From a virus: DNA of 35,633 bases. Shown here piece by piece: positions 1 through 35,633 of the stretch. A program made the translations under genes and the position numbers. The notes beneath the pieces are model-generated. The model did no database searches, was not told the origin of the DNA, and was given only the letters and a program-made list of their open reading frames with translations. The number at the start of each line of letters is the position of its first letter. The first letter of the stretch is position 1. The stretch lies in IMG/VR virus record IMGVR_UViG_3300028298_000017, positions 1 through 35,633 of that record. One strand, 5' to 3'.

Positions 1-144
1 CAGTCACCCTCGAACGTAGTCGTAACTACCCCCCCCCTCTCTGTGCTCTCGTCTTCTATTCTTATAAATACATATATATAAATTTCACCATACATGGGGG
101 AGAGACACAGGGTGGGTAGACGGGAGTGAGGGAAGGTTATTTGG

Positions 145-166
145 TGACACACACACCCCCCCCCCC
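145..166. repeat. AC dinucleotide run followed by an 11-base C tract
   Basis: A short run of alternating A and C leads directly into eleven C residues (156-166). A second C tract lies at 29-37. Such simple-sequence tracts are unusual in a compact phage genome and could vary in length or be mis-sequenced. Confidence 0.8.
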
Positions 167-247
167 TCCGATACTACCTTGGAGACCGACCCACCGGCCT
201 AGTCTCCCGACTGACTTCTATTCTACGCTGCGGCGGGCCTGCGTCCA

Positions 248-265
248 TTAAGCTAGTTAACGAGT
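248..265 (+). repeat. Dispersed TTAAG..GTTAACGAGT motif, copy 1
   Basis: This is a full match to the 18-base consensus TTAAGCNAGTTAACGAGT, preceded by CCA. It lies in the left non-coding region, six bases before a nested hairpin (271-297). The core CTAGTTAACGAG is nearly palindromic around GTTAAC, but all copies share the same + orientation. Confidence 0.8.
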
Positions 266-270
266 GTTTA

Positions 271-297
271 GCCCGCGGCACGGTGCCACAAACGGGC
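271..297. other. Nested hairpin
   Basis: GCCCG (271-275) pairs with CGGGC (293-297), and inside it GGCAC (277-281) pairs with GTGCC (283-287). No T tract follows on the + strand, so a terminator is not supported. It could be part of an origin or an RNA structure. Confidence 0.4.
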
Positions 298-327
298 CAA
301 GATAGGAGAATGACGTGTCACGTCTCA

Positions 328-580
328 GCGATGTGTGTAGACTCGACTCCATTCGTCTCTGGGCGATGTTCGAACCGGCGGCTTGTTTCGTCTCTGTTTA
401 CTACCGGGACCTAAACTAATCCTGGGACGCAGGACACATCCCGGGACTTCACCGTGCAAGTCACGACCTCTTATCGCTGTGTAGACTCGGGCCGTAGGCA
501 CCACTCATCACATCTAGACGAGTCTGGGCGCTGTGTCTAGACTCCGCCCGGGTGGTGACCCTGTGCGCTGTGTCGACTGG
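328..580 (+). repeat. Cluster of four degenerate GTGT-x-TAGACTC repeats
   Basis: Related segments start at 328, 474, 528 and 565, each reading roughly GCGCTGTGTNTAGACTCG; the last has lost TAGA. TCTGGGCG elements accompany the first and third (around 357 and 523). TCTAGAC is repeated directly at 513 and 536, and GAGTCT (520-525) can pair with AGACTC (539-544). Iterated short repeats in a non-coding region of a phage suggest binding sites of an origin or packaging protein, but no function is shown. Confidence 0.5.
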
Positions 581-644
581 GGGGGTAGGGGGGGACGCAG
601 GGATGGGCGAAGGACAGGCAAAGCCGGAATGGGACAAGGGCCGA

Positions 645-687
645 AAAAACCCACCCCCGGCACGGTGGCCAAGGGCGGGTGGTTTTT
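645..687 (-). terminator. Intrinsic terminator, stronger on the leftward strand
   Basis: AAAAA-CCCACCC (645-656) can pair with GGGTGG-TTTTT (677-687) with one bulged C, and a smaller GGC/GCC pairing is possible in the loop. Read leftward, a GC-rich stem is followed by a run of T residues. It sits just beyond the last small leftward gene (ending at 693), where a terminator for that cluster is expected. The symmetry means it may also stop rightward transcription. Confidence 0.7.
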
Positions 688-692
688 GCACG

Positions 693-761
693 TTAATGAC
701 TCATGTCCCGTAGGTCTAGGAAGCCTAAACCCTGCGTTTGCTCGTCAGCATCGTTTGTCAT
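693..761 (-). CDS. Possible 22-residue peptide at the end of the leftward small-gene cluster
   Basis: The frame starts at an ATG with the same context as its upstream neighbours (GGTGCTATGACA) and the same hairpin exactly 12 bases upstream. It encodes MTNDADEQTQ..DMSH and then stops just before the terminator at 645-687. No family is recognisable at this length. Support comes from the duplicated start context; it could also be a duplicated leader that has lost its gene. Confidence 0.4.
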   Translation of the reverse strand: MTNDADEQTQGLGFLDLRDMSH

Positions 762-773
762 AGCACCCAGAAA

Positions 774-801
774 GGGCGTGCACCCTAATGGATGCACACC
801 C
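774..801 (-). promoter_or_regulatory. 12-4-12 intergenic hairpin, copy 1
   Basis: On the leftward strand GGGTGTGCATCC, loop ATTA and GGGTGCACGCCC form a 12-bp stem with two T-G wobbles and no mismatch. It is followed by TTTCTGGGTGCT and then the ATG at 761, a spacing of exactly 12 bases. Two sister hairpins at 1015-1042 and 1240-1267 have the same size, loop length and spacing but a different stem sequence. The short T run allows a role as attenuator; the fixed distance to the start codon favours a role in translation. Confidence 0.75.
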
Positions 802-810
802 GATTCTTGG

Positions 811-1002
811 TTAGTTGTTTTGCGGCCAACCGTTCTCACAAGCCAACTCAAAGCTGGCGTATAACGGTTTCAGTATTGCAAACTCAATCAACTGAACTAA
901 ATCAGCCAAAAGGTTTGCAAATAATGTAGTTTCCTCATCGCAATCGGCAAGATAACCCTTGTCGTATAACGTGAGCCAGAGCAACAATTGCATGTTTTTC
1001 AT
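811..1002 (-). CDS. Small acidic protein of unknown function, 63 aa
   Basis: The frame encodes a 63-residue protein beginning MKNMQLLLWLTLYDKGYL and rich in Leu, Asp and Glu. It is the second of three tandem small leftward genes and starts in the shared CGTGCTATGA context, 12 bases after hairpin 1015-1042. After its stop comes the segment CTAACCAAGAATCGGGTG, which also follows the gene ending at 1284. I recognise no domain. The hydrophobic N-terminal stretch is short and interrupted by charged residues, so a membrane segment is doubtful. Small early phage genes of this kind often encode host-takeover proteins, but nothing in the sequence shows that here. Confidence 0.6.
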   Translation of the reverse strand: MKNMQLLLWLTLYDKGYLADCDEETTLFANLLADLVQLIEFAILKPLYASFELACENGWPQNN

Positions 1003-1014
1003 AGCACGGGAAAA

Positions 1015-1042
1015 GGGAGGGTACCCTGAAGGATACCCACCC
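1015..1042 (-). promoter_or_regulatory. 12-4-12 intergenic hairpin, copy 2
   Basis: On the leftward strand GGGTGGGTATCC, loop TTCA and GGGTACCCTCCC form a 12-bp stem with one T-T mismatch and one wobble. TTTTCCCGTGCT follows, then the ATG at 1002, again exactly 12 bases away. Inner stem bases differ from copy 1 while pairing is kept. Confidence 0.75.
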
Positions 1043-1047
1043 GATGC

Positions 1048-1227
1048 TTATATTTGAAAGTCTACGTCGTCACCAATTTTCCAGACTTGGCGAAAAATTT
1101 TTGGTAGCCAATCAAAATATAATTCAAAAACCAAATCAAATTCATCGTCATAAGCAAACTGTTTAATTGCCCTAGATAGCGGAATTGCAGCTTCACGTAT
1201 TGCGTTTATTTTTTGTTGTTTTGTCAT
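1048..1227 (-). CDS. Small protein of unknown function, 59 aa
   Basis: This frame starts MTKQQKINAIREAAIPLSRA and ends GDDVDFQI. It has a basic N-terminal helix and an acidic, aromatic-rich C-terminal half (YDDEFDLVFELYFDWLPKIF), which suggests a small helical cytoplasmic protein. The start is in the repeated GGTGCTATGACA context, 12 bases after the hairpin at 1240-1267. The next gene of the cluster (ending at 811) begins after a 45-base gap holding the next hairpin. No family is recognised. Its reality is supported by the cluster organisation rather than by homology. Confidence 0.6.
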   Translation of the reverse strand: MTKQQKINAIREAAIPLSRAIKQFAYDDEFDLVFELYFDWLPKIFRQVWKIGDDVDFQI

Positions 1228-1239
1228 AGCACCACAAAA

Positions 1240-1267
1240 GGGAGGGGAAGCTTGTGCCTCCCCACCC
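1240..1267 (-). promoter_or_regulatory. 12-4-12 intergenic hairpin, copy 3
   Basis: On the leftward strand GGGTGGGGAGGC, loop ACAA and GCTTCCCCTCCC form a 12-bp stem with one T-T mismatch and one G-T wobble. TTTTGTGGTGCT follows and then the ATG at 1227, exactly 12 bases away. Upstream, CTAACCTAGAATAGGGTG after the stop at 1284 matches the segment following the gene ending at 811. Confidence 0.75.
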
Positions 1268-1283
1268 TATTCTAGGTTAGTCG

Positions 1284-1853
1284 TTAAACAATATCGGCTT
1301 TTTTCTGCTGTGCAATCCAGAGCCGTTTCTGCCGCATGAACTCTTGGATATCTTCTAGTTCATGCCCGTTAAGCGCAATGCCATACTTCTTAATGGCAAA
1401 GGCCTCGATTACTGGCCAATCTTCGATTTTTGCAAGGTCTCCCCCACGATCTTTAATCCAACGGGCTGCGTCTTTCTTATCCGCGGCCGTCATGCCTTGT
1501 GCCTCCTCTCCTTGGAAGTTCACTGACAGAATAGTTTCGCAGAAAAGATTCAACGAAACAATGTTACTGTCACCCAACTTCTTTCGGAGTGTTTCACGTG
1601 CCGAGCTGCCCCGGTAAACAATGAAACTAAACACAATCTTAATCACTTGGATCAGATTGGCTGTGTCCAGCAATAGCCAAGTTCTAAATGCCTTAGCTGA
1701 TGCTGATAACCGGAACTCCTTGTCATCGGAATTCCGCGAACAAATCACAAGGTCTGCATCGACCGCAATCTCTTGCGCTTGCTTGCTTACTTGTGTGCTA
1801 TCGTGGATTTGAACCACGCCTGTAATGCGTTGACTCGCCAGTGCTCTTTTCAT
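1284..1853 (-). CDS. Hypothetical phage protein, 189 aa
   Basis: The protein begins MKRALASQRITGVVQIHDST and ends with a charged helix, RQKRLWIAQQKKADIV. The N-terminal 50 residues alternate hydrophobic strands and helices (ITGVVQIHDS, DADLVICSRN), which suggests an alpha/beta fold. I do not recognise a family or catalytic motif. The ATG at 1853 is chosen because its GATGCTATGA context matches the other leftward starts of the cluster. An in-frame ATG at 1862 and another at 1925 (213 aa form, with GAGGGGGCGTT upstream) are alternatives. It is the first gene of the leftward small-gene cluster, so it would be transcribed from the 1.9-2.1 kb control region. Confidence 0.65.
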   Translation of the reverse strand: MKRALASQRITGVVQIHDSTQVSKQAQEIAVDADLVICSRNSDDKEFRLSASAKAFRTWLLLDTANLIQVIKIVFSFIVYRGSSARETLRKKLGDSNIVSLNLFCETILSVNFQGEEAQGMTAADKKDAARWIKDRGGDLAKIEDWPVIEAFAIKKYGIALNGHELEDIQEFMRQKRLWIAQQKKADIV

Positions 1854-2119
1854 AGCATCCATTAGGGGAGAATCGTTATTTTTCCGGACCACCCTTGCCC
1901 TCTGCCCCTTGGCGTGCGAGCACATAACGCCCCCTCACCAAAATCACACTTTCCCTTTTTCGTCCACAGTGGCCAAAAGACCATTAAGCCAGTTCTAAGA
2001 CCATTAAGCCAGTTAACGAGTTTCGCGGAGGGAGAGGACAGGGAGGATAAATTGCACAGGAAAGAAAATCCGCACAAGTGGTATACTTAAAATTAAAAAA
2101 TTTAAGCGAAAAGAATCAC
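1854..2119. promoter_or_regulatory. Intergenic control region between divergent gene sets
   Basis: This region separates the leftward small-gene cluster from the rightward structural arm. It holds two tandem copies of the dispersed motif (1984-2021) and an A/T-rich block (about 2085-2107) directly upstream of a sigma70-type promoter, where an UP element would sit. A leftward promoter is expected, but I cannot pick a convincing one. Its leftmost part may be coding if the 189-aa gene starts at 1925. Confidence 0.5.
1984..2021 (+). repeat. Dispersed motif, copy 2, with an upstream partial tandem copy
   Basis: AGACCATTAAGCCAGTT is directly repeated with a 20-base period. The first unit (from 1984) diverges after CAGTT, and the second (2004-2021) is a full match, TTAAGCCAGTTAACGAGT. 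It lies about 100 bases upstream of the rightward promoter at 2120-2147. Confidence 0.8.
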
Positions 2120-2147
2120 TTGACATTCCGAAGACTTGTGCTATATT
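2120..2147 (+). promoter_or_regulatory. Sigma70-type rightward promoter with extended -10
   Basis: TTGACA (2120-2125), a 16-base spacer and TATATT (2142-2147) preceded by TG-C form a near-consensus -35 and extended -10. An A/T-rich block lies just upstream. The predicted start of transcription, near 2153-2156, falls on or next to the ATG at 2155, so the first message could be leaderless. It is the clearest promoter in the window and would drive the rightward arm. It does not resemble the Bacteroidota consensus (TTTG and TA..TTTG). Confidence 0.75.
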
Positions 2148-2154
2148 AGTCCCC

Positions 2155-2208
2155 ATGCGCCAGCGGATCGAGCCACCTTTGCCAATAGCCCCACCCGAAG
2201 TCAAATGA
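2155..2208 (+). CDS. Possible 17-residue leader peptide
   Basis: ATG at 2155 opens a frame encoding MRQRIEPPLPIAPPEVK. Its TGA overlaps the ATG of the next gene (ATGA at 2205-2208), the coupling arrangement used by many gene pairs in this genome. Its start coincides with the predicted transcription start of the promoter at 2120-2147, so it might be translated from a leaderless message and carry ribosomes into the next gene. Proline-rich content might pause ribosomes. It is also compatible with chance. Confidence 0.35.
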   Translation: MRQRIEPPLPIAPPEVK

Positions 2209-2645
2209 GTATTGTCTTACGAGCAATTGACGAGGATCCTGTAAGTCCAACTAAGCCTTGGCAACGGCTAGCTTGTCTGTTGTATTCGAACGGGACCCCG
2301 TTACACGATGTGGCGAAAGAAGTCGGAGTCGATGTGACGCTGGTTTCTTTATTTGTGACCTCAAGCAAGGGTGTTCAAATCCTTAAAGCATTGGTCACTG
2401 AAAACCCAGACCGGATGGCCAATATTGTCGAGGCCACGGTCGTTGACTCTCTCCTGCGGCTGGTTCGAATTCGCGATGCGGGAAAATCCGAATCGACACA
2501 ACTAGCAGCCGCAGGACAACTTCTTGATCGGTTCTATCCAAAGACCAAAGCCACAGACCCGCCGAAGAAGGGTGGTTCCGTTGGTGACTTTGTTAATCTC
2601 CAAGATGAGATTGCACGTCTACGGGCAGAAGTTCTTATGCGCTAA
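2205..2645 (+). CDS. Putative small terminase subunit or HTH DNA-binding protein, 146 aa
   Basis: The chosen start gives MSIVLRAIDEDPVSPTKPWQ and overlaps the stop of the short leader frame; a 169-aa form from 2136 is possible but would begin inside the promoter. Around residues 38-60, PLHDVAKEVGVDVTLVSLFV looks like a helix-turn-helix of the kind found at the N-terminus of small terminase subunits, followed by a helical region (TENPDRMANIVEATVVDSLL) suited to oligomerisation. As first gene of the rightward arm it would fit DNA recognition for packaging, although terL lies 6 kb away. A transcriptional regulator is the alternative. Confidence 0.5.
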   Translation: MSIVLRAIDEDPVSPTKPWQRLACLLYSNGTPLHDVAKEVGVDVTLVSLFVTSSKGVQILKALVTENPDRMANIVEATVVDSLLRLVRIRDAGKSESTQLAAAGQLLDRFYPKTKATDPPKKGGSVGDFVNLQDEIARLRAEVLMR

Positions 2646-2650
2646 GTCTA

Positions 2651-2668
2651 TTAACTAAGTTAACCAGT
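2651..2668 (+). repeat. Dispersed motif, copy 3
   Basis: TTAACTAAGTTAACCAGT matches the consensus layout (TTAA, four bases, GTTAAC, x-AGT) with changes in the variable part. It fills the 32-base gap between the TerS-like gene and the next gene, ten bases before the ATG at 2678. Confidence 0.7.
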
Positions 2669-2677
2669 ATAAACAAA

Positions 2678-3226
2678 ATGGAAATTACAGACATCAAAGG
2701 AATTGTGGTTGAAACCGGAACACAACAATGTTCACAACCACGTTTGATTACGATTGATACTCTTCTTGCTTTGTTAAACGTTTCGTCAACGTTTCCCGGG
2801 ACACCCGTAAATTCGGTTGGCAGCACGGCAACGCTAGGTGTTGATGATAGTGAAATTACATATTTGTGTGATTACGAAAAAAATGGTTATACGTTTAATC
2901 ATACCGTTGATGCAGAACTGGAAACTGCATATGTTGAAGTGAACAATACAACTTTAACCTTGTATGCAACCGAAACACTTACTGTTGCGGAAGCAATTTT
3001 ACTAATCAATGACGTTACCGCAGATGTGTGGATTGCAACTACACAAGGAAATGGAACGGGTTTAATCACAGAAGGAACTGTGGTTTCTTCTGGTGGTGTC
3101 CAAGGAACACCAGGAATTCTTGGTCGTTTAGCAATTAACGACACGGATGATGTTTATATGGCCTTTACACACGATCCAACCACAACGCAAGATGATTGGA
3201 GAAAAATCTTGCCTGTTACGCCATGA
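2678..3226 (+). CDS. Putative virion surface or tail protein, 182 aa
   Basis: The protein is rich in Thr, Val and acidic residues with alternating beta-strand-like segments (TFNHTVDAELETAYVEVNNT) and few charged helices. Near the C-terminus a Gly-rich linker (SSGGVQGTPGILGR) leads into LAINDTDDVYMAFTHDPTTT and DDWRKILP. Such an 'ILGRLAINDT..W.K.' ending is typical of short repeat-like modules in phage structural proteins. It opens a run of five tightly packed genes ending in the fibre genes, so a receptor-binding or tail-tip role is likely, but no named family is recognised. The stop overlaps the next start by ATGA. Confidence 0.6.
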   Translation: MEITDIKGIVVETGTQQCSQPRLITIDTLLALLNVSSTFPGTPVNSVGSTATLGVDDSEITYLCDYEKNGYTFNHTVDAELETAYVEVNNTTLTLYATETLTVAEAILLINDVTADVWIATTQGNGTGLITEGTVVSSGGVQGTPGILGRLAINDTDDVYMAFTHDPTTTQDDWRKILPVTP

Positions 3227-3570
3227 TTCCCGGACTTGTCAGTTTAACCGTGTATAAAGGCGCACAGTATGACGAACTTTTCGTCTTTACTGTGCCGTTA
3301 ACTGGCGTTCCACTGGACATTTCCGGCCGGGAATTCACAATTCAAGCCAAACACGCACAAACAAAGGAAGTTATAGCCGAGTTTGTTGCAGAACACGTGG
3401 ATGCGAATAATGATCCACTGGATACTAACGTGATTCGGGTCACTTTAGATCATGAAGTGACCGCGGAACTGGAAATTGGTGTTCCGGCGGGTTGGGGTAT
3501 TCGAGATGATCTTTATAATTATTACGCGCAAGGTAAATTCTACGTAGCAGAAATGATTCCAGATGCATGA
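3223..3570 (+). CDS. Putative tail/fibre-associated structural protein, 115 aa
   Basis: The start is taken at 3223, where ATGA overlaps the stop of the upstream gene; a start at 3196 would add nine residues. The protein (MIPGLVSLTVYKGAQYDELF) is mostly beta-strand: VFTVPLTGVPLDISGREFTI followed by QAKHAQTKEVIAEFVAEHV and a C-terminal YAQGKFYVAEMIPDA. This layout (tolerance of a 'PLDLTG' loop then extended strands) is like the small N-terminal domains of phage baseplate or fibre-attachment proteins. The assignment rests on composition and context. It overlaps the next gene by eight bases. Confidence 0.55.
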   Translation: MIPGLVSLTVYKGAQYDELFVFTVPLTGVPLDISGREFTIQAKHAQTKEVIAEFVAEHVDANNDPLDTNVIRVTLDHEVTAELEIGVPAGWGIRDDLYNYYAQGKFYVAEMIPDA

Positions 3571-4063
3571 CGTGCAAATAGCTGTTGGAACTGCGCCAGT
3601 GGGCATTCAAGTCGGAAGTTCTCCTGTTCAAATTAGTCCTCAGGCTGCTCCTGGAAAATCTGCACCGTATTACCTACGGCGCTCGATGTGCGTTCAGGGC
3701 ACTTTTCGTGCACTATGGATTACCGGTGGTCTTCTTAAGCTCCTTGACATGACCCGCATGTCAGCAACCTTTCCTGCTGGAATCACCATTCATTCTTGGT
3801 ATATGGATAGTTTTGCGTTAGATCCAAATCCTGAACTTGATGCGGATTTATGTTCTTGCACTTCGCCCGGGAATGGTGCAATGCCCGGTGCTGGTGTTGC
3901 GGTGTTGGCTACATTAGACACCAATCAAGGTAACAGTAAAGGCGAAAACCTGAATATAGTTGTTCCTGCAGGTAAAGTGATTTATTTAAGGATTAATGCA
4001 GATCCAGTAGTTGCCGCGACTATTTGGTCTTTGGTTATTAATTACACCTCCAACGCAGCATAA
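3563..4063 (+). CDS. Putative virion structural protein, 166 aa
   Basis: The N-terminal 30 residues (HDVQIAVGTAPVGIQVGSSP) are low-complexity and flexible, followed by a beta-rich domain with HSWYMDSFALDPNPELDADL and a C-terminal strand pattern KVIYLRINADPVVAATIWSL. No catalytic motif, signal peptide or membrane segment is evident. It is translationally linked to its upstream neighbour (8-base overlap) and lies four bases before the fibre gene. A trimeric fibre head or attachment domain would fit, but the family is not recognised. Confidence 0.55.
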   Translation: MHDVQIAVGTAPVGIQVGSSPVQISPQAAPGKSAPYYLRRSMCVQGTFRALWITGGLLKLLDMTRMSATFPAGITIHSWYMDSFALDPNPELDADLCSCTSPGNGAMPGAGVAVLATLDTNQGNSKGENLNIVVPAGKVIYLRINADPVVAATIWSLVINYTSNAA

Positions 4064-4066
4064 CAC

Positions 4067-5659
4067 ATGGCCGCCGGATTTTTTGCAAGAGCAGAAGGGG
4101 GTAATTGGAGTGATCCGAATACTTGGTCCACTACGTCATCGGCTGGGCCAGCTAATACGGGTGGCCTTGCTCCGGGTTCCGGAAACAATGCTACATTGGA
4201 CGCAGGTTCAGGTCCAGTCACGGTAGACACCACTTCGTGTATATGTTCCTCACTAATAATGCCGAACTATGCAAACACCCTGAATTGTGCTTCCGGCACG
4301 GTGTTGAACCCACATGCGTCTGTGACATTGGGCGGAACAATTACAGGCAAGGGAACGTTGATAATTGGAAACTCCACAACTACCAGCACCATCACGCCCA
4401 ACGACAAAATATGGCCCGGTTCAGTTACATTAACCGGAACTGGCACCAAAACACTTGCTGCGGCCTTTACTGTTACTGGTGGATTAACAGTTACTGGAAC
4501 GTGCTCATTAACTGGTGCTTATACTCTTTATTGTTCCAGTTTAGCACTCACTAGTGGCTCCTTGACGGGCGGAACGGCTATCATTGAAACCAATGGTGTG
4601 GTGACAACCAATAGCGCGTATTGTATTGCCAACGCTTTACGTTTAACCTCTGGTGCATCGCTTAAAGGCCCTGTAAATTATGGCGGAACTGCCGGGAATA
4701 CACTTTATTTTGTAAACGCCGTTACAACGACAGGTTCCACGTTAAACATTCGTGGTTCATGCACTTTAAACCTTAGTAATGCTGCGTTAAATCGTTTAAC
4801 TATAATTGCAACTTCAACCATGGCGTTGTCTTCAGCACTTACAATTAACGGTATATTAACAACTTCAGCTGCAGCTACCTTCTCTGGTGCTTATGCAATA
4901 ACCTGTACTGGTGGAATTAATGACGGTTTTGGACTAACCACAGCAAACGTTTTAAATATTTCTGGTGGTTCAGTAACCTCTAGTGGTGGACTAACGGCAC
5001 TAACTATTAATATTTACGGAACGACAACGCTTAACTCGATCCGAATCGGAAATAACACTTCTGTCATTGCTGCTGGTGCCAATATTACAGTAACTGCTGA
5101 TACAACTTTAACTTTAGCTGGAACGATTACACTTAATACCGGTTCTTACATTTTATGGCAAAACGTATCCGGCACGGCAACGGTATCTCTAGGTGCTGAT
5201 TTACGCGTCGTTGGTGCATTTACTGGAACGGGCGCGCTTACTTTTGATGGTGCCTTTGTTGTTCGTTCTTCTGGTGGGTTTACTGGAACTGGAACAATTC
5301 TTGGCTCAGCTACTTTACAACTTACTGGTGGCACTGTTGCTTCTACGTGGGGTGGGTTTGGAATAAGCACTAACTTTGCTGGTGGAACAATTACAATCCA
5401 AGACACGTTTAAAATCGTAACTGGTGGAAAAACGTTTAACTATGTATCTGGAAGTGTTGAAGGTCCTGATATTTCAACACCACCAAATTTACAATTGACG
5501 ACTTCACAGTCTTTGTCTGTTGCTGCAATTTCTTGGGGAGTTATTTCCAACACAGGTGCTGTTGCAGATTGCACCGTAGAAACCGAGTTATTAAATTGCA
5601 TAGCTGTTGTGTCTTGTGCAACCGGTTTTAATTTAAGTTTTAATGGAACACCAATATGA
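4067..5659 (+). CDS. Beta-helix tail fibre or adhesin-like protein, 530 aa
   Basis: After a start with GGNWSDPNTWS (residues 11-21), which resembles the opening of G8-type and polysaccharide-associated beta-helix domains, the protein is an almost unbroken series of short strands with recurring 'LTLxGTxTxTG' and 'GSLTGG/GGTV' turns. It is Thr/Ser/Gly/Ala rich and nearly free of Lys, Arg and Glu in the middle, as expected of a parallel beta-helix fibre. No enzymatic motif is evident. It probably binds the host surface. The stop overlaps the next start (ATGA), and that product may be the fibre tip or chaperone-like partner. Confidence 0.7.
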   Translation: MAAGFFARAEGGNWSDPNTWSTTSSAGPANTGGLAPGSGNNATLDAGSGPVTVDTTSCICSSLIMPNYANTLNCASGTVLNPHASVTLGGTITGKGTLIIGNSTTTSTITPNDKIWPGSVTLTGTGTKTLAAAFTVTGGLTVTGTCSLTGAYTLYCSSLALTSGSLTGGTAIIETNGVVTTNSAYCIANALRLTSGASLKGPVNYGGTAGNTLYFVNAVTTTGSTLNIRGSCTLNLSNAALNRLTIIATSTMALSSALTINGILTTSAAATFSGAYAITCTGGINDGFGLTTANVLNISGGSVTSSGGLTALTINIYGTTTLNSIRIGNNTSVIAAGANITVTADTTLTLAGTITLNTGSYILWQNVSGTATVSLGADLRVVGAFTGTGALTFDGAFVVRSSGGFTGTGTILGSATLQLTGGTVASTWGGFGISTNFAGGTITIQDTFKIVTGGKTFNYVSGSVEGPDISTPPNLQLTTSQSLSVAAISWGVISNTGAVADCTVETELLNCIAVVSCATGFNLSFNGTPI

Positions 5660-5994
5660 CCATTAATGCCCAAGCTGTGTTGGTTCTTCCCGGTTGTCGA
5701 ATGTCGTTTACGTCAGGTGACGTTTTAAACGTTATAAATTCTTTGTACTTAATGGGATATCAGACTTCTGGTGGTAATATATCAGCATTTTTAAGTGGTG
5801 CGTCTGGAAGCCCACTTACTTTAAACTACACCGGTCTTGCTCAAAATGCCTTCATAAGTGGAGCACAATTTGCCTACGTGAATTCAGTTTGTCCGCTTTT
5901 TTCTTACATTCCAATGGGCATTACTGCAAGCACCAACATCCTTTCTATGTCACAAAACGATTTTGCTAACTGGATTTCCATTTCCGAACACTAA
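5656..5994 (+). CDS. Fibre-associated protein, 112 aa
   Basis: The gene starts within the stop codon of the beta-helix gene (ATGA at 5656). The product continues the same compositional style: MTINAQAVLVLPGCRMSFTS, then DVLNVINSLYLMGYQTSGGN and a Gly/Ser-rich central part. It could be a separate fibre-tip subunit or the C-terminal part of a fibre split by an early stop; the neat ATGA coupling favours a separate gene. No family is recognised. Confidence 0.55.
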   Translation: MTINAQAVLVLPGCRMSFTSGDVLNVINSLYLMGYQTSGGNISAFLSGASGSPLTLNYTGLAQNAFISGAQFAYVNSVCPLFSYIPMGITASTNILSMSQNDFANWISISEH

Positions 5995-5999
5995 ACCTA

Positions 6000-6404
6000 A
6001 TGACAACACCCACAAGAAACCAATTAGAAGCGGCAGCAAAGGATAATAGTATGTCCGGTTTGATTGTTAAATTGATTGATAAATTTGGACCTTGGGTATT
6101 CTCCTGGGTGGCGTTAGGTTTTCTTTGGGTCAGTTACGAGCAGAAAAATAAGGATGTTTCTACGTTGGCCAATAGTGTAATAACTTTAATGGTTGCCACT
6201 AATCAATCAATTTCTAACTTAACCAAAACAATCGACGAAGGCCACGAAAAAGTTAACAACATGTCTCCAGTCGTTGAATCTTTACTAGACGCCGTTAAAG
6301 CAAACGGTAAACAAATTGATACTACTAGTATTACTACCAGTGAAAACAACAAACTCCTCCATGAATTAAACGCCCGTGTCAAGGGCCAATCAACAACACA
6401 ATGA
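6000..6404 (+). CDS. Single-pass membrane protein, holin-like, 134 aa
   Basis: Residues about 28-46 (KFGPWVFSWVALGFLWVSYE) form one transmembrane helix, preceded by a short polar N-terminus and followed by about 85 residues of helical, probably coiled-coil sequence (NQSISNLTKTIDEGHEKVNN). Together with the lipoprotein directly downstream and the amidase 600 bases further on, this suggests a lysis role: a holin, or an inner-membrane spanin whose partner is the lipoprotein at 6401. The spanin idea fits the coiled coil; the holin idea fits the position. The stop overlaps the next start. Confidence 0.5.
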   Translation: MTTPTRNQLEAAAKDNSMSGLIVKLIDKFGPWVFSWVALGFLWVSYEQKNKDVSTLANSVITLMVATNQSISNLTKTIDEGHEKVNNMSPVVESLLDAVKANGKQIDTTSITTSENNKLLHELNARVKGQSTTQ

Positions 6405-6595
6405 AAGCAACACCGTTATATCTAATCCTCGCATGTGCAGCCTTGCTTGCAAGCTGTGCCACAACAACTACGACCATCACCGATCCAGACGGGCGTATCA
6501 CTAAGATCGAATCTAAAGGTCCAGATGCAGCTTCAATCACAGCTGCGGCTTCTGCACTCGAAGTCATTGCACCACTCATTCGCCCCACAAAATAA
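6401..6595 (+). CDS. Small outer-membrane lipoprotein, possible o-spanin, 64 aa
   Basis: The N-terminus MKATPLYLILACAALLASC is a lipoprotein signal peptide with lipobox LASC and lipidation Cys19; the mature protein would be about 46 residues, beginning with a Thr-rich segment. Outer-membrane spanins (Rz1 type) are short lipoproteins of this size encoded next to a coiled-coil inner-membrane partner, and the overlapping upstream gene (6000-6404) could be that partner. The mature part lacks the usual proline richness of Rz1. A lipoprotein signal with Rz1-like context implies a diderm host. Confidence 0.6.
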   Translation: MKATPLYLILACAALLASCATTTTTITDPDGRITKIESKGPDAASITAAASALEVIAPLIRPTK

Positions 6596-7015
6596 ATGGA
6601 CAACATCCTTTCAAAGCTAGTTTATATTTTCGTTTGTGTCCTCCTTGCATGGCTACTATTCGTCACGATTCGGCTTTGTCAGGGCGCTACCGTAACCGTA
6701 ACGTGGGACGTAAACCCACCGTCTGATCAAGTCACCAACTACGAGGTGAAGGTGATAGAAGTTTTCGGAATGGCTTCGTCTAGTTACGTTGTCGAACCAA
6801 ACCGTGCAACTATCACCAACCTCGTAGTTGGTAAACAATACCTTTTCTCTGTCCGTGCTAAAAACGCACTTCTTTGGTCAGACTTCTCAGAGGATCTTGT
6901 AGTGATTCCTCAGGTGAAACACACCATTCAATTTTCCGTTGATCTTTTTAACTGGTCCGATATCAAAACTGTAACCGGGCCACGTGGTTTTGTCAGAATC
7001 AAATCTGAATACTAA
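6596..7015 (+). CDS. Membrane-anchored fibronectin type III protein, 139 aa
   Basis: An N-terminal transmembrane helix or uncleaved signal anchor (KLVYIFVCVLLAWLLFVTI, residues 7-25) is followed by a fibronectin type III-like domain: TVTVTWDVNPPSDQVTNYEV, then ITNLVVGKQYLFSVRAKNAL. The C-terminal 30 residues (HTIQFSVDLFNWSDIKTV) resemble the S-x-DL-x-NW modules abundant in Verrucomicrobiota secreted proteins. It lies between the lipoprotein and the amidase with no gap, so it is probably exported and part of the lysis or envelope-interaction block. An FN3 domain with a membrane anchor in a lysis cassette is unusual; acquisition from the host is possible. Confidence 0.6.
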   Translation: MDNILSKLVYIFVCVLLAWLLFVTIRLCQGATVTVTWDVNPPSDQVTNYEVKVIEVFGMASSSYVVEPNRATITNLVVGKQYLFSVRAKNALLWSDFSEDLVVIPQVKHTIQFSVDLFNWSDIKTVTGPRGFVRIKSEY

Positions 7016-7016
7016 T

Positions 7017-7589
7017 ATGAATCAAGTTGCTTTATGTGTAGGCCATTCACGCACGGTTGGTAACACAATCGAAGGTGGTGCAACTGCCTGGGACAACCAC
7101 GAAAACGAATGGCATTTTAACTGCCGTTTAGTTGCTTTGGTTCAAGCTGAACTCAAACAGCACAAAATCGCTTCAGTTATTTACAGTCTCTACCGTGGCG
7201 CCACCTACTTTGAAGCGCAGAAATGGTTGGCCGAACAAATCAAACAATCTGGTTGCAACTCAGCAATCGAGTTTCACTTCAACTCGGCTGGTCCACTTGC
7301 CCACGGGCACGAGGTCCTTTGTTGGCATAATTCAGTCAAAGGACTCAAACTCGCTAAGATTGAGGAAGAAGAACTCAAGCACCACTTTAACACTCCCGCA
7401 CGTGGAGTAAAACAAATCACCTCCAAATCCGAACGTGGTGCACCATTTCTTTATCTCACACACTGTCCTGCTATTATCCTTGAACCTTTCTTCGGCTCAT
7501 CACAAGAAGATTGGAAAGCTGTGGCCGAGAAGGAAGTTACCCTGGCCGAAGTAATTGCAGGAGGAATTGAAGTCTATTACAATGCCTGA
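7017..7589 (+). CDS. N-acetylmuramoyl-L-alanine amidase endolysin (Amidase_3 type), 190 aa
   Basis: This is predicted to cleave the bond between muramic acid and L-alanine of peptidoglycan at the end of infection. The Amidase_3 pattern is complete: VALCVGHSR with His10, acidic residues in HENEW (Glu29/Glu31), EFHFN with His87 as zinc ligands, and the catalytic-type glutamate in IILEPFF (Glu156). The start at 7017 is chosen because a TAATATG context follows the preceding stop directly; an upstream in-frame ATG at 6984 lies inside the previous gene. No signal peptide is visible, so a holin is needed for export. It overlaps the next gene by eight bases. Confidence 0.88.
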   Translation: MNQVALCVGHSRTVGNTIEGGATAWDNHENEWHFNCRLVALVQAELKQHKIASVIYSLYRGATYFEAQKWLAEQIKQSGCNSAIEFHFNSAGPLAHGHEVLCWHNSVKGLKLAKIEEEELKHHFNTPARGVKQITSKSERGAPFLYLTHCPAIILEPFFGSSQEDWKAVAEKEVTLAEVIAGGIEVYYNA

Positions 7590-8475
7590 GAGACCAAAAA
7601 AAGCTTTCTATGCTAAAGGTGGAAAATTACCTCCTACACTGCAACGTGTTTATGAACGTTTTTTAGATTCAGAAGCATCCGGTTCACCAACTAAAGTTTC
7701 CTTTAAAGAAATGGTAGAACCATATTATGGGGATCAATATCAAGTTGAAGTTGACAAAGCTAACGCATACCTAAATAAAGTTTTTCCTCTTTCTAAAACC
7801 AGAAAAGGTGAATTTAACACGGGATCTTTTAGTCGTGAAAACACAACAAAGAAAAAGTTTTTTGCTGACGGTGAAATGTTGCGGAATCCGCCTGCAATTC
7901 CAGTGAAATTAAAAGCACACACAACAAGTGGATCTCCAACGCCTTATCATTACACAACAACACAACTACCACCAAACGAGTTTATCCAATATGGAAATCC
8001 ATCACAGCAAAAAGAATATGCTAAGACCGGATATAGTCTTTTTAAAGATGAACTTGATACACCAACGGGTGGTTTTATGTCTGGAATTGAACACGAGGTT
8101 GGGCACTCCGCTTTTCCAGCAATGTCTTTTCTAGTTGATTCTGATCTTGCTTATACAAATGAATTTAAAGGAAGGGATCTTGAAGATGCGTATATAGCAA
8201 AAAGCGCAGAATTACCTAATGCTTTAGGTCGGTTAACTCGTGAACATTATTCTCTTACTGGAAAACGCATAAACAACGAAACCTTACAGGAGTTGTTTAA
8301 ATCAATTAAAAATGATGAAATAGATCCAGAAAATAAATATTCACCAGAATCACAACGAACACTTCGCGTACTTCAAAAATCTTTTAATAAAGTGGATAAA
8401 GGTGATCTGTATCGTGCAGCTGTAAACATTCTTCCAGGTCTTGTTGGCTTAACCAAAAACTATCCAATTTCTTAA
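7582..8475 (+). CDS. Putative zincin-like metallopeptidase, phage structural or lysis-associated, 297 aa
   Basis: Residues 170-176 read EHEVGHS, an HExxH zinc motif (His171, His175), and 35 residues later YIAKSAELPNALGRL offers Glu210 as a third ligand. This HExxH...AEL layout is seen in phage metallopeptidase-like proteins. The N-terminus carries FYAKGGKL and later KKFFADGE, the kind of 'F-A-x-GG' linker found in virion cargo proteins. The start at 7582 lies inside the end of the amidase gene, and the stop overlaps the terL start (TAATG). It could process virion proteins, act on the envelope, or be an injected protein. The motif is clear; the role is inferred. Confidence 0.6.
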   Translation: MPERPKKAFYAKGGKLPPTLQRVYERFLDSEASGSPTKVSFKEMVEPYYGDQYQVEVDKANAYLNKVFPLSKTRKGEFNTGSFSRENTTKKKFFADGEMLRNPPAIPVKLKAHTTSGSPTPYHYTTTQLPPNEFIQYGNPSQQKEYAKTGYSLFKDELDTPTGGFMSGIEHEVGHSAFPAMSFLVDSDLAYTNEFKGRDLEDAYIAKSAELPNALGRLTREHYSLTGKRINNETLQELFKSIKNDEIDPENKYSPESQRTLRVLQKSFNKVDKGDLYRAAVNILPGLVGLTKNYPIS

Positions 8476-10061
8476 TGTCTATTAATCCAGTTAACGAGTC
8501 CGTAGAAACTAAAGATGATTCTTTGGTTGTGGAAGCATTGCGTGTAAAGGCGTCTCATGAAGCCATGCGTAACGACATGGTAGAGCTTCGTCGGTTGCAG
8601 AGATTGGTTAAACTTAAACGGAATTACGGATTGCTCTTTTATGAACCTTTTGGAAAGCAAGATCAATTTCACGCGGCCGGTGCTAAGAAACGTCGGTATG
8701 TCAGAACGGGGAATCGTTTTGGTAAGTCCACCTTGGGCGCTGCTGAAGACGCTGCGTGGGCCATTGGTGAGAGAGTCTGGTACCCAGAAGGGGATCCGCG
8801 TCGCACAGCAGGCATACCTAGACGTTCTACTAAAGGTCTTATCATAGTCTCGGACTGGGAAAAGGCGAAAGAAATCTTCACTAATAATGCCGATGGCCAG
8901 GCCCAGGGTAAGTTGTTCAAGTTCTTACCTAAAGATTCTCTAGGACGTTGTCCAACTAATAATGCAGGGGTTATTGCTGAAATTAACGTGAAGTCAATCC
9001 ACGGCGGTTATTCAACGATTTACTTGGATACAGTTAAATCCTTTAAGGCTAACCCAATGGGTCAGGAATCGTCTGACTGGGATTGGATTCATGTGGATGA
9101 ACCTTGTCCAAAGGAAATGTGGATTGCCAATGCACGGGGTCTAATTGACCGGGACGGATCGGCTTGGTTCACGTGCACTCCAATCTGTGAACCTTGGATC
9201 AACGACATGTTTGTGCCACGGGCACAGGCACGGAAAGAAGTTAAGGGTGCGATTGAGTTAGACAAGAATCATTGGATGGTTACAGGGAGTAGTTACGACA
9301 ATCCTTATAACACCAAAGAGGCTTTGGAAATGTTTGAGAAGGATCTTACGGTTGAAGAAAAACAGTGTCGGATTGGTGGTTTGCCGCTTTCTTTGTCCGG
9401 TTTGGTTTATAAGGAATATAATGAAGACATTCACCTTCTCAAAAAGCTTCCATTTGGTTGGCAGGATTGGTTAACACCACCGTCTTCCTATACGTATCGT
9501 ATTTACATCGATCCACATCCACAAACACCACATGCGGTTCTTTTTGCTGCTACTTGTCCATACGGACCGGTGTTCTATTGGCACGAGATTTACCGTAAAT
9601 GCTTGATTTCTGATCTGTGTGACATGATCAATGAGGTTATGGTTGGTAAGGAAATTACCAGTGTCCTGTGTGATCCAGCAGCCTTTATTGAGTCACCAAT
9701 TGATGGTTTGTCTATGGCCGATGTATTCATGGACAATGGCCTTATAGTGGAGAAAGCACCCAAGGATCTGTCACGTGGTGTAATAGAGACCCAAGCGTTC
9801 TTGGGCGCGCGGGTGCTTTCTCCACACGGCACTGTGCTTCCTAAGTGTTACTTTTCGCCGCATTTGACTGAAACCCTATGGGAGTTTGATCATTATTACT
9901 GGTCTACGCGTAAGGATAAACCAGTGGATAAAGATGACCACATGATGGAAAACCTTTACCGTTCGGTGATTACTGATCACAGTTTTATCACGCAGAACAC
10001 CGCATATAAAGCCAGTGATTTCAAATCAAATCGTAAATTTAACCGCTCGTTAAAATGCTAA
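8475..10061 (+). CDS. terL: Terminase large subunit, 528 aa
   Basis: This is the ATPase/nuclease motor that packages DNA into the prohead. Walker A is GNRFGKST (79-86), Walker B is WIHVDEP (Asp208-Glu209) and the coupling segment is SAWFTCTP (229-236). The RNase H-like nuclease acidic residues are Asp346 in IYIDPHP, Asp400 in VLCDPAAF and Asp487/488 in DKDDHMMENL. Length and order are normal for the family. The start overlaps the upstream stop (TAATG) and the end overlaps the portal start by seven bases. Codons 2-9 contain a copy of the dispersed motif, so the N-terminus MSINPVNES may be shaped by a DNA signal. Confidence 0.95.
   Translation: MSINPVNESVETKDDSLVVEALRVKASHEAMRNDMVELRRLQRLVKLKRNYGLLFYEPFGKQDQFHAAGAKKRRYVRTGNRFGKSTLGAAEDAAWAIGERVWYPEGDPRRTAGIPRRSTKGLIIVSDWEKAKEIFTNNADGQAQGKLFKFLPKDSLGRCPTNNAGVIAEINVKSIHGGYSTIYLDTVKSFKANPMGQESSDWDWIHVDEPCPKEMWIANARGLIDRDGSAWFTCTPICEPWINDMFVPRAQARKEVKGAIELDKNHWMVTGSSYDNPYNTKEALEMFEKDLTVEEKQCRIGGLPLSLSGLVYKEYNEDIHLLKKLPFGWQDWLTPPSSYTYRIYIDPHPQTPHAVLFAATCPYGPVFYWHEIYRKCLISDLCDMINEVMVGKEITSVLCDPAAFIESPIDGLSMADVFMDNGLIVEKAPKDLSRGVIETQAFLGARVLSPHGTVLPKCYFSPHLTETLWEFDHYYWSTRKDKPVDKDDHMMENLYRSVITDHSFITQNTAYKASDFKSNRKFNRSLKC
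8482..8499 (+). repeat. Dispersed motif, copy 4, within the terL start
   Basis: TTAATCCAGTTAACGAGT matches the consensus with one change in the first half (T for G at position 5). It lies within codons 3-9 of terL, and GTT-AAC-GAG-TC encodes VNES. The giant gene copy (22134-22151) uses the same frame. Confidence 0.8.
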
Positions 10062-11983
10062 CGGATCAAGTAAAAGCTGAATTAAACCAAGACCAACCAA
10101 CGGACTTTCACGTCAAGTTGTTGGAACATGTGTTGATGCTGGTGGATATGTCACGTAGCCACATGAAGAATTACTATGCAGAATGGGATGCTGCACAGAA
10201 TGCTTATAAGGCTTATCAGAATCTGGACAAAGAAGACCGCAAAGCCATTCTTGATGGCACGCCAACAAAACAACGCGTGCCTATGGTGTATGCAAAAGTC
10301 CAAACGTTCAAGGCTTTTGTATTGTCTCTTTTCTTTCAACGTCCTCGCTTTTATGAACTTGATCCTGTGGGCGTAGAAGATCAGGACTATAAAGAATTAG
10401 CCGAAGTTCTCGTTGACAGGGACTTGAAACTTAACACTTGGTTCAACGTCGCCAATCGTTGGGCAGGAAACTTGGCTAAGTTTGGACTCGGGATCTTAAA
10501 GCATTCATGGGAAGAAGAGTTTGCTTATTTGAATATTACCACAGAAACCCCGCCACTTTCTTTCTTCGGTGTTGTTTTAGGGAAGCCGTCTAAGGTCACG
10601 ACTTTGACTAAAGTTCCCAAACGTTTGGGAAATAAGATCACTACTATTTCGCCGTATAACTTCCTACCAGACGTTCGCTTTCCGTTGGTTGAGTTTGAAC
10701 AAGGTGAGTTTTGTGCTGATGAAACTGACATCGCCAAGAACAAACTTCATCAGTTGGAAGCTGAAGGCATGTGTGCTGGTGTGAAGAACATTCAAGTTTT
10801 GTCTACAGAACGCAGTGCTTGGAGAATTCGCAACCGTGGCAATATCTTTTCCAAGATCGATTACCAAAATCCTTCCAGAACTCAGAACTTAGTTCGTTGC
10901 ACCGAAGTGCAAATTAAGATTGTTCCTAAGAATTTTCTTCTTGCCGACGGGCAACCATTAGGTCAAGAATCCTATCCGGTTAAATACCTACTTTGGATCG
11001 CCAACGACTCCCGTATCATTCGTTTGGAATCCATGAACTATCTTCATGATTGCTTCACATGGGATCTTGCTCAATACGATGAAGAAAGTGATACGTTCTT
11101 GTCCACTTCGCTTCCGCAACTAATCACACCTTTACAAGACACGGCCGACTGGTTCTTCAATTCTCGAGTATCCAATGTCGCCCAGAACCTCGAAGATAAA
11201 TTAATTGTGGACCCGGTCGGTGTTGACATGGATTCAATTAAGAATCGGGGCCGCGTCATTCTTCTAAAGAAAGGTGCCTCACGCGCAGGTGTGGATAAGT
11301 TCATCAAACAACTTGACGTCCGTGATGTCACTAACCGACACATGGAGGATGTGGGTCAGATTGGTCAAATGGTTAATAGTGTTTCCGGTATGACCGAGAA
11401 CCTTTCAGGTAATTACCACACTGGTCGCCGGTCTGCTGCCGAGTCACGGGTGGTTACACAAGGTGCCAGTGCACGGCCGAAGCTTATTGCACAGTCTGCT
11501 TGGGGTGCTTGTCTTGCTCCGTTTGGACAGAAGATTTTAACTAACCTTCGCCAGGGTTTAACCCCCGAAATGATTATTAAATATGCAGGTCAACAGTGGG
11601 CAGCACCAGAAAAACAACAAGCAATTCAACTATTTTCGTCTACTCCGCAAGATCTTCTTTGTGCTTGTGATCTTTTTGTGTATGAAGGCACGTTGGAAAG
11701 TGAAAAGAATTACCTTGCTCAACAACTAATGGAACTTGCACAGCAGGTTTTACAACTCGGCCCAACCGGGTTGCTTCAACTAAACATCTCACCAAAACTC
11801 TTGTTCGAGAAGATCTACGAACTTCTTGGTGTTGGTTCACTTTCCGCTTATGGTCTTGAAAAAGACCCACAGACTCTTCAAAACATTGTGCAACAAATAG
11901 CTCAGCAGATGGCTACACAAATGTTTGAACAGCAGCAACAACAGCAGCAACTCCTATCCGCACCATCAAATGGAACTCCGTGA
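10055..11983 (+). CDS. Portal protein, 642 aa
   Basis: This is the dodecameric head-tail connector through which DNA enters and leaves. Position directly after terL, length and the helical N-terminal region (SHMKNYYAEWDAAQNAYKAY, then VPMVYAKVQTFKAFVLSLFF) fit the large podovirus portals. The stem/wing region includes ISPYNFLPDVRFPL, and a middle helical segment reads MEDVGQIGQMVNSVSGMTEN followed by SAAESRVVTQGASARPK, which is typical of portal clip/crown regions. The C-terminus is Gln-rich (MFEQQQQQQQLL), a low-complexity tail often disordered in portals. Start and stop both overlap neighbours. Confidence 0.85.
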   Translation: MLTDQVKAELNQDQPTDFHVKLLEHVLMLVDMSRSHMKNYYAEWDAAQNAYKAYQNLDKEDRKAILDGTPTKQRVPMVYAKVQTFKAFVLSLFFQRPRFYELDPVGVEDQDYKELAEVLVDRDLKLNTWFNVANRWAGNLAKFGLGILKHSWEEEFAYLNITTETPPLSFFGVVLGKPSKVTTLTKVPKRLGNKITTISPYNFLPDVRFPLVEFEQGEFCADETDIAKNKLHQLEAEGMCAGVKNIQVLSTERSAWRIRNRGNIFSKIDYQNPSRTQNLVRCTEVQIKIVPKNFLLADGQPLGQESYPVKYLLWIANDSRIIRLESMNYLHDCFTWDLAQYDEESDTFLSTSLPQLITPLQDTADWFFNSRVSNVAQNLEDKLIVDPVGVDMDSIKNRGRVILLKKGASRAGVDKFIKQLDVRDVTNRHMEDVGQIGQMVNSVSGMTENLSGNYHTGRRSAAESRVVTQGASARPKLIAQSAWGACLAPFGQKILTNLRQGLTPEMIIKYAGQQWAAPEKQQAIQLFSSTPQDLLCACDLFVYEGTLESEKNYLAQQLMELAQQVLQLGPTGLLQLNISPKLLFEKIYELLGVGSLSAYGLEKDPQTLQNIVQQIAQQMATQMFEQQQQQQQLLSAPSNGTP

Positions 11984-12266
11984 ACTAGAATTAGATTTGA
12001 CCGAATCGTCAACCCTAGAACTGGAACAAGTCAAGCTTGAGATTGAGCAGTTTTTTCAATCTAAAGCTTTTCAATATTTCCATTATGCTTGTGATGCAAC
12101 CCGAGTGAATCTCATGGATATGATTCTCGGAACTACTCTTCGTGGCATTGAATCCTTATTTACACGTGAATCTCTCATGGGCAGTGCTCAAGAGTGGAAG
12201 AACGTAAAAGATGTTTTCCATGAACTCCTCGAAGACATAACAAACGAAATCAAATCAAGAAAGTAA
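11970..12266 (+). CDS. Small conserved-type phage protein between portal and scaffold, 98 aa
   Basis: The start at 11970 (MELRELELDLTESSTLELEQ) lies inside the 3' end of the portal gene; an upstream in-frame ATG at 11925 would only translate the Gln-repeat region out of frame. The product is helical and acidic with two amphipathic segments (EQVKLEIEQFFQSKAFQYFH and WKNVKDVFHELLEDITNEIK). Podoviruses often carry an uncharacterised protein of about this size here. Whether it is a virion component or an assembly factor cannot be told from the sequence. Confidence 0.6.
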   Translation: MELRELELDLTESSTLELEQVKLEIEQFFQSKAFQYFHYACDATRVNLMDMILGTTLRGIESLFTRESLMGSAQEWKNVKDVFHELLEDITNEIKSRK

Positions 12267-12270
12267 TTAT

Positions 12271-12981
12271 ATGGCTGACCAAGACAACCAAGGTGCTGAA
12301 AATAACACCACCCTAGACCAACCTGCTTTTACAGCAGAAACCATCGCAGCGGCAGTTCAAGCCGGTCTGCAAGCACACCATGCACAAACAGAATCTGCGC
12401 CAAAGGAGATGACTCCCGAGGAACGTGCGGAATATCTGCAAGTGTTTGATCCCAATCAAGACGGTTTCGTTGACAACTTTGTCAGCGTGATTACCGATCC
12501 TGAAGCCAAGCCCGAAGATCGTGTGAAAGCAATTAGCCATCTGCGTGATGGTATTGCCAACCAATCGATCCGTGGTTCTGAAATTCTCATGCAACGCGAA
12601 ATTGCGAAACTCCGCGAAGAATTCATGCCGGCTATTCAAGAAGCCGATGTGCGCAACGCAGAAAAGATTTGGAACAAGTTCGCTGTTGCTTACCCCGATC
12701 TCAAAGATCAACGTGATCTGGTTGACGCTGTCTCCGTGCAGCTTCAACAACAGGGTTTTAAACCCACGGATCTTTCAGAAGCTTTCTCCCGTGCGGCTAC
12801 GACAGCAAGGGCCATTGTTGCAAAAGCAACTGGTCAGCCTGCTGTGACTGCTACACCAACGGCGCCGAACACGATGCCCCGGATGACGTCAACAAATACC
12901 GCTGGTAGTGGCGGAGGAACGAAACCGCAAGAGCAGGGTAATTCCACGCTTGCGCCGTTCTTCCTTCAACGTCGACGGTAA
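12271..12981 (+). CDS. Scaffolding protein, 236 aa
   Basis: Directly upstream of the capsid gene, this acidic, Gln/Ala/Glu-rich protein has no hydrophobic core. It has a disordered N-terminus (ADQDNQGAENNTTLDQPAFT), a helical centre (ILMQREIAKLREEFMPAIQE) and a short basic C-terminal end (APFFLQRRR) after a Gly-rich linker. That layout, with a basic C-terminal helix that binds the capsid, is standard for phage scaffolds. It has no protease motif. The start follows AAGTAATTATATG, with no Shine-Dalgarno. Confidence 0.75.
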   Translation: MADQDNQGAENNTTLDQPAFTAETIAAAVQAGLQAHHAQTESAPKEMTPEERAEYLQVFDPNQDGFVDNFVSVITDPEAKPEDRVKAISHLRDGIANQSIRGSEILMQREIAKLREEFMPAIQEADVRNAEKIWNKFAVAYPDLKDQRDLVDAVSVQLQQQGFKPTDLSEAFSRAATTARAIVAKATGQPAVTATPTAPNTMPRMTSTNTAGSGGGTKPQEQGNSTLAPFFLQRRR

Positions 12982-13008
12982 TCTCACACACAAATAGAAC
13001 ATACATAT

Positions 13009-14409
13009 ATGTCGTTTACAGCAAATCAAATCCTTGGACTCGTCTCCGGTGCAAATTTCGAGACCGAAGGATGGTATAATCGCACCAATCGTCGTCGCAT
13101 CTTCCGCGACTTCCCGCAGGGACAGTTTCCCCTCACAGGGTTTCTGTCATTAATGGACACTGAACCTTGTGACAGTTACAAATTCGGCTGGTTCGAAAAA
13201 CGCATGCCTGATTTGTCCACCACAATTGTGACCCACACCAATGGTGCTTTCTGCGCCGCGCATTCGTCAACGGCAGTGGCAAGTGATTCAACCTTCACCG
13301 CTGGCACGGAATACCGTTGCTATCTGTCGGATGTTTCCTTGTTCGCAGTCGGGCAACAAGTCCTGTTCGACGACCTGCCAATCACCGGCGGCGCCTTCGC
13401 ACCATTGCAAGGTATTGTTACCTCCGTGGTTTCTACCACTTCACCCGGTAGCTACATCCAGTTCCATTGCGTTGAAACGTTGACGAACGTGCTGATGAAC
13501 GACAACACGATCACCGGGATCCCCAAGGGTCCTAAAGGTCAGAAGGTCCTCATCATGGGCACGGCAAACGTTGAAGGTGGCACGTCCGGCTCAGGTCGTA
13601 TGTTCCCACCCATCGACGTGGAAAACTACACGCAAATCTTCCGCAATTCGTTCGAGTTCACGGCTACCGGTCTGAAAATTCCGACTGAATTCGATTCGTC
13701 TGGTGCTTATGCCGAAGCCGCAGAAGATGCCTTGCGTGAACACATGGTCGAAATGGAACTCGCTTTCCTGTTCGGTTCGAAGGGTGTCCAGTTAATCACC
13801 GGCACCGATAGTGTGGCGCGTCCACGTCGCACGACTGGTGGTATTATCTGGTATCTCAAGCAATGGGAAAAAGTCGATTCCATCTATCGTCTTGGCACCG
13901 GTGCACCAGCAGTTACCCGTAATGATGATGACCTCAAGCGCATCATCGATCTGACCGGTGCCATCACTGCGGCCAAGTTTGACGAATTTATCGAGCGCGC
14001 CTTCCGTTGCACCAATACGAAGACGTTTGAAAAGATCGTCATGTGCGGCAACGGATTCCTCCGCTCCGTCAATAACTATCTGTCCGCGAAGGCTACCCTT
14101 TACAAGGAGTTCTCCGTGCAGAAGGTTTACGGCAACGACGTGGTCACTTGGGTGTCTCCTTGGGGAACACTCCACTTCAAATCCCACCCGTTGTTCAATC
14201 AACAGTCGATTCTCCGTAACAACGGTTTGATCATCGACATCAATCGTCTCCGTTTCCGCCCGCTGAATGACCGCGACACGACCCTGCTTCCCAACCGGCA
14301 AGCAAACGACGTGGACGGCCGTAAGGACGAGTGGCTGACTGAGGCCGGCTTGGAGACGCAATTCCCCGAGTCCCACATGTATATCCGTAACTTGACCTCG
14401 ATCACCTAA
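13009..14409 (+). CDS. Major capsid protein, 466 aa
   Basis: Length and position after scaffold indicate the main shell protein. The pattern DALREHMVEMELAFLFGSKG followed by RPRRTTGGIIWYLKQWEKV, and near the C-terminus VTWVSPWGTLHFKSHPLF, match capsid proteins of the DUF5309/SU10 type, which have a HK97-like fold. Codon choice is more G/C-ending than in neighbours, as expected for the most abundant protein. The leader (CACACAAATAGAACATACAT) has no Shine-Dalgarno and is rich in A and C. A short gap with an inverted repeat and a CAA-rich leader follows. Confidence 0.85.
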   Translation: MSFTANQILGLVSGANFETEGWYNRTNRRRIFRDFPQGQFPLTGFLSLMDTEPCDSYKFGWFEKRMPDLSTTIVTHTNGAFCAAHSSTAVASDSTFTAGTEYRCYLSDVSLFAVGQQVLFDDLPITGGAFAPLQGIVTSVVSTTSPGSYIQFHCVETLTNVLMNDNTITGIPKGPKGQKVLIMGTANVEGGTSGSGRMFPPIDVENYTQIFRNSFEFTATGLKIPTEFDSSGAYAEAAEDALREHMVEMELAFLFGSKGVQLITGTDSVARPRRTTGGIIWYLKQWEKVDSIYRLGTGAPAVTRNDDDLKRIIDLTGAITAAKFDEFIERAFRCTNTKTFEKIVMCGNGFLRSVNNYLSAKATLYKEFSVQKVYGNDVVTWVSPWGTLHFKSHPLFNQQSILRNNGLIIDINRLRFRPLNDRDTTLLPNRQANDVDGRKDEWLTEAGLETQFPESHMYIRNLTSIT

Positions 14410-14417
14410 TCCTGATC

Positions 14418-14459
14418 TTGTTCGGAACAACCGCAACAACAAACAACAAACATAATCAT
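14418..14459 (+). promoter_or_regulatory. Inverted repeat and CAA-rich leader after the capsid gene
   Basis: TTGTTC-G-GAACAA (14418-14430) is a perfect 6-bp inverted repeat, too small and without a T tract for a standard terminator. It is followed by CAACAACAAACAACAAAC, an unstructured CAA-rich leader leading to TAATCATATG. A nearly identical CAA-rich leader precedes the ssDNA-binding gene at 35489. Confidence 0.45.
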
Positions 14460-14675
14460 ATGTCAGAAGGAGCATCACTACGTCGTAGCGGTCCTGTTGG
14501 GGCCGCACCAACCTCGGGTTCGGGCGAAATGTCGCAATCGAAGGCAGTCACGGCAAACACCGTGGCGCACGAATGCGCGGCAGGTAAAGCCCAAACCAAC
14601 GTCAAAACCAAGGACACCAGTAGCTATTCTTGCCCGGGTGAACTTGGCGCGAAGGGAATGGGCGGAGCCAGCTAA
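14460..14675 (+). CDS. Small virion-associated-type protein, 71 aa
   Basis: The start is chosen at 14460 after the CAA-rich leader; the longer frame from 14418 would begin in the inverted repeat. The protein (MSEGASLRRSGPVGAAPTSG) is Ser/Gly/Ala rich and low in hydrophobics, so it is probably mostly disordered; a KAQTNVKTKDTSSYSCPGEL segment carries one of its two cysteines. It sits between the capsid protein and the next connector-type gene, where decoration or head-completion proteins are often found. No family is recognised. Confidence 0.5.
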   Translation: MSEGASLRRSGPVGAAPTSGSGEMSQSKAVTANTVAHECAAGKAQTNVKTKDTSSYSCPGELGAKGMGGAS

Positions 14676-14678
14676 CGG

Positions 14679-14696
14679 CTAAGCCAGTTAACCAGT
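14679..14696 (+). repeat. Dispersed motif, copy 5
   Basis: CTAAGCCAGTTAACCAGT matches the consensus with changes at the first base and at the G before AGT. It lies in the 42-base gap before the gene at 14718. Confidence 0.75.
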
Positions 14697-14717
14697 AATC
14701 TAAGCAGAAACGGTAAT

Positions 14718-15761
14718 ATGAACACGGTCGGAACTCTAAGCGAAGCCATTAAACGCTTTGTGTATAATAACTCGAATGCTGTTGACACTTTTAAAGCGTC
14801 GTCACCAGATACTACGTTTGAGGGATTCCTTGCACAAGCGTGCATGACTGCGATGAATAACGCCCGTGTCTATGCAGAACAGAACGCAAGTTTCAGTTGG
14901 CTAGACGTTACCGTTTCTGCTTTATTCCCGGCGAATATGTCGGTGAATTTGAATCGTTTATACCCAGACGATGTTGAGTTTTATGTGCCAGTGGGTGGTG
15001 TGGCAGATTGGACAGACAAAGTCCAATATCGGTATGATCGATTGGGTATATTACAAGTCTCGATTCCGTCAATTGTGACGATTCCAGAGTTTTATGAAGA
15101 GCAGAGTTATCTGGACTTGAAGAGTCTTACCTTTGCAAATAATGATTTTAATGGCGAATTCATCGTGAATGAGGTGTTACCTAATCGCGCGAAGAATGGT
15201 GTTACATGGCATGTGTTTAAACTGTGCTATCGTGACATGGATATAACGGGACCTACGGCGTGGACTGATCCAGTTACGCTTCCAACCATAGCAGCAGTTT
15301 TCAATGAGGCCATTCGTATGAACGCAATTACGGCCGCAAGTTTTATCACGGATGATGGCGGTTCGACTCCGGTGGATATTGATACACGGAACTCACAACA
15401 TATGCGTGATATCTTTCAAAAGGGACGCGGTTTGGTCGAGGACAAATCTAGTAATCCTACGGTGATAATTGATGGACGTCAGTTGCGTTTGAGTTATGGT
15501 GGGAATACTAAAACTACCATCTCGTTGTCTGGCACACGCTGGATGAAGCCTTATACGTCGGAGGACGACACGGATTTCCTACTCGAACACGGGTTCTCGT
15601 TTATGATGTGGCAGAGTATTCTCGAGCTGAACTACATCATGCAGATTTTCGTTCAACGGCAAGAAGGGGTTTTACCACCACCGGAAAACGCGAGGAACGA
15701 GGCATGGTCTGGTTTGTTAGTGAATGACGCATTTGCAGGTTCAACATTCTACATTCAATGA
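14718..15761 (+). CDS. Putative head-tail connector or tail tubular protein, 347 aa
   Basis: The N-terminal part is helical (LSEAIKRFVYNNSNAVDTFK, FLAQACMTAMNNARVYAEQN), followed by beta-rich segments (RLYPDDVEFYVPVGGVADWT) and a C-terminal helical stretch (FSFMMWQSILELNYIMQIFV). This mix, its size and its place after the capsid protein fit an adaptor or tail tubular protein of a short-tailed phage, but the family is not recognised from sequence alone. The start follows GGTAATATG, and the stop overlaps the next gene (ATGA). The dispersed motif lies just upstream. Confidence 0.55.
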   Translation: MNTVGTLSEAIKRFVYNNSNAVDTFKASSPDTTFEGFLAQACMTAMNNARVYAEQNASFSWLDVTVSALFPANMSVNLNRLYPDDVEFYVPVGGVADWTDKVQYRYDRLGILQVSIPSIVTIPEFYEEQSYLDLKSLTFANNDFNGEFIVNEVLPNRAKNGVTWHVFKLCYRDMDITGPTAWTDPVTLPTIAAVFNEAIRMNAITAASFITDDGGSTPVDIDTRNSQHMRDIFQKGRGLVEDKSSNPTVIIDGRQLRLSYGGNTKTTISLSGTRWMKPYTSEDDTDFLLEHGFSFMMWQSILELNYIMQIFVQRQEGVLPPPENARNEAWSGLLVNDAFAGSTFYIQ

Positions 15762-17587
15762 GTAAAGCATTAGGTAAAATTAAGGACGTTTTGGAGACCA
15801 ACTTCAGTGGATCTTTAATTAGTCCTGTTGTTTGTTCTCAGGCTTTTGACGATCGGTTGTTGACGTTAATGGACATTGCGGAATGGACGGTGAGCAATGA
15901 TTCAAAACTTGTAGAACCTTTACCATTTGGAATGTTCGGTGGGGTTATTGCTACCAGTGCAAACAAGTCAAAACTACGGATAATGACTGCACCGGGATTC
16001 CCGGACGCGGTGGCTTTTCCAGAAGTTTGTGTTAAAATGTCAGAAGCCACCGGAGATCTGACAAGCCAGATTGTGTGTCGGAAAGTGGTTCCGGTGGCTG
16101 ATGCAATTGAGGTTTCCGTTGAAGGTGGTGTGACCATCTGGGAGTGTGAGATTGCTCCGATTGATCAAGTGCATGGATTGCGCACGACGATCAAGACTCC
16201 AGTTATTGCTACGAAGCAGGTTTATTCTAAGACCATTGATGATTTTACTCCGCCACGGTTTAAGAGATTACAACCCGTAACGGAAGAATCCCACATCGAA
16301 CTTGGAACTGCAGTAGAACCGACGTTAGCCACGGGCGAAGAACAACGCGCGGAGGAACAAGTTTCAACCATTTCAAAACGTGTTTCTGTGAGAAAAAGAT
16401 CCACGGCAGAACTTCCACTTTCTTATGAAGATCAGATTGCTTATGTGGAAGTTACGACTGGTAAGGTAACTGGAACTTTAGACGACGAAGCACTTACAGT
16501 TGAAACTGGATTGGATGTGTTAAAGTCTGAAGTTACCCAATTACCCGATGGACGTTATGCACGTGAGTCCGTTAAAGCGGATTTAGTTTTGGGAGCTTGG
16601 CCAATCTTAAAAGGAAGCAAGTATTTTCCATTGTTGAACAAGTCAATTCAATACACGGAACAATTTGTTGACCCTCCTACGTCAGTCACTGGTGATGCTT
16701 TGATTGAATATGTTCCAATCAATAAAGATCGAACACTGAAACGTGTTTTGTCAATTCCACCGGATCTTGCTACGTATTATAAGACTACACCAAAAGAAAT
16801 TCAAATTCCACAACTTCCTCGCGTTCTTACAGGTATTGCAATTGTATGGAATGAAGCCAAAGAAGAAGGGTCGCAAGAGGCTACTTGGAGTGGCGCGTCA
16901 TCTGGAAAACGAATTGGGCTTTCTTGTTATCTTAATGATATTACGTCTGGTTCGGTTGCAGCTACACCGGAATTGGCTTTAACTTTTGCTAGCACGAGAG
17001 TTGGGGTTTTATTTGGTCAAAGTCATTGTTTTTACTTAGCTGGTTCTTTTACCGTTGCCGACGTGCTGACTTACCTTACAACTAAATTAGGGAAAACGGT
17101 ATCACGGTGGCCGGTTTTCCACCCACAAGCACACACTATTGTTTGCCGCGGGCAGAAGATTGATTGCACTGTGCGTGCGCAACTTGCAAGTCAAAAGCAA
17201 GAAGATGGCACCAATTCGAGTGCAGACGTTAATACATCAAAGTCTAGTCAGTTTGGTGTGTCTATGTCAAACAACACAGTTTATATTCCTGAGTGTTTGC
17301 ACGATCAAATTGACTTTGGCCAGGACGCTGCACGGATAACAGCAATGTCGGTTACGGCTACAGTTTCAATTCCAGCAGAACAATATTTACCAGCAGCAAC
17401 TATTACTAAAACAGACGGAAGTAGTTTAGATTGTCTTGTTGCACCAAATCTTGTAACTGCAACTACACCTATATCAATTCCAACAACGGGCATCTTTTTA
17501 ATGGGACTTGGAGTTGAGCAAAGTGATGAATGGGGTTACACCCGAGTCTACGCTGAAACCTTAAACGCAGAAGATCTGTGGGACTAA
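15758..17587 (+). CDS. Putative tail or nozzle structural protein, 609 aa
   Basis: The large protein is mainly beta-structured, with recurring valine/threonine strands (DAIEVSVEGGVTIWECEIAP, GIAIVWNEAKEEGSQEATWS) and no catalytic motif. The N-terminus (SKALGKIKDVLETNFSGSLI) is helical. It is coupled to its upstream neighbour by ATGA. In short-tailed phages the gene pair following the capsid usually encodes tail tubular A and B (nozzle), and this 347 plus 609 residue pair would fit. This is positional inference; no domain is named with certainty. Confidence 0.5.
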   Translation: MSKALGKIKDVLETNFSGSLISPVVCSQAFDDRLLTLMDIAEWTVSNDSKLVEPLPFGMFGGVIATSANKSKLRIMTAPGFPDAVAFPEVCVKMSEATGDLTSQIVCRKVVPVADAIEVSVEGGVTIWECEIAPIDQVHGLRTTIKTPVIATKQVYSKTIDDFTPPRFKRLQPVTEESHIELGTAVEPTLATGEEQRAEEQVSTISKRVSVRKRSTAELPLSYEDQIAYVEVTTGKVTGTLDDEALTVETGLDVLKSEVTQLPDGRYARESVKADLVLGAWPILKGSKYFPLLNKSIQYTEQFVDPPTSVTGDALIEYVPINKDRTLKRVLSIPPDLATYYKTTPKEIQIPQLPRVLTGIAIVWNEAKEEGSQEATWSGASSGKRIGLSCYLNDITSGSVAATPELALTFASTRVGVLFGQSHCFYLAGSFTVADVLTYLTTKLGKTVSRWPVFHPQAHTIVCRGQKIDCTVRAQLASQKQEDGTNSSADVNTSKSSQFGVSMSNNTVYIPECLHDQIDFGQDAARITAMSVTATVSIPAEQYLPAATITKTDGSSLDCLVAPNLVTATTPISIPTTGIFLMGLGVEQSDEWGYTRVYAETLNAEDLWD

Positions 17588-17588
17588 G

Positions 17589-18137
17589 ATGAGTGAATTT
17601 AAGTCATTTGACCAGCGTGTTGCGGAACGAAAAGCCAACAAGGAAAAGGCTGAAAAGTATCGTGAACGCAGGATTCGCTTGATGGGCGAACGTAGCTTAC
17701 GTGATCAATTACGGATCGAACGTGCAGATCGTGCGGCGATCAAAAGAGGTGAGATTCCTTCTACTAAATTACAGCAGTTGGACGAAGATCGTAAATTTGC
17801 GGATCTTGGTATGCGTATTGATGAAGCCAAGAAACGGATTCGTCAACTAATGCCGGAGCAACCCGTCGAGCAACAAGTTGTTACTACACGAACAGGTTTT
17901 GAATCTAATCCAATACCCGAAAGTCCCGGACAAAAACCAAGACCAACTTTATTAAATCCGGGTGGCGCCACGTTTGGGTTATACAAATACGGTGCAAATG
18001 GTTGGGGTAATATGTATTTTTTAAATGGAATTGCTATTGCTGCAAATGCACCGCTTACAACAGATTTAGTTCCGGATAATACACCAGTCTATGGGATTGG
18101 ACCTGCTGATGCTACTATGTATACAAGCTTACCTTAA
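17589..18137 (+). CDS. Coiled-coil virion protein of unknown function, 182 aa
   Basis: Residues 1-95 are highly charged and predicted helical or coiled coil (VAERKANKEKAEKYRERRIR, then ERSLRDQLRIERADRAAIKR). The remainder is a Pro/Gly-rich region with GGATFGLYKYGANGWGNMYF. No catalytic motif is seen. It is one base after the upstream stop and heads a group of three proteins leading to the giant, which in podoviruses are internal core or ejection proteins. The charged helical half could bind DNA or partner subunits. No family is recognised. Confidence 0.5.
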   Translation: MSEFKSFDQRVAERKANKEKAEKYRERRIRLMGERSLRDQLRIERADRAAIKRGEIPSTKLQQLDEDRKFADLGMRIDEAKKRIRQLMPEQPVEQQVVTTRTGFESNPIPESPGQKPRPTLLNPGGATFGLYKYGANGWGNMYFLNGIAIAANAPLTTDLVPDNTPVYGIGPADATMYTSLP

Positions 18138-18142
18138 TCAAT

Positions 18143-18742
18143 ATGAAAACTAGACAACGTCGGGCGGCTTTACGTTCCCCTTATCTCACGGCACCACCGG
18201 ATCAAGATTCCATGGATATGGAAATGATGAAACAGCTTGGATTGTTTAATGATCCATTGGCTGAACTTGCTGGGTTAGCGCAGATCAACAGTAATATTCA
18301 AGAGCCGGGACAACGCCAGCAGCAAATTGATCTCCAGCGTTCGGCACAGGACATTGGGATTAGTCAGTTTGCGCAAACGCAGGACTTGAACAAGTTGAAA
18401 CTCCAGCAGGACAAAGAGTCCGAGCACATGTTGGACGAACGTTGGACTCGTGATTTTGCTTTGAAGAAAGCACTTGGGGATCAAGAACACGCAGATCGCG
18501 TGAGTGCTTTGACCGCTGGATTGGATGAAGCAACGCAACGTTCGATTTTCGGGTTATTCTCGTTAATTCCTGATTTCGCTGCGGCCGGTGTTCAATCCGA
18601 TCCCAATGCCTTACGTCCATTCTTAGACAAGGTTCGTCCAGGTCTTGGTGGCTTCTTGGGTTTAGCAGCAGACAAAGAAAGTAAAGCAAGAACACCAATC
18701 GAGCTTTCTTTGGAACAGGCAAGAAAACGTAAAGGTCTTTAA
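18143..18742 (+). CDS. Putative internal virion protein, 199 aa
   Basis: The protein is Gln/Leu/Ala-rich and mostly helical, with QQQIDLQRSAQDIGISQFAQ and LQQDKESEHMLDERWTRDFA, then a hydrophobic helical segment (QRSIFGLFSLIPDFAAAGVQ) that could insert in a membrane. Such amphipathic composition before larger internal proteins is typical of small ejection proteins analogous in place to T7 gp14. The start has AATCAATATG and no Shine-Dalgarno. Identification rests on position and composition only. Confidence 0.5.
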   Translation: MKTRQRRAALRSPYLTAPPDQDSMDMEMMKQLGLFNDPLAELAGLAQINSNIQEPGQRQQQIDLQRSAQDIGISQFAQTQDLNKLKLQQDKESEHMLDERWTRDFALKKALGDQEHADRVSALTAGLDEATQRSIFGLFSLIPDFAAAGVQSDPNALRPFLDKVRPGLGGFLGLAADKESKARTPIELSLEQARKRKGL

Positions 18743-18763
18743 CCCTAACTCACAACTACTATT

Positions 18764-19618
18764 ATGGCTACTACAACTAAAAAACGTCCTTGGGAAGATT
18801 TAACCGACACGGAAGTACTCGGAGATATCGCATCTGAATCTGGTCAAAACAAGCGGGCAATGCTTGGTGATATCCTAAAACCGCGGAATAAAATCGCGCA
18901 AAGTCCGCAAAATGCACAACGGTCCCACGGGCTTGCTGGATGGTACGAACTAAATCCTCAAGCTCGGCAAGGTGAATCCTACAACAACGAACGTAAACGT
19001 TTGAAACTCGAAGCTCAACGTGCGGGTGAATTGGCAGACGCCGATCATCGGGTGGAGTTGGCGAAACGGGAAGCCGAACTTTCTAAATACGCGCCAACGG
19101 TGAAGACTGTGATTCCAAAGGGAACTTCGGCGCCCGGAGGTAAAGAACAACCGGGATTGATGAAACTTGCGTGGGACGCAATCAAGCATTTGTCCACACA
19201 ACTTGGACAAGCGCCACCGATCGTTAAACAACCCAAGGGTAAACCGACGGATGGTCCGTGGGGAGATCCGTTAAAAGATTTGCCTATGGTACAGACACCG
19301 ACGATACCACCGGCGCCAGATCTTGCTAATCTTACAGCTAAGGATGAATTTAAACCGATTGATACTACTAAGTATCCTCCTGTGCCGGGAATGCCAGAAA
19401 GAACGGGGGGTTCTTCCAATTTAAATTTTAAACCAGTTGGACTTCTGCCTAAATCATCTAATCAAGAAGTTCAAACCACACAATATATGTTGTATAAAAG
19501 TCGTGGATATACTACACGTCAAGCCGCACAACTTGCTGGTTTACCAATTGATGACTCACCCACGGGTTTAGGCAATTCTGGTCTTTCTACTTTGTACAAA
19601 ACACTTAATCGTTTCTAA
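18764..19618 (+). CDS. Putative internal virion protein, 284 aa
   Basis: The N-terminal half is helical and basic (RLKLEAQRAGELADADHRVE), the middle is Pro-rich and disordered (TPTIPPAPDLANLTAKDEFK), and the C-terminus has a small helical motif, YKSRGYTTRQAAQLAGLPID. That last part resembles an HTH-like or short repeat but is not diagnostic. The gene ends seven bases before the giant gene and is preceded by an A/C-rich leader (AACTCACAACTACTATTATG). An internal or ejection protein role is inferred from its place. Confidence 0.5.
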   Translation: MATTTKKRPWEDLTDTEVLGDIASESGQNKRAMLGDILKPRNKIAQSPQNAQRSHGLAGWYELNPQARQGESYNNERKRLKLEAQRAGELADADHRVELAKREAELSKYAPTVKTVIPKGTSAPGGKEQPGLMKLAWDAIKHLSTQLGQAPPIVKQPKGKPTDGPWGDPLKDLPMVQTPTIPPAPDLANLTAKDEFKPIDTTKYPPVPGMPERTGGSSNLNFKPVGLLPKSSNQEVQTTQYMLYKSRGYTTRQAAQLAGLPIDDSPTGLGNSGLSTLYKTLNRF

Positions 19619-19624
19619 TCATAC

Positions 19625-22600
19625 ATGGACACCCTAACTCCTGCTTCCCCAGAAGAACTGCAACAAGTCTACGGAAACATCACTGACCGTGATGAGATGT
19701 GGAAACAGTTGCAATATGAAAAGGCGAATAATCCAGTCTTTGAAGGATTGGACGAAAAGCAAATTGGTTCTGTAATCAATGAAGCTACAGGAGCACAGCC
19801 GGGTTCTCGTTTTGAAGTATTCAATTCACGTTCACGTTGGGTTGATGCATTAGGTTATAAAGTCGCCAAGACCGTCGAAGGTGCGCCGGGTAGCCTAGGT
19901 GGGTTGAGTGATCTGGTTTCTGGTCGAAAAATCAGTTACACTCTGGGGGACCTAGGTTCCGACGTTGGCAAGAAGGTTGCTAATACATTTGGTGTCACAG
20001 ACCCCACAGGTCTGGCCATGTGGGAGAACGCGGGTCGTGGATTGCCCGCCGGTCTCGCAACACTTGCCCTTGGCGCAATACCTTATGTTGGTTTACCAGC
20101 AATGGTAGGTGTAGGTTACGGTCGTGCCGTCAATGATGCAAAGATTGCCGGTGCGTCTGGACAAAAAGCATTTGCCGTTGGTGCTATTGACACCGCGGTT
20201 AATCTTTTGTTCATGAAAGCCGGTGCACCACTTGCGGATAAAATGGCAGAGAAAGCACTAGGAAAGGTCATGGGCGATAGTGCTGTGCAGTCTCTTGCGG
20301 ATCTTAGTGGTCTTGTGATCAAACCTGGGTTACACAATACAGGTAAACAAATCAACGGTCGAGCTTTAGTTGAACTTGCAGCAGAGACTGGTAAGATCAC
20401 CGGAGTTCAAAAGTTTGGTGTTCGTCTTGCGCAAGAAGTAGCAACTGAATCAATCCAAGGTGTTATCGGTTCGGTTGGACAACTTGCCCATGAAGGCATT
20501 CTAGATCCTGAAGGGTTAAAGGAACGTATGGCTAATCCCAACTATTGGGCAACAATGGCAGCAACACAAGGTGTGTTCTCTGTTGTGGGAACCACTCTTG
20601 GCCGTATTCGTGAACCAAATCCTTTGAAAGCTTATGAACTTGGTGCAGGTGCACAGAAACTAGCGGCAGAAAACGTAGATCGACTGGCTAAAGATCACGC
20701 AAACGTAATCGAAACAGCTAAGGAAGAAATCAAAACCGCGTTCGAAGCCAAAGAAGGTGATGATGCTCTCGAACCAATTGTAACTCCAACACCAGAAACT
20801 ATCATGATGGTTGGTAGTGCTTTGCAAGCGTTAGACCTTATCGGTTTAACTGACAATGCAGCACAAGCAGCCACACGGATGTTAGTTGGAAAAACCCCAG
20901 AACAAATCGAAGGTCTTGTTGCTGCGGCGAAGAAATTACCTGTCGTGGGTAAACCCGCTTTACCTTCTGGATTCAACGTGCTTAAATCTCAATTCTCGCA
21001 CATCGAAGTTGAAACTCCGACTTCAGCTGTTCCGAATCTAGTCTTTACTAGAGAAATGTTTGCGGCTCCATATGAGGACACTTTTAAAACCCTTATCCAT
21101 CCTGAGCAACAAATCGCGTTTAAGGAAATGTATGATTTCACACACGCAGAATTTCAAAAACAAGTTACAGAACGCACTGTTCATTATCAAGACACAATTA
21201 CTCCGGAAAAACAACTAAGCTATGGCACGTTTTTAAATCAAACTGGTTTAGCTAAAGCTGCTGAAACGACTAAATCACAAATTCACTTTACTGATTCTAG
21301 ACAAACTAAAAACTGGTTAACCAAATTCTTTGTCTCACCCTACGATAGTGTCTCCCGTGTCATCATTGGTGATAAAACTATGTTCTATGTCAATTCAAAT
21401 CACGCTACGCGTGCGAGTGATTTACATGAAATTGGACACGTCTTTGATTATCTTGTGGATGCCGGAGGTTACGGTGAACAACACAAAATCGAATGGACAG
21501 CATTAAAAGAAAAGTTCACCTCGAACGACATTCCCTTAATGCGCAATCGCATTCCTGACCAATCCAACATTCTTGGTGCAATGGTAGGTAGTAAGCGTGG
21601 ACTCGAAGTAACAAATGATGCAGTAACTCCATGGTCACGTAATGATTACTCCGTCGAATCCATTCAACGTTATTATCAAGAACGGGGAGAATGGGCAGCC
21701 CAAGCTGTACAAGGATATTTCCTTGGTAACAAAACCAAGTTTAAATCCTTTGTCGAAACCAACTTCCCTAAAATTCACGAACTTTTCATGACCATTGCGC
21801 AGTCCATCAAATCAATGGTAGGGCGAAAGAAAGGTAACATCACACGTACGGAACGTGATAGTCTTTGGAACAACGGACAAACCGAAGCAAATAAATTCTT
21901 CGAAAGTCTCTTCACTTCCTTCACGAAGAAAAACACCGCCGAAGAAATTCCAATTCTTTTGAAGAAGTATGGATTAGATCAACCAGGTTTTGAACTTCAC
22001 AAAGAAGCCCTCGTTGCTGCAATCACGGCCCACGAAACACTTGGCACCAAGCCTTTAGTTCTCGACATTCTTAATGGATGGGATAAAGATTTTGATCCCG
22101 ACGGTTTACAATTACTCGATCAACTGGCGTCTGTTAAGCAGGTTAACGAGTCTGGGTTTATCGGGGATGTGGGAGCGGCTCCGCAGGGAATTAACCTGCC
22201 AGCAATCCAACGGTTGATGCAGGTTGATCCGGATAAGGTAAGGGGAATTGCTAAGAGTAATTATACTTTGGAAGGATCAAAGCTTTCGACTAAACGTAAA
22301 GGTAAACCGGATGGATTATTTTACGGAACCAAGGTGGAGGATGTGATTGAAAATGGCGGAGTTGCAAATGTAAAGGATTTACCAACTTCTGGGCGGAATA
22401 TTTTAACCATTAAACATAAAGTTTTGGAGAATACTGGCGATGCTTCTAATGCACCTGGGAATGAGTTACTGCATAGTGGTATTGTTAAATTAGATCAAGA
22501 TTTATATGATTTGATTCAAGGGAAGTCTGGAATGGAACAACCTTTGGATACTGATTTGCTGGTTGCATTACAGCTAAAACGGGACGGGTATGATGTTGTG

Positions 22601-25600
22601 CATATGGTTGATCCAGTAGATGACACTAGTGTCGTGTCTATGAATCTGCAACACACAACTGAAAAGCAATTGTTTGATGAGTTAGCCAAACGGCTTTCGC
22701 CAACGCATAAGGACGATCCAGGTCTTGAAGCTTTTGCAACTAATTTAATTCAAGTTAAACCTAAAGTATCTCCAGTTGTTCAAGCACACTTGGATATGCT
22801 TAAAGATTTACCTGCACGTGGAAGTCGTGCGTTGGCTGCGATTGATTCTGCAATTTCGTTGTGGTATGAACAAGTTATAAAGTCTAAACTCGAGTTTAAC
22901 CAAAAACAAGCTAAGTCCAAAGGAGTTGCCGCTGAACCAATAGAGAAAACAAGTTATCTCGAGACACAAGAGTATTTGTTTAAAGTTAATGAAGTGGTTC
23001 AAAAATGGATTGTAGGTAAATTGGATGGTCAAGAAGGCCGGTATATGTGGGATAAGGGTCCTATGCGGGGAAGTGAATTTGGTGTATACACAGGAGAAAA
23101 GTATAATGCACGTGAGGCTGTGGAAATTCGGCAACGAGTGTTGCAAGATGAATTTCCAATTCTTTCCTCCGCTATTCGTAAAATTCCACGTAAGGATTCA
23201 CCGCAGGAAGAATTTGTTCACGTTAATGGACAAGAAAAAGGTGAAGTCTTAAAGTTTGACACACAAGAAGAAGCACAAGAGTATGCTAAAGTGCAGAACG
23301 AAGCGGGAAATAAACCCGGCTGGTATCATATTCCAAAGCGGTTAAGTGTAGCTGGAGACAAATCACTTTCTCCAGAAGCACGCAAGGCAATGGTTGATGC
23401 ACAACGTGTGACACATGAAGAAAAAGGAACCGGGAAGAAGTTTAAATTTAAGGATCCTACAAAGGTTGAGAAGTGGGGAATTATTACTCGAAAGGGTGAA
23501 GATCAAATTGGTGCTACGTATTTTGAAGATGAAATGACCAAGATTGGTCAGCATAACCTTTTTGATGAATTGAGCGATGAGCCCGCTGTTTTGGATACTT
23601 TCATCACACAAAGAAAAGAACAGCTAGAAAACGAGAAGTTAGTTTCAGTTGAAAACCACGTCGTGTCTTGGACAAAGCAAATGTTTGCTAAACGTCGGAA
23701 GTACGAACAAGCCTTCCCGTTAAAGATGGAGCAGGCATTGACTTGGTTGGAAACTTATAACCGAGAATATCCTGAGTTTAATCAACGCTTGACAAGTGAA
23801 CTTGGAATTAAGTCCAAGAACACAGAAGATGTTTTACTTGGCTTGATGGATTTGTATAATAAAGATCCACAACGCGTTAAGGATTATCTTAAGTTCAGTC
23901 CCTATCCTTTGGTTACAACCTGGAAGAATTGGGTTGAAGTTGTGAAGATGCAACTTGCGGCAGATATTCCGGAGAGTATTCAGATGTTCTATGCAGGTGA
24001 GGTGCCACAGTTACTGAACGATTCAGGAGTATGGGAACGTGGTTTGGATAAAATTGTCCCGGTTAATGATCCAGAGTTCCACGAAGCCATTCCGATTTTA
24101 CAACACGCTGATGTGGGTGGTTTGTTACGTAAAAACGCAGTGGGTATTACCTATGCGGGTGCCGCACCAAAAACGCTGATTGGTAAAACCATGTCGTGGA
24201 TTGAAAAACTTCATACACGTTCGTTTGGAGGAGTTCAAAATATTGCAGAGACTATTAAGGAATTTTTACCTTTAGGTAATATTCTTTGCAAAGAAGGTGC
24301 GTTTCAAGACTACCATGGATTCAAGGGTATTCAGTGCCTTCGAGGTTCTGGTGAAATGGGAGTCTTACCAGACGGGACTAAGGGTTGGATTACGGCATTT
24401 GGGTCTGAGAAACAATCACCGGATACTTATATGGCTATTAATACCAGCCAGAAGATGAAGCCAATTGCCGAGAGAATCATGCGCATGCAGAACGAGGCTG
24501 GGGGCGAAAAGTTTTCGGAAATTCTGGCTAACGTAATAACAAAAGATAAACCGACACCAGATGAAGTCAAAGCTCGGGCAGATTTAGCTATTGAGGCTAA
24601 TAAACTAATTTCAGATAACTTCGATTTGAATAATCCAAAACACCGCGCGGAGTTGGATCAATTGACAGAGTATCTGGAAAGAACTTACGCTTGTCAACGC
24701 GAGTTTGCAAATCTACATTACGAGAGTGAAAAAGAAATACATCTTGCCGTAACGTCAAATGCGTTTTTCCGTGGTGTTGATTTCCGAGGAACTCCAGAGC
24801 AAGCCAAAGATCTAGCAATGCAGTATCATTCAATTCCTCGTGGTACACCTGAAACTTCATTAGCACAATTAACTTTGTTGACCAAACCCATAGATGCGGG
24901 TGGTTTAGGCTTTGAGGATCAACGGGCTTTATCGTTTCAAGCGAAATGGAATGAAGCAGCAGATGCTATAGAATTAATGCGGCAAAAGATGTTGTCTACA
25001 CCAGGGTTTGTCTCAGAACAAAGACTCCGGCGTTGGCAAGTTTCCTATGCGCAGAATGGTAAAGTTGCTGGTGAAAAACCTGGAACGGGTTTGCGTGACT
25101 TTGATACACAAGAAGAAGCTTGGGCGTTCTGGAAGCAGTTGGAGATTGAAGGTAAAGAAAAGAATAAACCAGGAGTTCGTCGTAACACTGGGCAACAACC
25201 ACTTGACACGCATTTACGTGATGCCAATATTCGTACTGGATCTGATATTCTAGACGAAGTTGTGACTAAAGTTGTCACGGCCAGACAGGAACTTTTAACG
25301 TTCATGTTAGAACCGTTAGTTGAAAACGGGACGTTGAATGAAGATCAAATGCGTAGTTTCCTTAAGACTATGTCAGGTATGTCGGAAGACATTAGTGCGG
25401 ATTCGGTATCTGGACGCCTGAAAGGAATTCTTGGAAAGCATCGGATACTTAAAGCTGGTCGGGAAGATCTGGACATGGCGTATCAGCAAGAAGAAAGTTT
25501 CTGGCGTAGTTCAATCAAATACGCACGGAAGATTACTGATTCATGGTGGGAGTTGCATATTAATGATCAACGGCTCGCAGCATATCCTAAAGAGCGTGAT

Positions 25601-27505
25601 ATTTTCATTGCGGAGAAGAACGCAATTAGGTATCCAGATGGTAAAGGACAACGAATTGCAAGTAAAGTCGCGTTTAGTTACTTTATTCTTGGGAATATTT
25701 CCTCAGCAATGATTGAAGCTTTACAATGGCCTTTATCGTTGAGTCACATTCTTATTGAGGAAGGTGGCGGCATCATTGAGTCTTTTACAGCACCTTCTCG
25801 TTTATTTGCAAAAGCCGGACGAGCAAGTATTAAGCGTGTATTAGCTGGAAGTGATGCTTCTATTTGGTCACCGGAAGAATTTAAGTTAATTCGTTACACG
25901 GAAGATTCCGGTAGGCTTGGTGTTCGTCCTTTGAATGATATCTCAACCGACGACACTGCTTCCAAGATTCAAGCATCTCGGATGGCGACTAATCCTGGTG
26001 CGACGAATGGATTGTTAAAACCAGCAACTTATGCTGAGGCCGCGTTCAAAAGTCTTAATCACTTTTACGCTTTCTTTAGTCGGGTTAATGCAGAGTTATG
26101 CTTGGTTGCTGCACATGAACTTGTAATGAAACGCGACTATAAAGGTCGTAAGTTATCTGAGTTGGAATTACAAGAATCGTATGAGAAAGCAATTCGGATT
26201 ACCAATAAAGCCAACGGATCTTGGGGTCGCACAAATCGTCCTTGGTGGTTCCAGACTAGAAGTCAAACGGGACGCACGGCCGCTCAACTTGCTTGGAGTT
26301 TGCAAGGATTTGCTAGTAACTACGTTGCTAATCACTTGAGATTGCTACGGCATAGTTTTACTGGAAAAGATGCTGGATTGTCTAAGGAAGAGGTTACTCG
26401 TTCTCGTAAAGCACTAGCCGTGATGACGACATTACAGGTTGCTGGATTAGGTGTTATGGGACACACCCTAGCTGCTGGCTTATCCAAAGCAATGACGGCC
26501 ACTTTTGGATTTGATCCAGAAACCGAATTAAAAGATTTCCTTGAGGACAAGACACAGCTTGAACCCGAAGACGCCTTGGCGATGTCCGACCTTGTGTCTT
26601 ATGGTGCGTTCCACGCATTAGGTGTTCCGGTTGACTTCCAATCCCGTATGGCTGTCTCAGGACTTGGTCCGTTGAATGCCTATGATGGTTGGAATGCTTC
26701 AAGCTTTGCTGGACCCGTCATGTCTACGTTAGGTAATCTTGTTGATGGCTGGCAAACAATAGCCAAGGGCGATGGGTCTGCAGCGAGTTATATGCGATTC
26801 GGCACGGGCTTGTTACCAACTGGAATACAACGTGCCATTCGTATGGAGATGTTTGATGATGGAAAGGTCTTTAACAAGTCTGGACGTTTCATTATGGACC
26901 CAACGGTAGGGGAAAAGGTTGCTGGAGCTTTAGGGTTTGGCTCACCTAGGTATAGTGATTACATGAAAGCAAAGACTAAATCCATCGAAGCAAACGTGCG
27001 CGATGGTGTTGATAAGTCTCGTGCTGCTGCAACGATTAGGACTGAGTTGAATTTAGGTAATCGCTTTAGGGCAATCCAAATGTTGAATGAAGAAGCGGCA
27101 AGACTAAACACAGATCCTAAGACGTTAGCGGATCAAGTCGCAAAACTGGATCTGGTTCAGACTTTTGGCCCGCAAGACACCATTGGTGCTGGCCCACAAG
27201 CACAAAGGGCAGCCCGTCTTTATCCAACAGCACTGCCCAAGGCAACGGAGAACGAAAAGAAAACTCGTCAGTTTAGAACTTTATCACAATTAAATCAACT
27301 TCCACAAACATGGCGGCGTCAACTACGACAAGCAGACATGCGTGATACGGCAATGCAAATTGCTCCGCATTTAACTCCATCAGCCACCAGAAACCAATTA
27401 CAGAATCCGCTGTTCAAATCGACGGTCCTTTCTGTGATGAATTCACAAGGAGCATCTCGCACATCGGTGGGCCTGTCAGGATTTGACGTCGGAGCTTTCC
27501 AGTAG
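19625..27505 (+). CDS. Giant internal/ejected virion protein with zincin domain, 2626 aa
   Basis: At 2626 residues this is the last gene of the structural arm, as for the large ejected proteins of podoviruses. An N-terminal hydrophobic Gly/Ala region (GLATLALGAIPYVGLPAMVG, about residue 140) is followed by a zincin motif, LHEIGHVFDYL (His601, His605), with a possible third ligand Glu689 in RGEWAAQAVQGYF. A region from LFYGTK (about 898) to GYDVVHMVD (about 988) may be a separate enzymatic-type domain. A short module with FDTQEEA occurs twice (about 1211 and 1826). Hydrophobic helices recur near 2026-2044 and 2260-2285. The mosaic resembles phage 'polyvalent' injected proteins. I see no lysozyme or RNA polymerase motifs. 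Confidence 0.75.
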   Translation: MDTLTPASPEELQQVYGNITDRDEMWKQLQYEKANNPVFEGLDEKQIGSVINEATGAQPGSRFEVFNSRSRWVDALGYKVAKTVEGAPGSLGGLSDLVSGRKISYTLGDLGSDVGKKVANTFGVTDPTGLAMWENAGRGLPAGLATLALGAIPYVGLPAMVGVGYGRAVNDAKIAGASGQKAFAVGAIDTAVNLLFMKAGAPLADKMAEKALGKVMGDSAVQSLADLSGLVIKPGLHNTGKQINGRALVELAAETGKITGVQKFGVRLAQEVATESIQGVIGSVGQLAHEGILDPEGLKERMANPNYWATMAATQGVFSVVGTTLGRIREPNPLKAYELGAGAQKLAAENVDRLAKDHANVIETAKEEIKTAFEAKEGDDALEPIVTPTPETIMMVGSALQALDLIGLTDNAAQAATRMLVGKTPEQIEGLVAAAKKLPVVGKPALPSGFNVLKSQFSHIEVETPTSAVPNLVFTREMFAAPYEDTFKTLIHPEQQIAFKEMYDFTHAEFQKQVTERTVHYQDTITPEKQLSYGTFLNQTGLAKAAETTKSQIHFTDSRQTKNWLTKFFVSPYDSVSRVIIGDKTMFYVNSNHATRASDLHEIGHVFDYLVDAGGYGEQHKIEWTALKEKFTSNDIPLMRNRIPDQSNILGAMVGSKRGLEVTNDAVTPWSRNDYSVESIQRYYQERGEWAAQAVQGYFLGNKTKFKSFVETNFPKIHELFMTIAQSIKSMVGRKKGNITRTERDSLWNNGQTEANKFFESLFTSFTKKNTAEEIPILLKKYGLDQPGFELHKEALVAAITAHETLGTKPLVLDILNGWDKDFDPDGLQLLDQLASVKQVNESGFIGDVGAAPQGINLPAIQRLMQVDPDKVRGIAKSNYTLEGSKLSTKRKGKPDGLFYGTKVEDVIENGGVANVKDLPTSGRNILTIKHKVLENTGDASNAPGNELLHSGIVKLDQDLYDLIQGKSGMEQPLDTDLLVALQLKRDGYDVVHMVDPVDDTSVVSMNLQHTTEKQLFDELAKRLSPTHKDDPGLEAFATNLIQVKPKVSPVVQAHLDMLKDLPARGSRALAAIDSAISLWYEQVIKSKLEFNQKQAKSKGVAAEPIEKTSYLETQEYLFKVNEVVQKWIVGKLDGQEGRYMWDKGPMRGSEFGVYTGEKYNAREAVEIRQRVLQDEFPILSSAIRKIPRKDSPQEEFVHVNGQEKGEVLKFDTQEEAQEYAKVQNEAGNKPGWYHIPKRLSVAGDKSLSPEARKAMVDAQRVTHEEKGTGKKFKFKDPTKVEKWGIITRKGEDQIGATYFEDEMTKIGQHNLFDELSDEPAVLDTFITQRKEQLENEKLVSVENHVVSWTKQMFAKRRKYEQAFPLKMEQALTWLETYNREYPEFNQRLTSELGIKSKNTEDVLLGLMDLYNKDPQRVKDYLKFSPYPLVTTWKNWVEVVKMQLAADIPESIQMFYAGEVPQLLNDSGVWERGLDKIVPVNDPEFHEAIPILQHADVGGLLRKNAVGITYAGAAPKTLIGKTMSWIEKLHTRSFGGVQNIAETIKEFLPLGNILCKEGAFQDYHGFKGIQCLRGSGEMGVLPDGTKGWITAFGSEKQSPDTYMAINTSQKMKPIAERIMRMQNEAGGEKFSEILANVITKDKPTPDEVKARADLAIEANKLISDNFDLNNPKHRAELDQLTEYLERTYACQREFANLHYESEKEIHLAVTSNAFFRGVDFRGTPEQAKDLAMQYHSIPRGTPETSLAQLTLLTKPIDAGGLGFEDQRALSFQAKWNEAADAIELMRQKMLSTPGFVSEQRLRRWQVSYAQNGKVAGEKPGTGLRDFDTQEEAWAFWKQLEIEGKEKNKPGVRRNTGQQPLDTHLRDANIRTGSDILDEVVTKVVTARQELLTFMLEPLVENGTLNEDQMRSFLKTMSGMSEDISADSVSGRLKGILGKHRILKAGREDLDMAYQQEESFWRSSIKYARKITDSWWELHINDQRLAAYPKERDIFIAEKNAIRYPDGKGQRIASKVAFSYFILGNISSAMIEALQWPLSLSHILIEEGGGIIESFTAPSRLFAKAGRASIKRVLAGSDASIWSPEEFKLIRYTEDSGRLGVRPLNDISTDDTASKIQASRMATNPGATNGLLKPATYAEAAFKSLNHFYAFFSRVNAELCLVAAHELVMKRDYKGRKLSELELQESYEKAIRITNKANGSWGRTNRPWWFQTRSQTGRTAAQLAWSLQGFASNYVANHLRLLRHSFTGKDAGLSKEEVTRSRKALAVMTTLQVAGLGVMGHTLAAGLSKAMTATFGFDPETELKDFLEDKTQLEPEDALAMSDLVSYGAFHALGVPVDFQSRMAVSGLGPLNAYDGWNASSFAGPVMSTLGNLVDGWQTIAKGDGSAASYMRFGTGLLPTGIQRAIRMEMFDDGKVFNKSGRFIMDPTVGEKVAGALGFGSPRYSDYMKAKTKSIEANVRDGVDKSRAAATIRTELNLGNRFRAIQMLNEEAARLNTDPKTLADQVAKLDLVQTFGPQDTIGAGPQAQRAARLYPTALPKATENEKKTRQFRTLSQLNQLPQTWRRQLRQADMRDTAMQIAPHLTPSATRNQLQNPLFKSTVLSVMNSQGASRTSVGLSGFDVGAFQ
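22134..22151 (+). repeat. Dispersed motif, copy 6, inside the giant gene
   Basis: TTAAGCAGGTTAACGAGT differs from the consensus only at the variable base and the A before GTTAAC. It lies inside the coding sequence around residues 837-843 (VKQVNES), in the same reading frame as the copy in terL. Confidence 0.75.
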
Positions 27506-28625
27506 TCACAAGGAAGTCAAGTGCTTCGTCAATCTCCTTAGCATTACCGTCATTATACATAAGGGCTAACACTTGCTTCTTGGCCATCTGGCCCGCTGGA
27601 GCTTCTTCGATACAGTGAAGGACTTTATGAGCGATGTCTGCACCAATGTTACGGCCAGCACCGGCGAAGATACGTCCAATGTCCGGCTCGACCTGGTCCA
27701 GCATTTCAATACCTTTAAGCAAATGAGGAAGATCAATTACATTTTCCATCTCGAACTCAGAGACTACCAGTAACATACACACCTTGATCAGGACAACGTC
27801 CTTACTCCGCAGCCAGTTCTTATACACGGCGGAATGAGGCTTGTTCAGTTCAAGGTGTTTTCGTTGATACCAAGCAGAGAAGTAATGTTTAGCTTCGGGT
27901 GACATTGAGAACGGTCCACGCCACTTGTGGATCTCAGGGAGCATGGTTAACAACGCAGTCTTTGCATCCTCTTGTGCTTGGTCTAGCTTAGGAAAAGGAA
28001 TCCCGGTTGCCTTACTTCTCCCGTAGACAAAAATAACTCGGCGTGAAAAGCCACCCGTAATGATGTTTTGTTTCAACATTGAACCCGTTTGTTCCGGTGT
28101 CATGCACGCCATCAAAGTAATATACGGCCCGATGATAATGTCCGTCCCTTTGTTTTTTGTCACAACTTCGAAGATTTCCCGGTCGTAGATATCCGTAAGG
28201 AACTCAATCATTCCAATGGGATTTCCACCCGCCGACAACATGGTGACTATTTCCGAAGCAAAAATGGACAGATGTGCAAACTCGTGGATCGTATTGTCTA
28301 TGGTTGTTTGTTTGAGACATGGAGATTTTTCGTTGGATGAGGAAAGTAATAACGTAAGTGCCTCTTTCGTAATTGACGGCGGGCCCAGTGGCGTATCCGT
28401 TTTCTGCACAAGATTTCGCGCCGTGTTAAGCGCTGTAGTCTTCTTGTCTCCGGGTTCACCCACAAATACCACATAAGTATTGGGGTAGATTTTGTAATAA
28501 GTTTGGTCGAACCATATACGTCTACCAATGATTGCGGATAAAGTTCCAATAGCTGCCCAACGATGAAAGGTGGGACTTGCTTCATTCCCGGAGGCATAGA
28601 GTTCATAAGTTTCAATGAAGTTCAT
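27414..28625 (-). CDS. DUF3987-type replicative ATPase/helicase-like protein, 403 aa
   Basis: The N-terminus (ASPTFHRWAAIGTLSAIIGR) and the P-loop VGEPGDKKTTAL (about 55-66) match the DUF3987 family of phage and mobile-element ATPases, in which the glycine before the lysine is often replaced. Glu125 in IFASEIVTML is a likely Walker B region, and TLMACMTPEQTGSMLKQNII is typical of the family's C-terminal core. A C-terminal winged-helix-like segment is present (KEIDEALDFLVTTGKLRRQI). It is the last gene of the replication operon and probably substitutes for a DNA-unwinding ATPase, since no other helicase is seen. Its 3' end overlaps the giant gene antisense by 92 bases. Confidence 0.65.
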   Translation of the reverse strand: MNFIETYELYASGNEASPTFHRWAAIGTLSAIIGRRIWFDQTYYKIYPNTYVVFVGEPGDKKTTALNTARNLVQKTDTPLGPPSITKEALTLLLSSSNEKSPCLKQTTIDNTIHEFAHLSIFASEIVTMLSAGGNPIGMIEFLTDIYDREIFEVVTKNKGTDIIIGPYITLMACMTPEQTGSMLKQNIITGGFSRRVIFVYGRSKATGIPFPKLDQAQEDAKTALLTMLPEIHKWRGPFSMSPEAKHYFSAWYQRKHLELNKPHSAVYKNWLRSKDVVLIKVCMLLVVSEFEMENVIDLPHLLKGIEMLDQVEPDIGRIFAGAGRNIGADIAHKVLHCIEEAPAGQMAKKQVLALMYNDGNAKEIDEALDFLVTTGKLRRQILTGPPMCEMLLVNSSQKGPSI

Positions 28626-28885
28626 AAGTTATTATTGATAAAATCTTCGAGTGCACCTTCGTTTTTGTAACGATGGACAAGTGCTAAAATCTGTTCTTCG
28701 TCAAAGGTCATAAGCATAGCCGCAAGTTGCATTGCTTGTTTACGCACCCTATCCATTTTAACTGCGTAAACGCGTGAACAAACTCCACCAACTTGCCAAG
28801 GTTTGTCGGTTAACGCGGCCATTTCTGCTTCTAGTTCGCGCGCAAGGTTTATAATATGCGGTGGTGTTTCAAGAAAAGTTTTCAT
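28622..28885 (-). CDS. Small protein between ligase and ATPase, 87 aa
   Basis: The predicted helical protein begins MKTFLETPPHIINLARELEA and contains KMDRVRKQAMQLAAMLMTFD and EEQILALVHRYKNEGALEDF. It overlaps the ligase gene by 17 bases upstream and the ATPase start by four bases downstream, so it is translated as part of the replication operon. No known domain is recognised. Size and helical content would fit an accessory factor for the neighbouring ATPase, but that is only suggested by the coupling. Confidence 0.6.
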   Translation of the reverse strand: MKTFLETPPHIINLARELEAEMAALTDKPWQVGGVCSRVYAVKMDRVRKQAMQLAAMLMTFDEEQILALVHRYKNEGALEDFINNNL

Positions 28886-29705
28886 CTACTGATTCTATGG
28901 TTGCTTTTAATGGTTGTCCTCCATCTGAGAACATTTCATAATTGACTCGGATTCTAGAACCAATGACAATTCTTGGTTCTTCCCAATAACGGTTTCTCTG
29001 TTCAAGGTCAAGACCACCTCCGACGTCGAATTCAACCCCATCATCGCTAATGCAATGGAATCCCCCAAGAAGGTTTTTGAACCCATCTTTTCCTTCATAG
29101 ACTCCAGTAATTGTAGCAAAAAGGTCAAGGAAATCCTTGCGTTTCTGCAACGACCACCAACGATTGTCTTGATTTCCACAATGCTGAGCGAATCCGTAAG
29201 GGGCTTCATACGTTCGATACATGAGTCCTTCATAGCCTTGGTCTTTCCATTGTTTGTAGTAATAATCTGCTTCTAATTGACTTGATACGAGGTGGGTTTC
29301 GGCGACGGAGACGTGTTTCCAGTCCTTGTCTTTAATGTAAGCATCGAGTTTTGTAAGGATCTCCACACGCTTATACATAGGTTGTGAAGTCGGCACATCG
29401 TAAATTATATATCCAATTTCACATCCTTTATCATGAGGTTTAATCCGTTTAACAGCAATCCGTGAGTTAATTTGCTGAAGAGACATACCGTGCTTGTAGA
29501 GTTCTCCGTCTGTAACGAAGTTAAGACTGGTTAAGTGGCTTAACAGATGTTCTACGACGGAGGGTTCCCATAGGATTTCCTCACGCGATTGAAGGGTTTT
29601 ATGTTCTGGGAGGTAGAGTGCACGGACTCCGTTGTATTTGGGTTGGATGAAGACAGGGTAGGCAAGCTTAGACGGCTTGGTTTTGAATGCGAGCATGGGT
29701 TTCAT
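28869..29705 (-). CDS. ATP-dependent DNA ligase, 278 aa
   Basis: The compact ligase seals nicks during phage replication. Nucleotidyltransferase motifs are in order: motif I IQPKYNGVRAL with the adenylated Lys23, motif III FVTDGELY (residues 63-70), motif IIIa GYIIYDVP, motif IV YEGLMYR (Glu159) and motif V WSLQKRKDF (Lys188 and Lys190). An OB-fold follows (RIVIGSRIRVNYEMFSDGGQ). Motif I carries Asn instead of the usual Asp (K-x-N-G), a substitution I believe occurs in some phage ligases. The start is chosen 15 bases after the polymerase stop. T7-like small ligases are somewhat larger. Confidence 0.88.
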   Translation of the reverse strand: MKPMLAFKTKPSKLAYPVFIQPKYNGVRALYLPEHKTLQSREEILWEPSVVEHLLSHLTSLNFVTDGELYKHGMSLQQINSRIAVKRIKPHDKGCEIGYIIYDVPTSQPMYKRVEILTKLDAYIKDKDWKHVSVAETHLVSSQLEADYYYKQWKDQGYEGLMYRTYEAPYGFAQHCGNQDNRWWSLQKRKDFLDLFATITGVYEGKDGFKNLLGGFHCISDDGVEFDVGGGLDLEQRNRYWEEPRIVIGSRIRVNYEMFSDGGQPLKATIESVDENFS

Positions 29706-29720
29706 AGTTTGATAGTAGAT

Positions 29721-32174
29721 TTAAATTTCTCCAAGTTTGTCTCCCCAGGAGTTTCCGTACTCTCCTTCAAAAGGAATTGTGATATCCTGTTCGGCGATCC
29801 GGATTGTAAAATTAAAATACCCTCGTAGTTTTTGTATGGCCCACTCGACTCGAGACTGTGGAAAGGACCCGTTGAGCGCATCGTGAACTTGATGGTGAGG
29901 TTCGATGATAAGGGATCCGTCAGGATTTCGGTTTTCAGGATCTTTCCAGAGATACTGAATGGCACGGTTGGTTGCATAGGTGGTGTTATGTTGAGGTTCG
30001 TGTGCATAGGCTTGGCGAAAGGTTTCTGAGGAATTACGACGTCCGTGGAAGATGCGGGTATGGCCGGAGGCTGCGGTTAGGGAACCGTAGGCTTTGATTT
30101 GACCCTCGACCCAGTTTTGCCACCACTTGACACCTTTATATCTGGCAAAGTAAAGGTCTTGGAGGGCAGCACACATGGAGGTGGAGACACGGATGGCTTG
30201 ACCAAGTTGTTTGTAGGAGGATTTAATAATCAACTGTGCCATTTTAGCATGGCCAAGGAAGTAATTACTTCCATGTTGGACTTGCTTGCATGTGAAGTAA
30301 AGGGCTTCATGTTCTCCAACACCAATGATCTTACTCTCTTCTTTAAGTTCATTCCGAGATAGTTGAGACACTTCCGCACCGCGGATATGCATAAGGCCAA
30401 TGACCCGCGCAGGCTTGATACCCGCAAGGTAATCGTTAAGCATAGTGGAGTCTCCCAATTTATTACAATGTGCGGCAACGGTCCATCCGTCCGCACCACT
30501 AAGGTCAATTTGGAAAAAGAATCTGGGCTCGGGCGTGTGTTTGGAAATGGAAGGACCAGCAGAAAAAATAGTTCGTAGCTTTTTGGTGACCGTCTGCAGG
30601 TTCGCACCATTTCCAGTTGGTGATTTAGACGAGGATAGCCGATTAGTGTCGGTGCCGACAACATTGTAACTGCATCTGACTCGCTTGTCACGGTCAGTTC
30701 GAAGTTCCAAGGCGGTGCGGAATTTTTCAAGTTTACGCCATGCCAAGATTTCATGTAGTATAGGGAGGTCTAGTTTTTGTGAGATGTCGAGGATCGCGTC
30801 GACGTTCGCGGTGAGACGGGTCTTGTCTATGCCATAGCCAACCTTTTTGGGTGGGTGTTGTTTTGGTAGGCCTAACTCTGTATAGAGTAGGTGGCACATT
30901 TGTTTGGGTGAATTGATGTTGACCGCACGACCAAGTCTAGTGTTGATTCGGGTTTGGACTTCGTCCATCTGTGTCATTACACGACCAAGATATTCGGTTG
31001 CTTTTTCTTGATCGTAAGCCATGCCGCGAAGTTCCATGTAGAGTAGGATCTTCAACATGTCCATGTTAAACCGGAAGTGGTTTAGTGAGTCGGGTCGGCC
31101 GGATAGGATTTGAAAATGTCTCTCGGCGATTTCGTAGGTGACACAGGAGTCTTTACAACAGTAGGAGAAGTGAATTTGCTCATCAGCAACCGTTCGTTCA
31201 TCTTTGTAATACGGTTCATTAGTGTAGAGTGAGGTGAGGACTCCCAGGTCCTTGGGTAACTCAGGATAGAGTTCAAATGCTGATAGCATGGTGTCCCACC
31301 AGATGTTAGCGGTATGAATTTGAAAAAGCCACGCCAAGGCGAATGTGTCATACATAGCGTTCTGGAGGATTTTTTCAATAGCGGAGTTGGCAAAGACTTC
31401 ACGTAATGTGAGAATAATGCGAGTGGTGTCTCCGACGGAGTGCTTGAGGAAAGGGATAATAAACGCGTCGTAGGGTGAGGTTGCGATAGAAAGACATGTA
31501 ATTCCTGTAGGAAATCGCTTATCAGCAACTGTTGCTGTTGGGTTTGGAACTCCTCCTTCGATATCAAACGCGATACGAGGCGGTAAATTTTGTAATCTGG
31601 CGATGCTTTCATCTGGGGTGAGATTGAGTTCGAAGTTACGTTGCGGGATGGATGCTAGGGAATTGTTACTGGCTTCACGAAGTGCCTTGGCTATGTCGAA
31701 CTTTAACAATGGCATGTTATCATAGCAACGTGTCATTGTGTCAATGATGTCTAAAGTTGCGAGACATTTGAATCCGTAGAATGGGGAGTTTGGGTCTGCA
31801 CATTTAAACAGCGATCCCCGATAGTTGGAAAGTTTTTGGCCGTTTTGGGTTGCCGCTCTAAAACAATCATTGCCAAACAGTAACACAAGGTTAGGTTGGA
31901 ACGAGAGCAAGTCTCTTCGTAATTGGGCAGCAGAAATTTGGGCTTGATCGGAGGAAGGATTGTAGTAGGTTTGTGTGACATATTGGTTAAGGTAACCGAG
32001 TAGACAGTGTTGTGGACGAACGTTGTTTTGTTGGAGAATATTGCGAAGGAATAATCCATTGTTTGGATCGTTGAACGGGGTGCCGACCATGGCGTCTTCC
32101 TTGGCCGGGGAGGTTAGGATACAGGCCAGACGGAATTGGTTAGAGTGAACTGGGACTTGGTTAAGAACTTGCAT
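29721..32174 (-). CDS. Family A DNA polymerase with N-terminal UDG-like domain and proofreading exonuclease, 817 aa
   Basis: The protein replicates the phage genome. Residues 1-165 resemble the uracil-DNA glycosylase fold of SPO1-type polymerases, but the usual GEAPG and HPS motifs are replaced (LTSPAKED and LDIID), so glycosylase activity is unlikely. The 3'-5' exonuclease is intact: FDIEGG (Asp204, Glu206), NAMYD (Asp276) and YCCKD (Asp342). In the polymerase, motif A is IDLSGADGW (Asp557, with Asp562 where Glu is usual), motif B is KQVQHGSNY (Lys630, His634, Tyr638) and motif C is QVHDAL (Asp765). The start overlaps the HNH stop (TAATG). Confidence 0.9.
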   Translation of the reverse strand: MQVLNQVPVHSNQFRLACILTSPAKEDAMVGTPFNDPNNGLFLRNILQQNNVRPQHCLLGYLNQYVTQTYYNPSSDQAQISAAQLRRDLLSFQPNLVLLFGNDCFRAATQNGQKLSNYRGSLFKCADPNSPFYGFKCLATLDIIDTMTRCYDNMPLLKFDIAKALREASNNSLASIPQRNFELNLTPDESIARLQNLPPRIAFDIEGGVPNPTATVADKRFPTGITCLSIATSPYDAFIIPFLKHSVGDTTRIILTLREVFANSAIEKILQNAMYDTFALAWLFQIHTANIWWDTMLSAFELYPELPKDLGVLTSLYTNEPYYKDERTVADEQIHFSYCCKDSCVTYEIAERHFQILSGRPDSLNHFRFNMDMLKILLYMELRGMAYDQEKATEYLGRVMTQMDEVQTRINTRLGRAVNINSPKQMCHLLYTELGLPKQHPPKKVGYGIDKTRLTANVDAILDISQKLDLPILHEILAWRKLEKFRTALELRTDRDKRVRCSYNVVGTDTNRLSSSKSPTGNGANLQTVTKKLRTIFSAGPSISKHTPEPRFFFQIDLSGADGWTVAAHCNKLGDSTMLNDYLAGIKPARVIGLMHIRGAEVSQLSRNELKEESKIIGVGEHEALYFTCKQVQHGSNYFLGHAKMAQLIIKSSYKQLGQAIRVSTSMCAALQDLYFARYKGVKWWQNWVEGQIKAYGSLTAASGHTRIFHGRRNSSETFRQAYAHEPQHNTTYATNRAIQYLWKDPENRNPDGSLIIEPHHQVHDALNGSFPQSRVEWAIQKLRGYFNFTIRIAEQDITIPFEGEYGNSWGDKLGEI

Positions 32175-32668
32175 TAAAATGGTTCATCTATTGGTTGGGT
32201 GTAACGGTTTTTTCTACGATTATTTCCTTTGATTACATTTTCACTATTAGTAATAACATGAATATTGTGTATAGTATAGCCAAGGTTATCATCAACTCTG
32301 TCAATGGTAAGTGAATCCCGTGTAAATTTTGGGGACATACGATAAAAATCATTGTCAAAACAGAACTCGATAAATTCTCCATAGTGAAGGTCAAAGTAAA
32401 GGCCACGTTTTTTAGCTGAGAGCTTCAATTCGCAGAACATGTAGTATAAAGGATTATTATAACGCCAACGACGCCTAGTGCATTTACTACAACAAGGACG
32501 TCGTTTGAGGACACGTGTTTTATTTGGACCACGTTCCCATCTAAGCTCCGCTGGATTTTGACAACCTCGCGTGATGCACATGTGAATGGTTGGATTTTTC
32601 TTCTTTAACCATTCCCACTGTTTAGTTACAAAATTCCAGTATAGATTCTTATGTCGCCAATGTCTCAT
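32174..32668 (-). CDS. HNH-type endonuclease with zinc cysteines, 164 aa
   Basis: Cysteines at about 31 and 36 (CITRGC) and at 59-63 (CCSKC) form a probable zinc site, followed by a basic helix (TRRRWRY). The C-terminal signature DSLTIDRVDDNLGYTIHNIH matches the HNH-type pattern (S-x-DR-x-D...GY...N-x), in which the usual first His is replaced. Such stand-alone nucleases are often mobile intruders in phage genomes and commonly sit next to the polymerase gene, as here. It is coupled to both neighbours by overlapping start and stop codons. Confidence 0.75.
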   Translation of the reverse strand: MRHWRHKNLYWNFVTKQWEWLKKKNPTIHMCITRGCQNPAELRWERGPNKTRVLKRRPCCSKCTRRRWRYNNPLYYMFCELKLSAKKRGLYFDLHYGEFIEFCFDNDFYRMSPKFTRDSLTIDRVDDNLGYTIHNIHVITNSENVIKGNNRRKNRYTQPIDEPF

Positions 32669-32868
32669 TTGGGTAAGGACGAAACCTTTTCAATCAACAT
32701 TTCTTTCAGGACAAAAGGAACTTCTTCCCACTCAACTACGTCATAGTGTGTCGAACCACCCTCGAATTTAATCGTGTGGTTTAGATGAATCTCAGGTGCT
32801 GCTGATAGGTCCACAAAGAACCGATAGCAGTCACCTAAGTAGACGAAGTTAACGGGGGAGAGCGGCAT
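32665..32868 (-). CDS. Small protein of unknown function, 67 aa
   Basis: The frame encodes MPLSPVNFVYLGDCYRFFVD followed by a beta-rich middle (HTIKFEGGSTHYDVVEWEEV) and a C-terminal helix (LKEMLIEKVSSLPK). Start overlaps the 15-residue micro-ORF (TAATG), and the stop overlaps the HNH start (ATGA), so all three are translationally linked. No family or catalytic residue set is recognised. The tight coupling supports that it is translated. Confidence 0.55.
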   Translation of the reverse strand: MPLSPVNFVYLGDCYRFFVDLSAAPEIHLNHTIKFEGGSTHYDVVEWEEVPFVLKEMLIEKVSSLPK

Positions 32869-32915
32869 TAGGGTGGAAGTTGTGTTGCAGCAAAGACAGA
32901 GTCTTGTTGGCTCAT
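32868..32915 (-). CDS. Possible 15-residue micro-ORF bridging two genes
   Basis: ATG at 32915 opens MSQQDSVFAATQLPP and its stop is at 32868. It overlaps the upstream stop (ATGA) and the downstream start (TAATG), the same couplings used by real genes here. The 25 bases before its ATG duplicate those before the gene at 33241. It may be a translated peptide or only a ribosome-relay frame. Confidence 0.4.
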   Translation of the reverse strand: MSQQDSVFAATQLPP

Positions 32916-33241
32916 GGCGCGGATGGATTGATGGCGTTCTGCGAAAGAAATTTACGCGCCTTGTGCCTCAATCGGTGGGCATCGTCTTGATCGTATTCAG
33001 GCATTTCAGCGATTTCACGAAGCTGCTCCGTGAAGTCAGCCATCACTTCCGCGCAGACGGCAGCCATGAGACGACCGTTAGGCGTTTCGGGGTCGTATAC
33101 CTTGGTGTCTGGTCGCGTCTCGTATCCGAATTGCGGGGCTAGTCGCTCGTAGGTGTCGTGGAATCGCCGCGCCAACGAAGACGCAGAACAAGGCATCGCA
33201 TCCGACGCCGGGGGAGTTGGTTCTTTGGTAGTTGAGTTCAT
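32912..33241 (-). CDS. Conserved-type phage hypothetical protein, 109 aa
   Basis: The protein starts MNSTTKEPTPPASDAMPCSA; its central part (FHDTYERLAPQFGYETRPDT, followed by PNGRLMAAVCAEVMADF) resembles small hypothetical proteins common in phages and prophages, including the conserved 'FGYETR..P.NGRLM' block. The N-terminus is probably disordered, the rest helical. No function is established for this family. It lies between the ParB-methylase gene and the small 67-aa genes, with a duplicated 25-base leader. Confidence 0.6.
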   Translation of the reverse strand: MNSTTKEPTPPASDAMPCSASSLARRFHDTYERLAPQFGYETRPDTKVYDPETPNGRLMAAVCAEVMADFTEQLREIAEMPEYDQDDAHRLRHKARKFLSQNAINPSAP

Positions 33242-33269
33242 AGCGGTGCGAATGGATTGTTGGCGTTCT
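33242..33269 (-). repeat. Duplicated leader segment (second copy at 32916-32940)
   Basis: On the leftward strand AGAACGCCAACAATCCATTC, plus a further GCACC and GCT, directly precedes the ATG at 33241. AGAACGCCATCAATCCATCC plus GCGCC precedes the ATG at 32915, with 22 of 25 bases identical and both followed by ATGA. The second copy lies inside the C-terminal codons of the gene at 32912-33241. It looks like a duplicated translation-initiation context. Confidence 0.65.
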
Positions 33270-34759
33270 TAAACAAACTGTGCTTGACCGTTGCATATTT
33301 CGTTCAACTTCTTCTTGATCGCGTTAAGCCCTTTATAGAAGTGGTCGGGATCAAGCTCAATTCCCATCGGCGTAAGTCCCAAGTCAATTGCGGCACGGAT
33401 GGACGACATTTGTCCGCAGTAAGGATCCAATACAACTTGCCCTTTATACGCAATAGCCTCGTAGATAAAGCGCCATACGATAGCCGGTTTGGCAAACGGA
33501 TTGTCATACAATTTTCGTTCGGCAGTCGAATCTCCGATGACAACACAGGATGACTGGGGCTTGTTAAGCACAGCTCCGCCCTTACGTAAGACCATAGCGA
33601 ATTCGACATTTTTAGTGTAGTTTTTAGTCGCCGCATTATTACGGCATGGATGTAGTTTGTGCCACACGAGTGGCCATCTTTGTGGTTTGAAACCCACTTG
33701 CTTTGCCCAGTTGTGCAACTTTTCGTGGTGTTCGAGATCATACCAAAACACACAAAAACCGTTTGGTTTGAGCAAACGGAATGCGTTTTCTAGAAACGGA
33801 AGCATCATCGAAACGTTTTGTTCTGCTTGATGAGTTTCGACAACGGTGTCAAGGTTCTTGATCGTGTCGAGGTTGTCCATATCGATTCCGTAAGGGATAT
33901 CGGTAATGACATGATCGACAGATTCCGGATTAAACTGTGGCATTATTTCTAAGCAGTCTCCAATGAAGTAGAGTTTGGAAAGCTCAAAGACCTTAGTCTC
34001 AAGGATCTGTGTTTCCGAAGGTGTGGCGAAGTCGGAAAGATTCAACACGTTCGGGTCGTTTGGTTCGATGACCTGCGGCTTGTCCATGAGATCATTGAAG
34101 ATATCGTTCACGTTGATTGTGCCAACGAAACCAGAGCCGACAACTTTTGTCGCGGCACCGGTGAAACCTTCTTTCAATCTCACGGCTTCATTCTCACGGC
34201 GCTTGAGAAGAATCTCATACGCGATGCGAAGTGATGGTGCATCACAAATCTCTTGATCACCAGCGATTAGGAACGTGCGAATCTGATACGCATGAGAGAC
34301 TGAAGCATTGGACACTCCAAGCAACGCACCGGTGTCCCTCATGCCCCACGTCTTATGTGTCTCATTAGCTTCCGCGACTTTTAGTTCGTGCCCACGGGCG
34401 ATGAGGAACACGCGTTCCTTCCAGTTCATATCCAACCGGCGGAAGTTTTCCTCGCCTTCCATCTCAACAATCTGTGAGATTGGAAGATCTTCGAATGAGA
34501 TTACTGGAAGCCAGTCATTACCTGACATGATCATTGCCGCAGTGCGACGTCCGCCTGCTATCAAGATGTAATCCTTATCACCGCGTTTAGAAACAGTGGG
34601 AGGGTGAATCAAGCCAGTAGTAGCAATGCTCTCGGCCAGGTCTTTAAGATCGCCGTAGTCTTGACGACTACGATCTTTAACATCGAGCCACGATTTATGA
34701 ATCAAGATGGCTTGTTCAGGATAAATAAACGACGGCGGTGTTGGTGTGTCTGTTATCAT
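33269..34759 (-). CDS. ParB-like domain fused to a DNA methyltransferase, 496 aa
   Basis: Residues 34-80 have the ParB N-terminal pattern (DLAESIATTGLIHPPTV, then ILIAGGRRTAAM), followed by a helix-turn-helix of the ParB type around 140-165 (ALLGVSNASVSHAYQIRTFL). Residues 260-496 form an SAM-dependent methyltransferase: YFIGDCLEI, catalytic-type motif DIPYG (287-291), and SAM-binding LDPYCGQMSS (444-453) with GIELDPDHF. A DxPY motif implies N6-adenine or N4-cytosine methylation. ParB-methylase fusions occur in phages and mobile elements. The start at 34759 overlaps the upstream stop (ATGA) and is preferred to 34798. The predicted binding site is unknown. Confidence 0.85.
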   Translation of the reverse strand: MITDTPTPPSFIYPEQAILIHKSWLDVKDRSRQDYGDLKDLAESIATTGLIHPPTVSKRGDKDYILIAGGRRTAAMIMSGNDWLPVISFEDLPISQIVEMEGEENFRRLDMNWKERVFLIARGHELKVAEANETHKTWGMRDTGALLGVSNASVSHAYQIRTFLIAGDQEICDAPSLRIAYEILLKRRENEAVRLKEGFTGAATKVVGSGFVGTINVNDIFNDLMDKPQVIEPNDPNVLNLSDFATPSETQILETKVFELSKLYFIGDCLEIMPQFNPESVDHVITDIPYGIDMDNLDTIKNLDTVVETHQAEQNVSMMLPFLENAFRLLKPNGFCVFWYDLEHHEKLHNWAKQVGFKPQRWPLVWHKLHPCRNNAATKNYTKNVEFAMVLRKGGAVLNKPQSSCVVIGDSTAERKLYDNPFAKPAIVWRFIYEAIAYKGQVVLDPYCGQMSSIRAAIDLGLTPMGIELDPDHFYKGLNAIKKKLNEICNGQAQFV

Positions 34760-34959
34760 ATATGGAATCCAAGGTTGAAGGTTAAAATTGTGAAACACTT
34801 TTTATTTTGAGAGAGATCGAAAGCAGCAGTTGCACGGGTAGTTTCAACACCGTGGTGTTCCGCAAGTTTAAGCAAGGGTCTAACTGGCATCTGCCGCAGC
34901 AGTCCGTAGAGTTCTTCACTTGTTAAGTCCTTAACGCGAACGGTAAATTGTTTAGCCAT
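34756..34959 (-). CDS. Small protein of unknown function, 67 aa
   Basis: The protein begins MAKQFTVRVKDLTSEELYGL and has helical content (EELYGLLRQMPVRPLLKLAE) and a Val/Thr-rich centre. It starts 11 bases after a strong hairpin (34971-34996) and ends in an ATGA overlap with the ParB-methyltransferase start, so the two are probably co-translated. No domain is recognised. A small partner or regulator of the methyltransferase is possible, based on coupling only. Confidence 0.55.
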   Translation of the reverse strand: MAKQFTVRVKDLTSEELYGLLRQMPVRPLLKLAEHHGVETTRATAAFDLSQNKKCFTILTFNLGFHI

Positions 34960-34970
34960 GAGAAAGTAAG

Positions 34971-34996
34971 CGAGGGCCGGTTTGACCCGACCCCCG
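34971..34996 (-). promoter_or_regulatory. Intergenic hairpin 11 bases upstream of a start codon
   Basis: On the leftward strand CGGGGGTCGG, loop GTCAAA and CCGGCCCTCG form a 10-bp stem with wobble pairs. CTTACTTTCTC follows, then the ATG at 34959. The position relative to the start matches the 12-base spacing of the left-end hairpins, although the sequence differs. Confidence 0.6.
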
Positions 34997-35009
34997 CCGA
35001 ATGTTTGGA

Positions 35010-35489
35010 TTACTGGGGAACCGCGGTCAGACGGGAGATGTTGTTTTGCAACCCGTAGTCTGGATCATCCTTCACTTTAATACGTGCCGCCACTTGACGA
35101 TTGATGTAGGTAGAGGGTAGGAACGGACCACGCGAACCCTTCTTCGAGCCAGTCACCGCGTCTTGCAACGTGGCGAGATTCTCTTGGAAGTCCCGTGCGT
35201 CCGGCTTGGACGGGTTGTTTTGCAACGGCATGTACTGGCGAAGCTGGAAACCAGCCTTGATATCCAGTTCTTTGCCTTCGGCTTGTCCCTTGAGGGACGT
35301 CGCGTCACTCGCGGTCTTGAAGATCACCAGCAAGTTGTTGCCGGTTTTCTCCTTGTTCTCGACGACCTCGATCTTGTCGACGGTAACGACATACAGTCCT
35401 TCAACCAAAACTGGCATCGAATTGTCGACGTCATTCAGGTTTATGTTCAGACCCAGAGGGTCCATTTCATTCATTTGGTCAGTGTCCAT
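35010..35489 (-). CDS. DUF669-like phage ssDNA-binding protein, 159 aa
   Basis: The first gene of the leftward replication arm encodes an acidic N-terminus (MDTDQMNEMDPLGLNINLND), a beta-rich core (VLVEGLYVVTVDKIEVVENK, then NLLVIFKTASDATSLKGQAE) and a C-terminal FLPSTYINRQVAARIKVKDD. This resembles DUF669-type proteins with an OB-like fold that accompany phage replication and recombination genes. The leader is CAA-rich with no Shine-Dalgarno (AAAACAACAACAAAACAACA, then ATACCATATAACATG). A start at 35474 is possible. A role in coating single strands is inferred from family and position. Confidence 0.65.
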   Translation of the reverse strand: MDTDQMNEMDPLGLNINLNDVDNSMPVLVEGLYVVTVDKIEVVENKEKTGNNLLVIFKTASDATSLKGQAEGKELDIKAGFQLRQYMPLQNNPSKPDARDFQENLATLQDAVTGSKKGSRGPFLPSTYINRQVAARIKVKDDPDYGLQNNISRLTAVPQ

Positions 35490-35633
35490 GTTATATGGTA
35501 TTGTTGTTTTGTTGTTGTTTTGTCTGTTCTCGGATGGAGTCTGTTAAGCTAGTTAACGAGTTAAGTTATTTAACGAGACTCATAAAGTAGGGAAGTTACT
35601 CATAGAAGTTACCGCTGGTCCACGCTCGTTAGG
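35490..35633. other. Right-end intergenic region and leftward leader
   Basis: The segment holds the CAA-rich leader of the ssDNA-binding gene (to about 35520), two tandem motif copies (35544-35578) and a short direct repeat GAAGTTAC (about 35592 and 35606). I cannot place a convincing leftward promoter. If the genome circularises or is permuted, this joins the non-coding left end. Confidence 0.5.
35544..35578 (+). repeat. Dispersed motif, copies 7 and 8, in tandem
   Basis: TTAAGCTAGTTAACGAGT (35544-35561) is a full consensus match and is immediately followed by TTAAGTTATTTAACGAGA (35561-35578), a second copy with 17-base spacing and a few changes. They lie upstream of the leftward replication arm but keep the + orientation of all other copies. 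Confidence 0.8.

Follow-up and report, generated by a model that had tools for sequence, protein, structure and literature searches.

This locus raises the question of what is encoded by a single ORF of 2626 residues that accounts for 22.1% of the 35.6 kb window (the whole stretch of viral DNA analysed, 35,633 nucleotides) and is longer than any other gene of this short-tailed phage. The original prediction, which noted an ORF filling more than one-fifth of the window, described the product (here the giant) as a mosaic virion protein that is likely to be injected with the DNA and that carries a zincin domain and perhaps a second enzyme domain. The observation itself is confirmed and the frame is intact; the reading placed on it is partly supported. 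In our view, the giant is an ejected polyvalent protein with a zincin domain, a reading to which we assign a probability of about 0.78. The features discussed below are collected in Table 1.

Table 1. Features of the giant ORF and of neighbouring genes in the window.
Feature	Position	Strand	Basis
Terminase large subunit (weak match)	8475..10061	+	phrog_10250, E=0.0035
SU10-type portal protein	10055..11983	+	PF23899, E=5e-10
SU10-type major capsid protein	13009..14409	+	PF17236, E=1.3e-32
Three ORFs (182, 199 and 284 aa) directly upstream of the giant	17589..19618	+	Other ejection-protein candidates, by position only
Giant ORF (2626 aa), probably a polyvalent virion protein that is ejected	19625..27505	+	ATG start, intact frame, last structural-cassette gene as in relatives
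Hydrophobic Gly/Ala-rich stretch, aa ~143-162, possible membrane segment	20051..20110	+	Hydropathy scan
Zincin domain, aa 500-770 (modelled region)	21122..21934	+	Family alignment, profile, AF2, structural alignment
HEIGH, aa 601-605, predicted zinc ligands and catalytic Glu602	21425..21439	+	Motif, alignment
Glu689, predicted third zinc ligand	21689..21691	+	Alignment, later helix
Aa 896-1000, originally proposed as another enzyme domain	22310..22624	+	No family match; model pLDDT under 70
Divergent tail-700 (PLxRFG) domain, aa ~1774-2443	24944..26953	+	NCBIfam NF032893, clade alignment
DUF3987/primase-like gene converging on the giant	27414..28625	-	PF13148, E=8e-13; phrog_14296, E=5e-39

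Genomic setting of the giant

In this SU10-type podovirus, the gene for the giant is the final one of the structural cassette and is convergent with the primase and DNA polymerase genes. The polymerase (29721-32174, minus strand) combines an N-terminal uracil-DNA glycosylase domain with 3'-5' exonuclease and family A polymerase domains, and a further gene on that strand (33269-34798) fuses a ParB_N domain to an N6/N4 DNA methylase. An endolysin-like gene (6984-7589, plus strand; phrog_435, E=3.8e-26) lies upstream of the terminase. The three ORFs directly upstream of the giant gave no informative family match. The giant ORF itself matched nothing in Pfam or PHROGs, no whole-length relative was found in the phage records and viral contigs searched, and the single sequence had no match among PDB sequences.

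Searches with the capsid and portal proteins identified the phages Mel-JY34, VS-ABTNL-3, Kuura, LS06-2018-MD01 and CRP-810. In each of the first four, the largest ORF comes last or nearly last among the structural genes and is oriented towards the replication genes, and that of CRP-810 adjoins an annotated internal virion protein. Among 39 viral loci selected by their polymerase, 26 have an ORF of at least 900 residues antisense to the DNA polymerase gene. All 14 giants that cluster with that of Mel-JY34 contain HExxH or HExxxH. The latter form, which was described by Iyer et al., replaces HExxH in the giants of loci L011 (HEMVAH) and L027 (HEVFGH). The syntenic giants of the Kuura type have no zincin motif, which indicates that the zincin is dispensable to the class.

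Sequence and predicted fold of the zincin domain

HEIGH is the only HExxH in the giant. Since HExxH occurs in 5.5% of shuffles of the protein (HE-[ILVAFT]-G-H in 0.1%), the short motif is suggestive and is no proof. Its pairing with Glu689 is stronger evidence. When the giant was aligned with eight related segments, which had been picked for HExxH without regard to anything downstream of the motif, His601, Glu602, Gly604, His605, Tyr683, Glu689 and Ala692 were invariant. His601, Glu602, His605, Tyr683, Glu689 and Ala692 are likewise invariant in a 51-row alignment of the giant with 50 other phage zincin segments; as these rows were required to hold both HExxH and E[WYF]x[ASG], the free evidence consists of Tyr683, together with the eight-segment set for Glu689 and Ala692. 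The first histidine and the glutamate are 88 residues apart in the giant, and across the zincin family this spacing is mostly 71-96.

A profile of 52 zincin sequences matches both halves of the domain in the giant, correctly ordered, at residues 572-607 and 677-766, with a score of 7.0 bits compared with at most 4.9 bits in 300 shuffles, and hhalign gave p=8.2e-6 for the glutamate half of the domain. A wider scan for the family recovered 80 loci. The catalytic residues of the giant are kept at about 15% identity to its relatives, and taken as a single sequence its match to the family is weak. A search of its own record with alignment A6 gave no match, and a full-sensitivity local search gave the weak one; Pfam MPTase-PolyVal (PF18818) did not match the record up to E=10. 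When a zincin profile was run against PDB sequences, the list consisted almost only of HExxH metallopeptidases (best E 0.011). We also considered a His-7-HExGH-2-Asp signature, after Iyer et al. A DNA-pattern scan for it returned 35 mixed stretches and no relative of the giant's zincin, and the signature was dropped because His593 and Asp608 vary in the family.

The zincin fold that the original prediction expected around residue 601 is consistent with the AF2 model of residues 500-770. Calculated on the large alignment, this model has a mean pLDDT of 69.7 and a pTM of 0.64, with pLDDT values of 80-90 in the core around the active site. The predicted elements follow a zincin-like order of strands (551-556, 576-581 and 584-590), a helix bearing HEIGH (596-612) and a later helix bearing Glu689 (687-700). 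An earlier model of residues 471-1060 built from nine sequences had a mean pLDDT of 42 and was left out of the fold search. In VIA-align, every one of rows 1-26 was a zincin-like domain, either from an anthrax toxin factor or from a PPEP peptidase, with Z values (up to 4.5) that are modest and matches that are uniform in kind. The N4 and polyvalent MPTases had previously been linked to lethal factor by profile search (Iyer et al., PMC5512222). Foldseek alone found no significant match to the model in the PDB; against viral models, its top matches were phage polyvalent proteins. In our view, the alignments and the model together make a zincin in the giant well supported, with Glu689 as the predicted gluzincin-like third ligand in a later helix; HEIGH and Glu689 had been read in this way from the start.

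The second enzyme domain proposed at residues 896-1000 fared less well, as neither Pfam, NCBIfam nor ART-PolyVal matched this region and the model there is of low confidence. An ADP-ribosyltransferase at about residues 896-1010 was considered and rejected, with no match to ART-PolyVal (PF18760) up to E=10. The region falls within the long stretch of the giant between the zincin and the tail-700 domain.

The tail-700 domain and the spacing of modules

The C-terminus of the giant aligns collinearly with the tail-700 clade over residues 1774-2443 (p=1.3e-4). NF032893 matches residues 1998-2450 with E=1.2e-11, although the score of 43.8 bits is below the curated cut-off of 100. As in the PLxRFG proteins of this NCBIfam family the alignment spans the whole tail-700 domain, but the giant differs from them in its sub-cut-off score and in a degenerate motif, VSEQRLRRW, where its relatives have YFPLxRFG. 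A short element containing FDTQEEA is present twice in the giant (23222-23320 and 25064-25174; 43% over 37 residues), and the second copy sits at the PLxRFG end of the tail-700 alignment. The C-terminus also aligns with L132-L134 (E=2e-5); L132, which was found through its zincin, is itself a tail-700 protein. No relative of the C-terminus was found in the bacterial genomes searched.

Tail-700 matches were obtained in 17 of the 24 giants scanned, a count that includes the giant of the window, and the zincin and tail-700 occur together in 49 other phage giants that were fetched. Cultured relatives that have both domains are Vibrio phage VS-ABTNL-3 and Microcystis phage Mel-JY34. The distance between the two is 361-413 residues in 37 of these giants, 484-514 in two, 726-802 in eight, and 1216 and 1452 in the remaining ones, a stepwise distribution which suggests inserted blocks. 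At about 1170 residues the giant of the window is among the long ones, so that one or more blocks seem to have been inserted there. The term mosaic is apt in this respect, since the zincin and tail-700 are found at stepwise spacings and one may be present in relatives where the other is missing. The same zincin family is also found in ORFs of about 700-790 residues without a tail-700 match (L136, L139, L141, L163 and others).

These results place the giant in the class of polyvalent proteins (Iyer et al., 2017; PMC5512222), of which it is a very divergent member. The class is recognized by at least two disparate domains in one chain, here the zincin and tail-700, and by a late virion-gene context, which the giant shares. 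Like the giant, polyvalent proteins are multidomain and encoded beside late structural genes, and their MPTase zincins combine HExxH with a glutamate from a helix further along the chain. The C-terminus of the giant is homologous to L084 (32% over residues 2321-2438), which is typical of polyvalent proteins and carries LPD1, LPD37 and InPase domains; at the N-terminus there is a hint of similarity to L084 alone (E=0.004). Wider N-terminal homology to the clade was rejected, a small profile giving p=0.024 and a deeper one p=0.29. Unlike polyvalent proteins, the giant matches neither Pfam MPTase-PolyVal, ART-PolyVal nor any LPD domain, and about 1000 residues between its zincin and tail-700 are without family assignment.

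Probable delivery of the giant and possible roles of the zincin

Packaging and ejection of the giant are likely by analogy, because SU10 gp24 and the N4 virion RNA polymerase (vRNAP) are ejection proteins encoded in the same place; it is this synteny that supports the predicted virion role. SU10 gp20-24 are present in virions and gone after genome release (PMC9509320), and the gene for gp24 (163 kDa, 116 peptides) ends its cassette (PMC4281155). This proven ejection protein resembles the giant in being encoded last among the structural genes of a phage with the same capsid and portal families. In contrast to the giant, gp24 has 1473 residues and lacks HExxH, a tail-700 match and any detectable sequence match to it, and the link between the two is therefore positional; homology of gp24 to tail-700 was tested for and not found. 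The N4 vRNAP (gp50) is an ejection protein of 3500 residues with an HExxH domain (PMC12633501), and this domain, whose motif is HELVH, matches the zincin profile of the giant's family (p=2e-5). In both phages the last structural gene encodes a giant in which a large C-terminal domain comes after the zincin. The giant of the window, however, has no RNA polymerase match, and the C-terminus of the vRNAP has no tail-700 match. Gp15-17 of epsilon15 also gave no tail-700 match. That the zincin and large C-terminal domain are an ejection chassis shared by descent between tail-700 giants and the N4 vRNAP is, in our view, doubtful.

We propose that the giant would be expressed along with the capsid genes and loaded into the head, and that it would enter the cell with the DNA or just before it. 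Its hydrophobic Gly/Ala-rich N-terminal part may touch the membrane, and the tail-700 C-terminus would form the conserved chassis. The zincin would be a zinc peptidase that cuts the giant itself into working pieces, either in the head or after entry. For the zincins of polyvalent giants, processing of the giant before or after delivery has been proposed, as has action on host proteins (Iyer et al., PMC5512222). That the catalytic residues stay intact at about 15% identity points to an active enzyme. In most relatives the zincin stands at a nearly constant distance ahead of tail-700, which favours a built-in role, for example self-processing; that some syntenic giants lack it indicates that it can be lost. 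On these three grounds we rank self-processing above host cleavage and host cleavage above a purely structural role. We favour self-processing as the main role tentatively, at somewhat below even odds, and note that the N4 vRNAP is packaged uncut (PMC5512222), which counts against it.

If the zincin is instead an effector that cleaves host proteins (defence or envelope factors, for instance) directly upon entry, its catalytic residues would be kept just as they are, and its absence from some syntenic giants is what optional cargo would predict. The nearest solved folds also include peptidases with specific protein targets. The 361-413 residue spacing in 37 of 49 giants, however, looks more built-in than swappable, and we regard host cleavage as possible but rather unlikely as the main role. 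Alternatively, the zincin may no longer be used as an enzyme and may serve as a structural part on which packaging or ejection depends. N4 offers a precedent: encapsidation requires the region that contains the zincin domain, yet the protein is not cut (PMC5512222), and the polymerase domain of the vRNAP is acted on by the C-terminal part of the same protein (PMC12633501). A structural role would not, however, require the two histidines, the glutamate between them and the second glutamate to be invariant across very divergent members, and the domain is missing from some giants in the same place; we consider this role unlikely. That the giant is a non-packaged or tail-bound late-operon protein, as the word 'tail' in the NCBIfam name of its C-terminal domain might imply, is less probable still, since SU10 and N4 have proven head-packaged ejection proteins in the same place.

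These results link a very divergent metagenomic giant to an established class and to a pair of phages with studied ejection proteins. They also locate the catalytic residues in a phage peptidase that is widespread, so that self-processing and cleavage of host proteins would be separable by a one-residue change. If the chassis is common to tail-700 giants and the N4 vRNAP, different cargo would have been inserted around a core formed by the zincin and the C-terminal domain.
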